Below, one piece after another: positions 1 through 64,000 of a DNA stretch of 64,000 bases (position 1 is its first letter; each line of letters starts with the position of its first letter). A program made the position numbers and the translations under genes. This stretch comes from Verrucomicrobiaceae bacterium (GTDB taxonomy: Bacteria; Verrucomicrobiota; Verrucomicrobiia; Opitutales; Intestinicryptomonadaceae): assembly GCA_015061955.1 (NCBI GenBank), contig SUVO01000002.1:1-64000 (forward strand). Direction: 5' to 3'. The notes under the pieces were generated by a model. The model saw only the letters and a program-made list of their open reading frames with translations. It ran no database searches and had not been told where the DNA came from.

Positions 1-129
1 TTTTTTATTAAATAAACTCATCAAAGAAAACGTTTTGCCCTCCATTTTGGTTTTAGCTTCGACTGCAGTGCGTAGCACAGCAACGCTCGCTAAAACGCAA
101 AAGCATCGGGACAATCTCGCACGTTTTAC
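1..129. repeat. Branched inverted-repeat element, subfamily 2, left-truncated by the window edge (copy a)
   Basis: Bases 1-129 match the right part of the complete copy at 51667-51869 almost base for base. Visible parts are the descending strand of arm A (AAACTCATCAAAGAAAAC), arm B with a GTTTTAGC/GCTAAAAC stem closing a loop that contains GTGCGTAGCAC, and the outer right strand TCTCGCACGTTTTAC at 115-129. The left outer strand and the internal terminator lie outside the window. No ORF is supported. Confidence 0.8.
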
Positions 130-243
130 TTCTTACAATCCATGTTGGTTCTAATCTGATTTTTTTAATATAACCATCATCAAAGTAAGCTTCTCACAAT
201 TTTGAAAAAGTCGGTTTATAATAAACGTGGGAGTCCGAATAGT

Positions 244-440
244 AAAAACGGGTGTGGTGTCTGCTAAAAACGTGCTTTTGCGAGCGTGAGCGACCTATGG
301 TCGTGAGTCGAAGCAAAAGTGCGTTTTTAGCTACAAGCACCACGTGGGCAAGCTATATACAAAAAAGGCTATTCCAAGAATAGCCTTTTACCATTATATA
401 TTAAAAATATTGCCCACGTGGTGCGTCCACACCCGTTTTT
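244..440 (-). repeat. Branched inverted-repeat element, subfamily 1 (copy b)
   Basis: Outer strands 244-257 (AAAAACGGGTGTGG) and 427-440 (CCACACCCGTTTTT) are perfectly complementary. Inside are two arms. One is GCTAAAAACG pairing with CGTTTTTAGC, with a GCGACC/GGTCGT-type tip. The other is CACCACGTGGGCA pairing with TGCCCACGTGGTG, which flanks a terminator-like hairpin (GGCTATTC/GAATAGCC followed by T residues). The linkers read AGACA, CTTGTA and ACG on the minus strand and are identical in the copies near 14.6-15.0 kb, although the stem sequences differ. The orientation is opposite to those copies. Confidence 0.8.
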
Positions 441-447
441 AAAAAGA

Positions 448-475
448 GGGCGATGTATGCTAAAATACATCGCCC
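448..475. other. Strong hairpin next to branched repeat
   Basis: GGGCGATGTAT at 448-458 pairs perfectly over 11 bp with ATACATCGCCC at 465-475, with a 6-nt loop. No T-tract follows on either side, so it is not a convincing intrinsic terminator. It lies between copy b and the first gene. The remaining AT-rich bases 476-615 contain nothing else I can support. Confidence 0.5.
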
Positions 476-615
476 CTATATTTATGGGATTATGAGAAAA
501 CCTTATTTTACTAAGGTACGTTTATAGTCGATAAAATACTGTTATATGTCAATAAAAAATGAATGTTAGAATAGTAAAAAAGTGTTGAAGATAAACGAAT
601 ATTTGTCAGTATAAC

Positions 616-1875
616 ATGCGTATGAAAAAAATTGTATTGTGGTTTATTTCAATTTTAGCAGTTGCATTGATATCGTCGTGCGGTGTTGTAAAAGAAGGTA
701 CATTGAAAAACGATGAATCTAAACTTTGGTCGATTGGTCAAGAGATGTCGTTTTTCTCGAAGTATGGAGTCGATGCAAAGGTTTTGCGCAACGATGAATC
801 TATGCTGATATATTCGCCAACGTATCAGGGCAGAGTTTTTACATCGGCATTTGGTGATGAAAACGCTCCAAGTATTGGTTGGTTTAATCGTGAGGCAGTT
901 GGATTGCGTCAGGTTAACTTGCGAAACACTTTGATTGGTGGTGAAGATGTATTTGCTATAGGTCCGGAAGGTGGCGATTGTTCTATATTTTTTGAGCAGG
1001 GTGCTTTGTTTACTGAAGAAAATAGAAAATTGCCTGAAATTCTTTCTACTCAAGCTTGGAAATTGGTATCGCGTTCAAAAACTCAAGTTCGTTTTGAATG
1101 CGAAGGTAAGGTTGTGAATGCTTTGGGCAAAAAGTTTGATGTTAAGGCAGAGCGCGAAGTTTCGTTGTTGTCGCGTACTGATGTAAGTAAGATTTTGGGT
1201 ATTGAAATTCCAATGAATTTGAAATTGGTAGCTTTTCAATCAATGAATAAACTTACTAATGTTGGCTCAGATAATTGGTCGGAGCAGTATGGTATGTTGA
1301 ATATGGGTGTAAAAAGCTATTTCAATGCAAATAAAACTGTTAATACTTTTGTTCCATTCCGTCCTGGTGATGCATCGAAGTTAGGCGATGTTGTTAGAGA
1401 TAACGTTTTTGATACAGCTTCGGGTGGAACGCTTGGTGGTGAACGTGTAGCAGTGCTTGACGATTACATTCGTTTTAAGTGCGACGGCAGACATATGTCG
1501 GGTATTGGTGTAAGTGCTCGCCGAAGCGAAGGTATTGTGCTTAGTTATGACGACAAGAATTCTATATTAACTATGATTTTCTATATAAAGCCATCGGGTA
1601 ATAGAGCGTATTTCCCAGTATCGTGGCGTAATTCGCAAGCAGGTTTTGATGGCGATGCAATTAGCGTTTTCAATAACGGCCCAGCTTCAAAAAATATATA
1701 TTATGCCGATATGTTTTACGAAATTTCAACGCACTCGCCTGCGTTAAATTTAGTAAAGGGCAGAAGTCAGTTTCACTTGCAACGTACATTCCACTTCCAT
1801 GGTTCTGAGTACGACTTAGATTTGTTGGCATACAAATTGACAGGTATTTCGCTTAAACAATTACGTGTAAAATAA
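616..1875 (+). CDS. Secreted lipoprotein, possible DUF6786-type protein
   Basis: A 419-residue protein with a lipoprotein signal: basic start, hydrophobic segment and lipobox ISSC with Cys22. An in-frame Met at residue 3 is an alternative start, and no clear Shine-Dalgarno is visible for either. The mature part is rich in beta-strand patterns. The opening 'SPTYQGRVFTSAFG...IGWFN' resembles my recollection of DUF6786, a mutarotase-like beta-sandwich family seen in Planctomycetes and Bacteroidota; that assignment is tentative. The stop is one base before the M42 peptidase start, so the two and hemD probably form one transcript. A carbohydrate-related periplasmic role would be a guess from fold resemblance only. 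Confidence 0.7.
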   Translation: MRMKKIVLWFISILAVALISSCGVVKEGTLKNDESKLWSIGQEMSFFSKYGVDAKVLRNDESMLIYSPTYQGRVFTSAFGDENAPSIGWFNREAVGLRQVNLRNTLIGGEDVFAIGPEGGDCSIFFEQGALFTEENRKLPEILSTQAWKLVSRSKTQVRFECEGKVVNALGKKFDVKAEREVSLLSRTDVSKILGIEIPMNLKLVAFQSMNKLTNVGSDNWSEQYGMLNMGVKSYFNANKTVNTFVPFRPGDASKLGDVVRDNVFDTASGGTLGGERVAVLDDYIRFKCDGRHMSGIGVSARRSEGIVLSYDDKNSILTMIFYIKPSGNRAYFPVSWRNSQAGFDGDAISVFNNGPASKNIYYADMFYEISTHSPALNLVKGRSQFHLQRTFHFHGSEYDLDLLAYKLTGISLKQLRVK

Positions 1876-1876
1876 T

Positions 1877-2926
1877 ATGGAAAAATTTTTAATTGATCTT
1901 TTGGAATCACGTTCGCCTACTGGTTCAGAAACCGAGGCGGCGAATGTGATTGAAAAATATGTAAAACCAGTTGCCGATTCGTTTGAAAAAGATGTTTTGG
2001 GCAATAGAATAGCATCGTATGGAAAAGGCAAAAAAACTTTGATGTTAGCTGGTCATATCGATGAAATTGGTTTGCAGGTTTCGTATATAGATAATAATGG
2101 CTTTTTGTTCTTCCAGCAGTTGGGTGGACACGATAACGTTATGGTGTCGGGGAGAGCCGTTTGTATTTTGACAGATAATGGTATAGTGCGTGGTGTAACA
2201 GGCAAACGTGCAATTCATTTGATGGACGCAAAAGAACGTAAAGAAGTGCCTGAAACTCATCAGATTTGGATTGATATTGGTGCTACAAGCCAAAAAGAAG
2301 CAGAGGAAATGGTTTCGATTGGCGATGCAATAGTTTACGAAACTCCAATAGTAAAGATGTCTAATAACCGATATGCAGCACGAGCTTTTGATGATAAAGC
2401 AGGGGCTTTTGCTGTTTTTGAAACTTTGCGTCGTGTTGCTAAAGCTAAGGCTAAGTGCGATTATAAACTTGTGAGTGTTGGCACTACTCAAGAAGAAATT
2501 GGTACTCGTGGGGCAATTACATCGGCTTACTCTGTAAATGCCGATGTTGCTATCGCTGTCGACGTAACACATGCTACCGACTTCCCAACGTGCGATGTTC
2601 GCAAGTTTGGGTCGATAAAACTTGGTGAAGGTGTGGTAATATCGCGTGGTCCAAATTTAAATCCTAAGGTTACATCGCGATTGATAGAATTGGCTAAGAA
2701 GAATAAAATTCCATATCAAATTGAAGCAGAACCACGTCCGACTGGTACTGATGCACGCGCTATTCAGGCTACGCGTTGTGGTATTCCTACCGGACTTTTA
2801 AGTATACCTCTTCGTTATATGCACACACCTTGCGAAGTTGCAAATAGCAACGATATCAAAGCATGTGTTGATTTGTTAGAGGCTTTTGCTAAATCACTCA
2901 AGAATAAAGACGATTTTACTTTTTAA
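1877..2926 (+). CDS. M42-family aminopeptidase
   Basis: A 349-residue co-catalytic metallopeptidase of the M42 (glutamyl aminopeptidase / tetrahedral aminopeptidase) family, normally a cytoplasmic oligomer that trims peptides. The expected metal and catalytic residues are in order: H60 and D62 (AGHIDEIG), D172 (AFDDKAG), E206-E207 (TQEEIGTRG), D229 (AVDVTH) and H316 (RYMHTPCE). Length is typical. It begins one base after the upstream lipoprotein stop, and hemD begins one base after its own stop, which indicates co-translation in one operon. Family members have been annotated as glucanases, but the motifs here are peptidase motifs. Confidence 0.92.
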   Translation: MEKFLIDLLESRSPTGSETEAANVIEKYVKPVADSFEKDVLGNRIASYGKGKKTLMLAGHIDEIGLQVSYIDNNGFLFFQQLGGHDNVMVSGRAVCILTDNGIVRGVTGKRAIHLMDAKERKEVPETHQIWIDIGATSQKEAEEMVSIGDAIVYETPIVKMSNNRYAARAFDDKAGAFAVFETLRRVAKAKAKCDYKLVSVGTTQEEIGTRGAITSAYSVNADVAIAVDVTHATDFPTCDVRKFGSIKLGEGVVISRGPNLNPKVTSRLIELAKKNKIPYQIEAEPRPTGTDARAIQATRCGIPTGLLSIPLRYMHTPCEVANSNDIKACVDLLEAFAKSLKNKDDFTF

Positions 2927-2927
2927 T

Positions 2928-3686
2928 ATGGCTCGCGTATTATTGACCCGTCAGGATAACTCGGCAGTATCTAAGATTTTAAAAAAATCTGGTGTGGATT
3001 GTTTAGATATGCCTTTAATAAATTGTGCGTTTGAAGTTAATACCGATGATGCTATTGATATTTTTGGCGAATTGAGTGGTTATGATTGGCTCACATTTTC
3101 AAGTCCCAATGCTGTAAAAGGTTTTTTTAAGGCATTCTTTAAAGAGTTTAAAGATATTCGTTCGCTTGGTATTGCGCGTATTGCATGCGTAGGCGAGGCT
3201 ACAGCAAAGGAATTGTCGAAGTTTTACTTGTGTGCCGACGTTATTCCAGAAAAGCAAACTGGTATTGATATGGTTGAGGCTATGCACAATTTTGAGAGCT
3301 TAGATAATTTGCGTGTATTATCGGTACGAGGTAATTTAGCATTGCCCGATGTTTTAAAAGCTCTTGATGAAAAACGAGCAATAGTTGATACTTTTGAAGT
3401 TTACAAAACCGTATTATTGAGTTTGAACGACACCGATAAAACTCTTATAGATTTTAAAAAGAATGGTGCCGATGTTGTTGTTTTTGCAAGTCCATCGGCT
3501 GTACAAAGCTTTGTTAATAATGCTTCAAAGTTGGCACTTTCTGATAAAGCTGTTCGTCCAAAGATTGTTGCTATTGGCTCAACAACGGCTGAAGCAGTAA
3601 AGAAGTATTCAATGAACGTTGTATCGGTTGCACAATCGCCTTCTCCTGAAGATATAGCAAAGGCTGTTCTTGAGCTTTTAAAATAG
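2928..3686 (+). CDS. hemD: Uroporphyrinogen-III synthase
   Basis: A 252-residue HemD family protein that would cyclise hydroxymethylbilane to uroporphyrinogen III in haem synthesis. HemD is poorly conserved in sequence, but both halves show the typical pattern: LLTRQ at the start, 'FSSPNAVKGF', 'IACVGEATAKEL', 'ASPSAVQSF' and 'VAIGSTTAEAVKK'. The ATG at 2928 is chosen because it aligns with the family N-terminus and lies one base after the M42 stop; a longer in-frame start at 2886 would overlap that gene. No other haem genes are adjacent, so hemD is separated from the rest of its pathway here. Confidence 0.85.
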   Translation: MARVLLTRQDNSAVSKILKKSGVDCLDMPLINCAFEVNTDDAIDIFGELSGYDWLTFSSPNAVKGFFKAFFKEFKDIRSLGIARIACVGEATAKELSKFYLCADVIPEKQTGIDMVEAMHNFESLDNLRVLSVRGNLALPDVLKALDEKRAIVDTFEVYKTVLLSLNDTDKTLIDFKKNGADVVVFASPSAVQSFVNNASKLALSDKAVRPKIVAIGSTTAEAVKKYSMNVVSVAQSPSPEDIAKAVLELLK

Positions 3687-3704
3687 TTCGTTGTTTTTAG
3701 ATAC

Positions 3705-3737
3705 AAAAAAAGATGCAGATTGTCTGCATCTTTTTTT
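3705..3737. terminator. Bidirectional terminator between hemD and topB
   Basis: AAAGATGCAGA (3709-3719) and TCTGCATCTTT (3723-3733) form a stem with a 3-nt loop. Runs of A on the left and T on the right give a U-tract to transcripts from both converging genes. Confidence 0.9.
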
Positions 3738-3741
3738 GTTG

Positions 3742-6210
3742 TTATTTGTCTTTTTTATCGTCTTTTTTCTGTGGGGTACGTTTTGCAAATTCAAACGCAA
3801 TACCATTTTTTGCATCGAGAACCAAAGATGCCGAAAATTTCTTTTTAGTTCTGTTAGATACAAAATCTTCAATGAGAGGTGTTTTACCTGTAGTGCAAAG
3901 ACTATTTATTTCTTCAAGTGTAATTTGGTGTGAAAGCATTATTTTTTTCAAACTAAATTTACACTCTTTATTAGGTGCATTGTCGCAACGACATACATAT
4001 GCAACACCCGTATCTACAAGCTTGGCACCCTGACAATTACACAATTTCATTGCGCATTTTGGACAATCTGCAACTACTGGAGCATTTGTTATATCGATAG
4101 GTTGATTTTCAAATTCAATCTTTACAGAATTATTTTCATCGAGTATCAATTTTGCAGAATAATCTTTATTTGTTTTGCTACTGCGAAAACCTTCCAACGG
4201 ACCAATCTCACGTTTTTCAATAAGCTCTTTTATTTCTTCTGGGCTCATTTGACGATTTCCGATAGTTTTATATATTACAAACTGACCATCTTTCGACTTA
4301 TACGAACGAAATGTTTCAAGCAAATACGAACCATCTATTGGGCTTTTAATATCGCTTTCGTGCGTTTCCAAGTTGTCTTCTTTGAAGTTCTTGGTTTTAT
4401 CGATAATTTCACCTGTCATAGCCTCGATACCCTTCATGAACTCATCTCGTGAAAGCTCATTTTTTTCGATTAGGCGCAACTTATATTCCCATTCACCAGT
4501 CATTGTTGGGCTTGTTAACGCATCAATCGAAAGCACATCAAGAAATGTTATCAAGCGTTCTGCCTTTGGAGTTGGAAATAAATCTCTACGCTGACGTTCA
4601 ACAAACTTGTGTGTAATTAAGTTTTCGATAATCGTTGCACGAGTAGCTGGAGTACCTAATCCTTTTTCTTTCATTGCAGCCGACAATTCTTCATCATCGA
4701 GAAGTTTGCCAGCACCTTCCATTGCCGAAAGCAAAGTTGCTTCATTATAACGAGCAGGTGGTTTTGTTTGCTCTTGCACCATTGAAACTTCTAAAATAGA
4801 AGCATCTTCTGGTTCCTTAACTAAGGCAGGGAGCGAATTCTTTTCATCAGTTTCTTTATTGTAAACATCTAACCAACCAGCAACTCGCAATACTTTACCT
4901 TCGCTTTTGAATGCGTGGTTTGATGCTGTTGTTGTACGCACTGTAACATCGAACTGCGCTTCTGGGTAGAAGGCTGCTATAAATCTACGTGTAATCATAT
5001 CGTAGATTTTATGTTCATCGTCTGTTAGTTTTTGCGACGACAATCCAGTTGGAATAATCGCAAAGTGGTCGCTGACTTGTTTTGAATCGAATATTCTTTT
5101 GCCAGCTTTTTTTACGTAATCTTCGTCTAATGCTTTTTTTGCGTGTACTTCGTACTCACCATCAAGTGCCGACAACGTTTTGACTGCAACGCCTCTGTAA
5201 TCATCGGGCAAAGCTCGTGAGTCTGTACGTGGATAAGTTATGAGTTTATGTTTTTCGTACAAAGACTGTGCTATTGATAACGTTCTGTTTGCTGGCAACG
5301 AATATTTGTTATTTGCTTCTCTTTGCAACGATGTTAAATCATACAAACGTGGAGGATTTTGCTTAGATAGAGTTTTCTTATCTACAGCCTTTGCTGTTTT
5401 GCAAGCTCTTACTTCTTCGAGTATTACCGAAACGTCTTTGTGTTCCCAAATTCTATCGGCTTTATCGTTTGGTTTTTTTGCTGATTGTTTGAAGTCTGGA
5501 CGCTGATAAACGCCTTCGTAAACGCCATTTTCTACTTCAAATTTTGCAGTGATTTTCCAATATGTTTGTGGCTTGAATTTTTGAATTTCACGTTCACGTT
5601 CAACAATCATTGCCAAAGTTGGAGTTTGAACTCTGCCAACGCTTGTTATTTCTTTACCACGAGTCCCCATTTTTATAGTCAAGGCACGAGTACCGTTCAT
5701 TCCAACCAACCAGTCCGATTCGCTTCTGCAACGGGCTGCATCTTGCAACGACTTCATCTGCTCTTGGCTTCTGAGATTTTCAAAGGCTTCTAATATTGAT
5801 GCAGGGGTCATCGACGACACCCACAATCTTTGCGATGGCAATTTACACTTTGTAATTTCGTAAATATAGGTAAAAATAAGCTCACCTTCACGACCAGCAT
5901 CGCATGCGTTTATTACGCCATCAATATCTTTTCTACCCATCAATTTTTTCAACGAAGTCAACTTCGACTTTGTTTTTTCTATGGGCTTTAACTCAAACTT
6001 ATTTGGGATAATAGGCAACGATGCCAACGACCAACGACCGAACTTTTTATCGATATCATCTGGTTTAAACAATTCAACAAGATGACCTACTGCAGACGAT
6101 ATTACATAGTTTTCATTTTCATAATAATCGTCGTGCTTTTTTGCTTTTCCCAATACTCTTGCTAAATCAGCAGCTACCGACGGTTTTTCGGCTATGATTA
6201 GTTTCTTCAT
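3742..6210 (-). CDS. topB: DNA topoisomerase III (type IA)
   Basis: An 822-residue type IA topoisomerase that relaxes or decatenates DNA through a 5' phosphotyrosine. The N-terminal Toprim domain shows E8 (IIAEKPS) and DAGREGE at 104-110. The active tyrosine is Y326 in ITYPRTDSR. 'SVGRVQTPTLA' near 190-200 is the conserved domain II motif, and 'YSLPANRTLSIAQSLYE' is typical of TopB. Compared with about 650 residues for E. coli TopB, it carries a C-terminal extension with at least two topoisomerase C-terminal repeats (from about 625 and 770) separated by a Cys-rich stretch (CPKCAMKLCNC). It is transcribed toward hemD and ends at a shared terminator. Confidence 0.95.
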   Translation of the reverse strand: MKKLIIAEKPSVAADLARVLGKAKKHDDYYENENYVISSAVGHLVELFKPDDIDKKFGRWSLASLPIIPNKFELKPIEKTKSKLTSLKKLMGRKDIDGVINACDAGREGELIFTYIYEITKCKLPSQRLWVSSMTPASILEAFENLRSQEQMKSLQDAARCRSESDWLVGMNGTRALTIKMGTRGKEITSVGRVQTPTLAMIVEREREIQKFKPQTYWKITAKFEVENGVYEGVYQRPDFKQSAKKPNDKADRIWEHKDVSVILEEVRACKTAKAVDKKTLSKQNPPRLYDLTSLQREANNKYSLPANRTLSIAQSLYEKHKLITYPRTDSRALPDDYRGVAVKTLSALDGEYEVHAKKALDEDYVKKAGKRIFDSKQVSDHFAIIPTGLSSQKLTDDEHKIYDMITRRFIAAFYPEAQFDVTVRTTTASNHAFKSEGKVLRVAGWLDVYNKETDEKNSLPALVKEPEDASILEVSMVQEQTKPPARYNEATLLSAMEGAGKLLDDEELSAAMKEKGLGTPATRATIIENLITHKFVERQRRDLFPTPKAERLITFLDVLSIDALTSPTMTGEWEYKLRLIEKNELSRDEFMKGIEAMTGEIIDKTKNFKEDNLETHESDIKSPIDGSYLLETFRSYKSKDGQFVIYKTIGNRQMSPEEIKELIEKREIGPLEGFRSSKTNKDYSAKLILDENNSVKIEFENQPIDITNAPVVADCPKCAMKLCNCQGAKLVDTGVAYVCRCDNAPNKECKFSLKKIMLSHQITLEEINSLCTTGKTPLIEDFVSNRTKKKFSASLVLDAKNGIAFEFAKRTPQKKDDKKDK

Positions 6211-6323
6211 ACTATAGTTATTGTTCGTTTTCCCAAATAATTAAATGTTTTATAAATGAAAAAAGCTTTGATTATATTACAAAGCTGAATTTTTTATTTT
6301 TACTTGGCTGTTTTTTATACTAT

Positions 6324-6349
6324 CTATGCACTTCAAACGAAGTGCATAG
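6324..6349. other. Hairpin downstream of the aminotransferase gene
   Basis: CTATGCACTTC and GAAGTGCATAG form a perfect 11-bp stem with a 4-nt loop, 14 bp past the stop of the minus-strand aminotransferase gene. A T-run does not follow immediately on the minus strand (A/T-mixed bases then six A), so it may stabilise the 3' end rather than terminate. Confidence 0.55.
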
Positions 6350-6362
6350 AGTAAAGATTTTA

Positions 6363-7442
6363 TTATTTCTTAAATTCTGCCAAAATCGTGTCGAGATTGC
6401 CGAGCAACTCTTTCATCGATTCTTGAGTTTCATCACCCATATTCGAGATACGGAATGTTTTGCCCTTAAGCTTACCATAACCACCATCGATAGCCATGTT
6501 ATAGCGCTTTTTCAATTCCGAATTTACGCCAGCGATGTCGATTTCAAGATTATTTGCAAAGCAGTTGAGTGCAACCGAGCCATACTTTTCTTCTGGGAAG
6601 AGTTTAAAGCCATGGTTATAACCCCATTCACGAACAAGCTTATTATTAGCTGCATGACGTGCATAACGATTTTCAACACCTTCAGCAAATATATCGTCGA
6701 GCTTGCTATTGATTGCGTAAATCAAGCTGATAACTGGTGTTGATGGTGTTTGATTTTTATCAAAGAACTTCTTGAATTCGAGGAAATCGAAATAGTAACC
6801 ACGACCTTCTGTTTTAGATGCACGTTCCATAGCCTTATCAGATACCGACAAGAACGACAATCCTGGAGGGCATGCCAAAGCTTTCTGCGAACCTGTTACC
6901 ATAACATCGATACCCAATTCATCTTTCTTAATAGGCAATGTTGAGAAAGAGCTTACTGTATCAACAATTGAGATAACTTCTGGATATTTTCTTACAACTT
7001 CCATAACTGCAGCAATGTCGGTCATTGTGCCTGTTGAAGTTTCGTTATGGATAATTGTGATAGAGTCGAACTTGCCAGTTGACAAAGCCTTATCAACAGC
7101 TTCTGGATCAACTGGTTTACCCCAATCGAATTGGAGGAATTCTGCATCTTTACCACAACGTTTTGCAACGTCGAACCATTTGTCTGAGAATGCGCCATTA
7201 CCACAGTTGAGCACTGCTTTTTGTGTAACGTTTCTCAACGAACCTTCCATTATACCCCAAGACGAACTTGTGCTTAAGAATACAGGGTCTTTAGTATAGA
7301 ACAACTGTTGCATTCTTGGTACTACATTACCTGCAAGTTCTGCAAACTCAGGCATTCTATGACCCATAATTGGGGTAGCCATTGCCTTATATGTTTTTTC
7401 AGATACATTGATTGGTCCGGGGATATATAATTTGTATGCCAT
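6363..7442 (-). CDS. Class V PLP-dependent aminotransferase (serine-pyruvate / alanine-glyoxylate type)
   Basis: A 359-residue fold-type I aminotransferase. The N-terminus 'YIPGPINVSEKTYKAM' followed by 'GHRMPEF' is characteristic of the serine-pyruvate/alanine-glyoxylate transaminase group. The PLP lysine is K187 in TGSQKALACPPG, and D161 (VDTVSS) would contact the pyridine nitrogen. Related proteins include archaeal-type phosphoserine aminotransferases and so-called soluble hydrogenase small subunits, so substrate cannot be fixed from sequence. It lies 41 bp downstream of panD on the same strand and may be co-transcribed. Leu CTC and Gly GGT codons are frequent, suggesting good expression. 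Confidence 0.88.
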   Translation of the reverse strand: MAYKLYIPGPINVSEKTYKAMATPIMGHRMPEFAELAGNVVPRMQQLFYTKDPVFLSTSSSWGIMEGSLRNVTQKAVLNCGNGAFSDKWFDVAKRCGKDAEFLQFDWGKPVDPEAVDKALSTGKFDSITIIHNETSTGTMTDIAAVMEVVRKYPEVISIVDTVSSFSTLPIKKDELGIDVMVTGSQKALACPPGLSFLSVSDKAMERASKTEGRGYYFDFLEFKKFFDKNQTPSTPVISLIYAINSKLDDIFAEGVENRYARHAANNKLVREWGYNHGFKLFPEEKYGSVALNCFANNLEIDIAGVNSELKKRYNMAIDGGYGKLKGKTFRISNMGDETQESMKELLGNLDTILAEFKK

Positions 7443-7483
7443 AATTTTTATTTCTGTTAAGTTAAATTTTTATTGATGCTTTA

Positions 7484-7855
7484 TTACGAAATCATATTTT
7501 GCGATTTCACAATCTTTGTGTTGTTTTCAGCCAAAGTTATTGTGCGTGGAAGAACATCTTTAGCCTTCTCAAGTTCGACTTGTGCAAACGACATTATAAC
7601 TAATAAATCGCCTGCTGTGCCTAAATGACCTGCTGCACCTCTTATTGAGAAAGTTTTACTTCCACGTTCGGCTGGAATGGCGTACGTTTCAAAGCGTTTA
7701 CCATTGTTGATGTTTCCTACTAATATCTTCTCATATGGAAGCATACCTACCTTATCCATGAGGTCTTCGTCGATGGCGAGCGACCCCTCGTAATCGACTC
7801 GGACATCGGTTGCGGTGGCTCTGAGAATTTTTGACTTTAAGACTTGTACCAACAT
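7484..7855 (-). CDS. panD: Aspartate 1-decarboxylase (pyruvoyl enzyme)
   Basis: A 123-residue PanD, which makes beta-alanine from L-aspartate for pantothenate and CoA synthesis. From the chosen start (MLVQVLKSKILRATAT) the self-cleavage site is G24-S25, the same position as in E. coli, where Ser25 becomes the pyruvoyl group. K9, R54-region and 'GAAGHLGTAGD' segments match the family. A longer start eight codons upstream exists but would extend past the usual N-terminus. panB and panC are not in the window. A promoter with TTGACG and TATCAG lies just upstream. Confidence 0.93.
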   Translation of the reverse strand: MLVQVLKSKILRATATDVRVDYEGSLAIDEDLMDKVGMLPYEKILVGNINNGKRFETYAIPAERGSKTFSIRGAAGHLGTAGDLLVIMSFAQVELEKAKDVLPRTITLAENNTKIVKSQNMIS

Positions 7856-7881
7856 TTCTAATGCGATAATTAAAAACACTA

Positions 7882-7909
7882 CTGATACTACACTTTACAG
7901 TTTCGTCAA
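7882..7909 (-). promoter_or_regulatory. Putative panD promoter
   Basis: On the minus strand TTGACG (7909-7904) and TATCAG (7887-7882) are separated by 16 bp, 27 bp upstream of the panD ATG. The match to a sigma70 consensus is moderate. Confidence 0.5.
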
Positions 7910-8011
7910 CTAAAAAAAACGTTTGCACTTCTGTATCATTACAAAAAGGTGTTTTTTTTGATGTTGATGATGTACTTGATAAGTTGTTGCATAATAGGGT
8001 ATTGCGATATT

Positions 8012-8041
8012 TTGATGTGCGCTAAAGAAAGTTTGTATAAT
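8012..8041 (+). promoter_or_regulatory. Putative promoter for the secreted repeat protein gene
   Basis: TTGATG (8012-8017) and a perfect TATAAT (8036-8041) are spaced by 18 bp. The gap 7856-8198 otherwise contains only very AT-rich sequence. The long leader (about 150 nt) to the ATG at 8199 shows no stable structure that I can identify. Confidence 0.5.
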
Positions 8042-8198
8042 TTCTATTTTATTTAGAGTTTTCTTTATTTATATATTGAAATCTCTTATACCTCAAATAA
8101 ATTTTTCTATTGATTTCGTTTAAAAAAGCTTTACTTCTTTTGGAACGTTTTTTACATGTTTTTAATTTCCAAATTTTTAAGCTTTTTTATATAGAACT

Positions 8199-10349
8199 AT
8201 GAAATATATTTTTATTATCTTACTTTCTTTATATGTTGTATCTTTTTCTTTTGCTCAAGAAACTTTTCCCAAATTAGAAAAATTTAAAAAAGTTTCAAAA
8301 ACATCGAATGCTGAGGAGTGTGTAGATTATTTAGAAAAAGCTATAAAAAAGAGACATTCTCAAGCACAAATTTTATTTGATAAGTTTTTTGCGGAATTAG
8401 ATGTAAAATATAAAGAAGGGAAAATAGACAATAGCGATTACAACGATTTGTTAGAGCGTTTAGCCGAAACTGGGTATGTAAATGCCCAATACAAATATGC
8501 AGAACTTTTACTAAAGAAATTTAGAACAAAACTTAAGGAATCGAATGGAGAGGAGTGCGTGGATTATTTAAAAAAAGTTATAAAAAAGAAACATCCTCAA
8601 GCGCAAGCTTTATTTGATGAATTCCTTAAGGAATTAGATTCCAAATGTAAAGGTAGAAGTTTTTACAACGATTTGTTAGAGCGTTCAGCTGAAACAGGGT
8701 ATGTAAATGCTCAATATAAATATGCAGAGCATTTATTAAAGAAATTTAAAATAAAACTTAAGGAATCGAATGGAGAGGAGTGCGTGGATTATTTAAAAAA
8801 AATTATAAAAAAGAAACATCCTCAAGCGCAAGCTTTATTTGATGAATTCCTTAAGGAATTAGATTCCAAATGTAAAGGTAGAAGCTTTTACAACGATTTA
8901 TTAGAGCGTTCAGCCGAAACAGGGTATGTAAATGCTCAATATAAATATGCAGAGCATTTATTAAAGAAATTTAGAACAAAACTTGAAAAATCGGATGGAA
9001 AGGAGTGTATAGATTATTTAGAAAAAGCTATAAAAAAGAAACATCCTCAAGCACAAGCTTTATTTGATGAATTCCTTAAGGAATTAGATGTAAAATATAA
9101 AGAAGGGAAAATAGACAATAGCGATTACAACGATTTGTTAGAGCGTTCAGCTCAGACTGGATATGGAAATGCCCAATACAATTATGCGTTGTATTTATTT
9201 AAAGCTACAAGTGGGAAATATAGGAATGTAAATAATAGTATATATTATTTGAAAAAATGTTTAGAAAAATTACCAGAAGAAAAAGATTTATGTATCGAGG
9301 CAAAAAAGTTTTATATTCAGTTATCTGATTGGGGATATATTGCTAAGCCTAAGAAAGTTATAAAGAGAGAATTTGTTGCAAAATCACCCAAAGTTCAAAT
9401 AGTAAAATATGCGACAGAAGAAAAGAAACTCGATCAATATAGAAAAGATGTTGACGAATATAATAAGAAATTATCTATAAAACAAAAAAAGTCCCTAATT
9501 TGTAAATGGGAAAAAAATGAAAAATGGAAACATTATAATTTATTATTGGAAAAAAAGATGTTTCGTGAGGTAGCCGACTTATGTTTTGCTAAACGTTTTC
9601 ATCAAGATTCATTTGAAAGAATAAAATATGTTTCAAGTTACATAAATAACTATTTGTCTGAAAATGAAATATCCGATGATTTTAAAATAGAATATCTTGT
9701 TAAGTTTTCAGAGTTGGTTAATTCTTCTATTGTACATACGGATGAAGATTGGGTTGAGAAATGGATTATATCCATGGATAACGATGGCAAAATAATAAAA
9801 AATAATAAAAAAGAATCGTCTTTGTTTAGGATAACAAGTGTAGATGAACGCATAAATAAGTATAATGAGTATAATAATATAAGGTATCTAATGAAAAAAT
9901 TAGATTCCATCCTAAGCGAATGGATAGTGAATAATGAATTCGATGACTTAAAAAAAACAGAGGAAGTGATTGGTTATAAGAAAGGGACTTTTGTCAAAAT
10001 AAAGAAATTTCTATCTCTGCAAAGATGTAATTATATGTCATATGTGTATTATGGTCCTCGTTTTATAAAAACATATATTGGGGTTTCTTTGTGGAATAAA
10101 AAAACTTCATATTTAAGTGTCTTTTTTTCTTGTCAAGATGTTGATAGCTTGGAAAAAGAATTGGAAGAATTGCAAATGGGCAATATGTATAGAGAAAGTT
10201 CTCGTAATATACGTAGGTTTTGGTTTGAAGTTCTTATACCTGCTGTAAAAGACAAAATTACAGAACGTTGTTATAACGAAATAACGGCAAAGATTGTTAA
10301 CAGAAACGAAGATGATGGAGCAAGAGTTTGGTATAATTGGTCCGAATAA
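8199..10349 (+). CDS. Secreted protein with four tandem Sel1/TPR-like repeats, unknown function
   Basis: A 716-residue protein with a Sec signal peptide (cleavage expected near FSFAQ, residue 20). Residues about 32-337 hold four tandem units of 75-79 residues containing 'ECVDYLKK', 'HPQAQALFDEF' and 'YNDLLERSAETGYVNAQY', whose helix pairs resemble Sel1/TPR repeats. Units 2 and 3 share the SKCKGRSF variant, whereas units 1 and 4 share KYKEGKIDNSD. The repeats are also near-identical at DNA level, pointing to recent duplication. The C-terminal half (about 340-716) is Lys-rich and unrecognised. The gene is more AT-rich than its neighbours. A second secreted protein gene follows 23 bp downstream. 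Confidence 0.75.
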   Translation: MKYIFIILLSLYVVSFSFAQETFPKLEKFKKVSKTSNAEECVDYLEKAIKKRHSQAQILFDKFFAELDVKYKEGKIDNSDYNDLLERLAETGYVNAQYKYAELLLKKFRTKLKESNGEECVDYLKKVIKKKHPQAQALFDEFLKELDSKCKGRSFYNDLLERSAETGYVNAQYKYAEHLLKKFKIKLKESNGEECVDYLKKIIKKKHPQAQALFDEFLKELDSKCKGRSFYNDLLERSAETGYVNAQYKYAEHLLKKFRTKLEKSDGKECIDYLEKAIKKKHPQAQALFDEFLKELDVKYKEGKIDNSDYNDLLERSAQTGYGNAQYNYALYLFKATSGKYRNVNNSIYYLKKCLEKLPEEKDLCIEAKKFYIQLSDWGYIAKPKKVIKREFVAKSPKVQIVKYATEEKKLDQYRKDVDEYNKKLSIKQKKSLICKWEKNEKWKHYNLLLEKKMFREVADLCFAKRFHQDSFERIKYVSSYINNYLSENEISDDFKIEYLVKFSELVNSSIVHTDEDWVEKWIISMDNDGKIIKNNKKESSLFRITSVDERINKYNEYNNIRYLMKKLDSILSEWIVNNEFDDLKKTEEVIGYKKGTFVKIKKFLSLQRCNYMSYVYYGPRFIKTYIGVSLWNKKTSYLSVFFSCQDVDSLEKELEELQMGNMYRESSRNIRRFWFEVLIPAVKDKITERCYNEITAKIVNRNEDDGARVWYNWSE

Positions 10350-10372
10350 AAAAGCGACGATTTTTTATTTGT

Positions 10373-11605
10373 ATGAAACGTATAATTTTTATAATTACAA
10401 TGTTTTGTATTGCATTCTTAAGTTTCGCAAAGGACTTTAATGGTCATTTTATGGACATAAAAAAAGTCTTTCCTGGGTATTGTCAATGTGAAAAATTTAA
10501 AAAAATTTGTAAATTAATAAGCAATGGTATGGATAATACTTTGCCTAAGGCATATAGAGATTCATACATAAAAATACCCGATAATCACAGATTGGTTGGT
10601 CATATGTGGGAATTCAATAGTGATGTGCCAAAAGAAACGTTACAAGAAATTTTAAATAGCAATCCAGGCAAAACCAAAACAGAAATAATGAAAGTTTATA
10701 GTGATTGGAAGAAACAGTTGTTAAGCGATGTTCAAAAAATTACAAATCTTTCAACTAAGAGAACAAAACATTTGGTTGGCCTTATTTGGGACATTCATTT
10801 ACTTGGGGATTTAACGACTACTCGAAGTGATTTAGTTTTACCGATTTCTGAAATTAAAAAATATATAGTAAATAACATAGAAGAATTATTTGGGCATTCT
10901 TCTCAATATAGACTTAATATTTCTAGTTTAAAAAAAATAGAAACCCCAGATGAGATTATTAACTACTTGAGAAAAAGTAATATAGATAGGGCATTAAACG
11001 AATGCTATGGAAAGTCTACAACAATTAAATATAAAGATATGGCGAAAGAGACGATTGAATATATAAAATCGCATAACAATTTTAAAAATTTATTTATAGC
11101 AAATATTGACAATATTAGGAATGGAATAGGATCAAAGAAAACCATACAGTGTAAAGCATATCCAGTAAGAAGAGTGCCTCTAAATATGGGTTATTTTGTT
11201 CCTATTGTAGGGGGAGAATGTTTGTTCTTTTTTGTAGATGTAGCAAAGAATAGTATTTCATATTCAAATAGTCGGATCTCTACTTATGAATTTATTAATG
11301 CGATAAAAAAAGATGTTTTAATGGCTGATGCATGTATTACTATTACATTGATGTTAGACTACTTAGGTCCTGCAGGCTGGTGTGTTTCTGGCGTCGTTGT
11401 TGCAGGTGCTGTTATTCATCAAATAAGAGAAAATATTGATGCTTATAAATATAATATGACCTTAGATGATATTAGAAAATGGAATAAAGATTCTGTGTAT
11501 GAGGATTCTCCATTTTATGATACAAATACGAGAAAGATTCTGTTTGATTTCCCTTATATATATGATCATCCATTCTTTTCCCATCCTACATGGAATACGC
11601 ATTAG
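10373..11605 (+). CDS. Secreted protein of unknown function with HLLGD motif
   Basis: A 410-residue protein from the ATG at 10373, chosen because it gives a clean signal peptide (MKRIIFIITMFCIAFLSFA); an earlier in-frame start would overlap the preceding gene. Residues 133-146 read 'HLVGLIWDIHLLGD'. The H142-x3-D146 pattern, with D52, H72 and H77 upstream, faintly recalls S1/P1 nuclease and zinc phospholipase C metal sites, but the downstream ligands are not evident, so I do not assign that family. A hydrophobic, Gly-rich segment near 330-365 could cross a membrane. It is very AT-rich and adjacent to the repeat protein, so the two may act together. Confidence 0.65.
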   Translation: MKRIIFIITMFCIAFLSFAKDFNGHFMDIKKVFPGYCQCEKFKKICKLISNGMDNTLPKAYRDSYIKIPDNHRLVGHMWEFNSDVPKETLQEILNSNPGKTKTEIMKVYSDWKKQLLSDVQKITNLSTKRTKHLVGLIWDIHLLGDLTTTRSDLVLPISEIKKYIVNNIEELFGHSSQYRLNISSLKKIETPDEIINYLRKSNIDRALNECYGKSTTIKYKDMAKETIEYIKSHNNFKNLFIANIDNIRNGIGSKKTIQCKAYPVRRVPLNMGYFVPIVGGECLFFFVDVAKNSISYSNSRISTYEFINAIKKDVLMADACITITLMLDYLGPAGWCVSGVVVAGAVIHQIRENIDAYKYNMTLDDIRKWNKDSVYEDSPFYDTNTRKILFDFPYIYDHPFFSHPTWNTH

Positions 11606-11703
11606 ATTCTTTTTTTTATGTTGTTTTGTTATTGTCTAAATCAAGATAGATATAAATAATTAACTTAATTTAATTATTAACTTGTAAATTAAATTTTTAC
11701 TTT

Positions 11704-12582
11704 ATGCAAGATAACAACAAAAAAACTCTGTTAGAATACATAGCTTTATTTGGGGCATTTATCGGTTTTGCCCCTATGTTATTCTTTTTGTTTCAAGGCT
11801 TAACTGAAAGCCCCCAATTGCGCGACGCTGTTGTTATTCTTTGTTCGGCTCTGTTAATGATTGCCATAGAATATAAAATAAAACCCAATTTCCCAAAGTT
11901 TTCGCACAACGTAATTGTATTTTTAGCTTTTAGTTACATTTTCTTATTTTTCAACAATTATGTAGTTCGACCAAACTTTGAAGTGTTTGCATCGTTTATT
12001 CCTGTTGAGGTTGTATATTTATTTTTTATTCTTATAATGTTTTTAGCTTTCGCATGTTTTATTGCGGCTGTCGGGTTTTCCATGTTTAAATCGAAACGAT
12101 ACGTTTTAGCTGTATCGGGTGGTTTTTTTTCGTTCTCAATTTTATCGATAATTTTTCAATTTGCCGATTTACCTTTGCGAATATGGGCAGGCAGAACTGC
12201 TGGATACGTTTTAGCTTTTTTTGGCGAGCATGTTCGCTTATTACTATATAAGGGCGAAATTCCTCAAATTGCACTTCGGGTTAATGAGCAAAGTTATTTA
12301 GTTGCTACCGAATGCAATGGTTTTGGGATTATTTCATCGTGCTTGGTATTATCGGTAGTTATTGCTATTTTCAGAAAAACAGGAATTTTAAACCGATTAT
12401 TAGCTATTTTATTTGGTATTATAATTGGTTTTATTGCCAATACATTGCGAATTGTATCTATTATAAGCGTATCTCTATTAGTGGGTAATAAGCACTACTA
12501 TTTTTATCACGAAGCACTTGGATATTTGTTTTTCATTGGCACGCTAATTATTGTGTGGAAACTTATTTCGAACAAAAAATAA
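11704..12582 (+). CDS. Exosortase / archaeosortase family protein
   Basis: A 292-residue polytopic inner-membrane protein with about eight hydrophobic segments. The exosortase catalytic triad is visible: C204 in VATECNGFG, R249 in ANTLRIVS and H269 in FYHEALGY. Exosortases are transpeptidase-like enzymes that recognise PEP-CTERM signals on secreted proteins. Two clear PEP-CTERM substrates occur in this window at about 50 and 53 kb, plus a truncated one near 34.7 kb, so the sorting system is functional in principle. It stands alone, not inside an exopolysaccharide cluster as in the classic EpsH type. The gene is preceded by a very AT-rich gap with no recognisable promoter. Confidence 0.9.
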   Translation: MQDNNKKTLLEYIALFGAFIGFAPMLFFLFQGLTESPQLRDAVVILCSALLMIAIEYKIKPNFPKFSHNVIVFLAFSYIFLFFNNYVVRPNFEVFASFIPVEVVYLFFILIMFLAFACFIAAVGFSMFKSKRYVLAVSGGFFSFSILSIIFQFADLPLRIWAGRTAGYVLAFFGEHVRLLLYKGEIPQIALRVNEQSYLVATECNGFGIISSCLVLSVVIAIFRKTGILNRLLAILFGIIIGFIANTLRIVSIISVSLLVGNKHYYFYHEALGYLFFIGTLIIVWKLISNKK

Positions 12583-12803
12583 CTTTTTGTTGCTACTTTT
12601 CTATTTTTAGCCGATTTTAATTTCTATTGTTTTTACGAATATTTGAGTAGATAAACTTAAAAAAGTGTACAATTTTGTATCTTTTTAGGTTATTTTTTTG
12701 AATTTTTGAAAAAAATGATTGAATAAAACTCTAATCAATGTAGAACAAATGAGATTTTTTATTAAATCGCGATTACTTTCTAAATAAACAAGGAAAAAAC
12801 GAA

Positions 12804-14594
12804 ATGATAGATCCTAATACAGTAAAAAACAAGGCCCTTGTCGCTTGGGTTGACAAATGGGCAGCACTCACAACTCCAGACAATGTCGTATGGTGCGACG
12901 GTTCGCAAGAAGAAGCTGACATGCTCTACAATCAAATGATTGCTAAGGGTGCATGTATCAAGCTTAATCAGGAAAAACGTCCTGGTTGCCACTTGTTCCG
13001 TTCAGACCCACGTGACGTTGCTCGCGTAGAAGCACGCACTTTCATTTGCTCGAACACAAAGCAAGAAGCTGGTCCAACAAACAATTGGATGGATCCTAAG
13101 GAAATGAAGCTCAAGCTTAACGACCTCTTCAAAGGTTGTATGAAGGGCAGAACAATGTATGTTATCCCATTTAGCATGGGTCCAATTGGTGGTCCAATCT
13201 CGCAGATTGGTATCGAAATTACAGACTCGCCATACGTTGTTGTAAGTATGAGAATTATGGCTCGTGTTTCGCCAAAGGTTCTCGAAGTTCTCGGCGAAAC
13301 TGGCAAATTTGTTCCTTGCGTTCACTCGGTTGGTAAGCCAATCAACACTCCTGAAGATGATGTTGCATGGCCATGCAATCCAGAAAACACATACATCACA
13401 CACTTCCCAGAAACACGCGAAATCATCAGCTTTGGTTCTGGTTATGGTGGTAATGCATTGCTCGGTAAAAAGTGCTTCTCGCTCCGTATTGCATCTGCAA
13501 TGGGTAAGGCTGAAGGCTGGATGGCTGAACACATGCTCATCTTGGGCGTAACTGATCCTAAGGGCAGAAAGAGCTATGTAACAGGCGCATTCCCATCGGC
13601 TTGTGGTAAAACAAACTTTGCTATGCTCATTGCTCCTAAGGAATTGCAAGACAAGGGTTGGAAAATTACTTGCGTTGGTGACGACATTGCTTGGATTAAA
13701 CCAGGTCCAGACGGCAGACTCTATGCTATCAACCCAGAAAATGGTTTCTTCGGTGTTGCTCCAGGCACAAGCATGAAGACAAATCCAAATGCATTGCTCT
13801 CATGTGCTAAGAATACTATCTTTACTAACGTTGCTCTTACAGACGATGGTGACGTATGGTGGGAAGGTATGACAAAAGAAAAACCTGCACACCTCATCGA
13901 CTGGCTCGGTAACGATTGGACCCCAGAATCAGAAACTCCAGCTGCTCATCCAAACAGCCGTTTTGCTGCTCCTATCGAAAACTGCCCATGCTTAGACGAA
14001 AATGCTGAAAAGCTCGAAGGTGTTCCTGTTTCGGCTATCGTTATTGGTGGTCGTCGTCCAAAGGGTATTCCTCTCGTATTTGAATCGTTCAACTGGACAC
14101 ATGGTGTATACCTCGGTGCTATGATGGGTTCGGAAAGAACTGCAGCTGCTGAAGGTAAACAGGGCGAGCTCCGTTCAGACCCAATGGCTATGTTGCCTTT
14201 CGCTGGCTACAATATGGCTGACTATCTCGGTCACTTAGTTTCTATGGGCAAGGGCTTGAGCCAAACTCCACGTTTCTACCACGTTAACTGGTTCCGTCGT
14301 GACGAAAATGGCGACTTTATGTGGCCTGGTTTCGGTGCTAACGCTCGTGTTCTCGCTTGGATTGTAAACCGTCAGTATGGCGAAGCTAAGGCTAAGGAAA
14401 CTGCAATCGGTTTTGTTCCAAATTACGACGACATCGATTGGGACGGCATGGAATATTCAGCAGACACATTTGCTGAACTCATGAGCTACGATGCTGAAAC
14501 TGTAGCAGCTCAACCACTCAAGGAAGAGTTGTACGACCAGCTTCCACATTCGCTCAAGGTTGAGCGTGAAGCTCTCCTCGAACGTCTCAGCTAA
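12804..14594 (+). CDS. pckG: Phosphoenolpyruvate carboxykinase (GTP)
   Basis: A 596-residue GTP-dependent PEPCK, interconverting oxaloacetate and phosphoenolpyruvate. The GTP-type signature FPSACGKTN contains the P-loop and reactive C267. '[12 protein letters not shown]', '[10 protein letters not shown]' and '[10 protein letters not shown]' are other family blocks. AAGGAAAAAACGAA precedes the ATG, a good ribosome binding site by local standards. Codon use is strongly biased (Leu CTC, Arg CGT, Pro CCA), unlike most genes here, which suggests very high expression, perhaps in PEP carboxylation during anaerobic fermentation. The stop codon overlaps the first base of a branched repeat that contains a terminator hairpin. 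Confidence 0.97.
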
Positions 14595-14791
14595 AAAACG
14601 TGTGTGGACGCACCACTTTGCGAATAAGGATTTAAATAATGGTAAAGTAGGCAATATCATTGCCTACTTTTTTTATTTAAATTCGCAAAGTGGTGCTTGT
14701 AGCTAAAAGAGCGTCTGCTCGGGTGGGCAGTGCGTAGCACAGCTCCACCAACTCGCAAACATCTCTTTTAGCAGACACCACACACGTTTTT
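14594..14791 (+). repeat. Branched inverted-repeat element, subfamily 1, abutting pckG (copy c)
   Basis: Outer strands 14594-14607 and 14778-14791 pair (AAAAACGTGTGTGG with CCACACACGTTTTT). Arm A is CACCACTTTGCGAA with TTCGCAAAGTGGTG and encloses GTAGGCAATATCATTGCCTAC plus seven T, a good intrinsic terminator for pckG. Linker CTTGTA follows. Arm B is GCTAAAAGAG with CTCTTTTAGC, with GTGCGTAGCAC in its tip. Linker AGACA closes the structure. Compared with copy b, the stem sequences changed on both sides so that pairing is kept, while the linkers did not change. Confidence 0.85.
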
Positions 14792-14990
14792 AAACGTGCG
14801 AGGGCGGTGCCTCGATTACAAATTTTTTATATTATAACGATGAAAAGGCAATTCTTTGGAATTGCCTTTTTTTGTATTAGATTGCCCTCGTGGTGCTTGT
14901 AGCTAAAAACGCACTTTTTCTTCGATTAGCGTACATAGTACGCCTACACTTGAAAAAGCACGTTTTTAGCAGACACCACACACGTTTTTT
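14792..14990 (+). repeat. Branched inverted-repeat element, subfamily 1, tandem to copy c (copy d)
   Basis: The right half is intact: GCCCTCGTGGTG, linker CTTGTA, arm B (GCTAAAAACG with CGTTTTTAGC, inner CTTTTTC with GAAAAAG, tip GCGTAC/GTACGC), linker AGACA and outer strand CCACACACGTTTTT ending at 14990. An internal terminator-like hairpin (AAAGGCAATTC/GAATTGCCTTT) is present. The left outer strand is eroded: AAACGTG runs directly into CGAGGGC, as if the ACG linker and part of arm A were deleted. It begins at the base after copy c. Confidence 0.8.
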
Positions 14991-14997
14991 ATTTCCC

Positions 14998-15240
14998 GTT
15001 CCTATGTTGGTTCTAATCTAACTGCTAATATTTTATATTATAGAGATAAGAGCATTCCGTTTGGAATGCTCTTTTTGTATATAGATTGAACTCGCTCGCA
15101 CGGTGGTGCTCGTCTCGCCCTTTGGGTCTTTGCTTCGCAAAGCTTCCCCCAAAAGCTTTACTGCGTAAACTTTTGTGTTCACAATCGAGGTACCTCACAG
15201 CTTATGGAGCGTTTGTTCTAATCTGATTTAGTTAGGCAAA
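14998..15240 (+). repeat. Degenerate branched inverted-repeat element (copy e)
   Basis: This stretch aligns with copy d over the AT-rich part (TATTTTATATTATA), a hairpin AGAGCATTCC/GGAATGCTCT with T-tract, and GTGGTGCTCGT in place of GTGGTGCTTGT. GTTCTAATCTA at 15009-15019 can pair with TAGATTGAAC further right. Arm B is replaced by other small hairpins such as CTTTGCTTCGCAAAG and AAAGCTTTAC/GTAAACTTT. A further GTTCTAATCTGATT and a TTAGGCAA/TTGCCTAA hairpin follow. No ORF is supported between 14595 and 15356. Confidence 0.6.
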
Positions 15241-15356
15241 GGTACATTGCCTAACAATCTTATCGCTTATCAATAATTAAAAGTGGTATCTGAAATTGTT
15301 ATTTGATTTTTTATTGCGATTGTGTTAATGTAGTACAATTAACATTACAAAAATAT

Positions 15357-17162
15357 ATGATGAAAAAACTATTATCCGTATTAGTTGCTATTTCATTTGC
15401 ATCAATTTCCTTTGCAGTTGAAAGTGCTACATTAAACATAAAAATAAAAAAAGGTGGAATTGAATCATCTCAGTATCCCGTTAAAAGAATTAACGAAAAT
15501 ACTGTTCGCGTAACAATTCCCCAAAGAGCTATTCCTGCAAACTACGAGTGGTTTGAAGTTTTAGCCGATAACGCAGTAGCGCAGAAGGGTGAAGAGGGCT
15601 TTTGGATTATTTCACGTGGTGAAATGGGAACTTTTAAATGTGATAACGGCAAGTATGTTAGAGTTCCACAGTTGCCATTGTTTGGTATGAAAAATCCTCG
15701 CGAAACGTTTATCGGTATTGTTCGAGGTATGCAATGCGATATGAGTATGGTAATCGATGCCGAAAATGGCGTTTATAAAATTCGTCCACGTTGGATTGAA
15801 AAACGTTTGGGATATTTACCATATGAAGATATAGTTATCGACTTTGTAACTTTGACAGGTGATGACGCAAATTATAGTGGTATGGGGCGTACATATCGTA
15901 AAATTCGTCTTTCTGAAGGTAAGTTTAAGCCAATCAAAGAACGCATGAAAACGAGCAAGGCCTTGCGTGAAATAGCAACAGCAATGCCTCATAGAATTGA
16001 GCCACATGGTTTCTTGGCACTTGGTGTTCGTGGTAAAAAAGGTACTTTCAATTTTAAGCCAGAAGAGGTTGAAGGTAAATTTCGTGCTTCGTTAACTTAC
16101 TCGGATGCCAAAAAATTTGTTGATGCGTTCAAAGCAGCTGGTATGACCGATGTCCACTTCTGCGATGCAGGTTGGCAGTGTGGTGGTTATGACGGTAGAT
16201 GTCCACAAATTTTGCCTATCGAAAAAGCCCTCGGTGGAGAAGAAGGTCTTAAAGATTTTGTAAAATACACGCAAGCACAAGGGTATCAGGTCTGTTCAAA
16301 TTCAAATCATACCGATGCTTACACTTGCTCGACAATGTGGTCGGAAGACTATGTTTGTAAGCGTGCCGATGGTTCGTTGTTCCGTGCAGCTAATTTGACA
16401 GGTGGCACAATGTACTACATTTGTATCCAACGTTCTTGGGAATTGTTCATAAAAAAGCAACTTGAACAAACTCGTGCTTTGGGTTATGAAGGTATGCTCT
16501 ATATCGATGTATTTAGTGCTCGTCAGCCTGACCAGTGCTTTGACCCTCGCCACAAGGTAAATCGTAAACAGCAAGCCGAAGCACAGTGCAGAACATTGGC
16601 ATACGCACGCAAACTTTTCGGTGGTGCAGCCAGTGAATGTGGTTATGAACATTGTTTGCACGAACTCGATTACATCAATTACTTGGGCAGACACATGCTT
16701 TATGGCGAAGGTTATGGCGATAGGAAATTTAGCAAAAACGCTTATTATGGCGATAAGACAAATTATAATCCACTAATCGACCGTATTGCTCCATTGTGGG
16801 AAATTGTTTATCATGGTATTGTTTTGAGTAATCCAGATAAATTTACTCAAGGATATCGCCCAAAGGGGTCAACAAACTTCTTGCGTTTGATTGAGTTTGG
16901 AGGTCGTCCAATTCGTTATGATGCTAGATATACTCCAGAAATTATTGCTCAATATAAAGAGATGTACGATGCTTTTCAGCCTCTAAAACACTTACAACTT
17001 GAGTTTATGGAAGAAAATCGCCCATTGGCAAAAGATGTTTACCTAACACGTTATTCCGATGGTAGCGAAGTTATAACAAACTATTCTATGAGCGATTTTA
17101 CCTACAAGGGTGTAGTAGCAAAAGCTCGAGATTACGTTTTGATTGACGGCAGAAAAAAGTAG
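15357..17162 (+). CDS. Secreted glycosidase-like TIM-barrel protein (DUF5696/GH101-like)
   Basis: About 601 residues from the ATG-ATG pair at 15357/15360, chosen because it yields a signal peptide (MMKKLLSVLVAISFASISFA). The N-terminal 200 residues look like a beta-sandwich. The C-terminal part looks like a (beta/alpha)8 barrel: 'VHFCDAGWQCGGYDGR', 'VCSNSNHTDAY' and 'GMLYIDVFSARQPDQCFDP', where the Asp of YIDV is a candidate nucleophile by analogy with GH101-like clans. The exact GH family is uncertain; I recall DUF5696 proteins as similar. It probably acts on host or dietary glycans in the periplasm. It has its own terminator and no close partner genes. Confidence 0.6.
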   Translation: MMKKLLSVLVAISFASISFAVESATLNIKIKKGGIESSQYPVKRINENTVRVTIPQRAIPANYEWFEVLADNAVAQKGEEGFWIISRGEMGTFKCDNGKYVRVPQLPLFGMKNPRETFIGIVRGMQCDMSMVIDAENGVYKIRPRWIEKRLGYLPYEDIVIDFVTLTGDDANYSGMGRTYRKIRLSEGKFKPIKERMKTSKALREIATAMPHRIEPHGFLALGVRGKKGTFNFKPEEVEGKFRASLTYSDAKKFVDAFKAAGMTDVHFCDAGWQCGGYDGRCPQILPIEKALGGEEGLKDFVKYTQAQGYQVCSNSNHTDAYTCSTMWSEDYVCKRADGSLFRAANLTGGTMYYICIQRSWELFIKKQLEQTRALGYEGMLYIDVFSARQPDQCFDPRHKVNRKQQAEAQCRTLAYARKLFGGAASECGYEHCLHELDYINYLGRHMLYGEGYGDRKFSKNAYYGDKTNYNPLIDRIAPLWEIVYHGIVLSNPDKFTQGYRPKGSTNFLRLIEFGGRPIRYDARYTPEIIAQYKEMYDAFQPLKHLQLEFMEENRPLAKDVYLTRYSDGSEVITNYSMSDFTYKGVVAKARDYVLIDGRKK

Positions 17163-17178
17163 TTTTTATTTTGTACTC

Positions 17179-17214
17179 AAAAAAGGGCGTTTCTACTGAA
17201 ATGCCCTTTTTTTT
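17179..17214 (+). terminator. Intrinsic terminator after the glycosidase-like gene
   Basis: AAAAAAGGGCGTTTC and GAAATGCCC (one G-T pair) form a hairpin with a 4-nt loop followed by eight T, 17 bp past the stop. Confidence 0.9.
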
Positions 17215-17296
17215 ATATGTTTGAAAGTGTAGGCGAAAGCCTTATAAAAATGCTTGACCATAATGCTTATTTGTAGTTATTTAGTAGGTTAAAATT

Positions 17297-18658
17297 ATGA
17301 AGTACATTAGCACAAGAGGAGGCTCAGAGCCTTTGTCATTTTCTGCCGCAGTAGCTGAGGGTTTAGCTCCAGATGGAGGTCTTTATATCCCAGCAGAATT
17401 TCCAAATATTCAAGATAAATTAGAGTATTGGCAAAATTTATCTTATGCCGAGCTTTGTTTTGAGTTTATGAAGTTGTTTGCTACCGATATCGATGAAGAA
17501 TCGTTAAAGGATATAGCATATACATCTTATTCAAAGTTCGACGATACTGCAATTGCACCACTTAAGAAGTTGGATAATGGGTTGTATATCTTGGAACTTT
17601 TTCATGGTCCTACATTGGCATTTAAAGATTTTGCGTTGCAGTTTTTGGGAAATCTTTATGAGCATTTGTTGGCGAAGTCGGGTAAAACTATAAATGTGTT
17701 AGGAGCAACAAGTGGCGATACTGGTAGTGCTGCAATAAATGGTTTGTTGGGTAAAAAAGGTGTTCGCATTTTTATATTGTATCCTAATGGTAGAGTTTCG
17801 CCTTTGCAAGAGCGTCAGATGGCTTGTACTGAAGCTGATAACGTTTTCCCAATAGCAATAGATGGAACTTTTGATGATGCACAGGCAATAGTAAAAGAAA
17901 TTTTTGGCGATGTATCGTTTAAGAATGAATGGAATTTGTCGGCAGTAAATTCAATAAATTTAGCTCGTATATTGGCACAGTGTGTTTATTATATTTATGC
18001 GTGGTTGAGCCTTGAAAAATCAGAACGCGATAATGTTCAGTTTATTGTTCCAACTGGTAATTTTGGTAATATATTGGCAGGTTGGTTTGCGTCGAAAATG
18101 GGCTTGAAGGTTGCTAATTTCAAAGTTGCAACTAATCAGAACGATATTCTTTATCGCTTGTTTAAGAGTGGTGTTTATGAAGTTTCGAGTGTGAAACCAT
18201 CGGTTGCACCGTCGATGGATATTCAGGTTTCGTCAAATTTTGAGCGCTTTATATATTTTATGGAGGGCGAAAATCCAGAACGTGTGTGTGAAATAATGGG
18301 CGAGTTTAAATGTTCGGGTAAGTGGGTGTTCGATAATTTTTCGGCAGAAGATTTTTCTGCATCGCGTATGGACGACTCGGAAATTGCCACAAAAATCGAA
18401 GAAATATATAAGAAGTATGGCGAGGTAATTGACCCTCACACAGCTTGTGGTTTTGCCGATATTTCGCATAAAGGCACTAAGATTATTCTTTCGACTGCAA
18501 GTCCGGCAAAGTTCCCAGAGTTGATTGAAAAAGTAATAGCTGTTCATCCAACTGCAGAATCGCTTGAAAAGTTGTTGAGCAAACCTATTGTTAATGAAAA
18601 AATGCCAGCTAATACTCAGAAAATACGCGATTATATCTCGGCAAACGGAATAAAATAA
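17297..18658 (+). CDS. thrC: Threonine synthase
   Basis: A 453-residue PLP enzyme converting O-phosphohomoserine to threonine. The PLP lysine is K110 in 'HGPTLAFKDFALQ', and the phosphate-binding region includes 'GATSGDTGSAA' and 'PTGNFGN'. The opening 'MKYISTRGG' and 'APDGGLYIP' are typical of the enterobacterial-type ThrC. It lies one base upstream of cimA, so the pair supplies threonine and citramalate, two alternative precursors for isoleucine, from one transcript. No leader or attenuator for branched-chain amino acids is visible in the 80 bp upstream. Confidence 0.95.
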   Translation: MKYISTRGGSEPLSFSAAVAEGLAPDGGLYIPAEFPNIQDKLEYWQNLSYAELCFEFMKLFATDIDEESLKDIAYTSYSKFDDTAIAPLKKLDNGLYILELFHGPTLAFKDFALQFLGNLYEHLLAKSGKTINVLGATSGDTGSAAINGLLGKKGVRIFILYPNGRVSPLQERQMACTEADNVFPIAIDGTFDDAQAIVKEIFGDVSFKNEWNLSAVNSINLARILAQCVYYIYAWLSLEKSERDNVQFIVPTGNFGNILAGWFASKMGLKVANFKVATNQNDILYRLFKSGVYEVSSVKPSVAPSMDIQVSSNFERFIYFMEGENPERVCEIMGEFKCSGKWVFDNFSAEDFSASRMDDSEIATKIEEIYKKYGEVIDPHTACGFADISHKGTKIILSTASPAKFPELIEKVIAVHPTAESLEKLLSKPIVNEKMPANTQKIRDYISANGIK

Positions 18659-18659
18659 A

Positions 18660-20234
18660 ATGAAAAATAAGGTATTTATATACGACACTACTTTGCGTGA
18701 TGGTACTCAGTGCGAAGGTGTTTCTATGTCGGTATCGGCAAAGTTGCGTGTTACCGAAAAACTCGATATATTTGGTATAGATTTTATCGAGGGTGGTTGG
18801 CCAGGTTCAAATCCTCGTGATATGGGGTATTTTGAAGAAGTCAAAAAGCTCAAGTTAAAGCATGCAAAAATATCGGCATTTGGCTCTACTCGCAGAGCAA
18901 ATGTAAAGGTTGAAGACGATAATCAAGTTGCATTGCTAATTCAGGCTCAGACAGAATATGTAACAATTTTTGGTAAAACATGGCTTTTGCATGTAACCGA
19001 TGTTATAAAAACAACTGCCGAAGAAAATTTGGCAATGATTGAAGAAACTGTTGCGTATTTGGTAAAGAACGGACGTAAAGTTATTTACGATGCCGAGCAT
19101 TTCTTTGATGGTTATAAAGATAATCCAGAATATGCAATTTCAACACTTAAAGCAGCTATAAATGGTGGTGCCGAATTTGTTTGCTTGTGTGATACAAATG
19201 GCGGAACAATGACCGATGAAATGGAAAAAATAACCGCTAAGGCTGTAGAAGTTGCTGGTGAAATTCCTGTTGGGGTGCATTGTCATAACGATTGCGAACT
19301 TGGTGTTGCTGTGTCGTTGGCTGGTGTTCGAGCAGGTGCAAGAATGGTACAAGGTACTATAAATGGTTTGGGCGAACGCAATGGTAATGCAAATTTGTGC
19401 TCGATTATTCCTAATTTAATATTGAAAATGGGCTACGAAACAAATTGTGGTGAGTCGTTGAAGTCGCTAAGAGATTTGTCGTTGTTTGTTGATGAGATGG
19501 CAAATTTAAGAAGTAATACACGCTTGCCTTATGTTGGGTCGTCTTCATTTGCTCATAAAGGTGGCGTTCATGCAGATGCCGCAAATAAGGTAAAGCATAG
19601 CTACGAACATATCGATCCTTCGTTAGTCGGTAATAAAACTCGAGTGTTGGTTTCGGATATGTCGGGCAGAGCGTCGGTAATGATGAAAGCTCGTGATATG
19701 GGTGTAGATGTCGATGCTAAGGCTCCAGCTATTAAGGAATTTTTAGACGAGCTAAAAGATTTAGAGTTTCGAGGTTATGAATACGAAGCTGCCGATGCGT
19801 CGTTTGCGTTGTTGTTGAAAAAATATTTAGAAGGCAAAAGTGTAGAGTTTTTCAAGGTTCGCGGATATAGAGTTATTGTAGAACGCGATGAGACATCAAA
19901 GTTGACTCGTTCTGAAGCAACAGTAAAACTTGAAATAGATGGTAGCATAGAACATACAGTAGCTGAAGCTCATGGTCCGGTGGCTGCTTTAGACTTTGCG
20001 TTGCGAAAAGCTTTGGCTAAGAAGTATCCACAGTTAAAAGAAGTAGAATTAACCGACTTTAAAGTTCGTATTATCGATAGTCAGTCGGGTACAAGTGCAA
20101 CAACTCGAGTTCAAATTGAATCTAAGGATAATGGTGCAATGTGGGGAACTGTTGGAGCAAGCGATAACATAATTGTGGCGTCTTGGGAAGCTCTCAAAGA
20201 TTCAGTCGACTACAAACTATCTAAAGATGATTAA
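18660..20234 (+). CDS. cimA: (R)-citramalate synthase
   Basis: A 524-residue DRE-TIM enzyme condensing pyruvate with acetyl-CoA to citramalate, the first step of threonine-independent isoleucine synthesis. 'IYDTTLRDGTQCEGVSMS' is the metal-binding start, and 'GIDFIEGGWPGSNPRD' is the CimA form, different from LeuA. 'LCDTNGGTMTDEM' and 'HCHNDCELGVAVSLAGVRAG' provide the HxH metal ligands. Residues from about 400 form a LeuA-type allosteric domain, expected to sense isoleucine. The ATG follows the thrC stop by one base. Confidence 0.92.
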   Translation: MKNKVFIYDTTLRDGTQCEGVSMSVSAKLRVTEKLDIFGIDFIEGGWPGSNPRDMGYFEEVKKLKLKHAKISAFGSTRRANVKVEDDNQVALLIQAQTEYVTIFGKTWLLHVTDVIKTTAEENLAMIEETVAYLVKNGRKVIYDAEHFFDGYKDNPEYAISTLKAAINGGAEFVCLCDTNGGTMTDEMEKITAKAVEVAGEIPVGVHCHNDCELGVAVSLAGVRAGARMVQGTINGLGERNGNANLCSIIPNLILKMGYETNCGESLKSLRDLSLFVDEMANLRSNTRLPYVGSSSFAHKGGVHADAANKVKHSYEHIDPSLVGNKTRVLVSDMSGRASVMMKARDMGVDVDAKAPAIKEFLDELKDLEFRGYEYEAADASFALLLKKYLEGKSVEFFKVRGYRVIVERDETSKLTRSEATVKLEIDGSIEHTVAEAHGPVAALDFALRKALAKKYPQLKEVELTDFKVRIIDSQSGTSATTRVQIESKDNGAMWGTVGASDNIIVASWEALKDSVDYKLSKDD

Positions 20235-20240
20235 AAGGAT

Positions 20241-22088
20241 ATGTCGGGCAAGAAACTCATAGATATAAGTTCAGAAATAAAAAATAAATTTCTGCGTGGG
20301 CTTTATTCAATTATAAAGTATCCGTTAGAAGCCTTTTTGGGTTTTGATAAAATAAATAGTATGTACGATAATTTGTTGACTTTGCCCCAAGACGAAAATT
20401 TCTTTGAACGAGCAATAAAAGCCATTGGTATATCGTACGAAATCGATGAACAAGAACTTGCAAAAATTCCAACAAATGGTGCTTTAGTTGTTGTTTCTAA
20501 TCATCCGTTGGGTGGGTTAGATGGTATTATTTTGGGTGCAATTTTAAATAAAGTGCGTCCAGATACAAAGGTGTTGGCAAACTCTTTGTTGTCAAAAATG
20601 GAGGGTATAAAACCACATCTTATCGAAGTAAATCCGTTCGGAGGAAAATCGGCTATAGCTCAAAATGTGGGAGCTATGAAAGATGTTATAAGAACGTTGC
20701 GCGATGAAGGTTGTGTTGCAACTTTTCCTTCTGGAACAGTGTCGTATTTACACTTGAGCGATATGTGTATAAGCGATCCAGAGTGGAATAAAAATATAGC
20801 TAATATTGCACGCAAAACTGGTGCAAGTATTCTGCCTGTTTATTTTGAAGGTAGAAATTCGTGGTTGTTCTATTTTGTTGGATTGATTCATCCGTTGTTG
20901 CGTACAGTTTTATTACCCAGAGAAATGGTGCGTATGGCTCGTAAGAAACCTGTTCGTATGCGAGTAGGTTCGGTAATATCGCCTCGTAGAGCTAACGAGT
21001 TTGAAACCGATGAAGAGCTTACTGCATGGTTGCGTATAAGTTCGTATGTGTTGGGTGGTAGAGACAATCGTGGTGAGCCTCAGTCTTCGCTTCAGTTAGA
21101 AGTTCTAAAGCGTGCGTTAGAGCGTTTGTTTAGTCAACAGAAAGAAATGAAATCGTTGATTAATCCAATATCTCCCGATGTAATGCAAAACGAAATAGAT
21201 GCCTTGCCTGATTCAGCTTGTATGATTGATGGCGAGAAAATTGCAGTATATTGTGCTGAAGCGTGGCAAATAAAATGGACTCTTGTTGAAATTGGTAGAC
21301 TTCGCGAGGCAACTTTTAGAGAAGTTGGCGAGGGTACAGGTAAAAGTATTGATACCGATGAATTCGACCAATATTACCTGCATATGTTTATGTGGGATAA
21401 AGTACAAAAACGCATTGTTGGGGCTTATAGAATAGGCAGAACTGATAAAATTATGGAAGCTTTAGGTGTACAAGGTTTATATGCTTCTACATTGTTTAAA
21501 ATACAGCCAGAATTTGTTGATAGAATAACGCCAGCCTTAGAAATGGGGCGTTCGTTTATAGTTTCAGAATATCAAAAAAAGCGTTCAACTTTAGCTATTT
21601 TGTGGCGTGGTATAGGCGAGTTTCTTTATAGAAATCCACAGTATAGAACGCTGTATGGCCCAGTAAGTATAAGTACAAATTACAATGCTGTTTCAAAAGA
21701 TTTGATTGTAGAATTTTTGACTGAGAAAAACGCAGGCGAGGAATTGGCAAAGTTTGTAAAACCAAAAATTCCACCTAAGGTGAGAATGAAAGAGGTTGAT
21801 AAACGTGCATTGCGTGCTGCTACTTGCGATATAGAACATATATCGGCGTTGGTGTCGGAAATTGAGTTAGATAATAAGGGGATACCAACCTTGTTAAAAC
21901 ATTATCTGAAACTCGATGGTAAACTTATAGCTTTTAATGTAGACCCTGATTTTTCAAGCTGTATAGATGGTTTAATTGTTGTAGATATATTGAATTCTGA
22001 TCCTAAAATGGTAAAATCGTATATGGGGGCAGAGCAAATGGCATCGTACAGAAAATATCATGGGCTTGAAATGCCGAGCGATATGTAA
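20241..22088 (+). CDS. Bifunctional acyltransferase: PlsC-like domain plus GNAT (OlsF-like)
   Basis: A 615-residue fusion. Residues about 60-300 form a lysophospholipid acyltransferase domain with NHPLGGLDG (H88, D94) and FPSGTVS, the usual acceptor and glycerol-phosphate blocks of the haemolysin-like branch. Residues about 310-600 resemble the OlsB/GNAT type ('LREATFREVGEG', 'DKIMEALGVQGLYAST', 'EMGRSFI'). This order, O-acyltransferase then N-acyltransferase, matches the ornithine-lipid synthase OlsF as I recall it. The product, an ornithine or other amino-acid lipid, is inference. It lies 6 bp after cimA and 3 bp before the next gene, so it is in their operon. Confidence 0.75.
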   Translation: MSGKKLIDISSEIKNKFLRGLYSIIKYPLEAFLGFDKINSMYDNLLTLPQDENFFERAIKAIGISYEIDEQELAKIPTNGALVVVSNHPLGGLDGIILGAILNKVRPDTKVLANSLLSKMEGIKPHLIEVNPFGGKSAIAQNVGAMKDVIRTLRDEGCVATFPSGTVSYLHLSDMCISDPEWNKNIANIARKTGASILPVYFEGRNSWLFYFVGLIHPLLRTVLLPREMVRMARKKPVRMRVGSVISPRRANEFETDEELTAWLRISSYVLGGRDNRGEPQSSLQLEVLKRALERLFSQQKEMKSLINPISPDVMQNEIDALPDSACMIDGEKIAVYCAEAWQIKWTLVEIGRLREATFREVGEGTGKSIDTDEFDQYYLHMFMWDKVQKRIVGAYRIGRTDKIMEALGVQGLYASTLFKIQPEFVDRITPALEMGRSFIVSEYQKKRSTLAILWRGIGEFLYRNPQYRTLYGPVSISTNYNAVSKDLIVEFLTEKNAGEELAKFVKPKIPPKVRMKEVDKRALRAATCDIEHISALVSEIELDNKGIPTLLKHYLKLDGKLIAFNVDPDFSSCIDGLIVVDILNSDPKMVKSYMGAEQMASYRKYHGLEMPSDM

Positions 22089-22091
22089 ATT

Positions 22092-22676
22092 ATGCTCAAT
22101 GAAACTGCAGTTGTTGTATTTGTTGAAATTGTAGGCTTGATTGCCTTTGCATTTTCAGGTGCATTGGCAGGTGTAAAAAAAGACTTAGATGTAATTGGGT
22201 GTGTAGTATTGGGTACTGCAACAGGTATAGGTGGTGGTACATTGCGTGATGTCATATTAGATGTTCCAGTTTTTTGGTTGGGAGATTATATGTGCTATTC
22301 GCTGAATGTGTGTGTGCTTTCTTCTGTTGTAATATATTTAATGTCCAGAGTCTTTGCAGAAAAAGAACATATAATAAATTGGTTCGATGCCATAGGTTTA
22401 GCAATATTCTCGGTTCAAGGGTATTTAAAGGCTTTCGAAGCTACATCAAATTTTGAAGTTGCTATAATAATGGGCATATTAACAGGTTGTGGTGGTGGTT
22501 TAATTCGCGATGTTTGTTTGAATCGCCAGCCTTTTATTTTTAGGGGCGAAATGTATGCATCGGCATCACTTTTGGGGTTGCTTGTGCTTATTTTTGTAGA
22601 TAGTCCGTTGGTGGCATTTGCTTTGATATTAGGTATAAGAGTTGCTACAATTAGATATAATTTAAAATTGAAATAA
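22092..22676 (+). CDS. TRIC / UPF0126 family membrane channel
   Basis: A 194-residue protein with about seven membrane segments arranged as two homologous halves. Each half carries the family signature: 'ATGIGGGTLRDV' near residue 40 and 'LTGCGGGLIRDV' near residue 130. Bacterial homologues (YicG/YadS type) form trimeric cation channels, and some have been linked to glycine transport; the substrate here is unknown. It starts 3 bp after the acyltransferase stop, consistent with translational coupling. No terminator follows within 100 bp. Confidence 0.88.
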   Translation: MLNETAVVVFVEIVGLIAFAFSGALAGVKKDLDVIGCVVLGTATGIGGGTLRDVILDVPVFWLGDYMCYSLNVCVLSSVVIYLMSRVFAEKEHIINWFDAIGLAIFSVQGYLKAFEATSNFEVAIIMGILTGCGGGLIRDVCLNRQPFIFRGEMYASASLLGLLVLIFVDSPLVAFALILGIRVATIRYNLKLK

Positions 22677-22814
22677 AAAGTAGATTTAAAAGCTTTCAGT
22701 CTCTCTGAATTTAGGAGTTTTTAGTGTAGTTTTGATAGGTTTTATGGTTGACAATTTCTACACTTATTGCAACATTTACGTGGAAATTTTCAGTTTTTTT
22801 TAGATAGGAATATT

Positions 22815-23819
22815 ATGTTTGTAGACGAAGCAGTAGTTAATTTAAAAGCTGGCGACGGTGGTAAAGGTAGTGCAGGTTTTAGACGTGAAAAATTTATTCC
22901 ATTTGGTGGTCCAGATGGTGGCGATGGTGGTAATGGCGGAAATATTTATGCCTTGGGCGATGAAAATGTAAGCGATCTTGAAAATTTTATGTATTCGCCA
23001 AATATCAGAGCAGGCGATGGTGCTAATGGTGCTGGTAGACAAAAAACAGGCGAAACTGGTAAAGATGCCTTTTTGCGTGTCCCACCCGGAACTATTATTA
23101 TAAATACCGAAACCGATATGCCTGTTGCTGAAGTTTTGAAACATGGCGAAAAGATTTTGTTGTTGCGTGGTGGAAAAGGTGGATTGGGTAATATCCATTT
23201 CAAAAGCTCAACAAATAGAGCGCCTCGTCAGTTTACTTATGGTAGCGAAGGTGAAGATGGCGAATTTAAGTTAGTTTTAAAAACTATTGCCGATGCTGGT
23301 ATGGTAGGGTTTCCCAATGCTGGTAAATCGTCGTTGGTAAGTTTGCTTACACCTGCACGTCCTAAAATTGGTGCGTATCAATTTACAACATTACATGTAA
23401 ATATTGGAACATTGGAATATCCTGAAGTTTATCAAAAATTGAAGCTTGCTGATATTCCAGGTTTGATTGATGGAGCAAGTCAAAATCGTGGATTAGGACA
23501 TAAGTTTTTGCGTCATATAGAACGTTGTAAGGTATTGATTATATTGCTTGATATGGCTGGTGTAGATGGTAGAAAACCTACCGACGATTATAAAAACTTG
23601 CTGAAAGAGTTAGAATTGTACTCGCCAGAATTAGTAAAAAAGCCAATGATTATTGCGGCAAATAAAATGGACGAAGATGTTGCTGTTAAAAATTTAAAGT
23701 CGTTTAAACGTAAATATCCAAAGTTAGATGTTATACCAATTTCTTGTTTGTCGGAAGAAGGTATAGCAGAACTAAAGGCTGAAATTTTTACGCAATGTAA
23801 AAAATCGTCAGAATTGTAA
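22815..23819 (+). CDS. obgE: GTPase ObgE/CgtA
   Basis: A 334-residue Obg GTPase involved in 50S ribosome assembly and stress control. The N-terminal Gly-rich Obg fold (residues 1-158: 'VNLKAGDGGKGSAGFRREKF', 'GGPDGGDGGNGGNI') precedes the G domain with G1 'GFPNAGKSS', G2 'FTTLH', G3 'DIPGLIDGA', G4 'NKMD' and G5 'ISC'. The ATG at 22815 is preceded by AGATAGGAATATT and matches the universal MFVDEAxV start; a longer upstream frame lacks similarity. The C-terminal OCT domain of some Obg proteins is absent. No rpmA or rplU gene is adjacent, unlike in many bacteria. Confidence 0.96.
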   Translation: MFVDEAVVNLKAGDGGKGSAGFRREKFIPFGGPDGGDGGNGGNIYALGDENVSDLENFMYSPNIRAGDGANGAGRQKTGETGKDAFLRVPPGTIIINTETDMPVAEVLKHGEKILLLRGGKGGLGNIHFKSSTNRAPRQFTYGSEGEDGEFKLVLKTIADAGMVGFPNAGKSSLVSLLTPARPKIGAYQFTTLHVNIGTLEYPEVYQKLKLADIPGLIDGASQNRGLGHKFLRHIERCKVLIILLDMAGVDGRKPTDDYKNLLKELELYSPELVKKPMIIAANKMDEDVAVKNLKSFKRKYPKLDVIPISCLSEEGIAELKAEIFTQCKKSSEL

Positions 23820-23881
23820 GTAAAAAATTTGACAATTTGCAAAGCTTGGTATTAATTTAATTATATAAGTTCAAAACTACT

Positions 23882-24532
23882 ATGTTTACCTCAAAAATTC
23901 CACAAAGAAGATCGGGTTTTACCCTTATTGAAATTTTGATTGTTGTTGCAATTCTCGGCTTGTTGATGGGAATTACAACAACTATGCTCTCGAGCGTTGG
24001 CGAAGTGCAAGGCAAGGCTCGTGCTAAAGCTGATATGGCTGTTTTAGCTCAAGGCTTAGAAGGATTCCGTGCTCAGTATGGTGGATATCCACGCTTGAAT
24101 GTAGCTAAAAAAGCTTCCGATGCAGGCGACTTGTTTAAGTGCTTGTCGGGTAAAATGATTTTGCGTGTTCAAGATAACAAAATAACAATGCCAGTAGTTG
24201 GTAAAACTAGAAAGTCGTTTATCGATGTAGCTCAGTTCCGTTTGGCTGATCCAGCAGATAAATATGCAACAGGTGTTGATCCATCGAAAGATGGCGTGTA
24301 TTTGGCTGACCCTTGGGGTGAGGCATATATGTATTTGTACGATACAACAAATGTTGTAGGTTCGTTAGAAGCCGAATGGACATCGCCTTCGTTTATATTG
24401 TTTACTAAGGGAGCTGATATGAAGGCAAAAGATGTTAAGAATATGTATTCATCGGGTATAATTCCATCAAACGATGTTTATATTGAACCAGAAGAAAATA
24501 TCGATAACTTCATTTACGGAAGAACTGAATAG
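23882..24532 (+). CDS. Type II secretion pseudopilin, GspG-like
   Basis: A 216-residue protein with a prepilin peptidase site (RRSG^FTLIEILIVVAILG; Glu at +5) followed by the N-terminal pilin helix. The C-terminal part has 'LADPWGEAYMYLYD', reminiscent of the GspG calcium-binding region, so it is a plausible major pseudopilin. It is the first gene of a five-pseudopilin series at 23.9-27.6 kb and presumably starts the transcript, 62 bp after obgE. The ATPase, platform protein and secretin are not in the window. Confidence 0.85.
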   Translation: MFTSKIPQRRSGFTLIEILIVVAILGLLMGITTTMLSSVGEVQGKARAKADMAVLAQGLEGFRAQYGGYPRLNVAKKASDAGDLFKCLSGKMILRVQDNKITMPVVGKTRKSFIDVAQFRLADPADKYATGVDPSKDGVYLADPWGEAYMYLYDTTNVVGSLEAEWTSPSFILFTKGADMKAKDVKNMYSSGIIPSNDVYIEPEENIDNFIYGRTE

Positions 24533-24559
24533 TAATTTTTTATAGAAAGGATTTGAAAT

Positions 24560-25183
24560 ATGAAAAATAAAAAAGCGTTTACATTGGTAGAATTGATGAT
24601 TGTTATTGCAATTATCGGGTTGCTCGTAAGTATGCTTACGCCGATGATTTCAAGTGCAATGCGTAAAGCTGTTGCAACAAACTCAAAAACTTTTATGTCG
24701 AATATGGGTATGGCGTTGACTCGCTATAAAGACGATAATGGCGATTATCCTGATTTTATAAAACCATCTACTCGTGTAAATTTAGATGATGCCGATAATG
24801 CAGCTAGCTTATATAAGGCTTTAACTGGTAAAAATCCTGATGGTAGTCGTTTGTCGTCGGAAGATAGTCGTCGTTTAAATCGTCGTCGTTCAAATTATAT
24901 GGACTTCAATATGAATTCAATTGTCAATAAGAATGGCAAGTGGAAGATTGTTGATGGCTTTGGTAATCCAAATATTTATATCTGTGTTGCAGAAGGCGAC
25001 GATACACATATTAAGTCGGGTTTCCCAACAAGAAAAGATGGTATTGATTCGGAAGTTTTAAGAGAAATTGTTCCAAATCCATCTGAAGGTCTCAGATCTA
25101 AAGTTATATTGTTTACCCTCAAGAAAGACGGTGAGCGCGAAACTGCAGATTATAGCGCAGAAGATATTTTTTCTTGGTACTAA
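24560..25183 (+). CDS. Type II secretion pseudopilin, GspG-like
   Basis: A 207-residue pseudopilin. The cleavage site is KKA^FTLVELMIVIAIIG, with Ala in place of the usual Gly at -1, a substitution repeated in the fifth gene of the series. E5 is present. The globular domain includes 'VDGFGNPNIYI', comparable to the GspG 'DxWGNP' region. AGAAAGGATTTGAAAT upstream offers a reasonable ribosome binding site. It may be a second major-type subunit or a paralogue with its own partner. Confidence 0.83.
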   Translation: MKNKKAFTLVELMIVIAIIGLLVSMLTPMISSAMRKAVATNSKTFMSNMGMALTRYKDDNGDYPDFIKPSTRVNLDDADNAASLYKALTGKNPDGSRLSSEDSRRLNRRRSNYMDFNMNSIVNKNGKWKIVDGFGNPNIYICVAEGDDTHIKSGFPTRKDGIDSEVLREIVPNPSEGLRSKVILFTLKKDGERETADYSAEDIFSWY

Positions 25184-25204
25184 TTTTTTGGTTGTATTTA
25201 TTGT

Positions 25205-25909
25205 ATGAAAAATTTCCGCAAAGGTTTTACGCTTATTGAAGTACTTGTTGTTTTAGGCATAATAGCCTTTATGGCAACAAGTATAACAATGATTAGCATG
25301 AAAGATAATTCGCAGGGTATATCTGCGGCACGTCATTCATTTATGACATCATTTTATACTGCCAGAATGGCAGCAATAACGCGTCAGACACCCGTTATGG
25401 TAGTTGTCTATAAGGGCGATGATGTAACGCGTAGATTGCGTCAGGTTGGTATAATATATCAAGCAAAGCGTGGAAATACACCATTGGGTTGGTCGGCATT
25501 AGATGAAGGCTATGTTATGCCCGAAGGTACTTTTTTTGTTCCTCCAGAAGACGATTTTGATAAATATGTTAGAACAAGTAAAAATATAAAGAAAGAAGAA
25601 ATATTTTGTAGTACTTTCAATGATATTTATACTGGTTCAAATAGTGTTATCTCAATAAAAGAGTTTCCAAGTATAAATCCACAACCAATCTCGACAGGTG
25701 ATGGCGATTGGTATAGTTATCAGTTCTCGCCTGATGGTGTGTCGATGAATCCTGGTGCGTATGTTATGCTTGCTGTAGGGCGTCAGAATAATGCTGGTAT
25801 ATTTACAATAGATAATCCATCGTTGCAACTTGGTTTTGTTATAAGAAAATTGGGTCATACTGTGGCATTTACAGGCTACGATGAAATGGAAGAAGTTATA
25901 AAAAAATAG
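25205..25909 (+). CDS. Type II secretion minor pseudopilin, GspH-like
   Basis: A 234-residue protein starting MKNFRKG^FTLIEVLVVLGIIA with E5 conserved. The beta-rich C-terminal region and the location between the GspG-like and GspI-like genes suggest the GspH role in the pseudopilus tip, but sequence similarity of these subunits is low outside the N-terminus. It is 21 bp after the previous gene and 3 bp before the next. Confidence 0.78.
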   Translation: MKNFRKGFTLIEVLVVLGIIAFMATSITMISMKDNSQGISAARHSFMTSFYTARMAAITRQTPVMVVVYKGDDVTRRLRQVGIIYQAKRGNTPLGWSALDEGYVMPEGTFFVPPEDDFDKYVRTSKNIKKEEIFCSTFNDIYTGSNSVISIKEFPSINPQPISTGDGDWYSYQFSPDGVSMNPGAYVMLAVGRQNNAGIFTIDNPSLQLGFVIRKLGHTVAFTGYDEMEEVIKK

Positions 25910-25912
25910 AGT

Positions 25913-26536
25913 ATGAAAAATATAATTTCCAAAAAACGCAAAGGCTTTACACTTGTTGAAGTTATGTTGGCAGTTGGTGTTATTGCAGTATCTATTACTG
26001 CAATGATTGGCTTGCTTGCATCGATTACAGCAAGCTTAAATATCAGTAGACATCAAAATAAGGCAATGACACTCATATCGAATGTAGAAACAACTTTGCA
26101 AATGCAGTCGTTCGATAAAGTGTATAGTTGGGTGCAAAATCCTGCAACACCATATGTTATGTTTTTTTGGGACGAATATCAAAACCCAGATGATCCTGAT
26201 AATTCAAGCTTAGCAACGATGTCGTCGGAACTTATAGGAACACCTAAAGAACCACCATCGGGAAGAAATTTGGCAAATAGCGAAGGCGATATTTATAGAG
26301 TTGTAATATCGTTGTATCAAGGTGGTTTGAAAGGTCAGCGTATTGAAGCCGATAGTACTATGACATACGCTGGTGGTAGTTTGCCTGGTGCACCAGAATT
26401 GTACGTTCTTAGCTATATACCAATAAAGGTAGATATTTATGCTGAACCTCGCAACGATATTACTCGTGATGAAGGTTCTAAAGAAATTAATGAACAACGC
26501 TTGATTTATAGCGATAATATAATGAAATTGCGTTAA
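25913..26536 (+). CDS. Type II secretion minor pseudopilin, GspI/PilV-like
   Basis: A 207-residue protein with MKNIISKKRKG^FTLVEVMLAVGVIAVS. The 'EVMxAxxxxAxxxxA' helix is the pattern of GspI/PilV minor pilins. The order H-I-J relative to neighbours agrees with type II secretion operons. Three bp separate it from the upstream gene and 2 bp from the downstream gene. Confidence 0.78.
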   Translation: MKNIISKKRKGFTLVEVMLAVGVIAVSITAMIGLLASITASLNISRHQNKAMTLISNVETTLQMQSFDKVYSWVQNPATPYVMFFWDEYQNPDDPDNSSLATMSSELIGTPKEPPSGRNLANSEGDIYRVVISLYQGGLKGQRIEADSTMTYAGGSLPGAPELYVLSYIPIKVDIYAEPRNDITRDEGSKEINEQRLIYSDNIMKLR

Positions 26537-26538
26537 AA

Positions 26539-27648
26539 ATGCGTATGAAAAGAAAAGCTTTTACTCTCGTAGAAATTATGGCAGCTAGTGCCATAATGGC
26601 AATAGTTATACTTGGGGTATTATCGGTTACATCGAATATCTTAAAAACGTATTCTAAGGCATCAGGGCAGTTGCAGAATTATTTTGATGCAAATATAGTA
26701 GGTAATATTATTGCCGAAGACTTAGAAAGTATGAACTTTAAACGTGATGGTCGTGCTTGGCTCGAAATAAAATATCCTGATGAAGTTGGAATGTTGAAAG
26801 GTAAATCTCATTTAGACCGTTCGCCATTGCGTCCACCAGAAATAATGTTTTATTCGTCAACATCGTTGCGTCCACGCTATACAAAAGAAAATACATCGTT
26901 CGATATTGGAAATGATTCTAATAAGAATAGTGTAATGATTCCAGGTAGTTTGTGCGCAATTAAGTATCAGGTTGCGTTGAAAAGTCCGTTCTTAGATTCA
27001 AAGGGCGAGGCAAACGATGCTAATCAATATAATGCTTTTTATGGTTTGTATAGAGCTGTTGTAGACTCGCGCTCAACAATTCTTGAAAATATGGGTAACG
27101 ATAAACAGGGCTTTACTGCCGACCCAGAAGTAGAATCGTATAAGAATGCACTTTCAGTAAACGTTTGGAGTGGTGTTTCATCGTTGGTTGATGAAAAGGG
27201 CGAAGAAGTTTCGGGGCAAAATCTCGATATGTGGTCGCGTGCACCAGAAAACTTGTTGGCGCCAAATGTTGTAGATTTTCGCATAACTTTTGCAGTTATG
27301 TATAAAAATAAAAATAGAGCAGGTCCAGATGATCCAATTTATAGAATTGCTTATGTTCCACCTGGCTCAGATTTGACTGTTGGGCCACGAATTTTGGCTG
27401 ACGAAGCATTCGAATATTCGCTTTCAGGTGGAAGAATGAGCGTTGATACTGGTACACCAGAATTCAGAGGTGGTTTCTTGACTTTTGCTGATGTTTCTAT
27501 GACCTTTATTTCTGAAACAGGTGCTCGTGAAATGCGTGCATTGATGCGTTCAAAACGCTTAACAGAAGATGATTTCAAACGCATAGTTTTACAACATGGT
27601 AATACAGTTGTTCGCCGTGTAAAGTTTATGTCGGAACCAATGGAATAA
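26539..27648 (+). CDS. Type II secretion minor pseudopilin, GspJ/PilW-like
   Basis: A 369-residue protein, large for GspJ (about 200), starting MRMKRKA^FTLVEIMAASAIM with Ala at -1 and E5 present. The 'SNILKTYSKASGQLQNYFDANIV' region after the helix is GspJ-like. The enlarged globular domain is unusual and may be a lineage-specific substrate-recognition part. An alternative start two codons downstream is possible. Confidence 0.78.
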   Translation: MRMKRKAFTLVEIMAASAIMAIVILGVLSVTSNILKTYSKASGQLQNYFDANIVGNIIAEDLESMNFKRDGRAWLEIKYPDEVGMLKGKSHLDRSPLRPPEIMFYSSTSLRPRYTKENTSFDIGNDSNKNSVMIPGSLCAIKYQVALKSPFLDSKGEANDANQYNAFYGLYRAVVDSRSTILENMGNDKQGFTADPEVESYKNALSVNVWSGVSSLVDEKGEEVSGQNLDMWSRAPENLLAPNVVDFRITFAVMYKNKNRAGPDDPIYRIAYVPPGSDLTVGPRILADEAFEYSLSGGRMSVDTGTPEFRGGFLTFADVSMTFISETGAREMRALMRSKRLTEDDFKRIVLQHGNTVVRRVKFMSEPME

Positions 27649-27650
27649 AA

Positions 27651-28163
27651 ATGAATTTAACTCCTGAACAAAAACAAGCTGTACAAGAATGGGTTTTTCA
27701 GAATGCGAGCATTTCTGACGTTCAAAAAAAATTGTCGGAAACATTCGGGTTAAGTATGACATACATGGATGTTCGCTTTTTGATTGATGATATAGGTGCA
27801 GAACTTCAAGATGCTCCAGAACCAAAAGCAGAAACGCCTCAACAACCACAACCAGAAGCAAATTATGCTGAAAATACACCAGAAGATTTTGGTGATATGC
27901 CACAAGAACAGATGTTGGAAAATGTTCCAGAGCAGGTTGAAGAACCTTCGCAAGCTACAGGTGGTGTAAAAGTTTCTGTAAGTCCAATACAGCGTCCAGG
28001 GGCATATGCTAGTGGTAGCGTTGTGTTCTCTGATGGCGAAAGTGCAGAGTGGTTGATTGATTATCAAGGCAGATTGTCGTTGGTGCCACAAACGCAGGGG
28101 TATCAACCATCGCAGATAGATGTTGTTGATTTCCAACAACAGTTGCAGTCGGCTTTGAGCTAA
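27651..28163 (+). CDS. Hypothetical protein, last gene of the pseudopilin operon
   Basis: A 170-residue cytoplasmic-looking protein without signal peptide. Residues 1-50 ('LTPEQKQAVQEWVFQNASISDVQKKL') form predicted helices, possibly helix-turn-helix-like. Residues 55-115 are a Pro/Glu/Gln-rich linker. Residues 115-170 form a beta-rich domain ('VSPIQRPGAYASGSVVFSDG', 'WLIDYQGRLSLV'). I do not recognise the family. It begins 2 bp after the GspJ-like gene and is followed by a terminator, so it is very likely co-expressed with the pseudopilins. Confidence 0.8.
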   Translation: MNLTPEQKQAVQEWVFQNASISDVQKKLSETFGLSMTYMDVRFLIDDIGAELQDAPEPKAETPQQPQPEANYAENTPEDFGDMPQEQMLENVPEQVEEPSQATGGVKVSVSPIQRPGAYASGSVVFSDGESAEWLIDYQGRLSLVPQTQGYQPSQIDVVDFQQQLQSALS

Positions 28164-28177
28164 GAAATTTTGATAAC

Positions 28178-28205
28178 AAAAAAGGTGGTACACGTACCAC
28201 CTTTT
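28178..28205 (+). terminator. Terminator of the pseudopilin operon
   Basis: AAAGGTGGTACACGTACCACCTTTTT is a near-perfect palindrome with T-tract, 15 bp after the last gene. Confidence 0.92.
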
Positions 28206-28206
28206 T

Positions 28207-28562
28207 GGGGGGCTGATTTTTGCAAAACTTGGCGTTTTTTAAGTGAGTATCGGGCACTCTTATCGCGCAAGGGTGGTAAACGGTTAAATCCTCTCAAAGC
28301 CCGATTTTTACAGGCTTTAGGCACAAAAAAATGGAGGAAATTTAACACCGGTTCGTATTAAATTTCCTCCACGGATGTTAAGAAAAGATCAACAGGCTCC
28401 ATATCTTAAAGCAAAATTCGGCTAAATTTCCACAAATTTCCAGACACCCGTTAGGGTGTATATCTGCGTATAAATCATGGATCCAGAAGAATTTAGATAT
28501 TTTTGTCCAACACAAGAGCTGATTTTTTTTTGCAAATGCTTATATAAATTTAAAATTAAACA
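28207..28562. other. Non-coding convergent gap with hairpins
   Basis: No credible ORF is present. A perfect 14-bp stem (28332-28345 with 28358-28371, TGGAGGAAATTTAA type) with a run of seven A on its left would act as a terminator for minus-strand transcripts. CGGGC near 28250 and GCCCG near 28300 could also pair. The motif TAAACGGTTAA occurs at 28277-28287. A CACCCGTTAGGGTG hairpin lies near 28446. A small RNA here is possible but unsupported. Confidence 0.4.
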
Positions 28563-28563
28563 A

Positions 28564-28599
28564 AAAGAAGATTACCTGTGCGACAATCTTCTTCTTTGT
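28564..28599 (-). terminator. Terminator of the minus-strand glycan operon
   Basis: On the minus strand AAAGAAGATT and AATCTTCTTTTT form a hairpin with T-rich end, 23 bp after the GH99-like gene. Confidence 0.75.
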
Positions 28600-28621
28600 T
28601 TAACTTACAAGTTCTTTCTAC

Positions 28622-29881
28622 TTATTTTGCAGTTGGACGAAATACATTTGAAATTGCATTCAAGAAACCATAACCATTTTCTGTATCAGGTTCAATGTAT
28701 GCACCTTCTGTCCATTCATTGAGTGCGTTTATCAATATCAGCTTAGGCTTATTTGGTGCAATGTTTTTATCTGCCCAATCTTTTGCCTTACGCAAGAAAT
28801 ACTCAAAACGCTCTGGCGTATTGTTGAGTGCAACTGGCGTATAGACATCGGCTGGGAAACGTGGATTTGTATCCCAGCCACATGTTACATTTGGATAATA
28901 TTGATATTGGCTGAAACGCTTTACTTGTTCATCCAATTTCTTATATGCTTTTTCGCCCCATTCTTTATAATCCATATCTGGTCTGTTTGAGTAATCCAAA
29001 TAATATGAACCAGAGAATGGTTCAAGGCTCAACCAGTTATAGAAGAATGCTCCATCGTAACCAAGTTCATTGAAAACTTCTGGCTTCATACGGAGTCCCG
29101 ATCCATTACCTTGGAACTCGATCCCTGAAAATCCAGCATCGATTGCCTTTTGTTCAAAGTATTTGAAAGCTTCTGCAGCAGCTTCGGTACTACCAAAGTA
29201 TCTTGCTGTGTCGCAAGGCAAGAACATTTGGAATACAGGTTTACCGTTAATTTTATAGTAATTTGGCTTTTTGAAAAATTCTATCCAACGTGGAACTAAA
29301 ACGTTTTTAAATTCGTCAAGCGAAACTCTTGCTCTTGCTCGAGTATTACGATAACCTTTCGGATCTCGACATTTATAGCGAACGGTTTTATCCCAAAGGT
29401 CATCAACATCATGATTTGCCCACATGATAGCGAATTTCATTCGATAACTATTTGGAGCTTTTAAGAATGCTTGTAAGCCACCTTCCAAGAATGGCGCGTT
29501 GTCATACCAATACCAGTCGTAAATCATAACGTTGACACCAGCAGCTAAGCATGCATCGATTTTACGAGCTATTACAACTGGATTGTCTTCTGGTTCGTAG
29601 CCCCAAAGAGGCTCGAGAGGTTGTTTATGCCAAGAACGTTTCTTTTCGGCTTCTTTAACAAATTCCCATTCGCCAATTCCCTTTTTGAACAAATCGTATT
29701 TTTTCCAATCTGCCGATGGTTGAAATGCTGGCCACACATACACAGCAACGTCGTATTCTGCACCTGTATTAGATACAGGCTTTTTTACTTCGCATATTTT
29801 TGAACTATTGCACCCCCAAAAAAATACAGGGAACAATAGTAATGTTAAACGGATTACTTTCTTTATGATATATTTTTTCAT
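28622..29881 (-). CDS. GH99-like / WbsX-type lipoprotein
   Basis: A 419-residue protein with a signal peptide and probable lipidation at C24 (WGC, followed by NSS). The mature protein matches the GH99-like WbsX family: 'YDVAVYVWPAFQPS', 'VNVMIYDWYWYDNAPFLEGG', 'MKFAIMWANHD' and 'LINALNEWTEGAYIEPD' at the C-terminus. GH99 enzymes are endo-alpha-mannanases; WbsX-type relatives occur in O-antigen and glycan-degradation loci and their substrate is often unknown. It is the last of three same-strand glycan-active genes and starts 23 bp after the second. Confidence 0.82.
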   Translation of the reverse strand: MKKYIIKKVIRLTLLLFPVFFWGCNSSKICEVKKPVSNTGAEYDVAVYVWPAFQPSADWKKYDLFKKGIGEWEFVKEAEKKRSWHKQPLEPLWGYEPEDNPVVIARKIDACLAAGVNVMIYDWYWYDNAPFLEGGLQAFLKAPNSYRMKFAIMWANHDVDDLWDKTVRYKCRDPKGYRNTRARARVSLDEFKNVLVPRWIEFFKKPNYYKINGKPVFQMFLPCDTARYFGSTEAAAEAFKYFEQKAIDAGFSGIEFQGNGSGLRMKPEVFNELGYDGAFFYNWLSLEPFSGSYYLDYSNRPDMDYKEWGEKAYKKLDEQVKRFSQYQYYPNVTCGWDTNPRFPADVYTPVALNNTPERFEYFLRKAKDWADKNIAPNKPKLILINALNEWTEGAYIEPDTENGYGFLNAISNVFRPTAK

Positions 29882-29904
29882 TTTTTAACTTTCTATATTA
29901 TAAT

Positions 29905-31854
29905 TTAAAGATTCTTTTTCATATTTTCAATTGATGCCCTCCAATCATCTTTCACGAAAATTGTTTCGCAAGAGATTTTCATCTCATCACATTTTTCTTT
30001 GAATTTAATACAAAATGCAGATGCGTGGGTAGGATCTTTTACTTTTTGGTTCACACATGGTTTGTACTTATTGAAAAGATAAAATTTTGTTTTATTTTTC
30101 TCTGGAGACAACAAGGCATACGGAGAATATTCGTTTATTGTATTCAATATTGAGTTACGCTTTTTTACAAATTCGTTAAATCCACTTATATTAAATGCAT
30201 GCCAACCATAATTTGAATTTGGTATCCATTCTCGCATTTGCACAGGATCTAAAGATGTCTGCGGAACAATTACTGAAATCATTTTAACTTTTGGAATTAT
30301 TCTTCCACTATCTAATTTTTTACCAGCGTTAAGAGATATCCAAAGAGAAGAACAAGCTCCAGCAGAACCTCCAGTAAGTGAAATTCTTGAAGTATCTACA
30401 CCTAACTCTTGTGCCTTTTCTACAATCAAAGCTAATGCGTTTGCACAATCTTGCATCGGAGCTTTAACTGGAGGATAAACTTTGTGTTTAACTTCTTGTG
30501 TAAAGCGATACGAAACTGCGGCTATATTAAAACCATGATCACGTAGTTCAAACAACTTAATCAATCGCATATCAAGATTGCTATTGTGAGTCCAACCACC
30601 TCCATGGCAATATACTATTGTTGGAGCAAGTTTTTTGCCATTCTTTGCTTTCCAAAAATCTATGGAATTTTTACCATAGGTGGCATATTTTAAGTGAAAA
30701 TCTGGTTGAGGTAATTCGCAAAGTTTATTGTGTAAAAATGTTGTTGCAAAGGTGAGCGTTTCTCTATTCGGTGTAAAAACTCTACTGATCGCACGCAAAA
30801 AATTCATACCTTCTATGCATTCTGGGAATACAGCACTACCATAACCCCAGTTATTCCACGCACTGATGATAACAGCGGGGAGTGAATTTGTTTTTATATG
30901 AGACTTTGCAGACAATAAAAGTTTTTCAAATTTATCTGATGTATTGTTTATAACAATTGGACAATACGTCGATTTTATAGTTTTATTAAGAGGTGTTGCG
31001 TCGTAACCTTGTGTTATAGTTGGAATATTGGGCAATGATGATGTTGACATCTCTTTCCAAATTTTTTCCGATGTTTTCATTATTTCAGAATAATCGAAAA
31101 GGATATCTTTTTTAGTAATTTTTTCGTTATAACATTCTGTATCAATTGGTGAAACGCTACCAACAAATGTGCTTGAAAATCCAGCTTGAGCTAACTTTTC
31201 AGCTTCGTTTTTCGATCTACAATTGCCTGCCCAATGTATTTTTGTAAGATTAGCCTTTTGTAGTTTTGCGTTTATTTTAGCAAAGAGGCGTTTTGTCTTT
31301 TCAACTCCACCAAGTTGAGTTATAAGAGTATTAGGAGATGTGAGCGAAACATAAAACTCATCTTTTATTTTCCAATAATTTGGTTTGTTAAAATAGTTAT
31401 TTATAAAATGGTCTATTACATTCAATACATTCTGTTCAGAAGTCTTGATGTTTTGATTTTCCCACATTACCGCAAACTTCATTTTTTCGTTATTATGGGC
31501 TTTTAGAAATCCTTGTTCAATGACACCTTTCTTTTCTTGAACGCCCTTGTTCCAATGCCAACTAAAAATAAAAACATCGATACCATTATTTTTAGCTAAA
31601 TCTATTTCCAATGAAACATGTTTTGGATTTACACTATTTGGATAGTTTAGATATGGACGTTTGGGTTGAAGATGTCCTTTGAAGATTGGCTTAGCATCTT
31701 TAATGATAGCCCAATTAGTCCACTCTTGATGTTCTGATTTGTTTTCAATCAGATTAGAATTGCAATGTGGATAATAGATTGTTGCTACATCAATAGCTGT
31801 TGCTAACAATCCATTGCAAATAAATAGGAATAAAAATATTACTAATTTTTTCAT
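29905..31854 (-). CDS. Secreted fusion: GH99-like domain plus carbohydrate esterase-type alpha/beta hydrolase
   Basis: A 649-residue protein with a signal peptide (to about residue 20). Residues 22-365 form a GH99-like/WbsX domain ('IDVFIFSWHWNKGV', 'MKFAVMWENQN', 'ISAWNNWGYGS'), paralogous to the downstream gene. Residues 385-645 are an alpha/beta hydrolase with oxyanion motif HGGGW (417-421) and nucleophile elbow GGSAG with S497, as in BD-FAE/acetylesterase types. One chain could therefore deacetylate and cleave the same glycan, which is inference. The gene starts 3 bp after the 896-residue hydrolase gene. Confidence 0.82.
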   Translation of the reverse strand: MKKLVIFLFLFICNGLLATAIDVATIYYPHCNSNLIENKSEHQEWTNWAIIKDAKPIFKGHLQPKRPYLNYPNSVNPKHVSLEIDLAKNNGIDVFIFSWHWNKGVQEKKGVIEQGFLKAHNNEKMKFAVMWENQNIKTSEQNVLNVIDHFINNYFNKPNYWKIKDEFYVSLTSPNTLITQLGGVEKTKRLFAKINAKLQKANLTKIHWAGNCRSKNEAEKLAQAGFSSTFVGSVSPIDTECYNEKITKKDILFDYSEIMKTSEKIWKEMSTSSLPNIPTITQGYDATPLNKTIKSTYCPIVINNTSDKFEKLLLSAKSHIKTNSLPAVIISAWNNWGYGSAVFPECIEGMNFLRAISRVFTPNRETLTFATTFLHNKLCELPQPDFHLKYATYGKNSIDFWKAKNGKKLAPTIVYCHGGGWTHNSNLDMRLIKLFELRDHGFNIAAVSYRFTQEVKHKVYPPVKAPMQDCANALALIVEKAQELGVDTSRISLTGGSAGACSSLWISLNAGKKLDSGRIIPKVKMISVIVPQTSLDPVQMREWIPNSNYGWHAFNISGFNEFVKKRNSILNTINEYSPYALLSPEKNKTKFYLFNKYKPCVNQKVKDPTHASAFCIKFKEKCDEMKISCETIFVKDDWRASIENMKKNL

Positions 31855-31857
31855 AAA

Positions 31858-34548
31858 TTACTTTATAATTTTTACAAAGAACGTATCGCCTCTCTTTGCC
31901 ATTTTTGAGAATGTTTTTGTTCCTAATTTTTCGCCCGTCATAACATCGACGATATCTTTGTCTTCTTTGATAGTGAATGTTATTTTACGCGTCTGTCCTT
32001 CGGGGATATCTGTAGGTGTTATGCTGAAGTAAGTGCCGTTTGTGTAAACTGCGGCAGGAATGTCGGTGTATTGATGTATTCCAGCAATTCTCGCCATTTC
32101 GTTATACATTGCAGTTGGCAATGGCCCAAACCCACAATAGAGCTTGTTGCCACGCAAAACAAAAGCAGGTTTTCCATTTGCGTATGTTGCATAAACTTTG
32201 TCGCCTTTTTGAAGCTTCGGCGAAAACAATGGATTTGGCAAAATAAACTTTGCTTTATTGCTGAAAGTATTTGGCAAGCCAATTTGCTTACCGAGTTCAG
32301 TTGCGTACATTATAGTCTTTGTCTTTCCATCTTGAATGTTTTCCATTTCAAAGCCAGTGATATCTTTCATTGTTTCAAGAGAGAATTTTTGATTGTCAAT
32401 GTCTATGTATCCACTTGCCCAAATAAAAATAGATGGATTTTTTTCGGCACGTTTTTTAATTGCGTCTCGTTGTTTTTTGGTAAGAGCGTAAGCAACAGTG
32501 TAAACATCAAGTTTAGAATTTAGGGGCTTACCAAACAAGACATCATCTAACATGTAATGACCAAAAGTTAAACCACTTCTATTGAGGTCGGCTCTTGCTC
32601 CACTAAATCCACCCGAGGTTGTTGCATAGCGTGATGTGTTGTTCCCTGCACAATAAAGAGCCGATGTTTCATCAAATATAAGAGCAATATCATTTTCATA
32701 TTGCATTCCATTTTTTATGATGTCTGTTTCAGAATCTTTTAAGGCAACTTTCAATTTCCAGAGTTCTGCATCGTTAAACCAGCCAGTCCCTCCTAAATCC
32801 ATCCACCAAGTCGCAATATTTCTGACGATATCGTGCGTCATATTTCGAGTTAAAACTTGAAGCGTTTTTTCGCGAGTATTTAATGCTTGGTCGAAAGCTG
32901 GGAACGTTAACGAATTAGATGAAATGTGTGTTGATGTATCGTCTTCATCAATCCAGATTTTCCCTGCACGAGAAATCGTCTCGGTAACTGTTACAACGGT
33001 TTTACCTAAGCCGTATTTTCTGTCGAAATACGAAATTGGTGCACACAGAGCATGAACTTTTTTGTTCTTCAAAATTCTACTTAATTTTGCGTGTCCCGAA
33101 TTTGCGAATCCGTGATATTGTCCAGCGAGGTCAGCACAATAGCCATAGAAAACTACACAAAGCTTGTTTGGAACTTTTTCGTTGATGACATCAACTAAAC
33201 ACTCAATCATATCAACCATTTCATCGTTCCAAAAGTTGTTAAAATCAATCATGCGGTTATTCGTTTGTGGATTGATTAGCCAACGTGTAGCCTCGCGTTC
33301 TCTTTTAGACGGGATTTTATCGGTTGCTCTTTGTGCATTAGGTATGTTCCATGCTTTTTGCAAATCAGTATCACTTGCGTATTTTTTCAAAAGCCATCTG
33401 TTCCATGCTTGTTGTGTAGATTTATCATATCCTGACAATTTTGGACCATGAGAATCGCCATAAAACCATTCGCAAGAATTTCCGCCACCGGGATGATACC
33501 CTATGATGTTTTTGCCATAATGCTGTTCGGCAAAATCTATAATCATACGCAACGCTTTCTGCGACTGCTCCCTAAATTTTAAAGATGATATAGAAGAATA
33601 ACGATTGCTTTTTTTTCCGTCGCTGAATGTAAGCGTATGATCGGGATTTTCAGCGAGCCAGTTAGATGATGGATAAAAACGTATATGCACAAGAATTTTT
33701 GCGTCAGGATTGTTTTCTATTATTGCTTTAAAATCTTTATGAAGTGCTGTGTAATCTGGTTTCGAGCCGTCTTCAAGCTCGTAAAATGGTTCTACATTTA
33801 TTGGAAATGTAATTATGTTTACTCCTGCATCGCGAGCTAAACGTACTTGTGGTTCTATGTATGACTTGTGCTCTATTGGCAATTTGTTGTATTGCCCATT
33901 CTCATTGTATAGCAAAGCATATTTGAAATATCTGTCGATATCGCCATCGCATTTTGTGCGAATTCTTACATTGTATGCAGTGTTTGCATTTAGGTTTATG
34001 TCTTTAAAATAGACATAAAAATCTTTCATTGATGAAGATTTTTTTACTTCGATTCTCAATGCACCTTTTGATGCACCTTTTGTTTTTTCATTTCTTAATT
34101 CAAATGGAAGATTTGTTTTGTTTGTATCGATACCTTCGCAAATGTATGCTACGCGATTATCGATAGTAGGAGAGTCGAAATTTATATCGTAAACCTTTTT
34201 GCCCGAAGTTTTTTCTGTTATTTCAAATTTTGAAATCCAATAAGTGTGTGGAACAATTTTTGATCTCTTTGTTTTAAAGTGAGCTTCAATGTTGTTAATA
34301 TTTTTAGACAATGCTGGGATTGAAAATTTAATGGTATGCCATTTAGGTTTTAATTGATTACAGTAAATTGTTCCTGGCATAAAAGGAGAAGGACATACAT
34401 ATAACATTCTTGCTCTTTCGGGGCTTCCATCAATCGTTATGCGTGGAACACCATTTACATCTTTAACTTGGCTGACAGTTTCTTTGCCAATTAAGGATAG
34501 GCAAAAAAACGCCATAAATAATATAATAGATAGCTTTTTTATTCTCAT
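31858..34548 (-). CDS. Secreted beta-galactosidase-like glycoside hydrolase (GH42-like clan)
   Basis: About 896 residues. The start at 34548 is preferred because GGAGAG lies at ideal distance upstream and a signal peptide follows directly. Residues about 30-210 look like a carbohydrate-binding beta-sandwich. The barrel begins near 225 ('VRLARDAGVNIITFPIN'). 'IIGYHPGGGNSCEWFYG' supplies a candidate acid/base Glu, and 'KIWIDEDDTSTH' a candidate nucleophile. A Rossmann-like region with 'DVYTVAYALTKKQRDAI' resembles the GH42 trimerisation domain. The GH family number is not certain. It is the first large gene of the minus-strand glycan cluster. Confidence 0.72.
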   Translation of the reverse strand: MRIKKLSIILFMAFFCLSLIGKETVSQVKDVNGVPRITIDGSPERARMLYVCPSPFMPGTIYCNQLKPKWHTIKFSIPALSKNINNIEAHFKTKRSKIVPHTYWISKFEITEKTSGKKVYDINFDSPTIDNRVAYICEGIDTNKTNLPFELRNEKTKGASKGALRIEVKKSSSMKDFYVYFKDINLNANTAYNVRIRTKCDGDIDRYFKYALLYNENGQYNKLPIEHKSYIEPQVRLARDAGVNIITFPINVEPFYELEDGSKPDYTALHKDFKAIIENNPDAKILVHIRFYPSSNWLAENPDHTLTFSDGKKSNRYSSISSLKFREQSQKALRMIIDFAEQHYGKNIIGYHPGGGNSCEWFYGDSHGPKLSGYDKSTQQAWNRWLLKKYASDTDLQKAWNIPNAQRATDKIPSKREREATRWLINPQTNNRMIDFNNFWNDEMVDMIECLVDVINEKVPNKLCVVFYGYCADLAGQYHGFANSGHAKLSRILKNKKVHALCAPISYFDRKYGLGKTVVTVTETISRAGKIWIDEDDTSTHISSNSLTFPAFDQALNTREKTLQVLTRNMTHDIVRNIATWWMDLGGTGWFNDAELWKLKVALKDSETDIIKNGMQYENDIALIFDETSALYCAGNNTSRYATTSGGFSGARADLNRSGLTFGHYMLDDVLFGKPLNSKLDVYTVAYALTKKQRDAIKKRAEKNPSIFIWASGYIDIDNQKFSLETMKDITGFEMENIQDGKTKTIMYATELGKQIGLPNTFSNKAKFILPNPLFSPKLQKGDKVYATYANGKPAFVLRGNKLYCGFGPLPTAMYNEMARIAGIHQYTDIPAAVYTNGTYFSITPTDIPEGQTRKITFTIKEDKDIVDVMTGEKLGTKTFSKMAKRGDTFFVKIIK

Positions 34549-34572
34549 GCAAGTTCTCTCCAATATAAACAT

Positions 34573-34637
34573 AAGGCAAATGTAAGCATTGTGTGAAGTA
34601 TTCTACTTCATAAATCACAACGATTAACATTTGCCTT
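34573..34637. promoter_or_regulatory. Long imperfect hairpin between truncated leader gene and hydrolase gene
   Basis: AAGGCAAATG (34573-34582) pairs with CATTTGCCTT (34628-34637); pairing continues imperfectly to GTG/CAC, and a TGAAGTA/TACTTCA palindrome forms the tip. On the minus strand it follows the stop of the 69-codon ORF and precedes the Shine-Dalgarno of the hydrolase gene. It could be a processing or attenuation structure or the scar of a small inverted-repeat insertion. Confidence 0.55.
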
Positions 34638-34845
34638 AAAAATTTATGAAAAATATATTACTAGCTTCAGTGCCATCAAAGGCAAGAGTATTAGCTGTAG
34701 TTAATGTTGTTCCTCCCCATGTAGCGTCAATGGCACTCCACAATGCAGGAGAAGATTTAGTTCCCAAATCTTGCATCTTAACGGTTTGCCCATAAACAGA
34801 AGCAATTGAGAACAATATTAGAGTTGTTGTTAGTGTTTTTTTCAT
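34636..34845 (-). CDS. Truncated PEP-CTERM-type secreted protein (N-terminal stub)
   Basis: A 69-codon ORF with a clear signal peptide (MKKTLTTTLILFSIASVYGQ) followed by 'ALWSAIDATWGGTTLTTANTLAFDG'. This pattern (Trp-rich start, then T-T-x-D-T-V/L-x-F) matches the mature N-terminus of the 509-residue PEP-CTERM protein at 51980-53509 ('WSDPLTWG...TTQDTVSFG'). The ORF stops exactly at the edge of a long inverted repeat, so the rest of the gene seems to have been replaced or deleted. It may be a decayed gene whose promoter now drives the glycan operon, or a short leader ORF. Confidence 0.5.
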   Translation of the reverse strand: MKKTLTTTLILFSIASVYGQTVKMQDLGTKSSPALWSAIDATWGGTTLTTANTLAFDGTEASNIFFINF

Positions 34846-34873
34846 AATTTTATCAATCTATTAGAGAGAAAAA

Positions 34874-34902
34874 ATAATTAAAGGAATGCAGATAAAAGTC
34901 AA
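34874..34902 (-). promoter_or_regulatory. Putative promoter of the minus-strand glycan operon
   Basis: On the minus strand TTGACT (34902-34897) and AATTAT (34879-34874) are 17 bp apart, 29 bp upstream of the 69-codon ORF. The motif TTAACGGTTTA at 34924-34934 lies 21 bp upstream of the -35. Confidence 0.5.
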
Positions 34903-34923
34903 AAATTTTTTCGGGTTTTTAGG

Positions 34924-34934
34924 TTAACGGTTTA
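34924..34934. promoter_or_regulatory. TWAACGGTTWA motif upstream of glycan operon
   Basis: TTAACGGTTTA, a 5-1-5 imperfect inverted repeat similar to LacI-family operators. The identical sequence occurs at 35502-35512 and the sister form TAAACGGTTAA at 28277 and (complement) 49872. Confidence 0.4.
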
Positions 34935-35081
34935 CTTGGCTATATTTCGATGTTTGTGGTTTTTTTTAGATTTGTTTGTGTAATTTTTTTCGCTCTTATT
35001 TATAATTTAAGACAAAAAATCCCGACAGAACAAAAGTCCATCGTGAATTTCTTTTTGCTATGAATTAGAGGCAGACTCTTG

Positions 35082-35162
35082 ATGGCAAGAATTCTGAACG
35101 ATATTCGTAAAGTGATCGAATATATCTATCAGCTTCTGGACAATTCATGCCCTAAAAAATGA
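35082..35162 (+). other. Possible 26-codon ORF plus 9-bp hairpin, unassigned
   Basis: A short frame MARILNDIRKVIEYIYQLLD... ends at 35162. Its last bases overlap a perfect hairpin CCCTAAAAA (35150-35158) with TTTTTAGGG (35166-35174). No ribosome binding site is evident. It could be a peptide gene, a fragment of a lost gene or chance. Confidence 0.2.
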
Positions 35163-35212
35163 GGGTTTTTAGGGTAAAAATTGCTTATTTTGGGCATCAT
35201 TAGGAGTGCCTT

Positions 35213-35309
35213 ATCGCGAACTTGCGTTGGACACTTGTTTTTCGCAAGTCGCGTAGCGATATGCAGATAAAAGAAAAATGCGAACCGTGTCCAACACAGT
35301 TCGCATTTT
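35213..35309 (+). ncRNA. Candidate structured RNA with two hairpins having complementary loops
   Basis: Hairpin 1 pairs ATCGC (35213) with GCGAT (35256-35260) and ACTTGCG (35220-35226) with CGCAAGT (35243-35249). Hairpin 2 pairs AAAATGCGAAC (35275-35285) with GTTCGCATTTT (35299-35309). GTTGGACAC (35226-35234), at the loop end of hairpin 1, is perfectly complementary to GTGTCCAAC in loop 2 (35287-35295), permitting a 9-bp loop-loop contact. Hairpin 2 also resembles a bidirectional terminator beside the tRNA gene. Function unknown. Confidence 0.4.
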
Positions 35310-35319
35310 AAATTTTAAA

Positions 35320-35404
35320 CGGAGAGAGAGGGATTCGAACCCCCGGAGCCTTGCAGCTCAACGGTTTTCAAGACCGCCGCGATCGACCACTCTGCCATCT
35401 CTCC
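35320..35404 (-). tRNA. tRNA-Ser (anticodon UGA)
   Basis: The minus strand folds as a class II tRNA: acceptor GGAGAGA with TCTCTCC, anticodon loop CTTGAAA reading UGA, a long variable arm (TGAGCTGCAAGGCTC) and T-arm GGGGGTTCGAATCCC. The discriminator base is G, as expected for serine. CCA is not encoded. It reads UCA and related serine codons. Confidence 0.96.
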
Positions 35405-35501
35405 TTTAGATTATCTTTACATACTCGCACTTTTATTCCTTTTCGTCAATAGTTTTTTTATTCAACTTTCCTTTTTTTTATTTATTTTATGCTTTTACAT
35501 C

Positions 35502-35512
35502 TTAACGGTTTA
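35502..35512. promoter_or_regulatory. TWAACGGTTWA motif upstream of the GH20 gene
   Basis: TTAACGGTTTA, 92 bp before the GH20 start and identical to the copy at 34924-34934 in front of the divergent glycan operon. The location fits an operator or activator site, but promoter elements next to it are weak. Confidence 0.4.
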
Positions 35513-35604
35513 GTAAAGTTTGCTTAATTTTATCTTGCTCTTAATTTAGTCTAATACAATCTTACCACTGTACAGTGTTTAATTTATCAAAACAAAAAGT
35601 ATAT

Positions 35605-37209
35605 ATGAAATCAAAAACAACATCTCTATTATTAGTTTTAGCAAGTGTTTTGCTATCGGCGTGTTCTAGTACTTCCAAGCAAATTGTATCAGCTCCTATT
35701 ATGGACAACGATGCTAAAGCCATGTACTTACAACGCATAATTCCTGCTCCTCAATCTGCTGAATTTAAAGACGGCAATTTTTACAGAATTGCTGAAGACT
35801 GCAATGTTGAGCTTGTTTTACCTAATTCTGAAAAATCAAAAAAATCAGAAATGCGCAAGACCATCAATATGCTCTTCAACAAATATTGGGACGTTTCTTG
35901 TGATGTAAATTTTAAATTTGACAATTCTGCATCGAAAATCAAAAAAGACGGCTATCTACTCACAACCGACAACGACAAACTCATAATTAAAGCTTCCGAT
36001 CTTGATGGTATTCGCAATGGTTTGAAAACTGTACGTCAGTTGTCTGAATCGGAACGTGGCACTACAAAGTTCAACGCCTATGTAATTCCACAACTAACGA
36101 TAAACGACTATCCAACAATGCAGTTCAGAGGTATCCACTTATGCTACTTCCCAGAAACTACTTTTTATGAATTCGTTCGTGCAATTCGTTTGGCTGGATA
36201 CTACAAGATGAACTATGTTGTTGTTGAATTTTGGGGAACTTACAAGTTCAAAGACTATCCTCAATTTGGCTCGGAACAAGACTACTTGACCGACAAACAA
36301 ATAGACGAAATGCGCGCTGCTGCAAAAGAAGCTGGTATTACAATAATTCCTCAATTCAACATGCTTGGTCATGCCTATGGTGCAAGAGAAATCACAGGCA
36401 AACACGCCATTTTATACAGATACAAAAATCTACAAAACCACTTTGAGCCAGAGGCATGGTCGTGGTGTATTTCAAATCCCGACACAAAGAAAATGCTTGT
36501 TGATATGATGGTTGATTTACACGAACGTTTCGACAAACCTCCATTCTTCCACATTGGCTTTGATGAATCTTACGAGTTTGGAACTTGTGCACTTTGTCGC
36601 AAAACTGGCACTCAAGCACAACTTATAAAAAATCATTTAGCAATGTTGCATTCTGAAATGAAAAAACGTGGTGCTCGTTTGATTATGTGGCACGATATGC
36701 TTTTAGACAAAGAAGATCCTCGTTGGGATGGATATATCGTTTGTGGTCGTCAAGCACAAAAGCTCACAAACCTTTACAAAGAATTACCCAAAGACATCGT
36801 AATTGCCGACTGGCAATATCGCTATCCAAAATACAAACTTTCTTCTGATCAAAGTGTTCCACCTCAATGGCCAACAATGAAATTCTTCAAGGCTAATGGT
36901 TTCCAATCTATTGCATGTCCATGGATTGAAGCTCGTGGTACCGATGCTCTCGGTAAGGCTGCTAAAGAACATGGTCTTATGGGTATGCTCGGAACAACTT
37001 GGGGACAGTTGCACTTTATGAAATTACAACGAATATTCAGCAGAAATGCATCGTGGAATTGGTCGGGTAAGAGCATTGATTTAGAAGACAGAAAAAACAG
37101 AATGTCGTTTAATCACCATGTTCATCAGTTAGATTGGGACATGGGTTGTACAAATTACAAAGATTCGGGTTATTCAAACAACGAAGATTTGAAGATGATG
37201 AATCGCTAA
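35605..37209 (+). CDS. Beta-N-acetylhexosaminidase-like lipoprotein (GH20)
   Basis: About 534 residues from the ATG at 35605, chosen because the lipobox LLSAC (C20) then follows a normal signal peptide; an earlier start adds ten unlike residues. An N-terminal GH20b-like domain (about 45-165) precedes the barrel that starts at 'MQFRGIHLCYFPET'. The catalytic Asp-Glu pair is D320-E321 in 'HIGFDESYEFG'. Substrate assistance by the N-acetyl group is the family mechanism; terminal GlcNAc or GalNAc from host mucin is a plausible substrate but inferred. It is divergent from the minus-strand glycan cluster, with the tRNA gene between. Confidence 0.85.
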   Translation: MKSKTTSLLLVLASVLLSACSSTSKQIVSAPIMDNDAKAMYLQRIIPAPQSAEFKDGNFYRIAEDCNVELVLPNSEKSKKSEMRKTINMLFNKYWDVSCDVNFKFDNSASKIKKDGYLLTTDNDKLIIKASDLDGIRNGLKTVRQLSESERGTTKFNAYVIPQLTINDYPTMQFRGIHLCYFPETTFYEFVRAIRLAGYYKMNYVVVEFWGTYKFKDYPQFGSEQDYLTDKQIDEMRAAAKEAGITIIPQFNMLGHAYGAREITGKHAILYRYKNLQNHFEPEAWSWCISNPDTKKMLVDMMVDLHERFDKPPFFHIGFDESYEFGTCALCRKTGTQAQLIKNHLAMLHSEMKKRGARLIMWHDMLLDKEDPRWDGYIVCGRQAQKLTNLYKELPKDIVIADWQYRYPKYKLSSDQSVPPQWPTMKFFKANGFQSIACPWIEARGTDALGKAAKEHGLMGMLGTTWGQLHFMKLQRIFSRNASWNWSGKSIDLEDRKNRMSFNHHVHQLDWDMGCTNYKDSGYSNNEDLKMMNR

Positions 37210-37226
37210 TTCAAAATATATTGAAT

Positions 37227-37261
37227 AAAAAATGGGAAGCATTTTGCTTCCCATTTTTTTT
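37227..37261. terminator. Bidirectional terminator between GH20 and Fur-family genes
   Basis: AAAAAATGGGAAGC and GCTTCCCATTTTTTTT form a strong hairpin with a 5-nt loop and tracts on both sides, serving the converging genes. Confidence 0.92.
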
Positions 37262-37643
37262 ATTCCTGCATACAATCTGAACATTCGCCCCAAAGCAGAA
37301 CTTTCATAGAGCTAACTTTGTATTGCTTTGTATTATTTATTTCTTTTGTGAAATTAGCAGGGACTGGTACATCGACTATTTTGCCACATTTTTTACAAAC
37401 CAAGTGAAAATGCGATGTCGTGTTATGATCGAATCTTTCACAATCGTTAATATTACCAATCAAAGCAATGTTGCCATGTTCGCATAAAAATTTGAGATTT
37501 CTATAAACTGTTCCCATACTTATGTTAGGGTAGAACTCACGCATACGTTCGTATACTTGCAATGCAGTTGGGTGATTGAAATTACCTGCTTTCATCAGCT
37601 CTAGCAAGTGGGCACGTTTTTTTGAAAATCTCGTTGAGCTCAT
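37260..37643 (-). CDS. Fur-family metal/peroxide regulator
   Basis: A 127-residue Fur superfamily repressor from the ATG at 37643 (MSSTRFSKKRAHLLELM); the frame is open further upstream but similarity starts here. The winged helix spans about 5-80 ('HPTALQVYERMREFYPNISMGTVYRNL' is split around residue 40). Metal ligands include 'FHLVCKKCGKI' and the C-terminal CSDC, a structural zinc site of two CxxC pairs. Sequence does not separate PerR, Zur and Fur roles, but the divergent neighbour is a zinc-type ZIP transporter, so zinc or iron control is plausible. Confidence 0.85.
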   Translation of the reverse strand: MSSTRFSKKRAHLLELMKAGNFNHPTALQVYERMREFYPNISMGTVYRNLKFLCEHGNIALIGNINDCERFDHNTTSHFHLVCKKCGKIVDVPVPANFTKEINNTKQYKVSSMKVLLWGECSDCMQE

Positions 37644-37721
37644 AAGTATAGAATCGAAAATTTTTACCGATGTAGTCAAGACAATTTTTATATACATCAT
37701 ATTTTCAAAAAAAGTTTGCAA

Positions 37722-37738
37722 TTAGGCTACGAGCCTAA
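37722..37738. promoter_or_regulatory. Perfect 7-3-7 palindrome, candidate operator upstream of zupT
   Basis: TTAGGCT ACG AGCCTAA lies 12 bp before the zupT ATG and about 80 bp upstream of the divergent Fur-family gene. It does not match the E. coli Fur box, but position and symmetry fit an operator for the adjacent regulator. It could alternatively be a leader hairpin that covers the zupT start. Confidence 0.5.
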
Positions 37739-37750
37739 ATAATACGCACA

Positions 37751-38536
37751 ATGAGTTCTGATTCTGTATTATTAGCTTTGGGTATAACGTTTGTCGCTGG
37801 GGTTTCTACATCGCTTGGGGCATTGATAGCATTTTGTGTTCGCAAAAAGGATTTCAAAAAAATCGCCTTTGCTATGGCTTTTTCGGCAGGTGTTATGATA
37901 TACGTTTCGTTTGCCGACATTCTGCCTATGGCAAGCGATATGTTTGAACGAACTTTCAAAGATTCTGCAAATTTAGCAAAAGGTGCTCCGTTATTGATGT
38001 TTTTTATAGGCGCTCTTTTTGCTGGACTTATTGATGCGTTTGTCCCAGAGCATATCGAAACTAAGATGATTGATGGCGATGTAAGTTCATCGAAAATTTC
38101 TCGTGTTGCTATAATGACAGCTATTGCTTTGGCTATACACAATTTCCCCGAAGGATTATCGGTGTTCTTTTCCACTCTTGAAGATACTCGTTTAGGGATT
38201 GCATTAGGGATAGCAATTATGTTGCACAATATTCCTGAAGGTATATCGGTTGCTTTACCAATTTTTCATACAACTGGTAGTAGAAAAAAAGCTTTTTGGA
38301 TAGCGACTTTCTCTGGATTGGTAGAGCCTCTTGGGGCAATCTGTGCATACTTTATATTAATGCCTATTCTTTCTCCAGCTCTCATTGGTGCGTGTATGGC
38401 GGCCACTGCGGGCATTATGGTGTTTATTGCTCTCGATGAACTTTTACCTATGGCAAAACAATACGACGACCAACACACAGCTATAGTCGGGGTCTTCTTA
38501 GGTATGTTGATAATTGCAATATCATCGTTTATTTAG
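37751..38536 (+). CDS. zupT: ZIP-family metal transporter ZupT
   Basis: A 261-residue inner-membrane divalent metal importer with eight predicted helices. The ZIP metal path motifs are both present: HNFPEGL in helix 4 and HNIPEGI in helix 5, and FSGLVEPLGA follows as in ZupT. Zinc is the usual main substrate, with iron and manganese also carried. It is divergently placed from a Fur-family gene with a palindrome between them. Confidence 0.93.
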   Translation: MSSDSVLLALGITFVAGVSTSLGALIAFCVRKKDFKKIAFAMAFSAGVMIYVSFADILPMASDMFERTFKDSANLAKGAPLLMFFIGALFAGLIDAFVPEHIETKMIDGDVSSSKISRVAIMTAIALAIHNFPEGLSVFFSTLEDTRLGIALGIAIMLHNIPEGISVALPIFHTTGSRKKAFWIATFSGLVEPLGAICAYFILMPILSPALIGACMAATAGIMVFIALDELLPMAKQYDDQHTAIVGVFLGMLIIAISSFI

Positions 38537-38560
38537 ATGTTTTTAGCGAAATTAGAATTC

Positions 38561-38592
38561 AAAAAAAAAGAGACAAAATTTTGTCTCTTTTT
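38561..38592. terminator. Bidirectional terminator after zupT
   Basis: Nine A, then GAGACAAAATTTTGTCTC and seven T make a perfect palindrome between two converging genes. Confidence 0.93.
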
Positions 38593-38609
38593 TTATAATA
38601 ATCTAAAGT

Positions 38610-39644
38610 TTACTTCTGTTTTTTAGCTTCTTTTTTATTGTAGAATACCGATGATCCCAACGAAGCTAAAATCAATATCATACCTAAAGTGCCAGTTACA
38701 ACTTCTGGTATTTCTTGAATTGTTGAAATTATCATTATTGTAGCTAACGAGCCAATTGCCCAATATGCACCATGAGTTAAAAATATCAATTTTTCGAGTG
38801 TTTTCTTTTCTACCAAAAGCAACGTTATTGAACGCACGAAGAACGCACCAACCGATAATCCAATTGTAATTACAATTACATCTTTTGTTAATGCAAATGC
38901 GCCCAACACACCATCTAACGAGAACGATGCATCTATCAATTCCAAATATATAAACGAAGCTAATCCTGCATGTTTTAAAGCAAAGGCATTTTTACGTTCT
39001 GCCATACTTTCAAGTTTTTCGCTTATTCCGTGAATTAACAAATGTATAATAATACCTGCAAAACCAGACGCTAACGATACTGTATGCTGATTTTCTTTCA
39101 AGAATGGTTGTATTGCCACTATTGCTATTGTCGATACTAGGGTAGGGGCAAACTTTATCTTACCTATTTTTTTCAACAGCTTTTCTGCTGGAGCAATCCA
39201 GTGCAAATTTTTATTGTTTGCAAACATAAATTCGCAAAACAACATCATCAAAAATGTTCCACCAAAAGAAGAAATACCTATATGGGCTTCGTGTAGATAG
39301 TACGCGTATTGATCAGGGTCTCCTAAGGCGAGATTTACCACGCCCATACACGATATTCCAGAAAATATGGCAACTATAACTATTGGAAACACAAAACGCA
39401 TTCCAAATACTGCTATTGCTATACCCCATGTTAAAAAGCGTTTACGCCATACTGGCGACATTGTTTTTAATTTAGTGGCATTTATTACGGCGTTGTCGAA
39501 CGACAAACTTATTTCTAACGTTGCAATAATTAATGCACTAACTACAAAAGCAATACCACTTCCTCCTGTATCAATACCTCTGTAAAAAGCAACACAGAGA
39601 CCAATTATTAAAACGATAATATCGAGCCAAAAGAATTTTAACAT
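38610..39644 (-). CDS. DUF475 (TerC-related) integral membrane protein
   Basis: A 344-residue protein with about nine membrane segments. 'LEISLSFDNAVINATKL' near residue 45 and 'LELIDASFSLDGVLGAFAL' near 235 are the two acidic membrane motifs of the DUF475/TerC superfamily, proposed to carry or sense divalent metals such as manganese; function is not established. It is 17 bp downstream of the diadenylate cyclase gene on the same strand, so it may share its transcript. Confidence 0.85.
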   Translation of the reverse strand: MLKFFWLDIIVLIIGLCVAFYRGIDTGGSGIAFVVSALIIATLEISLSFDNAVINATKLKTMSPVWRKRFLTWGIAIAVFGMRFVFPIVIVAIFSGISCMGVVNLALGDPDQYAYYLHEAHIGISSFGGTFLMMLFCEFMFANNKNLHWIAPAEKLLKKIGKIKFAPTLVSTIAIVAIQPFLKENQHTVSLASGFAGIIIHLLIHGISEKLESMAERKNAFALKHAGLASFIYLELIDASFSLDGVLGAFALTKDVIVITIGLSVGAFFVRSITLLLVEKKTLEKLIFLTHGAYWAIGSLATIMIISTIQEIPEVVTGTLGMILILASLGSSVFYNKKEAKKQK

Positions 39645-39661
39645 AAACTTACAAATTTTTA

Positions 39662-41035
39662 TTATTTCTTTTTATCAGTCAACGGAATTGTTTGACCTTT
39701 TCTAAACATTGTTATGTAGCCAGTGCTTGACGATACAACAACTGCAATACAATCGGTCATAAGTGAAATTGCATAAGCTGCTGCATGGCGAGCTCCAAGA
39801 CCTCCTGGTAATTGCAAGCGAAAATCAGGCGTATGGATAAGTGTTCCAGCCGATAACATTATACCATTTTCATCTATTATAAACGCTCCATCGATAAGTG
39901 AATATTCTTTCAATGTTTCGTCCATAAACGGATTTAAAATGTTTCTATCTTCTGGTTTATATCCACTAAATGGATTTAAAATAAGTTGTTTTAAGTGAGG
40001 TTTAAGTTCATTCTCATTACCAACTATAAATATGCAACCAACGGGTTTACCTTCGCGACCTTCAATAGATAATTCTGTTGCAATATCAATTATACGTTCA
40101 AGGACTTCGGGCTTTATATTATTTGGCAAAAGATTTTTCTGCGAAAATATGTCTGAAAAATGCTTTGCTATATCAAGTATAATTATTGAATCTACCATGT
40201 TGCTATCTTTCATGCCTCCGACGCAACATATTTTATCTGATATACTGAATATTCCACGTGTTAAACCAATTATTATAGCACTTTTTAATTGCGAAAATCT
40301 TTCATTTGTAAAGGTTCGTACGTTTATAATATTCCACGAGTCTGGAATTGGCAAAACAGGGCGTTCAGTCATTACAACTATTTTTTGTTTGCCAAAGTAT
40401 TTCGACAAATCTGGTATCTCTTCAAAAACATCGCCTTGTAATAGAATTGCATTACACCCTGATCCTCGAGCTATTTTTGAAGCCGAACGTGCAATCAACG
40501 GTAGAATTTTAGATTCGATAGAAGCTTTTTTGGGTAAAGATTTTTTTTCGTCGGTTTTCTTTTTACTTTGTGGAGTAAATGCCTGCAATATAATGTCGGC
40601 ATAAGCTTTTAAGGTTATGTTTGAATTTAATTTTTCGGCTGTTTTTTCTTCCGACAATGTTCTACTTAACGTACTTAAAACATTCAAATACGAATCGACT
40701 TTCTCATCGGATATGAGCAAAAATAATGTTCGTGTTTTTGAATAGGTATCATTAGATGAATTGTCAAAAGACAATCCGTTAGGGCATCTACCAATTGCAA
40801 AAATATATTTTTGTTTAAGCCCTTTTATTCTCGTATGTGGCATGCACACACCACTACCGAGATATGTCGACATATTTTTTTCGCGCTCAATTATACTTTG
40901 TAATGCTGATTTTCGCGAAGCCTCAGGCAAGATTGATTTTTGAATAGTAGCTAACAGTTCTTGAACAGCGCCTTCGAGTGAGTCGCTTTTTATATCAATA
41001 ATTCTGTTTCTCGACAAAAATCTTTTTAGTATCAT
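39662..41035 (-). CDS. Three-domain diadenylate cyclase: EIIA-like, PK-C-like and DAC domains
   Basis: A 457-residue protein predicted to make c-di-AMP from ATP. Residues 1-155 resemble a fructose-type PTS EIIA, with the phosphoacceptor-like H67 in 'SGVCMPHTRI'. Residues about 175-290 resemble a pyruvate kinase C-terminal alpha/beta domain ('ARSASKIARGSGCNAILLQ', 'KIVVMTERPVLP'), as in archaeal DacZ. Residues 308-450 are the DAC domain: 'EGREGKPVGCIFIVG', DGA at 382-384 and 'GLGARHAAAYAIS' at 412-424. The canonical RHR motif reads RHA here (R416, H417, A418), so activity should be tested. It has no membrane segments. It starts 4 bp after nuoA. Confidence 0.82.
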   Translation of the reverse strand: MILKRFLSRNRIIDIKSDSLEGAVQELLATIQKSILPEASRKSALQSIIEREKNMSTYLGSGVCMPHTRIKGLKQKYIFAIGRCPNGLSFDNSSNDTYSKTRTLFLLISDEKVDSYLNVLSTLSRTLSEEKTAEKLNSNITLKAYADIILQAFTPQSKKKTDEKKSLPKKASIESKILPLIARSASKIARGSGCNAILLQGDVFEEIPDLSKYFGKQKIVVMTERPVLPIPDSWNIINVRTFTNERFSQLKSAIIIGLTRGIFSISDKICCVGGMKDSNMVDSIIILDIAKHFSDIFSQKNLLPNNIKPEVLERIIDIATELSIEGREGKPVGCIFIVGNENELKPHLKQLILNPFSGYKPEDRNILNPFMDETLKEYSLIDGAFIIDENGIMLSAGTLIHTPDFRLQLPGGLGARHAAAYAISLMTDCIAVVVSSSTGYITMFRKGQTIPLTDKKK

Positions 41036-41039
41036 TTTT

Positions 41040-41423
41040 TTAATTCGACTTTGGTATGTTCCAGTTGAGTGCGTCTTTCTTTATTTCGTAAATTACGCCA
41101 ACGCATAAAATTGCAATAAAAAACAAAATAGGTAGAAGTATAGGCAGACCATTTGCAACCTTAGGATAACTTGCTGCAATTGGTAGCATAAACACAACTT
41201 CAATATCGAATATTACAAACAACATAGCTACCAAGTAAAATTTTGCTCCGTATCTTGGATGTGCTTTGCCTTCTGGTACTATACCACATTCGTAAGCAGA
41301 GTCTTTTATTTTGTTAGTTTTGGCACGTTGACCAAAAATATGGCTAGCCACTATAATTACAGTTGGTATGGCTAAAGCTACTATTATTTGTACCAAAACA
41401 GATATATACGACGAAATTTCCAT
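41040..41423 (-). CDS. nuoA: NADH-quinone oxidoreductase subunit A
   Basis: A 127-residue complex I membrane subunit with three helices. The conserved loop 'DSAYECGIVPEGKAHPRYG' carries E45 and C46, and 'FDIEVVFMLP' in helix 2 is the family hallmark, with the buried acidic residues. Subunits B to N are not adjacent: the downstream gene is the diadenylate cyclase, 4 bp away. Either the nuo operon has been split or this is a second copy; the window cannot tell. Confidence 0.92.
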   Translation of the reverse strand: MEISSYISVLVQIIVALAIPTVIIVASHIFGQRAKTNKIKDSAYECGIVPEGKAHPRYGAKFYLVAMLFVIFDIEVVFMLPIAASYPKVANGLPILLPILFFIAILCVGVIYEIKKDALNWNIPKSN

Positions 41424-41677
41424 AACTTATAAAATATTCGCATAACAAATTCTAAAAATCAAGGTTAATCTTGTTTTTTGGCAGACCAACAAATGCTATT
41501 TTCGGAAAAAATAATACTTCTTGTAATTTAGAACAAGAAAATGATTGAAAAAATACAAAAAAATGTAAGTATTACTAATGAACAAATCTGAATTTTATGC
41601 AGGCAATTTGTTGTACTTATTGTTCTGTGTGGTATTTGTACAATCTTATATATAAAACTGAAAAAAAAGGAAAAACT

Positions 41678-42865
41678 ATGTCAAAAAGACCTCTCAATGT
41701 AGGATTAGTAGGTGGTGGTTGTGGTGCATTTATTGCACAACCTCATCAAAAGGCAATATTCTCTGATGGTACACGTCGAGTAGTTGCAGCTGCACTTCAT
41801 CCAAATCCAGAAATTGCAATGCAAGAAGCTGCAAACTGGCCATATCCAATTAAGGGTTATGCTTCGTATGTAGATATGATTAACGACCAGAAAAATCTTC
41901 CAGAAGAAGAACGTCTTGATTATATCCTTGTTGTAACACCAAACTTTGTTCACTACGATCCATCAATGAAGGCTATCGAAGCTGGTATTCCAGTTATGTG
42001 CGAAAAGCCTCTTACAATCAATCTCGAACAAGCTGACGAAATTGTAGCAGCAGCTACAGCTAAGGGCTTGCCATTTGCTGTTGCACATACATATCTCGGT
42101 CACTGGACTTCGTGGTTCTCACGTTTCATTGTAACAAGTGGTTTGATTGGTGATGTTCGTTGGGTTGATTCGTCTTACATTCAAGGTTGGTTGGCAAAGA
42201 AAATCGAACAAGACGGTGGCGAAACTGGTGCCGACTGGAGAACAGACCCAAAACGCTCGGGTGGTTCACTTTGTGGTGGCGATATTGGTACACATGCTCT
42301 CATGCAATTGCGTTTTGTAACTGGTTTAGACGTAACTAAAGTTTCGGCTCATCTCGAAAACTTCGTAAAGGGCAGACTCTTAGACGACCACTTTACAACT
42401 TACTGCGAACTTTCAAATGGTGGTAAGGCTTTGGTAAGAGCATCGCAAATTTGCATTGGTCATAAGAACGACTTGTCGATTGAAGTTGCTGGTACAAAGG
42501 GTACACTCGTATGGCGTCAAGAAGAACCTGAAAAGGTTACAATTATGCTTCCAGGACAACCAGACCGTGTATACTGGCGTGGTGATGTTCAAGCTAACGA
42601 CGGTTTCCTTGGTGATGTTCCAGAATGGTTGCTCAAAGAACCAAAGATTCCATCTGGTCACCCAGAAGCTTTCCACGATGCTTATGCACGCTTGCACCGT
42701 GAATTTGAAAAAGATATTCGTGCATGGAAGAATGGCGAAAAGTTCGATTATGCTCATACACGTTATGCAACAGTTCTTGATGGTCGTATGGGCTTGGCAT
42801 TCATTGATGCAGCACTAAAGAGTAATGAACAAAAGGGTGCTTGGGTTGATGTAAAGCTTTCGTAA
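41678..42865 (+). CDS. Gfo/Idh/MocA-family NAD(P)-dependent oxidoreductase
   Basis: A 395-residue sugar dehydrogenase-type enzyme. AAAGGAAAAACT precedes the ATG at 41678, and the frame upstream of it is unrelated. The Rossmann domain begins 'VGLVGGGCGAFIAQPHQKA', the catalytic-loop EKP is E109-K110-P111, and the C-terminal domain has 'SGGSLCGGDIGTHALMQLRF' with the family's active-site Asp/His region. Substrate is likely a cyclic polyol or aminosugar and is undetermined. Codon use is biased as in pckG, implying high expression. A terminator follows. Confidence 0.9.
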   Translation: MSKRPLNVGLVGGGCGAFIAQPHQKAIFSDGTRRVVAAALHPNPEIAMQEAANWPYPIKGYASYVDMINDQKNLPEEERLDYILVVTPNFVHYDPSMKAIEAGIPVMCEKPLTINLEQADEIVAAATAKGLPFAVAHTYLGHWTSWFSRFIVTSGLIGDVRWVDSSYIQGWLAKKIEQDGGETGADWRTDPKRSGGSLCGGDIGTHALMQLRFVTGLDVTKVSAHLENFVKGRLLDDHFTTYCELSNGGKALVRASQICIGHKNDLSIEVAGTKGTLVWRQEEPEKVTIMLPGQPDRVYWRGDVQANDGFLGDVPEWLLKEPKIPSGHPEAFHDAYARLHREFEKDIRAWKNGEKFDYAHTRYATVLDGRMGLAFIDAALKSNEQKGAWVDVKLS

Positions 42866-42888
42866 AAAGTATAAAAAATAGAAAATTA

Positions 42889-42922
42889 AGCGATCTGTTT
42901 TTTTTGACAGGTCGCTTTTTTT
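42889..42922 (+). terminator. Terminator after the Gfo/Idh/MocA gene
   Basis: AGCGATCTGT (42889-42898) and ACAGGTCGCT (42907-42916) pair with one G-T, followed by a T-tract. Confidence 0.88.
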
Positions 42923-42959
42923 GTCGAGATTTTTATTACTTTTTAGCGAATAAAATAAT

Positions 42960-43635
42960 ATGGAAGTGGCATTTAAAAAAGCAATAGGGAAGCGTAAAAA
43001 ACAAGAAGACTCAGATTTTCAAGGGCAAAATATTGTAGGTGATTTTTTTGTTGTTTCAGATGGTATGGGTGGTATGGGACATGGTGAAATTGTCTCGAAT
43101 TGCGTTGTAAAAGCTTTTGAGGAAGCTTTAAAGTTATTTTCAAATAAATTACCTATAAAAGAATTTTTACAAGAAGCTCTATTACAGGCTAATAAACAGG
43201 TTCGTATTTTAGATACTGGTGGTGGTGCTACTGTGGTAGCGTGTATAATAAAAGAATCTTTTAAATTGGATAAGTGTGGGTGATTCGCCTTTGTTGCTTT
43301 TTAGAGGTGGTGAATTTATACGTTTAAATGAAAATCATAGTAATGTATTTAGCAAAGATGTATTTGCTCATTCAAATTTATTGACTTCGTGTATAAGAGG
43401 TCGTTGTATACCTATGATAGACTATAATGTAGAACCTTTTGTATTGAAAAAAGGAGATTTTCTTGTAATTTCTACAGATGGTATTTTAGATATAGCAAAT
43501 ATTGCTGAAAACTTTTTTAAAGATGTTTTGAACAATGAAAAATATTCGTTGTCTGAAAAATTAGATGTGGTTTTTGAAAAATTATCAACCTATGAATTAA
43601 TGGATAACACTACAACCTTTTTGTTAAAATTTTAA
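42960..43635 (+). pseudogene. PP2C-family Ser/Thr phosphatase, interrupted by a one-base frameshift
   Basis: Two frames together encode a complete small PP2C of about 225 residues. The first (42960-43283) has 'GKRKKQEDSDF' and 'VVSDGMGGMGHG', the metal-binding start. The second (open from about 43264 to 43635) has 'WISVGDSPLLLFRGG', 'VISTDGILDI' and 'DNTTTFLLKF', the remaining metal motifs. Frames join if one base is skipped in TCTTTTAAATTGG near 43258-43270, giving ...ESLNWISVGDSP. This may be a recent mutation, a sequence error in a T-run or programmed slippage. A J-domain gene follows 6 bp downstream. Confidence 0.75.
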
Positions 43636-43641
43636 ACCATT

Positions 43642-44106
43642 ATGATAAACTATAAAATAATATATCAAATCTTGTTGTTTGTATTAGGGACAATAGCGTT
43701 ATTTTTTGGTATTGGTATAATTATAGCTTTTGTGATTGTGTTATCGATATTTTTTTCAATATTATCGTTGTGCAAGTATTTTAGGTTTTATAATTTACAA
43801 AATTCTCGAAAATCGTCTTCAGAAACGGAAGGCTCTAATGAATATTGGAAACATTTCGAGTATAGATATTTCGAGTTGGCAAATGATAATACTTCAGATG
43901 TAAATAGTGCATACAAAACTTTAAATGTGCCACCAAATTGTACTGATGAGGAATTGAAAAAAGCATATAGAGATGGTGTAAAAAAGTATCATCCTGATGT
44001 TTATGAACATTTAGATTTGAGCAGTTCTATAAAAGAAACATATGCAAATAAGTTTCAACAGATAGAATCGGCATACGAGCTTTTAAAACAGGTTAGAGGT
44101 TTTTAA
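43642..44106 (+). CDS. Membrane-anchored J-domain protein
   Basis: A 154-residue protein with two adjacent hydrophobic segments (residues about 8-27 and 27-46) and a C-terminal J domain (about 88-150) with the diagnostic HPD tripeptide in 'KKYHPDVYEH'. It would stimulate DnaK at the membrane. It lies 6 bp after the PP2C frames, so it likely forms a unit with the phosphatase. Both genes are AT-richer than their neighbours. Confidence 0.85.
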   Translation: MINYKIIYQILLFVLGTIALFFGIGIIIAFVIVLSIFFSILSLCKYFRFYNLQNSRKSSSETEGSNEYWKHFEYRYFELANDNTSDVNSAYKTLNVPPNCTDEELKKAYRDGVKKYHPDVYEHLDLSSSIKETYANKFQQIESAYELLKQVRGF

Positions 44107-44179
44107 TCTTTTTTAGTTTAGATGCAAAAAAAGATAAAAAATCTGTTTGTTTTCTGCATAAAATATAGACAATAATTTT

Positions 44180-44584
44180 ATGAACAAAAATAACAAACAT
44201 GCAGAGATTATGGAAAATGTAGTTATGGCAGGCTTTCCGTCGGTTGCCGATAACTATGCGTCTACTCCGTTAGATTTAAACGAGCTTTTGGTGAGGCGTC
44301 CATCGGCTACTTTCTTTGTGCGTGCTATGGGCGAATCTATGATTGACGCTGGTATAAATTCTGGCGATATTTTGGTGGTGGATCGTTCTCTTGATGCAAC
44401 CGACGGAAATATTGTTATTGCGTGTATTCAAAACGAATTTACCGTTAAATATTTCAGAAAAAATAATAATGAAATATGGTTAGAACCAGCAAATAAAAGT
44501 TTTAAGCCAATTATGTTTGAAGATGGTATGCAGTTGCAAATTTTTGGAGTTGTAACTGCTGTTATACATCAATTTGTAAAGTAG
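44180..44584 (+). CDS. umuD: UmuD, LexA-like self-cleaving subunit of DNA polymerase V
   Basis: A 134-residue S24-family protein. The cleavage site is A17-G18 (VVMAGFPS), the nucleophile is S53 (MGESMIDAG) and the general base is K90 (FTVKYF), as in E. coli UmuD. RecA-stimulated cleavage gives UmuD', which activates UmuC. umuC follows 2 bp downstream. The upstream gap has no recognisable enterobacterial or Gram-positive LexA box, though lineage-specific boxes would be missed. Confidence 0.94.
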   Translation: MNKNNKHAEIMENVVMAGFPSVADNYASTPLDLNELLVRRPSATFFVRAMGESMIDAGINSGDILVVDRSLDATDGNIVIACIQNEFTVKYFRKNNNEIWLEPANKSFKPIMFEDGMQLQIFGVVTAVIHQFVK

Positions 44585-44586
44585 AT

Positions 44587-45837
44587 ATGATTGGGTTGGT
44601 TGATGGCAATAATTTCTTTGTATCTTGCGAGCGAATTTTCGATAAATCGCTTGAGGGAAAGCCTGTTGCTGTATTGTCTAGTAATGATGGGTGCGTAATT
44701 GCACGTTCGTACGAATTTAAAGCACTTGGTATTGCTATGGGAACACCATATTTTAAGTTGAAGCCCGATATTGCTCGTTTAGGCATTATTCTTCGTTCTG
44801 GCAATCATGAATTGTATGCCGATATTTCACGCAGAGTAATGAGTGTTCTTGCCGAGTTTGTTCCCGATGTAGAACAATATTCTATCGATGAAGCTTTTAT
44901 ATGGCCAGCTTATGAGAAAAATTTTGATTGGCAAACTTTTGGTTCAAAAATACGTTCTACCATATTAAAATGGATTGGTATTCCTTGTGGAATTGGTTTT
45001 GCACCAACTAAAACCTTAGCGAAAATTGCAAATCACATTGGTAAAAAATCACCTACTGGGGTTTTTGTAATGCCTAACGATATAAAAAGTGTAATTGAAA
45101 ACTTACCAGTAGAGGAAGTTTGGGGTATTGGTAGAAATTTATCCGACAAACTCAAACGCAGAGGTATATATACTGCTTGGCAGTTGGCATCGTATGGCGA
45201 TGAAAAACTTCACAAAGTTTTTTCAATAGGTGTTGCTCGAACAGCAATGGAGTTGCGTGGCATTCAATGTTATGAAGAAGAAGACTTCAACGCTCTTTCG
45301 CAAAGCATAAGTTATTCGCGTTGTTATGGCGAACCTGTTGTAGATTTCAACGATATTGCCGAATCGGTATCGTACTATATCGGGAGGGCTGCCGAAAAAT
45401 TGCGTTCCGAACGACAGAGGGCTTCAGGCGTAAATATTTATAGCGTATATTATCCAGAATATAAACCTTATAGATTAGATGGTGGTATGTCGGAGGTAGT
45501 GGTATCGTTTCCTACATCGACCGATGACACCATTGAAATGCTTAAAGCTGTAAAACCTCATTTACCAGCTTTGTTTAAGCAAGGACGTAGATATAAGAAA
45601 TCTGGAGTTGTCTTTTGGGGGCTTGAAAGTGGAGCTGTTCAGTTAGATATGTTTGCACCTAAAATAAACTCTACTAATAGCAAATTATTTGAAGCAGTTG
45701 ATAAACTAAATGCTCGTTATGGTAGACGTGCGTTGGTTTCGTTGTCGGAAGGTTTAGATAAAAAGTGGTTGGCAAAACGCAACATGGCATCGCCTAACTA
45801 TACTACCGATTGGAACGATATTCCCATTGTTCATTAA
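44587..45837 (+). CDS. umuC: UmuC, Y-family translesion DNA polymerase
   Basis: A 416-residue polymerase V catalytic subunit. The metal residues are D6 (GLVDGNNFF) and D101-E102 (YSIDEAF). 'GIGFAPTKTLAKIANHIGKK' is the typical HhH region. A beta-clamp-binding motif QLDMF sits at 352-356, as expected for bacterial Y-family enzymes. The gene is directly coupled to umuD and performs error-prone bypass after DNA damage. Confidence 0.95.
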   Translation: MIGLVDGNNFFVSCERIFDKSLEGKPVAVLSSNDGCVIARSYEFKALGIAMGTPYFKLKPDIARLGIILRSGNHELYADISRRVMSVLAEFVPDVEQYSIDEAFIWPAYEKNFDWQTFGSKIRSTILKWIGIPCGIGFAPTKTLAKIANHIGKKSPTGVFVMPNDIKSVIENLPVEEVWGIGRNLSDKLKRRGIYTAWQLASYGDEKLHKVFSIGVARTAMELRGIQCYEEEDFNALSQSISYSRCYGEPVVDFNDIAESVSYYIGRAAEKLRSERQRASGVNIYSVYYPEYKPYRLDGGMSEVVVSFPTSTDDTIEMLKAVKPHLPALFKQGRRYKKSGVVFWGLESGAVQLDMFAPKINSTNSKLFEAVDKLNARYGRRALVSLSEGLDKKWLAKRNMASPNYTTDWNDIPIVH

Positions 45838-45847
45838 ATAAAATAAA

Positions 45848-45875
45848 AAACGGCAATTATTTGGAATTGCCGTTT
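45848..45875. terminator. Terminator between umuC and ymdB-type gene
   Basis: AAACGGCAATT and AATTGCCGTTT form a perfect 11-bp stem. The minus strand continues with TTTTTTA, so it mainly ends the adk-ymdB transcript. The plus strand has only a short T-tract. Confidence 0.85.
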
Positions 45876-45889
45876 AAAAGAATGTCTAA

Positions 45890-46729
45890 TTAGGATTGTG
45901 TAGTAGGCGTTTCTTCCTGCGTTAGTGCGTTTACATCGAGCTTATTATTAAATTTAGGATATGTAAAAGCTTCTATAAAAGTTGCTTTTTTTGTTTGAGC
46001 ATCAATATCTATAATTGTTCCACAAATTCTATCATCGCCTTCGGCAACCAAGAATTGATGCGGACGTCCATCTATAAAGCGTTTCAAAATATTACCCCAT
46101 TCTCTACCAAGGCACGAATTCCACGGCCCAGTCATACCAGCATCGGTTTGAAAAGCTAATCCTTGTGGGAATATACGAGCATCGTTTGTCGGTATGTGCG
46201 TATGTGTACCGATTACAGCTTGAGCTCTGCCATCTAAATGCCATGCCATTGAAACTTTTTCAGAGGTTGTTTCGGCATGGAAGTCTAAGAAAATTAAATC
46301 GCTAATGGGGGTAAGTTTTTCAATCATTCTATCGGCTGCTGCAAAAGGGCAATCTGATTTTATTTTCATCAGAGTTTGTCCCAACAAGCTAAAGACAGCT
46401 AATTTTACGCCATCTTTTTCTAAGATAACATAATCCCGCCCTGGATTACCTGAAGGGATATTTGCCGGACGGCACAAGTTTTCAATGGAATCAATCTCGT
46501 TTTCAAAGCAACGCTGATCCCATGTATGATCGCCCAATGTTATGGCGTCTATGCCATAACGGAACATTGTTTCTGCTATGTTTTTAGTTATGCCATTGCC
46601 ACCTGCAGCGTTTTCGGCATTGACTATAACAAAATCAATACCGAGATTTTCGCGTATACTTTTGAGGTTTTCCGACAGTATTCTTCTGCCAGATTTTGCA
46701 ACGACATCACCTATAAACAATATTCGCAT
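45890..46729 (-). CDS. YmdB-family metallophosphoesterase
   Basis: A 279-residue calcineurin-type phosphoesterase of the YmdB/TIGR00282 family. Metal ligands are visible in 'ILFIGDVV' (D8), 'NAENAAGGNGIT', 'LGDHTWDQ', 'FHAETTSE' and 'IGTHTHIPT'. Homologues hydrolyse 2',3'-cyclic nucleotides and influence sporulation or biofilm decisions in Bacillus; the role here is unknown. Its ATG shares a base with the adk stop (TAATG), so the two are translationally coupled. Confidence 0.92.
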   Translation of the reverse strand: MRILFIGDVVAKSGRRILSENLKSIRENLGIDFVIVNAENAAGGNGITKNIAETMFRYGIDAITLGDHTWDQRCFENEIDSIENLCRPANIPSGNPGRDYVILEKDGVKLAVFSLLGQTLMKIKSDCPFAAADRMIEKLTPISDLIFLDFHAETTSEKVSMAWHLDGRAQAVIGTHTHIPTNDARIFPQGLAFQTDAGMTGPWNSCLGREWGNILKRFIDGRPHQFLVAEGDDRICGTIIDIDAQTKKATFIEAFTYPKFNNKLDVNALTQEETPTTQS

Positions 46730-47394
46730 TACAATAAACCCAATTCTTGTGAGAGTTTACGCATATCGCTAACAGCACCTTCTGCTGAAAGTTCTGGTGG
46801 TATGCGAACAATCAAACCCTTTTTTTCGTAAAATTCTACTAATGGGAATGTGTTTTTACGGAAAACTTCTAAGCGATTTAACACTGTTTCAGGTTTGTCG
46901 TCGTCGCGTGTATAGAGTTTACCACCACATTTATCGCAAACACCTTCTACTTTAGATGGCGAGTATTCTTTATGATATGGAGCTTGGCACTTTTCACAGA
47001 TTACTCTACCTGAAATTCGCTTTACAATTTCTGCATCTGGAACATCTAAGAAGATTACTGCAGTTATTTCTTCGCCAAGCTCTTTCAAGATGCTTTCGAG
47101 CATTTCTGCTTGTTTTATTGTGCGTGGGAAACCATCAAGAATAAAACCTTTTTGTGTATCTGGTTGTTGTAGACGGTCTTTAACCATACTTGCAGTTACT
47201 TCGTCTGGCACAAGTTCGCCTTTATCTATGTAAGATTTTGCGAGCTTGCCGAGTTCTGTTCCTCCTTTTATATTATTTCGGAACAAGTCGCCAGTTGCAA
47301 CTTGTACTACGTTTAAAACTTCACATAGAGCTACTGCACGTGTACCTTTTCCACTGCCTGGGGCTCCGAGCATTATGAGATTTGCTTTTTTCAT
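46729..47394 (-). CDS. adk: Adenylate kinase with zinc-type LID
   Basis: A 221-residue adenylate kinase (ATP + AMP to 2 ADP). The P-loop is GAPGSGKGT at 10-18. The long LID domain contains 'CEKCQAPYHKEY' and 'CDKCGG', the four-Cys zinc-binding form. 'GFPRTIKQAEML' is the AMP-binding signature. The start at 47394 gives the canonical MKKANLIMLG; a much longer upstream frame is spurious and overlaps the divergent polymerase gene. Confidence 0.96.
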   Translation of the reverse strand: MKKANLIMLGAPGSGKGTRAVALCEVLNVVQVATGDLFRNNIKGGTELGKLAKSYIDKGELVPDEVTASMVKDRLQQPDTQKGFILDGFPRTIKQAEMLESILKELGEEITAVIFLDVPDAEIVKRISGRVICEKCQAPYHKEYSPSKVEGVCDKCGGKLYTRDDDKPETVLNRLEVFRKNTFPLVEFYEKKGLIVRIPPELSAEGAVSDMRKLSQELGLL

Positions 47395-47457
47395 ATTTTT
47401 CAGAAATATATTTGAAATATTTTGATAATCTATTAAGAATGAGCAAGCATTTTTACA

Positions 47458-49647
47458 ATGGAAAACGAATTTTATACAAAATTGTGCGGAATTTATGCCG
47501 CTGATGACGGGAAAATATACTTTGCCAAAGCCGGAATTGACAATTCTCGTATTTGCGAGAGTGTAGATTTTAAGCCTTACGCTTGGACTTCTCAACAGGC
47601 TAAAGCTGATGATTTTCAGGATTTATCTACGCCAGATAACGCTGGTGTAAGTTTACCTTTGAACAGACTTGTTCGTTTTAAAAATACTAACGAGTTTGAA
47701 AATTTTATGCGTTTTCGCAACAAGGCACTGCCTTTCTTCCGATTAGTTTCGATTGAAAGTCAATTTTTAAGTTCAATGAATTTGCATATGTTTACCGATA
47801 TGCGTTTCGATCAAATTAAACGTATTCAGTTAGACATTGAAGTGTCTTCGGAAGATGAAAAATTTCCAAACGCATTTCGCAATTCAGATCGTATAATTGC
47901 AGTAGGCATAGGCTTCAATGGTATCTACGAAAGTATTGAAATTGAATCGTTTGACGACGATGGTGAACGCAAACTTCTCGAACGTGTTCAGGCACGCATA
48001 TTAGAATTGGACCCCGATTTTATTGAAGGACACAACATTTTTAAATTCGACTTACCATACATTTCTACGCGTTGCAAAAAACTAAAAATTCCTATGCAAT
48101 GGGGACGCTTCGGGTTTAATGCAGAGTTTCGCAGAAGTAGAATATCTATCGCCGAACGCACTATAAATTACATTCGTTGCGATATTCCTGGGCGTACTGT
48201 TATTGACACTTTATTGCTTGTTCAATTCTACGATATTTCTGCTCGAGAAATGTCGTCGTATACTCTTAAAGATAGTGCTATTCACTTTGGTATTTCTGTT
48301 CGTGAAAATAGAACTTACATTGAAGGCTCTGAAATAAAAAATATCTTTAATTCCGACAGAGAAACTTTCCGAAAATATCTGTTCGATGATCTTCGCGAAA
48401 CTGCTGGCATTGCTGAACATTTATTACCAACTTACGTTGCACAAGCACAGAATTTTCCAATGCCTATGCAAGAGTGTTTATTGCGTGGCAATGGTATGAA
48501 AGTTGAGAGCGTGTTTATTCAAAAATACTATGCACGCAATGCTTCTTTACCAACTGCTCAAAATGGAAGTTTTTTTGAAGGTGCAATGTCGGAAGGTTTT
48601 GAACTTGGTCTTTTTAAAAATGTTCTTCATTACGACGTTGCATCGTTGTATCCTAGCTTAATGTTAGTTATTGGTAAATGTCCACGCAACGATTATCTAA
48701 AAACGTTTCTCGATGAGCTTCGCACTTTGCGTGAATATCGTTTAAAATATAAAAAACTTGCTCGCCAAGCAACTGACAAAGCCGACAAAATTGAATTTGA
48801 TGCACGCCAAAAGAGTTTTAAAATTTTGATAAACTCGTTCTATGGCTACTTAGGACTTTCAACTGCAATATTCTCCGACATCGACTTAGCTGGTCAAATA
48901 ACTGCTATGGGCAGAGAACTACTTCAAAAGCTCATAACTGCTTTCAAAGAATTAGGTTGCACTATTCTTGAGGCAGATACCGACGGTATTTATTTATCGA
49001 GCCAAGAATATTTTTCAAAACCAGAAGTTTTACTCGAAAAAGTCTTACACGTTCTTCCAGATGGTATCGATTTAGACTTCGATGGTGCATACTCGGCTAT
49101 GCTTTGCTACAAAGCAAAAAACTACGCTTTACTCGACGGTAACAAAACTATTCTACGAGGCTCTGCTTTTCGCAATCGCTCGGTAGAGCCTTTTTTGCAG
49201 AACTTAACGCAAACAATGATTTCCGATATTTTATTAGAACGCGAAGACGAAATTCCAAAGCTTATTACCGACACTCGTCAACTCATTCTATCAGGGAAAG
49301 CCGACATCAACCAATTAGCAAAAAGCGAATACATTTCTAAAACTCCAGCTGTATACAAAAAAGAAATAGAAGCAACTGGCAAAGGTCGACGTGCCTCTTT
49401 AGAAGCATCACTTCTAATGAAGACGCCTCCTGCGTCGGGCGACAAGGTATCGTACTACATAGCACAACTAGACGGCAAAAAAAATCCCGACTGGAAATGT
49501 GCTCGTCCGATTGAAATGTACGATTCAACTTCCTTACCATACAATCCAACTTATTATTTGAAAAAGATTGACGACTGGCAGAAGCGCTTTTCTGAGCTTT
49601 TTTCAACCTCAAAGGAAACAGCCACAGGACAGCTCGAACTCTTCTAA
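47458..49647 (+). CDS. polB: Family B DNA polymerase (Pol II-like)
   Basis: A 729-residue DNA polymerase with an active-looking 3'-5' exonuclease (D126, E128 in QLDIEVSS; 'EGHNIFKFDLPYI' 190-202; 'SYTLKDSAIHF' 267-277) and polymerase domain (motif A D393 in YDVASLYPS; motif B 'KILINSFYGYLG' 455-466; motif C D507/D509 in EADTDGIY). The last five residues are QLELF, a canonical bacterial beta-clamp-binding motif, matching the arrangement in E. coli Pol II. It may act in replication restart or damage bypass together with the nearby umuDC. The stop codon is the first part of a branched repeat. Confidence 0.92.
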   Translation: MENEFYTKLCGIYAADDGKIYFAKAGIDNSRICESVDFKPYAWTSQQAKADDFQDLSTPDNAGVSLPLNRLVRFKNTNEFENFMRFRNKALPFFRLVSIESQFLSSMNLHMFTDMRFDQIKRIQLDIEVSSEDEKFPNAFRNSDRIIAVGIGFNGIYESIEIESFDDDGERKLLERVQARILELDPDFIEGHNIFKFDLPYISTRCKKLKIPMQWGRFGFNAEFRRSRISIAERTINYIRCDIPGRTVIDTLLLVQFYDISAREMSSYTLKDSAIHFGISVRENRTYIEGSEIKNIFNSDRETFRKYLFDDLRETAGIAEHLLPTYVAQAQNFPMPMQECLLRGNGMKVESVFIQKYYARNASLPTAQNGSFFEGAMSEGFELGLFKNVLHYDVASLYPSLMLVIGKCPRNDYLKTFLDELRTLREYRLKYKKLARQATDKADKIEFDARQKSFKILINSFYGYLGLSTAIFSDIDLAGQITAMGRELLQKLITAFKELGCTILEADTDGIYLSSQEYFSKPEVLLEKVLHVLPDGIDLDFDGAYSAMLCYKAKNYALLDGNKTILRGSAFRNRSVEPFLQNLTQTMISDILLEREDEIPKLITDTRQLILSGKADINQLAKSEYISKTPAVYKKEIEATGKGRRASLEASLLMKTPPASGDKVSYYIAQLDGKKNPDWKCARPIEMYDSTSLPYNPTYYLKKIDDWQKRFSELFSTSKETATGQLELF

Positions 49648-49807
49648 AACGTGCGAGAGCGCGTTTTCTTTGATGATGAGTTTTAATTTATACCATAAGG
49701 CACTTCAACGAAGTGCCTTTTTTTTATTAAATAAACTCATCAAAGAAAACGCTTTGCCCTCCATTTTGGTTTTAGCTTCGACTGCAGTGCGTAGCACAGC
49801 AACGCTA
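49645..49807 (+). repeat. Branched inverted-repeat element, subfamily 2, 3'-truncated (copy f)
   Basis: It begins on the polB stop codon with TAAAACGTGCGAGAGCG (outer left strand), then arm A with GTTTTCTTTGATGATGAG and its partner CTCATCAAAGAAAAC around an AAGGCACTTC/GAAGTGCCTT terminator with eight T. Arm B begins normally but breaks off after GCAACGCT at about 49807, so the outer right strand is missing. Apart from single substitutions it equals copies a and g over shared parts. The terminator probably serves polB. Confidence 0.85.
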
Positions 49808-49836
49808 AGTTTAGTAAAATTTTTTTAATTTTTTGC

Positions 49837-49867
49837 TTGACAACAATTATCGGGGGGGGGGTAGTAT
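49837..49867 (+). promoter_or_regulatory. Promoter with G10 tract in the spacer (putative phase switch)
   Basis: A perfect -35 TTGACA (49837-49842) and a -10-like TAGTAT (49862-49867) flank a 19-bp spacer that ends in ten consecutive G (49852-49861). Loss of two G would give the optimal 17 bp. Homopolymer tracts in this position drive on/off expression of surface proteins in other bacteria. The downstream gene encodes a PEP-CTERM surface protein, and TTAACCGTTTA overlaps the expected start site. Confidence 0.65.
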
Positions 49868-49871
49868 TTGA

Positions 49872-49882
49872 TTAACCGTTTA
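49872..49882. promoter_or_regulatory. TWAACGGTTWA motif at the PEP-CTERM promoter start site
   Basis: TTAACCGTTTA (complement TAAACGGTTAA) begins 4 bp after the -10, so it would overlap +1, where a LacI-type repressor would block transcription. Confidence 0.45.
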
Positions 49883-49899
49883 ATTAAAAGAATGTATTT

Positions 49900-51498
49900 A
49901 TGAAAAACAAAATATTATTAAGTTCAGTGTCGGTATTATTTGCTTCTGCAATATTTGGTGCAGACGTAAATGTATCAGGTATAACAGAGTCAACATATAC
50001 GTTTCCAACGGAGTCTACAACATTAGTTTTCGACTCTGCAAAAAGTTTCGATAAAGTGGTATTTTCGGCTACTGGAGATGTAAATAATGTAAAGGTTGCA
50101 ACAGGCGTAGAGGGTACTATAACAACTGTTGTAACGCCTTCAAATGTGTTGCGTCCGACTGTTATAATAGGTGATAGTTCGGGCAATTATAATGGTCATA
50201 TAAATTTACGTTTTCCTGACTACAATTCTTCGGGTAATGTGTTGACAAGTACTGGTAGCTCAAATGTATCATATCCATTAACAATTAAAGCTGTAAGCGG
50301 TACAGTAGATTTACATCTTTCTCAATCGGCATACGGAAATACCAATATTACAGTAGACGGCAATGCTACTGTTTATTACAAAAACCTCAATAACGAAAAC
50401 TTGTATGGTATGTGGGGCGTGAACGATATAAGTGTATCGCAAGGTCGTTTCAACGCTGGTCAAGCTATGATTTATCATGGGCTTAACATTTCAAACGGTG
50501 GAACTCTTTACGCTTCAGGTTTGCGTTTAATGTGTGAACACTTAAAAACATTAAGCGAATCGACTATTGATGGAAATTTATATTTGAACGGCTCAGGTTG
50601 GGGTGGAAATCAGACAAATTATACCAATTCAACAACAGGCAAAGCATATCTTGAAAGACAAACTGCATTACGCATAGGCAACGAACAAGGGTTAAAAGGT
50701 GGTAAAACTGCTGAAGATGGTGCAATTTGGAATAGAAGCCAAAAGTACACCTTTGGTAGCAATGCAAATCTTGTTCAGTGGAATTCAAATTACAAAAATG
50801 CGTTTCAGGCAACAGTTGTTGTTGAAGAGGGTGCAAAACTGCAGATGCAAGGTGATTTGTATTTGGAAGAAGCGGCAGTTCTCAAACTCAATGCTTCAAA
50901 CGCCTTTTCTAAGATTACAAGTGTAACAACAAAAGCAGGCGATTCAACTACTCCAGACGTTGTAACTGTTGATTCAAGAGGTCAGAAAGCAGTAGATGTA
51001 TATATAAATCAAATGTACTATCGCAATGGTGTTGGTGGATATTCTGATGTAATTATGGAAGTAAATGCCGACAACGATTTTGGTACATTCTACTTCGATG
51101 CTAATACAAATTTGACACTTGCAGTTGCTGAAGGTAAGACGTTGTCAATTGGTGGTTTTGAACAAATGACAAATCCAAACAATATCGATACTGCATTTTC
51201 AATCAACATTGTTTCTGGAACTATGAGCGATACTCTTGTTTTGGCAAATGGCGAATACACTGGCGTTTGGGAAAACAACAAATCTTTCAAAATTTACGAT
51301 ACAGCATGCTTTGATAACGAAAATATTACTTGGAAATTGAATGACGTTGAAATTGAATTTGGCAAAGATTTTGTTCTTTCAGCTGTTGATGGTGAAGCTG
51401 GTGCATACTGGATTAACCAAGTTCCAGAGCCTGCCGAATGGGCAACTATTTTCGGTGCAATAGCGTTGGGCTTTGTTGCATATCGTCGCAGAAAATAA
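49900..51498 (+). CDS. PEP-CTERM surface protein
   Basis: A 532-residue secreted protein: signal peptide (cut near IFGA), a long Ser/Thr/Asn/Gly-rich beta-strand body of autotransporter-like repeats (many 'NGGTLYASG', 'EGAKLQMQG' turns), and a C-terminal sorting signal 'VPEPAEWATIFGAIALGF' ending in YRRRK. The exosortase encoded at 11704-12582 would cleave before the helix. Function is unknown; adhesion or glycan display is plausible. Its promoter carries a G10 tract. Confidence 0.88.
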   Translation: MKNKILLSSVSVLFASAIFGADVNVSGITESTYTFPTESTTLVFDSAKSFDKVVFSATGDVNNVKVATGVEGTITTVVTPSNVLRPTVIIGDSSGNYNGHINLRFPDYNSSGNVLTSTGSSNVSYPLTIKAVSGTVDLHLSQSAYGNTNITVDGNATVYYKNLNNENLYGMWGVNDISVSQGRFNAGQAMIYHGLNISNGGTLYASGLRLMCEHLKTLSESTIDGNLYLNGSGWGGNQTNYTNSTTGKAYLERQTALRIGNEQGLKGGKTAEDGAIWNRSQKYTFGSNANLVQWNSNYKNAFQATVVVEEGAKLQMQGDLYLEEAAVLKLNASNAFSKITSVTTKAGDSTTPDVVTVDSRGQKAVDVYINQMYYRNGVGGYSDVIMEVNADNDFGTFYFDANTNLTLAVAEGKTLSIGGFEQMTNPNNIDTAFSINIVSGTMSDTLVLANGEYTGVWENNKSFKIYDTACFDNENITWKLNDVEIEFGKDFVLSAVDGEAGAYWINQVPEPAEWATIFGAIALGFVAYRRRK

Positions 51499-51523
51499 AA
51501 ATTGTTTTTCATAAAAAATTATT

Positions 51524-51554
51524 AAAAAGTGCGTTCTGTCGAACGCACTTTTTT
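51524..51554 (+). terminator. Terminator of the first PEP-CTERM gene
   Basis: AAAAAGTGCGTTC and GAACGCACTTTTTT pair perfectly around TGTC, 26 bp after the stop. Confidence 0.92.
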
Positions 51555-51638
51555 GTTAGATGCAAAATGATTAGAATCGTTTTTGCTTATGTATAAAATA
51601 GGTATGTAATTATTTCCTAAAATAGTATATTTATTTAA

Positions 51639-51665
51639 CTTGTAGCTAAAAACACACCCGTTTTA
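51639..51665 (+). repeat. Remnant of a subfamily 1 branched repeat
   Basis: CTTGTAGCTAAAAA joined to CACACCCGTTTTA reproduces the CTTGTA linker with the start of arm B fused to the outer right strand. Most of arm B and the AGACA linker are missing, as after an internal deletion. It lies directly left of copy g. Confidence 0.6.
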
Positions 51666-51666
51666 T

Positions 51667-51869
51667 GTAAAACGTGCGAGACCACGTTTTCTTTGATGAT
51701 GAGTTTTAATTTACACTATAAGGCACATCAATGAAGTGCCTTTTTTATTAAATAAACTCATCAAAGAAAACGTTTTGCCCTCCATTTTGGTTTTAGCTTC
51801 GACTGCAGTGCATAGCACAGCAACGCTCGCTAAAACGCAAAAGCATCGGGACAATCTCGCACGTTTTAC
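51667..51869 (+). repeat. Branched inverted-repeat element, subfamily 2, complete (copy g)
   Basis: Outer strands GTAAAACGTGCGAGA (51667-51681) and TCTCGCACGTTTTAC (51855-51869) pair over 15 bp. Arm A (GTTTTCTTTGATGA... with ...TCATCAAAGAAAAC) encloses the terminator AGGCACATCAATGAAGTGCCT plus T-tract. Arm B is GTTTTAGC/GCTAAAAC extended by TTTTG/CAAAA, with GTGCATAGCAC in the tip. Fourteen bases to the right is TATGTTTATTCTAAGCTGATT, similar to sequences right of copies a, d and e. Confidence 0.85.
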
Positions 51870-51917
51870 CTTTTCCAACCTATGTTTATTCTAAGCTGAT
51901 TAGAAGAATTATTATAC

Positions 51918-51949
51918 AAAAAAAGAGCGTTCATGGGAACACTCTTTTT
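51918..51949 (-). terminator. Terminator of the second PEP-CTERM gene
   Basis: On the minus strand GAGTGTTC and GAACGCTC form a hairpin followed by seven T, 31 bp after the stop. Confidence 0.85.
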
Positions 51950-51979
51950 ATCATTTCGTCTATTTATTATTAGATAAAA

Positions 51980-53509
51980 TTAACGTCTTTTACGATACCA
52001 AACAAGACCAAGTGCAAAAGCTCCGAAAATCATTGCCCATTCAGCTGGTTCTGGAACTAATGCAGAAGCCGATACATAATAGTCGCCATTTACTTCTGTT
52101 ACAAGAAGTGCGTTGCCATCGCTATCTTTGAAATGGATAAAATAAAATTCTGAAGAATAATCCTTCAAGATGTCGTCCATATCGGTTAGCTTGAAGTTCA
52201 TTTTATCAGACAAACCATTTATTATAAATTCGATAAAGGCATTGTTATTTCCGTAGCCATCATCGTAATCTTTATAATTTGAGAACAACGATTTAAACGA
52301 TACATTCACACCTTCTGCAACGTTGATTGTAAGAGTTGCACCACCATATTGATGTGCTTCAGCTAAATCAAATTCAACATTGCCAAAATCGTTGCTTGCA
52401 TTGATATTCATTGTAGGTGCAGTTGCTGCCATTGTTCCCGATTTATCTGTAATAACGAACTTTGCATCTTGCTGAGTTGAACCAGCTACATTTGTTGCAA
52501 AAGCATTTTTTGCATTGATGTTGAGCGTGCTCATACCAATCAAGCCAAAACCATTTTGCAAATTGAGTTTTGCCCCATCAGCTACATTCAAAATACCTAA
52601 ATTTTCAACCAAGTATTTTGAATCGCTTGATGTTTGATTGATTACCGCATGTGAACCAATATCGTAAACTAATTTACTTTGCGAAGTTAAACTGCTTACT
52701 GATACCGATGTATTGTTATTGGCGTCTCCAAAACGTAAGGCATAATAACGCGATGTATACCCTTTTTCGCCATCAGATACGTTTACAGTGCCATCGACAA
52801 ATACTCTTTGTGTATACGAGCCATCACTTGCCATAGATGCACCTGCCGTGCAACGTATGCTACCTGCTGTAATTGAACCACCTTCGTAAAGGAAGAAATT
52901 ACTTCCACCACTCCATGTTGTGAATGTTGCTGCTGGTAAAACTTTTACATCGCCATAAATGTACATTTTAGTGCCTTTACCATTCACGCGTGTATCGAGT
53001 TCAAGTGTTGTACCTGCTGCAATATTGAATGTTGTGTTATAGTGTCCACCGCCAGCATTTGTTGTGCCTGCGTGCGTATTTGTTGTCAAATAGAGTGTAC
53101 CTGAATTTAAATTCAAAATAGTATTTCTAATACCATTTCCATGGGTATTCATCTCTATTCTTCCCGCAACAGACGAATCGGTTGTTGAACCAATATTTAA
53201 AGTTGTATTGGTTTCTACTGCTGATTTTGGGAATGTACTAATTTTCAAAGTTTTTCCATTCTTTACAGAAAAACTGTATTCTTTAATTGTTGCTTTATCG
53301 AGGTCAAAACTAGATATTGTAGCATCGACATCTGCTGTCAAAGACAAGCCCGATGACCCAAAAGAAACTGTATCTTGCGTTGTTGGTACAGTTTCGCTAT
53401 CTGTCAAACCCCACGTTAATGGATCTGACCAGTTTCCACTTTGTTCAATAGTAGCACCATGAACAAGACTCACAGCCGATATTGATAAGGTTATAATTAA
53501 TTTCTTCAT
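51980..53509 (-). CDS. PEP-CTERM surface protein
   Basis: A 509-residue secreted protein with signal peptide (MKKLIITLSISAVSLVHGA), a Trp-containing start ('GNWSDPLTWG'), a long beta-repeat body rich in Asn, Thr and Gly ('LNLNSGTLYLTTNTHAG', 'INASNDFGNVEFDLA') and the C-terminal sorting signal 'VPEPAEWAMIFGAFALGL' ending YRKRR. It is paralogous to the protein at 49900-51498; the shared phrase 'NDFGxxxFD' lies at equal distance from the end. Its upstream region carries TTGACA next to a C8 tract, as described separately. Confidence 0.88.
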   Translation of the reverse strand: MKKLIITLSISAVSLVHGATIEQSGNWSDPLTWGLTDSETVPTTQDTVSFGSSGLSLTADVDATISSFDLDKATIKEYSFSVKNGKTLKISTFPKSAVETNTTLNIGSTTDSSVAGRIEMNTHGNGIRNTILNLNSGTLYLTTNTHAGTTNAGGGHYNTTFNIAAGTTLELDTRVNGKGTKMYIYGDVKVLPAATFTTWSGGSNFFLYEGGSITAGSIRCTAGASMASDGSYTQRVFVDGTVNVSDGEKGYTSRYYALRFGDANNNTSVSVSSLTSQSKLVYDIGSHAVINQTSSDSKYLVENLGILNVADGAKLNLQNGFGLIGMSTLNINAKNAFATNVAGSTQQDAKFVITDKSGTMAATAPTMNINASNDFGNVEFDLAEAHQYGGATLTINVAEGVNVSFKSLFSNYKDYDDGYGNNNAFIEFIINGLSDKMNFKLTDMDDILKDYSSEFYFIHFKDSDGNALLVTEVNGDYYVSASALVPEPAEWAMIFGAFALGLVWYRKRR

Positions 53510-53609
53510 GATTGATAATTATTTTATGTTAGTTTTCCTATATTATAAAAAATCTTTTTCAGTAAGGTACTATAAAAATTTTTTAAATTGAAGTACTCCT
53601 AATTTATTA

Positions 53610-53625
53610 GGGGGGGGTATGTCAA
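53610..53625 (-). promoter_or_regulatory. TTGACA box next to C8 homopolymer upstream of the second PEP-CTERM gene
   Basis: On the minus strand TTTTTTGCTTGACA is followed by TA and eight C (53617-53610). The same TTTTTTGCTTGACA precedes the G10 tract of the other PEP-CTERM gene. A good -10 at normal spacing is not seen (TTAGGA at 17 bp), and a TATAAT nearer the gene could be used instead. The tract could tune or switch expression. Confidence 0.45.
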
Positions 53626-53756
53626 GCAAAAAATATAATTTTTTACGAATTTAGATAAATTTTAGTTTATCTACTCTTCAAATAACAATAGAGGATTTTG
53701 TTTTGAATAAATGTAATTGACTTTATGTTTTATATTTGAATAATTCGCTTTTATAT

Positions 53757-54551
53757 ATGATATCTACAGAAAAACACATAACACACGAACGTTATCACGT
53801 TCCAAATCTAAAACGAGGATTAGAGGTTTTTGAGCTTTTGGCAAAAAATCCCGATGGTATGACTTTACCAGAAATATCAAAAACTGCTGGTTATTCAAAA
53901 AGTAGCATCTTCCGTATTTTATGTACGCTCGAAGACTGTGGTTACGTAGCTAAAAATAGAGATGAACGTACATTTAGAATGTCTCGTAAATTGGCAGCTT
54001 TAGGTTATGCAGCGTTTGGGGAATCGAATATTGTTGAAAAAAGTATGGATGTTTTGCGTAGAATGCGCGACAAAATCGGTGAAACTTCTATGCTTGGAAC
54101 AATGCTTGATGATGGCTGTGTTATGATTGAACAAGCACCTGGAACATTTCCATTTAAATTCTTGGGCGAAATTGGTATGCGTATAGCATTTCATACATCG
54201 GCTCCAGGTAAGGCAATGCTTGCGTTTTTGTCGAAAGATGAAGTTGATCGCAAGATAGCTAAAATAAAGTTTCAAAAATTCAACGAAAACACAATCGTCG
54301 ATAAAAAGAAGTTCATGGCAGAGTTGGAAACTGTTAAAAATAATGGTTATGCGTTCGATAAAGGCGAAGAAATTGAAGGTGTAAATTGCGTTGGTGCTCC
54401 AATTTTAGATGCTCATGGTTATCCAGTTGCTGCAATATGGATAACAGGTCCACGCGAACGTGTAAAGGTTTCGCAGTTAGATGAAATTGGCAAGATTGTG
54501 AAATCGTATGCCGATGAAATTTCTGGGCGATTGGGCTTTGGCTTATTGTAA
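53757..54551 (+). CDS. IclR-family transcriptional regulator
   Basis: A 264-residue regulator. The N-terminal winged helix (about 15-75: 'LEVFELLAKNPDGMTLPEIS', 'YSKSSIFRILCTLEDCGYV') precedes a GAF-like effector domain ('ETSMLGTMLDDGCVMIEQ', 'FHTSAPGKAMLAFL', 'VNCVGAPILDAHGYPVAAIW'). The ATG at 53757 is preferred over an upstream TTG. IclR proteins usually sense small carboxylates or aromatic acids; no catabolic genes are adjacent, so the target is unknown. Confidence 0.92.
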   Translation: MISTEKHITHERYHVPNLKRGLEVFELLAKNPDGMTLPEISKTAGYSKSSIFRILCTLEDCGYVAKNRDERTFRMSRKLAALGYAAFGESNIVEKSMDVLRRMRDKIGETSMLGTMLDDGCVMIEQAPGTFPFKFLGEIGMRIAFHTSAPGKAMLAFLSKDEVDRKIAKIKFQKFNENTIVDKKKFMAELETVKNNGYAFDKGEEIEGVNCVGAPILDAHGYPVAAIWITGPRERVKVSQLDEIGKIVKSYADEISGRLGFGLL

Positions 54552-54585
54552 TTGTAAGACCTCATTATATTAGTGTAGATATTTT

Positions 54586-56244
54586 ATGAACACTGCAGTT
54601 ATTACAGGTGTAGGGTGTTCTCCGTCTTCAAAAATATCGTCAGATAAAATCACAAATTTTTCTGATATTTCTGAACTTTTTACTCATAGTAATTGTTCAG
54701 CGATTGAGGATAATCAGAATTGTTCGTGGTGTACATCGTTGATGTCCATAGAAGAAACCGAAACCTATAAAAATCCAAGATTGTGTTCGTTTATTTGTTT
54801 GGCTCGCAATTCTATAAAAGAGTCGGGCGTAAATGTTGATGAAAATACATACTTAGTGTTGGTTTGGCAAAAACATAATTTACCTGTTGGGGCGACAAAC
54901 CTTACAACCGATAAATATATTTTGCGTAAAGAATATCTACAGCAGAATGTATCGGCATATCCTCGCATATTGAGTTCGTTGTTGAAAATTGGTGGTGGCA
55001 GTATTGTTGTTGATGATATATCTTCGGCTATGGAAATTGCAAATTTGCTTATAAGCCAACAAAAAACTAATGTAGTATTAGTTGGTTGTGATACAGCTTT
55101 TTTTGTTGTTGAAGAATTGCAATTGGCTGAAAAACGCGAGGCAAAAATCTATTGCAAATTACCTGAGGTTGAAAATGTATCGGATGATAAAAAAGCTAAA
55201 GTTGTTATTAGTTCGGTTGGGGTTGTAAGTCCGTTGGGCGTTGGTGTCGATGCTAATTTAAAAGCGTTGCATTCTGGTTGTGTTGGTGTTGCAAAAATCG
55301 AAAAATTTGAATGCGATAATTGGGCTGGTTGCGTTGTTGGGCAAAACGGGGCAGTGGCATATACTTTAGAGGCATCGCGTGAGGCTCTTAAAAATACAAA
55401 AGATTTAAATTCTAAAAATATAGATTTTATTTGTTGTTCGGAGCAACGCTCGGTTGTAAACAAAGCTGATTTATCTGATAAGCTCGGTATAGATGGAAAT
55501 GTAAAAAGTTTAAAATCGGGGTTAAATGCAGGGCTTCAAGGTTTAGAGTATGCAAAAATGCTTTTAGAAAATTGTAAGTCTAAGCAAGTTGTTGTTGTTG
55601 CTTGCGATGAGCTTACAAAATCGAAAATGGAACTTTATTCGGCTTTGAAATATTTTAGGTCTGATGAATCTGAAAAAGATTTTCAAATGAAATATTATTC
55701 AGCGTATCGTACTGTTTTTGGTGAGGGGGCTTCGGCTTTCTTACTTGAAACATTAGACGAAACTACATCAAGTTGTAGCAATCAAAAATATTTAGGCGAA
55801 ATATTATCGTGCGTTTCTACTTTAGATGGTGGAAATTATACAGATGCTAATCTTGATAACGATGGTTTACAACGGGCTTTTCAAAAGGCTATCAAGCAAG
55901 CTGGAGTTTCGGTAAAAGATGTCGATTTAATATCGTGGTCTCCACGTGGAACTGCTCAAGATTCAAAAATAATCAATTTACGAGATAAATTTTTTGGAAA
56001 AATTCCGATGATAACAAGTGTTTTCCATACAGGATATTCCGAATGTTCGTCGGCATTGATGTCGTTGGGGTGTCTGTTGGAAAGCTTAAATCAAGATAAA
56101 GGTTTGTGGAGACAGCGTTTTGGAATTGTTTATTTTGACGATGTTGTTCTTGAGCGTTCTCCTAAAATTGTTGTTGCTTTGGCTACATCGCATACGGGTG
56201 GCAACTATGTGATAATCGTAAAAATAAATAAAAAAAATATTTGA
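54586..56244 (+). CDS. Degenerate beta-ketoacyl synthase-like protein
   Basis: A 552-residue thiolase-fold protein with a short first unit (1-190) and a fuller ketosynthase-like second unit (205-552): 'VVISSVGVVSPLGVGVDANL', 'FGEGASAFLLETLD' and 'SVFHTGYSECSSA' correspond to KAS blocks. The position of the catalytic Cys (usual TACAS) reads SGLNAG near 311-316, and the usual NAHGT His reads SPRGT (R454). H481 of the third block remains. It is therefore unlikely to condense acyl chains and may be a chain-length-factor-like or regulatory subunit. No acyl carrier protein or reductase is adjacent. Confidence 0.7.
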   Translation: MNTAVITGVGCSPSSKISSDKITNFSDISELFTHSNCSAIEDNQNCSWCTSLMSIEETETYKNPRLCSFICLARNSIKESGVNVDENTYLVLVWQKHNLPVGATNLTTDKYILRKEYLQQNVSAYPRILSSLLKIGGGSIVVDDISSAMEIANLLISQQKTNVVLVGCDTAFFVVEELQLAEKREAKIYCKLPEVENVSDDKKAKVVISSVGVVSPLGVGVDANLKALHSGCVGVAKIEKFECDNWAGCVVGQNGAVAYTLEASREALKNTKDLNSKNIDFICCSEQRSVVNKADLSDKLGIDGNVKSLKSGLNAGLQGLEYAKMLLENCKSKQVVVVACDELTKSKMELYSALKYFRSDESEKDFQMKYYSAYRTVFGEGASAFLLETLDETTSSCSNQKYLGEILSCVSTLDGGNYTDANLDNDGLQRAFQKAIKQAGVSVKDVDLISWSPRGTAQDSKIINLRDKFFGKIPMITSVFHTGYSECSSALMSLGCLLESLNQDKGLWRQRFGIVYFDDVVLERSPKIVVALATSHTGGNYVIIVKINKKNI

Positions 56245-56246
56245 CA
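56241..56246 (+). promoter_or_regulatory. -35 box of the trpBA promoter (putative)
   Basis: TTGACA overlaps the stop codon of the ketosynthase-like gene, 56 bp before the leader ATG. The matching -10 is poor (A-rich sequence around 56262-56270), so the promoter may be weak or need a regulator. Confidence 0.4.
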
Positions 56247-56301
56247 AACTTTTATCAAGATTAAAAAATCTAAAACATAAATTAAATAAATTTCCATAAA
56301 A

Positions 56302-56334
56302 ATGCAAAAGTGGTGGCACAGTTTAAGGTCGTGA
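56302..56334 (+). CDS. trpL: trp leader peptide with tandem Trp codons
   Basis: A 10-codon ORF, MQKWWHSLRS, with adjacent TGG TGG codons at 56311-56316, ends at TGA 56332-56334, 25 bases before the attenuator stem. Such peptides act only by their translation: stalled ribosomes at Trp codons signal tryptophan shortage. Its position between the promoter and trpB, followed by competing hairpins, makes it a textbook attenuator leader. The Shine-Dalgarno is weak, like that of most genes here. Confidence 0.85.
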   Translation: MQKWWHSLRS

Positions 56335-56386
56335 GAGTTTAAAAATGTTTTAAACTTTGGCGGCCTTTTGTTTGGTCGCTTTTTTT
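56328..56386 (+). promoter_or_regulatory. trpBA transcription attenuator (antiterminator and terminator)
   Basis: Terminator: GCGGCC (56360-56365) pairs with GGTCGC (56374-56379), followed by seven T. Antiterminator: AGTTTAAAA (56336-56344) pairs with TTTTAAACT (56348-56356), and GGTC (56328-56331) can extend the stem by pairing with GGCC (56362-56365), removing the 5' half of the terminator. A ribosome stalled at the Trp codons leaves this region free; one that reaches the TGA covers it and lets the terminator form. Confidence 0.85.
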
Positions 56387-56422
56387 GTGTCTTAACGAAT
56401 TACTGCAAATTTAATAAAAAAA

Positions 56423-57625
56423 ATGAAAGATTACATAAATTATAAAACAGGAAAATTTGGAGAATTTGGTGGCATGTATGTTGCTGAAACTCTGATGACT
56501 GCACTCAAAGATTTGGAAGCCGAGTACTTGAAAGCTATGGCTGACGATGATTTCCAACGCGAATACATTCAGTTGTTGAAAGATTTTGTTGGTAGACCAT
56601 CGCCTTTATATTATGCAGAACACCTAACTAAATATTGTGGTGGTGCAAAAATCTATCTGAAAAGAGAAGATTTAAATCATACAGGCGCTCACAAAATTAA
56701 CAATACAATAGGGCAGGCGTTGTTGGCTCGTAGAATGGGTAAAAAACGTTTGATAGCCGAAACTGGTGCAGGTATGCATGGTGTGGCAACTGCAACTGTG
56801 GCTGCGTTGTTTGGTATGGAGTGCGAAGTTTTTATGGGGGCTGAAGACGTGCGTCGACAAGCTCAGAATGTGGCTCGTATGAATATGCTTGGTGCAAAGC
56901 TTCGTGCTGTTACGCTCGATAATGTTCAGGCTACTTTAAAAGATGCTCTAAACGAGGCGTTGCGCAATTGGGTTGAAACAGTTGAAGATACATTCTATGT
57001 TATAGGTACAGCTGCTGGTCCACATCCATATCCACTTATGGTAAAAGAATTCCAGTCGGTAATAGGTAAAGAGGCAAAGAGTCAGTTTATGGAAATGAAT
57101 GGTGGTTTGCCCGACCAAGTAGTTGCTTGCATAGGTGGTGGTAGTAATGCAATAGGTTTGTTCGCACCGTTTATCGAAGAAGACAGTGTTGCTATTTTTG
57201 GTGCCGAAGCAGCTGGTGCTGGTATCGAAACAGGCAAGCATTCTGCCAGCTTAAACGCTGGTAGTGTAGGCGTTTTACATGGTAATAAGACATATTTGTT
57301 GCAAGACGAAAATGGTCAGATTTTAGATACATTCTCGGTTTCGGCTGGTCTTGATTATCCTGGAATAGGTCCAGAACATTCTTATTTACACGAAAGTAAA
57401 CGTGCAACATATGTTCCAATAACCGACGCAGAAGCTATTGATGCCTTCCAGACATTGTGTCGTTTAGAGGGTATAATACCAGCGTTGGAATCGTCGCACG
57501 CTGTGGCATTGGGTATGAAGAACGCACGCAATTTAGATAAATCGAAATCAATAATTGTGAACTTGTCGGGACGTGGCGATAAGGATATGCAATCGGTAAT
57601 CGAATATTTGGAGGCTCATAAATGA
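56423..57625 (+). CDS. trpB: Tryptophan synthase beta chain
   Basis: A 400-residue TrpB1-type PLP enzyme, condensing indole with serine. The PLP lysine is K91 in '[11 protein letters not shown]', the phosphate loop is '[10 protein letters not shown]', and the catalytic Glu is in '[13 protein letters not shown]'. In that loop the usual Gln after GAG is Met. The enzyme otherwise looks fully active. It follows the leader/attenuator and overlaps trpA by four bases (ATGA). No trpE, D, C or F is present in the window. Confidence 0.95.
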
Positions 57626-58416
57626 AAAATCTCTTTGAAAATTTAAAAAAACGCAATCGTGCAGCGTTGATTTTGTACGTTTCTTGTGGAGATCCATCAA
57701 TTGAATTTTCCGAAAAACTTATTGAGCGTGCATGCGAAGCTGGTGCCGATATAATTGAGTTGGGTGTCCCATTTTCTGATCCAATGACAGGTGGTAAAAC
57801 AATTCAAGCTTCGAGTGCTAAAGCTATCGCAAATGGTTGTACGTTGCGTAAGATTATAGATATGGCAAGTCGTTTGCGTGCAAAGGGTATTGAACAAAAG
57901 TTTGTTGTGTTCTCGTATTATAATCCAATTTTTAAATATGGTGTAGAGCGTGCAGCTAAAGAATGTGCCGAGGCTGGTATAAATTCGTGGCAGATTGTTG
58001 ATGTACCAATGGAAGAAAGTGTGGAAGTATCATCGGTATTGAATAAGTATGGAATGGATTTTATTCCGTTGGCTACAACTACATCATCGCCAGAACGTGT
58101 ACATGAAATTTCTGAATGTGGTAGTGGGTTTATATATTATGCCGATGCTACCGATAGCAGAGATTCTTTGCCAGAATCAGTTCTTAAACAAATGCAAAAA
58201 ATGCGCGAAGCTTCGGTTTTACCAGTTGGCGCAGGTTTTGGATTTTCGTCTGAGTCTATGGCTAATCAGGCTGCAAAATGTGCCGATGCAGTTGTAGTGG
58301 TAAATAAGTTTGTTGAAGTTGTAAACAACGCACTTGAGGCTAACGGTGAAGATTTTGCTTTAGATACAGCTTCCGAATTTGTGAAAAAATACTCGTTGGC
58401 AATGCAACGCGACTAA
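57622..58416 (+). CDS. trpA: Tryptophan synthase alpha chain, active-site degenerate
   Basis: A 264-residue TrpA barrel. Retained are E46 (E49 of Salmonella) in [11 protein letters not shown], the VDVPMEES block and GFGFS. Changed are the catalytic Asp60 (usual SDPxADGPT; here SDPMTGGKT, Gly57), the loop-6 GVTG with Thr183 (here [13 protein letters not shown], shorter), and the Gly-Ser phosphate site (usual ISGSAIV; here VVNKFVEV). Indole-glycerol-phosphate cleavage is therefore unlikely, whereas a scaffold that activates TrpB remains possible. The start overlaps the trpB stop. A terminator follows. Confidence 0.88.
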
Positions 58417-58437
58417 TTTATTTATAGTTCATTTCCT

Positions 58438-58464
58438 AAAGAGTCCTAAAAGGACTCTTTTTTT
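58438..58464 (+). terminator. Terminator of trpBA
   Basis: AAAGAGTCC and GGACTCTTT pair around a short A/T loop, followed by T residues, 21 bp after trpA. Confidence 0.9.
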
Positions 58465-58538
58465 GTAAAAAAATGAGGATTTTTGCTTTATAAAATTGAT
58501 TTTATTTTTGTGAATGTTTAGATTACATACATTAGAAA

Positions 58539-60413
58539 ATGAAATATTTTATCACAGTATTGGGTTTCGTACTTGCAAAGACTCCAGAGTTTGTGTTGCG
58601 AGGCATTTGTTGTTTCATAGCATGGTTTGTTTCTACATTTCTGGCTAAGCGTATGCGTGTAGCTTATAGAAATTTGGAACATTGTTTCCCAGAGAAGTCG
58701 GATAAAGAACGCAGAGCTATAGCAAAAGAGTCGGTACGCAGAATGGTCGAAATGGGGTTGTTTGTGTTGGCAAGTCCTCATATTCCATTAGATACGTTGA
58801 AAAAGCGTATAGGGGTTGATGCTTTTATTTTGGAAGAGCTTGCAAACCATTCTAAAAATCCAACACCAATACTATTGTTGTTGCCTCATGTTTGTATGGT
58901 TGAAGCTGTATCGCTAATGCCTGCACTTGTCGATGTAGAACTTCCACCAGTTGGCGTTATATATCGTCCGTTCGATAATAGTTCTATTGAAGATTGGGTG
59001 AAGAAATCACGAGAACGTTGTGGTATAACTTTGTTGTCGCGTAAAAATGTGCGAAAGTCGGTTGATTTTTTGAATAAAAAAGGTGCAGTTGCGTTGTTGT
59101 TTGACCAAAATGCAGGTAAAGCAGGTTTGCAAAATGTATTCTTTGATATGATATGTTCTACAACCGAATTACCTAGAATTCTTGCAGAACACAAGAAAGC
59201 TGATGTTGCTATGTTTTATGCAAAACGCACAGGTTTTTGGCGTGCAGAAATTAGTGGCGAGTGGTTGAATGTTGATTCTGCCAATGACATTTCTACCAAA
59301 ATGAATGTATGGCTTGAAAACAAATTGCGTACCGATGAACAACTTTGTAGAGATTGGTTGTGGTTGCATCAGCGTTGGGAACGCTTTAATGCTTTTGCTT
59401 TGCCAAAAATGCGTGAAGATGAACGCGAATGTTGTTTGAAATTGCTCGGTGGCAAATTTAAACGTAAATATAAATATGTAATTACTCCACCATCGTCATT
59501 GCGAGGAACGTTGGCTTTAATTCCATTGATAAAAGCTCTCTATAAGAGTCGTCCCGATGCAGAACTTACACTTGTATGTGAAAAGCGTTTTTACGATGTA
59601 TTGTTGGGGTTAGATTTTCCTGCAAAGTTAGTTTGTGCGCCTAATGTTTCAAATAAAATTGCAAGGATGTTATTCTTTAGAAAATTGCGTATGGAATATT
59701 TTGATACGCATGTAGTGTTTGAAGATTCTTTGCTTGCAGATGTTGAATCAAAATTGTTGATGCCTTCTATATCTTTTGCAATTGAATCAAAATACAGAAA
59801 ACGCAAGTTTATAAGATTTGTTTACAAGGCAGATTATGCTTCGGAAGCCGATAGTTTATTGTCGTATTACGAGGCGTTTATGCGTAGATATTCTTTGGAA
59901 GGTGAAATTGATTTATCGCCTTTAGATACTCCGATGGTGCCTCAAAAAAATAAAATAGGTATTATTTGTGGAGGTACTGGTAATCATGTTTTGAGTGCCG
60001 AAAAATGGGGGCAAATAATAAAAAAATTAGATAAAAATTTGAACGATTTTAAATTCGTTGTTTATGGAGACGATTGTGATTGCCATACGGCTTTCGAGAT
60101 TACACGAACTGCTGAATATGCTGAAATAAAATCGTTGGCTGGCAAACTTTCTGATTCAGAAATTATGTCGGAGTTGAAAAGTTGTTCTTTAGTAGTAGGT
60201 ACAGATTGTCGTCTAACTCATATTGCAAACGCTTTAGGGGTAAGAGTTGTGGCAGTTTATGGACCTACAAATCCTGTTCGCAACGGACTTGTTTTTGACG
60301 CCCCCAAATCTATTGTGCGTCCACGCAACTCCCCAATACAAGGGGGCGTAGATGTTGAAAACATTTATGTTGACGATGTTGTTGCAGAAACTTTAAAATT
60401 TATTAACCAGTGA
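58539..60413 (+). CDS. Fusion of LpxL-type acyltransferase and GT9 heptosyltransferase-like domain
   Basis: A 624-residue protein. Residues 1-300 form a lipid A late acyltransferase (LpxL/HtrB) domain: an N-terminal membrane segment, '[17 protein letters not shown]' and the HX4E motif with H117 and E122 (LPHVCMVEA), then '[13 protein letters not shown]'. Residues about 305-624 resemble GT9 ADP-heptose:LPS heptosyltransferases ('[20 protein letters not shown]', '[17 protein letters not shown]', '[17 protein letters not shown]', 'VYGPTNP'). In most bacteria these are separate enzymes. It probably acts on the cytoplasmic face during LPS-like lipid assembly. Confidence 0.85.
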
Positions 60414-60418
60414 AAATT

Positions 60419-61603
60419 ATGACAAACGTAGGAACTGTATTCAAATCAAATGCCACAAAAGCTATGCTCCTTGGAAGTGGCGAGCTTGGCAGAGAAGTAG
60501 TAATAGAACTTAAGCGATTAGGTCTTGAGGTTATAGCTGTTGACAAATATGCCAACGCTCCTGCAATGCAAGTTGCAGATCGCAGTTATGTAATATCTAT
60601 GCTCGATGCTGAAAAACTTGAAGAAGTTATCAGAAAAGAAAATCCTAATTATATAATACCAGAAGTTGAAGCTATTGCTACTTCTAAACTTGTAGAGCTT
60701 GAAGAACAAGGATTTCGCGTAATTCCAACAGCAAAAGCTGTTAATTTTACAATGAATCGTGAAGGTATTAGAACGTTGGCAGCCGAAAAACTCGGTATGA
60801 AAACATCGCCATACGCATTTGCTACAACATTTGAAGAGTTTGAACAATGTGTAGAAAAAATAGGTTTACCATGTGTTGTAAAGCCTGTTATGAGCTCATC
60901 TGGACACGGTCAGAGTGTTGTGAAAACTAAAGATGACATTAAGCCAGCTTGGGATTATTCTCAGTCGGGTGGTCGTGCTGGTAGTGGTAAAGTTATTGTT
61001 GAAGGTTTTGTTGATTTCGATTACGAAATTACTCTTTTGACAGTGCGTCATAGTGGTGGAACATCGTTCTGCGCTCCAATCGGACATCAGCAGATAGATG
61101 GTGATTATCGTAGAAGTTGGCAACCACATCCAATGAGCGATATTGCACTTGATCGTGCAAAAGAATATGCAAAGTTGATTACCGATGCTCTTGGTGGTTA
61201 TGGTATTTTTGGCGTTGAAATGTTCATTAAGGGCGATGAAGTTTTGTTTAGCGAAGTTTCGCCACGTCCACACGATACTGGTATGGTCACAATGATTTCG
61301 CAAAATCTTTCGCAGTTTGCATTGCATGCTCGAGCAATTTTGGGTATTCCTATTGCAAATATCGAGCAGTATTCACCGGCTGCAAGTAGAGCTGTTGTTG
61401 TTGAGGGCAATAGTGCAGAGCTTGAGTATTGCAATTTAGATAAGGTGTTGTCGCGTCCTAAAACCGATATGCGTATATTTGGCAAACCATGTGTTGTAGG
61501 GCATCGAAGAATGGCTGTGTTGCTTGCTCGTGGCGATACAATAGAACAAGCCGATTCTAAAACTGCTGAAATGCTAAAAGATTTTGATGTAAAATTGAGT
61601 TAG
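60419..61603 (+). CDS. purT: Formate-dependent GAR transformylase
   Basis: A 394-residue ATP-grasp enzyme converting glycinamide ribonucleotide to formyl-GAR with formate and ATP in purine synthesis. The start at 60419 ([20 protein letters not shown]) aligns with the E. coli PurT N-terminus; a GTG three codons earlier would overlap the previous stop. '[17 protein letters not shown]', '[15 protein letters not shown]' and '[20 protein letters not shown]' are ATP-grasp blocks. Its presence suits an organism producing formate by fermentation. Confidence 0.95.
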
Positions 61604-61617
61604 TTTTATATTAGCGC

Positions 61618-61649
61618 AAAAAAGGTGGTAAAATTACCACCTTTTTTTT
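61618..61649. terminator. Bidirectional terminator after purT
   Basis: AAAAAAGGTGGTAAAATTACCACC followed by eight T, a palindrome with A- and T-tracts, 15 bp past purT. Confidence 0.92.
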
Positions 61650-61729
61650 GAGGGAAATAAATTTATTGTGTGTATTTCAAGTTTGTACTATTTAATTTGA
61701 GCTTGTTAAATAAGCAATATCGATCACCT

Positions 61730-63343
61730 CTATAATTTAAACAGAGGCTTGAGGATTTTATTCTTTTCGTCATCGGAGAGTTTCGATGTTTCAACCAAAT
61801 ACGAAAACTGAATTTGAACAGAAATATCTTCAAGCTTAATTTGATTAACTAATTTATTTAAAGTATTAACAGCGTCTTCTTTTCCTTTTGCAATATTCCA
61901 TACTGCTGTTTGCGCTATTAACATACGTTTTTGTGGAGTGTTTTCCGATATTTTTTCAGCGTAGGCTACGGCATCTTTATATTTATCTAATGCAATGAAG
62001 TTAGATATTATAATTGAAGCTGAAGAATTGTTGTTATCTTCATTTTTTATAGCCATATTATTTAGGATTTCACCAAACTTTTTATTAGTTGGGATAATCA
62101 TTTCAGCTAAGGTTGCTGTTGCACTTGCTACCGATGGTGAGATATTTATGTTCTTTGAGTATTTTAAAAATACTTTTAAACATTCTAAGTTTTTTGCATC
62201 AATGTTGGTAATGGCATTTATAAAATTGCTTATATCTTTAGAATCGTATGCAATCATTGATATTTGACAAAGTGCATCATTCTTAATTTTTATATCTTTA
62301 ATTTGTTTAGCAATTTCTATTGCTGGTTGAACTCTACCTTGATTTGCTACGTTTATAGACAATGTAGAAAGGAACTTATTTTTTATATCTTCGTTCTTTA
62401 ATTTTGATGCTATTGCCAATGCCGATGGATAATTCTTTGTTTTTCCAAGAGTGTCGGCAAGGCTTTTAAATACGTTTTCAAATGCATCTGGATTTTTTAT
62501 GTACGATATAATTTCTAACGCTAAAGTTTCATCTCCCGATTTTGCTGCAGCTGCCGCAAGGGTAGCAAAAGCTTTTTCGCGCAATGATATTATACTTATT
62601 TGCGATGCTTTTTCGAGCGCGTTTCTTAGGATTTTAGAAAACTGTGGATATTTTGCTACATTTATATTTTCTGATTTTTTTAGCAATTGTTCCGATGCCG
62701 ACAATTCATAAGAACAATATTTTGCATTCTTTTCTGCTTCTTTTAGTAATTGTTGTATTTCATTATCGGATAATATTTTCTTTTGAACATTTTGTTCCGA
62801 TTCGTATTTATTTATTTCTTTAGCTACATGTTGTGGCTTTTTTAATGAAACTTTAACAGGTACTTTTTGCAAGATATTTTGTTTTTGCTCTGGGCTTAGA
62901 GATGTATCGTTTTGAACTAAATTTGCTATTTCATTGAAAGCTACATCTTTTTTGTTGCTGAAACTAGCTATGGACCACGTTCTTGCTATGCTGGCTATAT
63001 CTTGCGATGTAAGTTCTTTCATGGTCGGAATAACATTTGCTTTTAAAAAATCAAATTTAAAAGCTCCAATTTTTACGTTATCTTCCGAAACTAATCGCAA
63101 GGCTATAGTACTAGATGGATAGGTTGAAACTATGCTATCAACTTTATTTGCGATGTCTGAAAATTCGTCGAAGGCTTTTTGAAACTGAAAATCTTCGGCT
63201 AATTTTTTTGCATCGTATAACTGTAATGCAGCACGCACAAACTGCTCCGATGCTTCCTTGTCGGGATTTTTTTTTGCGTCAGTTGGTGAACACGCCGTTA
63301 AAAATAACGTTGATATTGTAATTGTGTAAAGTAGCGATTTCAT
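61730..63343 (-). CDS. Helical-repeat (TPR/HEAT-like) lipoprotein of unknown function
   Basis: About 537 residues from the ATG at 63343, which is preceded by TTAAGGAAAAAT; the frame upstream is unrelated. Lipobox FLTAC gives C18. The mature protein is almost all helical, with many short Ala/Leu helix pairs such as 'ALATAAAAKSGDETLALEII' and 'YPSALAIASKLKNEDIK' that look like degenerate TPR/HEAT units about 33-38 residues long. It may be a periplasmic protein-interaction scaffold. It starts 13 bp after the zinc peptidase gene and probably shares its transcript. Confidence 0.75.
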   Translation of the reverse strand: MKSLLYTITISTLFLTACSPTDAKKNPDKEASEQFVRAALQLYDAKKLAEDFQFQKAFDEFSDIANKVDSIVSTYPSSTIALRLVSEDNVKIGAFKFDFLKANVIPTMKELTSQDIASIARTWSIASFSNKKDVAFNEIANLVQNDTSLSPEQKQNILQKVPVKVSLKKPQHVAKEINKYESEQNVQKKILSDNEIQQLLKEAEKNAKYCSYELSASEQLLKKSENINVAKYPQFSKILRNALEKASQISIISLREKAFATLAAAAAKSGDETLALEIISYIKNPDAFENVFKSLADTLGKTKNYPSALAIASKLKNEDIKNKFLSTLSINVANQGRVQPAIEIAKQIKDIKIKNDALCQISMIAYDSKDISNFINAITNIDAKNLECLKVFLKYSKNINISPSVASATATLAEMIIPTNKKFGEILNNMAIKNEDNNNSSASIIISNFIALDKYKDAVAYAEKISENTPQKRMLIAQTAVWNIAKGKEDAVNTLNKLVNQIKLEDISVQIQFSYLVETSKLSDDEKNKILKPLFKL

Positions 63344-63356
63344 ATTTTTCCTTAAT

Positions 63357-64000
63357 TTAGCGACGATCATTAGCTATTAAAATAAGATGAAGCAACCAAC
63401 CTAACGATGAAACAAATGCTGCTACATATGTAAAGGCTGCCGCATCAAGAACCGAGCGAACTCCACTTGCTTCATCGCCTTCTATTATTCCCAACGATGC
63501 CAAATATTTTTTTGCTCTCGTAGACGCATCAAATTCAACAGGTAGTGTAACTAACTGAAATACAGTAAGTATTAAATATATTCCAATAGCAATGTAAATT
63601 GTTGTTATGCTATGGAATAAGAAAAACCCCGCAAGCATAACGAATGGAAGCAATTGACTTGCAAAACTTGTGATTGGTACAAGAGCCATACGCAAATTTA
63701 GGGGCGCGTATTGTTGCTTGTGTTGAATGGCGTGTCCGGCTTCGTGTGCAGCAACACCGAGGGCTGCCAAGCTTGTGCCACTGTAATTTTCCTGACTTAG
63801 TGCTAATATTTTTTTTGATGGGTCGTAGTGGTCGGTTAAGTGTCCTTGTATAGGTATAATTTCAACATCGTTAATTCCGGCTGCACGTAAAACAGCTTCG
63901 GCGGCGTCTCTACCTGTTAGATTATTTCTACTACGAATCTTACTAAAATGATCGTAGGTTGAAGACACTCTCATTTGGGCATACAAACCAACTAAAATTG
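63357..64000 (-). CDS. YugP-type zinc metallopeptidase, 5' end beyond window
   Basis: At least 214 residues of the DUF/peptidase family represented by Bacillus YugP. The zinc motif is HEAGH in 'GVAAHEAGHAIQH', with 'YDPSKKILALSQENY' before it and three hydrophobic segments after it. The frame stays open to base 64000 and reads ILVGLYAQMRV, which matches the family's first membrane segment, so the start lies outside the window. Likely an inner-membrane peptidase; substrate unknown. Confidence 0.88.
   Translation of the reverse strand, partial: ILVGLYAQMRVSSTYDHFSKIRSRNNLTGRDAAEAVLRAAGINDVEIIPIQGHLTDHYDPSKKILALSQENYSGTSLAALGVAAHEAGHAIQHKQQYAPLNLRMALVPITSFASQLLPFVMLAGFFLFHSITTIYIAIGIYLILTVFQLVTLPVEFDASTRAKKYLASLGIIEGDEASGVRSVLDAAAFTYVAAFVSSLGWLLHLILIANDRR

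Follow-up and report, generated by a model that had tools for sequence, protein, structure and literature searches.

A family of folded intergenic repeats adjoining TAA stop codons in a Verrucomicrobiaceae genome

Copies of the repeat in the window and the plan of the unit

The window analysed here is a stretch of 64,000 nucleotides (64 kb) that starts at base 1 of contig SUVO01000002.1 (C8) of a Verrucomicrobiaceae genome. Its intergenic regions hold full units, fragments and remnants of a repeat, including one fused to the end of the PEPCK gene:

1..161, plus strand: right part and tail of a type-2 unit (ACTTCTTACAATCCATGTTGGTTCTAATCTGATT), cut by the contig start, with 94% identity to query positions 102-262 of 51640-51910.
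244..440, minus strand: copy b, a full type-1 unit (arm A variant GTGGGC, arm B apex GACCATAGGTC), scoring 205.3 bits with the covariance model (CM).
14592..14791 (approximate), plus strand: copy c, a full type-1 unit (arm A variant TTTGCGAA, arm B apex GTGCGTAGCAC; CM 207.5 bits); the PEPCK gene, 12804-14594, has the TAA of this unit (14592-14594) as its stop codon.
14646..14675 (limits approximate), plus strand: intrinsic terminator in arm A of copy c (GTAGGCAATATCATTGCCTAC followed by a T-run), from sequence and fold.
14792..14990, plus strand: copy d, a tandem chimeric unit, of type 3 in its left half and type 1 in its right (CM 146.4 bits).
15027..15253, plus strand: degenerate arm A piece with terminator and a tail/hairpin remnant (CM match 15027-15087).
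49645..49806, plus strand: truncated type-2 unit without right end, from sequence and CM; the ORF 47458-49647 has the TAA of this unit (49645-49647) as its stop codon.
51640..51664, plus strand: remnant like a type-1 unit (CTTGTAGCTAAAAACACACCCGTTTT), recognised by eye.
51668..51901, plus strand: full type-2 unit (51668-51866) with its tail, matched end to end by the type-1 CM (E 3.3e-13, model positions 1-194).

These belong to a family with dozens of folded copies of about 200 bases each in the genome of the window, larger than the copies b, c and d from which it had been recognised. The CM, built from 17 type-1 units, was run on this genome and on 18 others, and in the former gave 111 matches, a figure that takes in partial and opposite-strand readings. 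The type-1 core has 41 near-matches in the genome, and type 2 has 36 matches with E < 1e-19 (counted by hand; query 51640-51910). Types 1, 2 and 3 have a common plan, in which an outer stem encloses two arms and arm A contains an intrinsic terminator sequence, and the type-1 CM picks up type-2 and chimeric units from end to end. Six further CM matches are short, weak and terminator-sized (C5:117830, C5:101702, C7:24375, C18:61853, C26:56069 and C21:77376). The sequence-only reading is supported in its claim of a structured family that lies between genes in many copies and keeps its linkers constant.

The unit measures about 195 bp, to which a tail of about 30 bp is added, and its ends are quasi-palindromic, with AAACGTG... 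on the left, ...CACGTTT on the right and the two arms inside. As terminal inverted repeats, 11-12 of the terminal 12 bases are paired in 28 of 32 lead units; the value is 4-5 in the remaining four (L139, L166, L168 and L169) because the right end was clipped one base short in the count, and L139 and L166 have base changes at the ends as well, while the ends of L169 are unlike. Copies b, c and d had been described as sharing one plan, and this holds for b and c, which have predicted folds of -96.3 and -99.9 kcal/mol respectively (for b, folding of the opposite strand gives -105.1, where shuffled sequences average -47.6, z -14) and the linkers ACG, CTTGTA and AGACA in common. Their arm A stems differ, each being self-complementary (GTGGGCAA/TTGCCCAC and TTTGCGAA/TTCGCAAA). 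Copy d, however, departs from the plan, since its left half is of another type (AAACGTGCGAGGGCGGTGCCTCGATTAC..., without CACCAC), its arm A lacks the pairing that had been claimed and its predicted fold is weaker (-72.0).

Placement of left ends and the terminator in arm A

The strongest regularity of the family, absent from the sequence-only reading, is the fusion of its left end to a stop codon: 50 of the 56 left ends without element sequence before them start exactly at the TAA stop of the upstream ORF. In a first set of 68 left ends, 44 adjoin a TAA that closes an ORF of 90 codons or more, 15 come behind another unit and 4 behind element remnants identified by eye, 1 lies at a contig start and 4 are placed otherwise; among the 47 rows of the main stop-codon listing, one was an ORF running through the preceding unit and two were not gene ends. 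Eight further copies came from the CM, and a TAA adjoins six of them. The four left ends behind remnants are excluded from the 56, and counting them as misses gives 50/60. The exceptions to the rule are copy b, which is preceded by the T-run of a hairpin, L153 (one base between), L154, L174 on the minus strand, C22:13873 and C24:55000. Besides its 36 TAA stops, the window has 494 TAA triplets elsewhere between genes, so that about 7% of left ends would be expected at stops if any TAA would do. All 50 stop-fused ends use TAA, whereas TAG or TGA closes 13 of the 49 ORFs in the window, and antisense readings of unit ends (82 rows) had no adjoining stop. The genes with fused copies include GroEL, RecA, GAPDH, TPI, PEPCK and rho, and are dispersed core genes rather than a cassette array.

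These observations, together with the intactness of lead units, which partial units often follow, agree with insertion addressed to ORF ends, through TAA and the transcription/translation state, with single-base precision and in the sense orientation. Each event would bring a new terminator, the youngest unit would be gene-proximal, and older decaying units would be pushed downstream. We regard such addressed insertion as rather unlikely. Orthologues of the fused genes in the sister genome G004 likewise end in TAA in 23 of 24 cases, which indicates that the TAA bias of these genes is partly older than the element. The outer stems of trailing units (n=10) also pair nearly as well as those of lead units (n=32). 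Further, the genome of the window gave 0 matches to Y1_Tnp (RAYT/IS200-type) transposases and 0 to RVT_1 reverse transcriptases, for which 5 and 3 of 14 control genomes, respectively, were positive. Comparison of protein lengths with G004 (24 comparisons, two second matches being left out) showed 9 proteins shorter by 1-3 residues in the genome of the window, 2 longer and 13 equal, and hence some fusions may have trimmed the coding end. The interval that separates recA from the convergent sulfhydrylase gene retains no unique DNA, a feature that plain insertion does not explain.

Of the 44 lead copies examined, 43 have a hairpin with a T-run, which in 39 of these 43 lies 42-51 nt after the stop codon (median 47). 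In the G004 orthologues (n=19; seven of 26 rows were excluded from the distance count as paralogues or as having no obvious hairpin with T-run) the terminator hairpin lies 0-27 nt after the stop, with a median of 20. Termination efficiency is reported to grow with distance from the stop codon (PMC4824070). The long leader before the hairpin may aid termination by clearing the ribosome. The family offers about 50 natural terminator replacements, with simple terminators in the sister orthologues, in which the effect of spacing (~47 versus ~20 nt) on expression or read-through is testable.

Covariation of the stems

Stem sequences differ between copies, and the sequence-only reading had stated that their partners changed to match. 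This stands for whole stems: in type 1 (17 units) 97.8% of cells pair, compared with 89.3% in shuffled data, and pairing drops to 36-48% when the partners are slid by 1-3 columns. Other counts speak against it. Double changes occur in only 13 of 52 type-1 pairs; the shuffles average 10.4 such pairs, with 13 attained in 12 of 500. The further pair types number 18, below the 20.1 of the shuffles, a pattern characteristic of few haplotypes. The type-1 outer stem keeps a double change in only 1 of 11 pairs (2 of 17 units), and three of its pairs are disrupted, two of them in 1 unit each and the third in 2 units. Kept double changes are seen in 1 of 42 pairs in type 2 and in 12 of 59 pairs in type 3 (8 units). 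Across units, the variants of arm A occur with those of arm B in almost free combination, pointing to module exchange between copies. What covaries in the stems is thus a small set of whole-arm haplotypes, reassorted among units, and we attribute the matched changes mostly to whole-arm exchange between copies, in addition to selection on the terminator hairpin.

Template switching between the arms of repeats is reportedly able to create and maintain hairpins and to make matched changes. By this route the covariation would be purely mutational, palindromes being kept by switching between arms, with no structural selection beyond the terminator. The persistence of chimeric units with broken stems (d, L146, L152 and L169) agrees with it, but the presence of whole-arm haplotypes at many loci favours copying between loci over local correction, and we view template switching as a possible, though doubtful, source of the pattern. 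It concerns the covariation alone and is compatible with the MITE-like 3'-end module proposed below.

The matched stems had also been taken to imply selection for a multi-branched nucleic acid structure, a conclusion that the small number of arm haplotypes and the position of the terminator do not sustain. A structured RNA family, such as a 3'-UTR regulator or a processed RNA selected for its multibranched fold, would account for the high pairing, the matched changes in arms A and B and the fixed linkers. Nevertheless, the terminator and its T-run lie within arm A, ahead of arm B and the 3' strand of the outer stem, which should hence mostly go untranscribed with the upstream gene; a functional multibranched RNA is for this reason not the best reading. 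Given also that the outer stem hardly covaries, and that the element is absent from the sister genomes searched and has no Rfam match (see below), we consider such an RNA improbable. More generally, covariation in repeats can arise by module exchange and does not imply a functional RNA.

Distribution, mobility and relation to known repeats

The covariance-model scan that had been proposed for this genome and its relatives was productive in the former but returned only one weak match (E 0.09) in the 18 other genomes, 12 of them same-genus. Likewise, blastn detected the element in 0 of 53 other genomes, 13 of these same-genus; it was found at none of nine sister PEPCK 3' ends, and none of the 24 G004 orthologues of fused genes had it. 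In a 400-kb sample of G010 no region had at least three other matches, under a setting that would notice only families with the genome-wide density of the present one and that, when applied to the 64-kb window, found only 225-nt coding repeats and missed these elements. Having many copies in its own genome and none in the sister species examined, the family looks like a recently spread mobile repeat.

The statement that no described family could be recognised agrees with our searches of Rfam, phage and plasmid records and the open literature. Rfam 15 at gathering score matched only a tRNA in the window, and the reading as an Rfam family was accordingly dropped; on the array 14580-15260, with E up to 1, there were nine sub-threshold matches, the best with E 0.042. 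Copy b had no matches in phage records and the array c-e none in plasmid records, and the open literature yielded no description of the repeat family. Scans with exact 19-base patterns matched once in genome_contigs, in an archaeal record, and once in viral_contigs; we set both matches aside because about two chance matches are expected for 19 bases in 257 Gb, and the type-2 pattern had no match in viral_contigs.

We consider it probable that the family is a species-restricted, non-autonomous MITE-like repeat that has turned into a 3'-end module, its gene-proximal copy being the terminator of the upstream gene. The repeat would have spread by transposition to dozens of chromosomal places, and the gene-proximal copy of each array would act as terminator for the preceding gene. 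No mobilising enzyme was found among the Y1_Tnp, phage integrase and RVT_1 families searched in this 93%-complete genome. A link to a REP-type tyrosine transposase had been suggested, and with no Y1_Tnp in the genome the REP/RAYT reading was dropped. The flanks of elements are other element pieces or stop codons; those of tandem units share TA/TAA, although the constant tail after the right end blurs a reading of this as a target-site duplication. Comparison with G004 gave neither an empty site nor a shared downstream gene within the stretch compared, so that the insertion itself is something we infer.

The attC sites of integrons are folded sites directly behind cassette stop codons, with species-specific sequence. 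Recombination sites of an integron-like or group IIC-attC system would resemble the repeat in lying at stop codons, in being restricted to a species and in their folded geometry as single strands. However, attC core boxes (RYYYAAC on the left, GTTRRRY on the right) occur in 0 of 47 full units on either strand. Among the four tyrosine recombinases of the genome, two are unlike XerC/XerD in size and score, and these reach 27.8 and 30.1 bits against TIGR02249, whose integron-integrase cut-off is 265. With these results, the lack of RVT_1 and the absence of a cassette array around the fused genes, the reading was dropped, and we judge it very improbable.

Palindromic extragenic repeats near gene 3' ends are also found in REP/BIME and GTAG-tagged repeats, and of the 4,072 REPs predicted in E. 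coli, 446 are no more than 15 nt away from a stop codon (PMC3733652; PMC12306157). REPs are described there as single hairpins of 20-40 bp with RAYT (Y1) transposases, whereas the present units measure about 195 bp, have no Y1_Tnp, adjoin TAA rather than TAG and, in almost all lead copies, do so at zero distance. Interspersed repeats near gene ends are already known. Lead copies at exactly zero distance from the stops of core genes such as groEL, recA, rho and gapdh would, in contrast, imply that mobile DNA follows a new targeting rule or else that selection acts very strongly on the first bases of bacterial 3' ends.

The nearest in kind are the SPRITE and BOX repeats of pneumococci. BOX (Streptococcus pneumoniae) is likewise a modular structured repeat with exchangeable modules and a canonical unit below about 200 bp, but the part of PMC3049150 used here describes no fixed distance from stop to terminator for it; its sequence relation to the present family was compared via Rfam alone. 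SPRITE is an 18-bp duplex with a U-rich tract, present in about 30 copies close to the ends of coding sequences in S. pneumoniae, and its target-site duplication is not established (PMC3049150). Like the present family it is interspersed, has the structure of an intrinsic terminator and short AAAA/TTTT ends, is nearly confined to one species group and is enriched near gene 3' ends, where it is thought to have been co-opted as a terminator (PMC3049150). The present units differ in that an outer stem encloses two arms, that they fall into three types and form tandem arrays, and that their left ends lie directly at the stop codon.

Extent of the family

The element, a folded repeat of about 195 bp in which an outer stem encloses arms A and B, is represented in the window by the following units, alongside copy d.

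Units and remnants in the window
244-440, minus strand: copy b, type-1 plan
14592-14791, plus strand: copy c, type-1 plan
49645: type-2 copy
51668: type-2 copy
window start, and behind copy d: element remnants

Copies b and c have the plan claimed for them in the sequence-only reading (outer stem, arm A containing a terminator-like hairpin, arm B and outer stem again, joined in turn by the linkers ACG, CTTGTA and AGACA); copy d, likewise taken there as type 1, proved to combine a type-1 right half with a left half of another type. A common tail ending CTATGTTGGTTCTAATCTGA comes after the units, and the type-3 start is AAACGTGCGAGGACGGTGTCTCGATTGCGA. The window is the opening 64 kb of contig C8 in a genome of 2.43 Mb (35 contigs, 93% complete). 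That genome contains 41 occurrences of the core GTGGTGCTTGTAGCTAAAA at up to 2 mismatches and 0 of its reversed control; a type-2 query found about 36 further strong places. The covariance model that had been advised, built from 17 type-1 units, gave 111 matches in this genome, a figure that counts incomplete units as well as the palindrome read on its opposite strand; it also spans the type-2 unit 51670-51866 end to end (E 3.3e-13). Tandem standing is common, with 15 of 67 left ends (the A-run side of a unit) directly behind another unit. At least 28 of the 70 contig ends have an element match no more than 250 bases away, and because the assembly breaks at elements, both element number and array lengths are underestimated. 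The type-2 units of two element-bearing stretches, L138 and L150, measure about 278 nt and carry an additional hairpin-rich stretch inside arm B.

Position relative to stop codons

Left ends were located from the element sequence alone, and nearby ORF ends were examined afterwards. Among 68 left ends (the 67 plus that of L147), there are 44 in which the T before the A-run completes a TAA that closes, in frame, an ORF 90 or more codons long; the remainder comprise 15 behind another unit, 4 behind remnants, 1 at a contig start and 4 others, namely copy b, L153, L154 and the minus-strand case of L174. In L153 a single C separates the TAA of a 76-codon ORF from the A-run. Eight further copies, known from the covariance search only and inspected afterwards, adjoin a TAA in six cases (contig:coordinate C4:31375, C35:10423, C2:50768, C23:21715, C24:107860 and C10:127) and lie off a stop in two, C22:13873 and C24:55000, in the latter of which the ORF continues into the element. 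Combined, with left ends behind other element sequence or at a contig start set aside, 50 of 56 stand at a TAA stop. When the unit ends were read on the opposite strand (82 rows), none abutted a stop. The window holds 36 TAA stops against 494 other intergenic TAA triplets, so that a preference for TAA by itself would yield about 7%.

The genes before elements include those for PEPCK, GroEL, RecA, GAPDH, TPI, MetRS, sodium pyrophosphatase, ThrRS, ClpP, FabH and a sulfhydrylase, as well as Rho, fumarase, a GreA/GreB-domain protein and others; 2 of the 10 proteins in this last set lack a Pfam match. Nine of the 44 gene products end in AYRRRK, a PEP-CTERM-like sequence; protein ends of this sort may hint at a Verrucomicrobiota affiliation, on which no conclusion here depends. 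Set beside their orthologues in a sister-species genome (G004), 24 proteins divide into 13 with the same end point, 9 that are shorter by 1–3 residues and 2 that are longer; thus the native stop is retained in at least about half of these genes, and in the remaining ones a small loss of the coding end is indistinguishable from ordinary variation. The orthologues themselves stop with TAA in 23 cases and TAG in 1. Element DNA fills the entire gap separating recA from the convergent sulfhydrylase gene, and native 3' DNA has therefore been lost there.

A hairpin with a T-run is present in 43 of the 44 lead (gene-proximal) copies, lying 42–51 nt behind the stop in 39 of them (median 47), as against 0–27 nt (median 20) for the hairpins of 19 G004 orthologues. 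In E. coli the ribosome represses terminators near the stop codon, and efficiency rises with distance (PMC4824070); the fixed leader of the element may fit such a dependence. Transcription of the upstream gene would be expected to stop in arm A. Only read-through would put arm B and the 3' outer strand into RNA; alternatively, these parts could have a role at the DNA level, such as serving as ends for recognition by a transposase.

The nearest repeats in kind are the pneumococcal SPRITE and BOX (PMC3049150). GTAG REPs at times provide a TAG stop (PMC3733652), and translation is affected by REPs lying no more than 15 nt from a stop (PMC12306157). In the parts of these three papers that describe them, zero distance is nowhere the rule.

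Pairing and exchange of modules

Type-1 stems pair in 97.8% of cells, compared with 89.3% with shuffled partners and 36–48% when slid. The sequence-only reading held that stem partners had changed to match; the matching holds, but pairs with a double change (13) barely exceed the shuffled mean of 10.4, 12 of 500 shuffles reaching 13. Arm A of type 1 exists in four sequence states, that of L169 bearing a one-base insertion matched on both sides, and across 19 units each of the states A1, A2 and A3 is found alongside two or more arm B apices. Given this free combination, the double changes are better described as exchanged blocks than as compensation built up step by step. The outer stem, the sole helix closing the branched structure, kept a double change at one pair, type 2 at 1 of 42 pairs and type 3 at 12 of 59. 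Unlike ends were seen in 5 of the 19 units, including C24:55000, which has no readable right end. The chimeric units (copy d, L146, L152 and L169), together with the module exchange, show that copies have recombined with one another.

Distribution and candidate mobility genes

Blastn matched none of 53 other genomes, among which 13 belong to the same genus. The proposed covariance scan of related genomes, run on 18 (12 of the same genus), yielded a single match, 69 bases long, in G004 (E 0.09), which covers the model's arm A/terminator region. Copy b had no match among phage records, nor the tandem array c-e (about 14580-15260) among plasmid records. The suggested search for a REP-type (Y1) transposase returned none in the 93% complete genome holding the window, and a search for a reverse transcriptase likewise found none there. 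Four tyrosine recombinases are encoded there; two look like XerC/XerD, judged by eye and score, and the other two are related to each other.

Tyrosine recombinases neither XerC/XerD nor integron-type
C11:2868-3317: L178, 343 aa
C17:17453-17845: L179, 329 aa

In the element-flanking stretches, TTGACA, a 17–19 base spacer ending in 8–10 G and a TAGNAT-like -10 box occur at 14 places, a count that is not genome-wide as the stretches were picked around elements. These sites, mostly directly upstream of ORFs with signal-peptide-like starts, look like phase-variable promoters.

Poly-G-spacer promoter-like sites
49837-49870: in the window
elsewhere: in L122, L126, L127, L129, L134, L136, L145, L156, L160, L163 and L164

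Within the ORF 8199-10349, the window also carries at 8299-9187 a 225-nt tandem coding repeat (75 residues) whose units are 87–95% alike.
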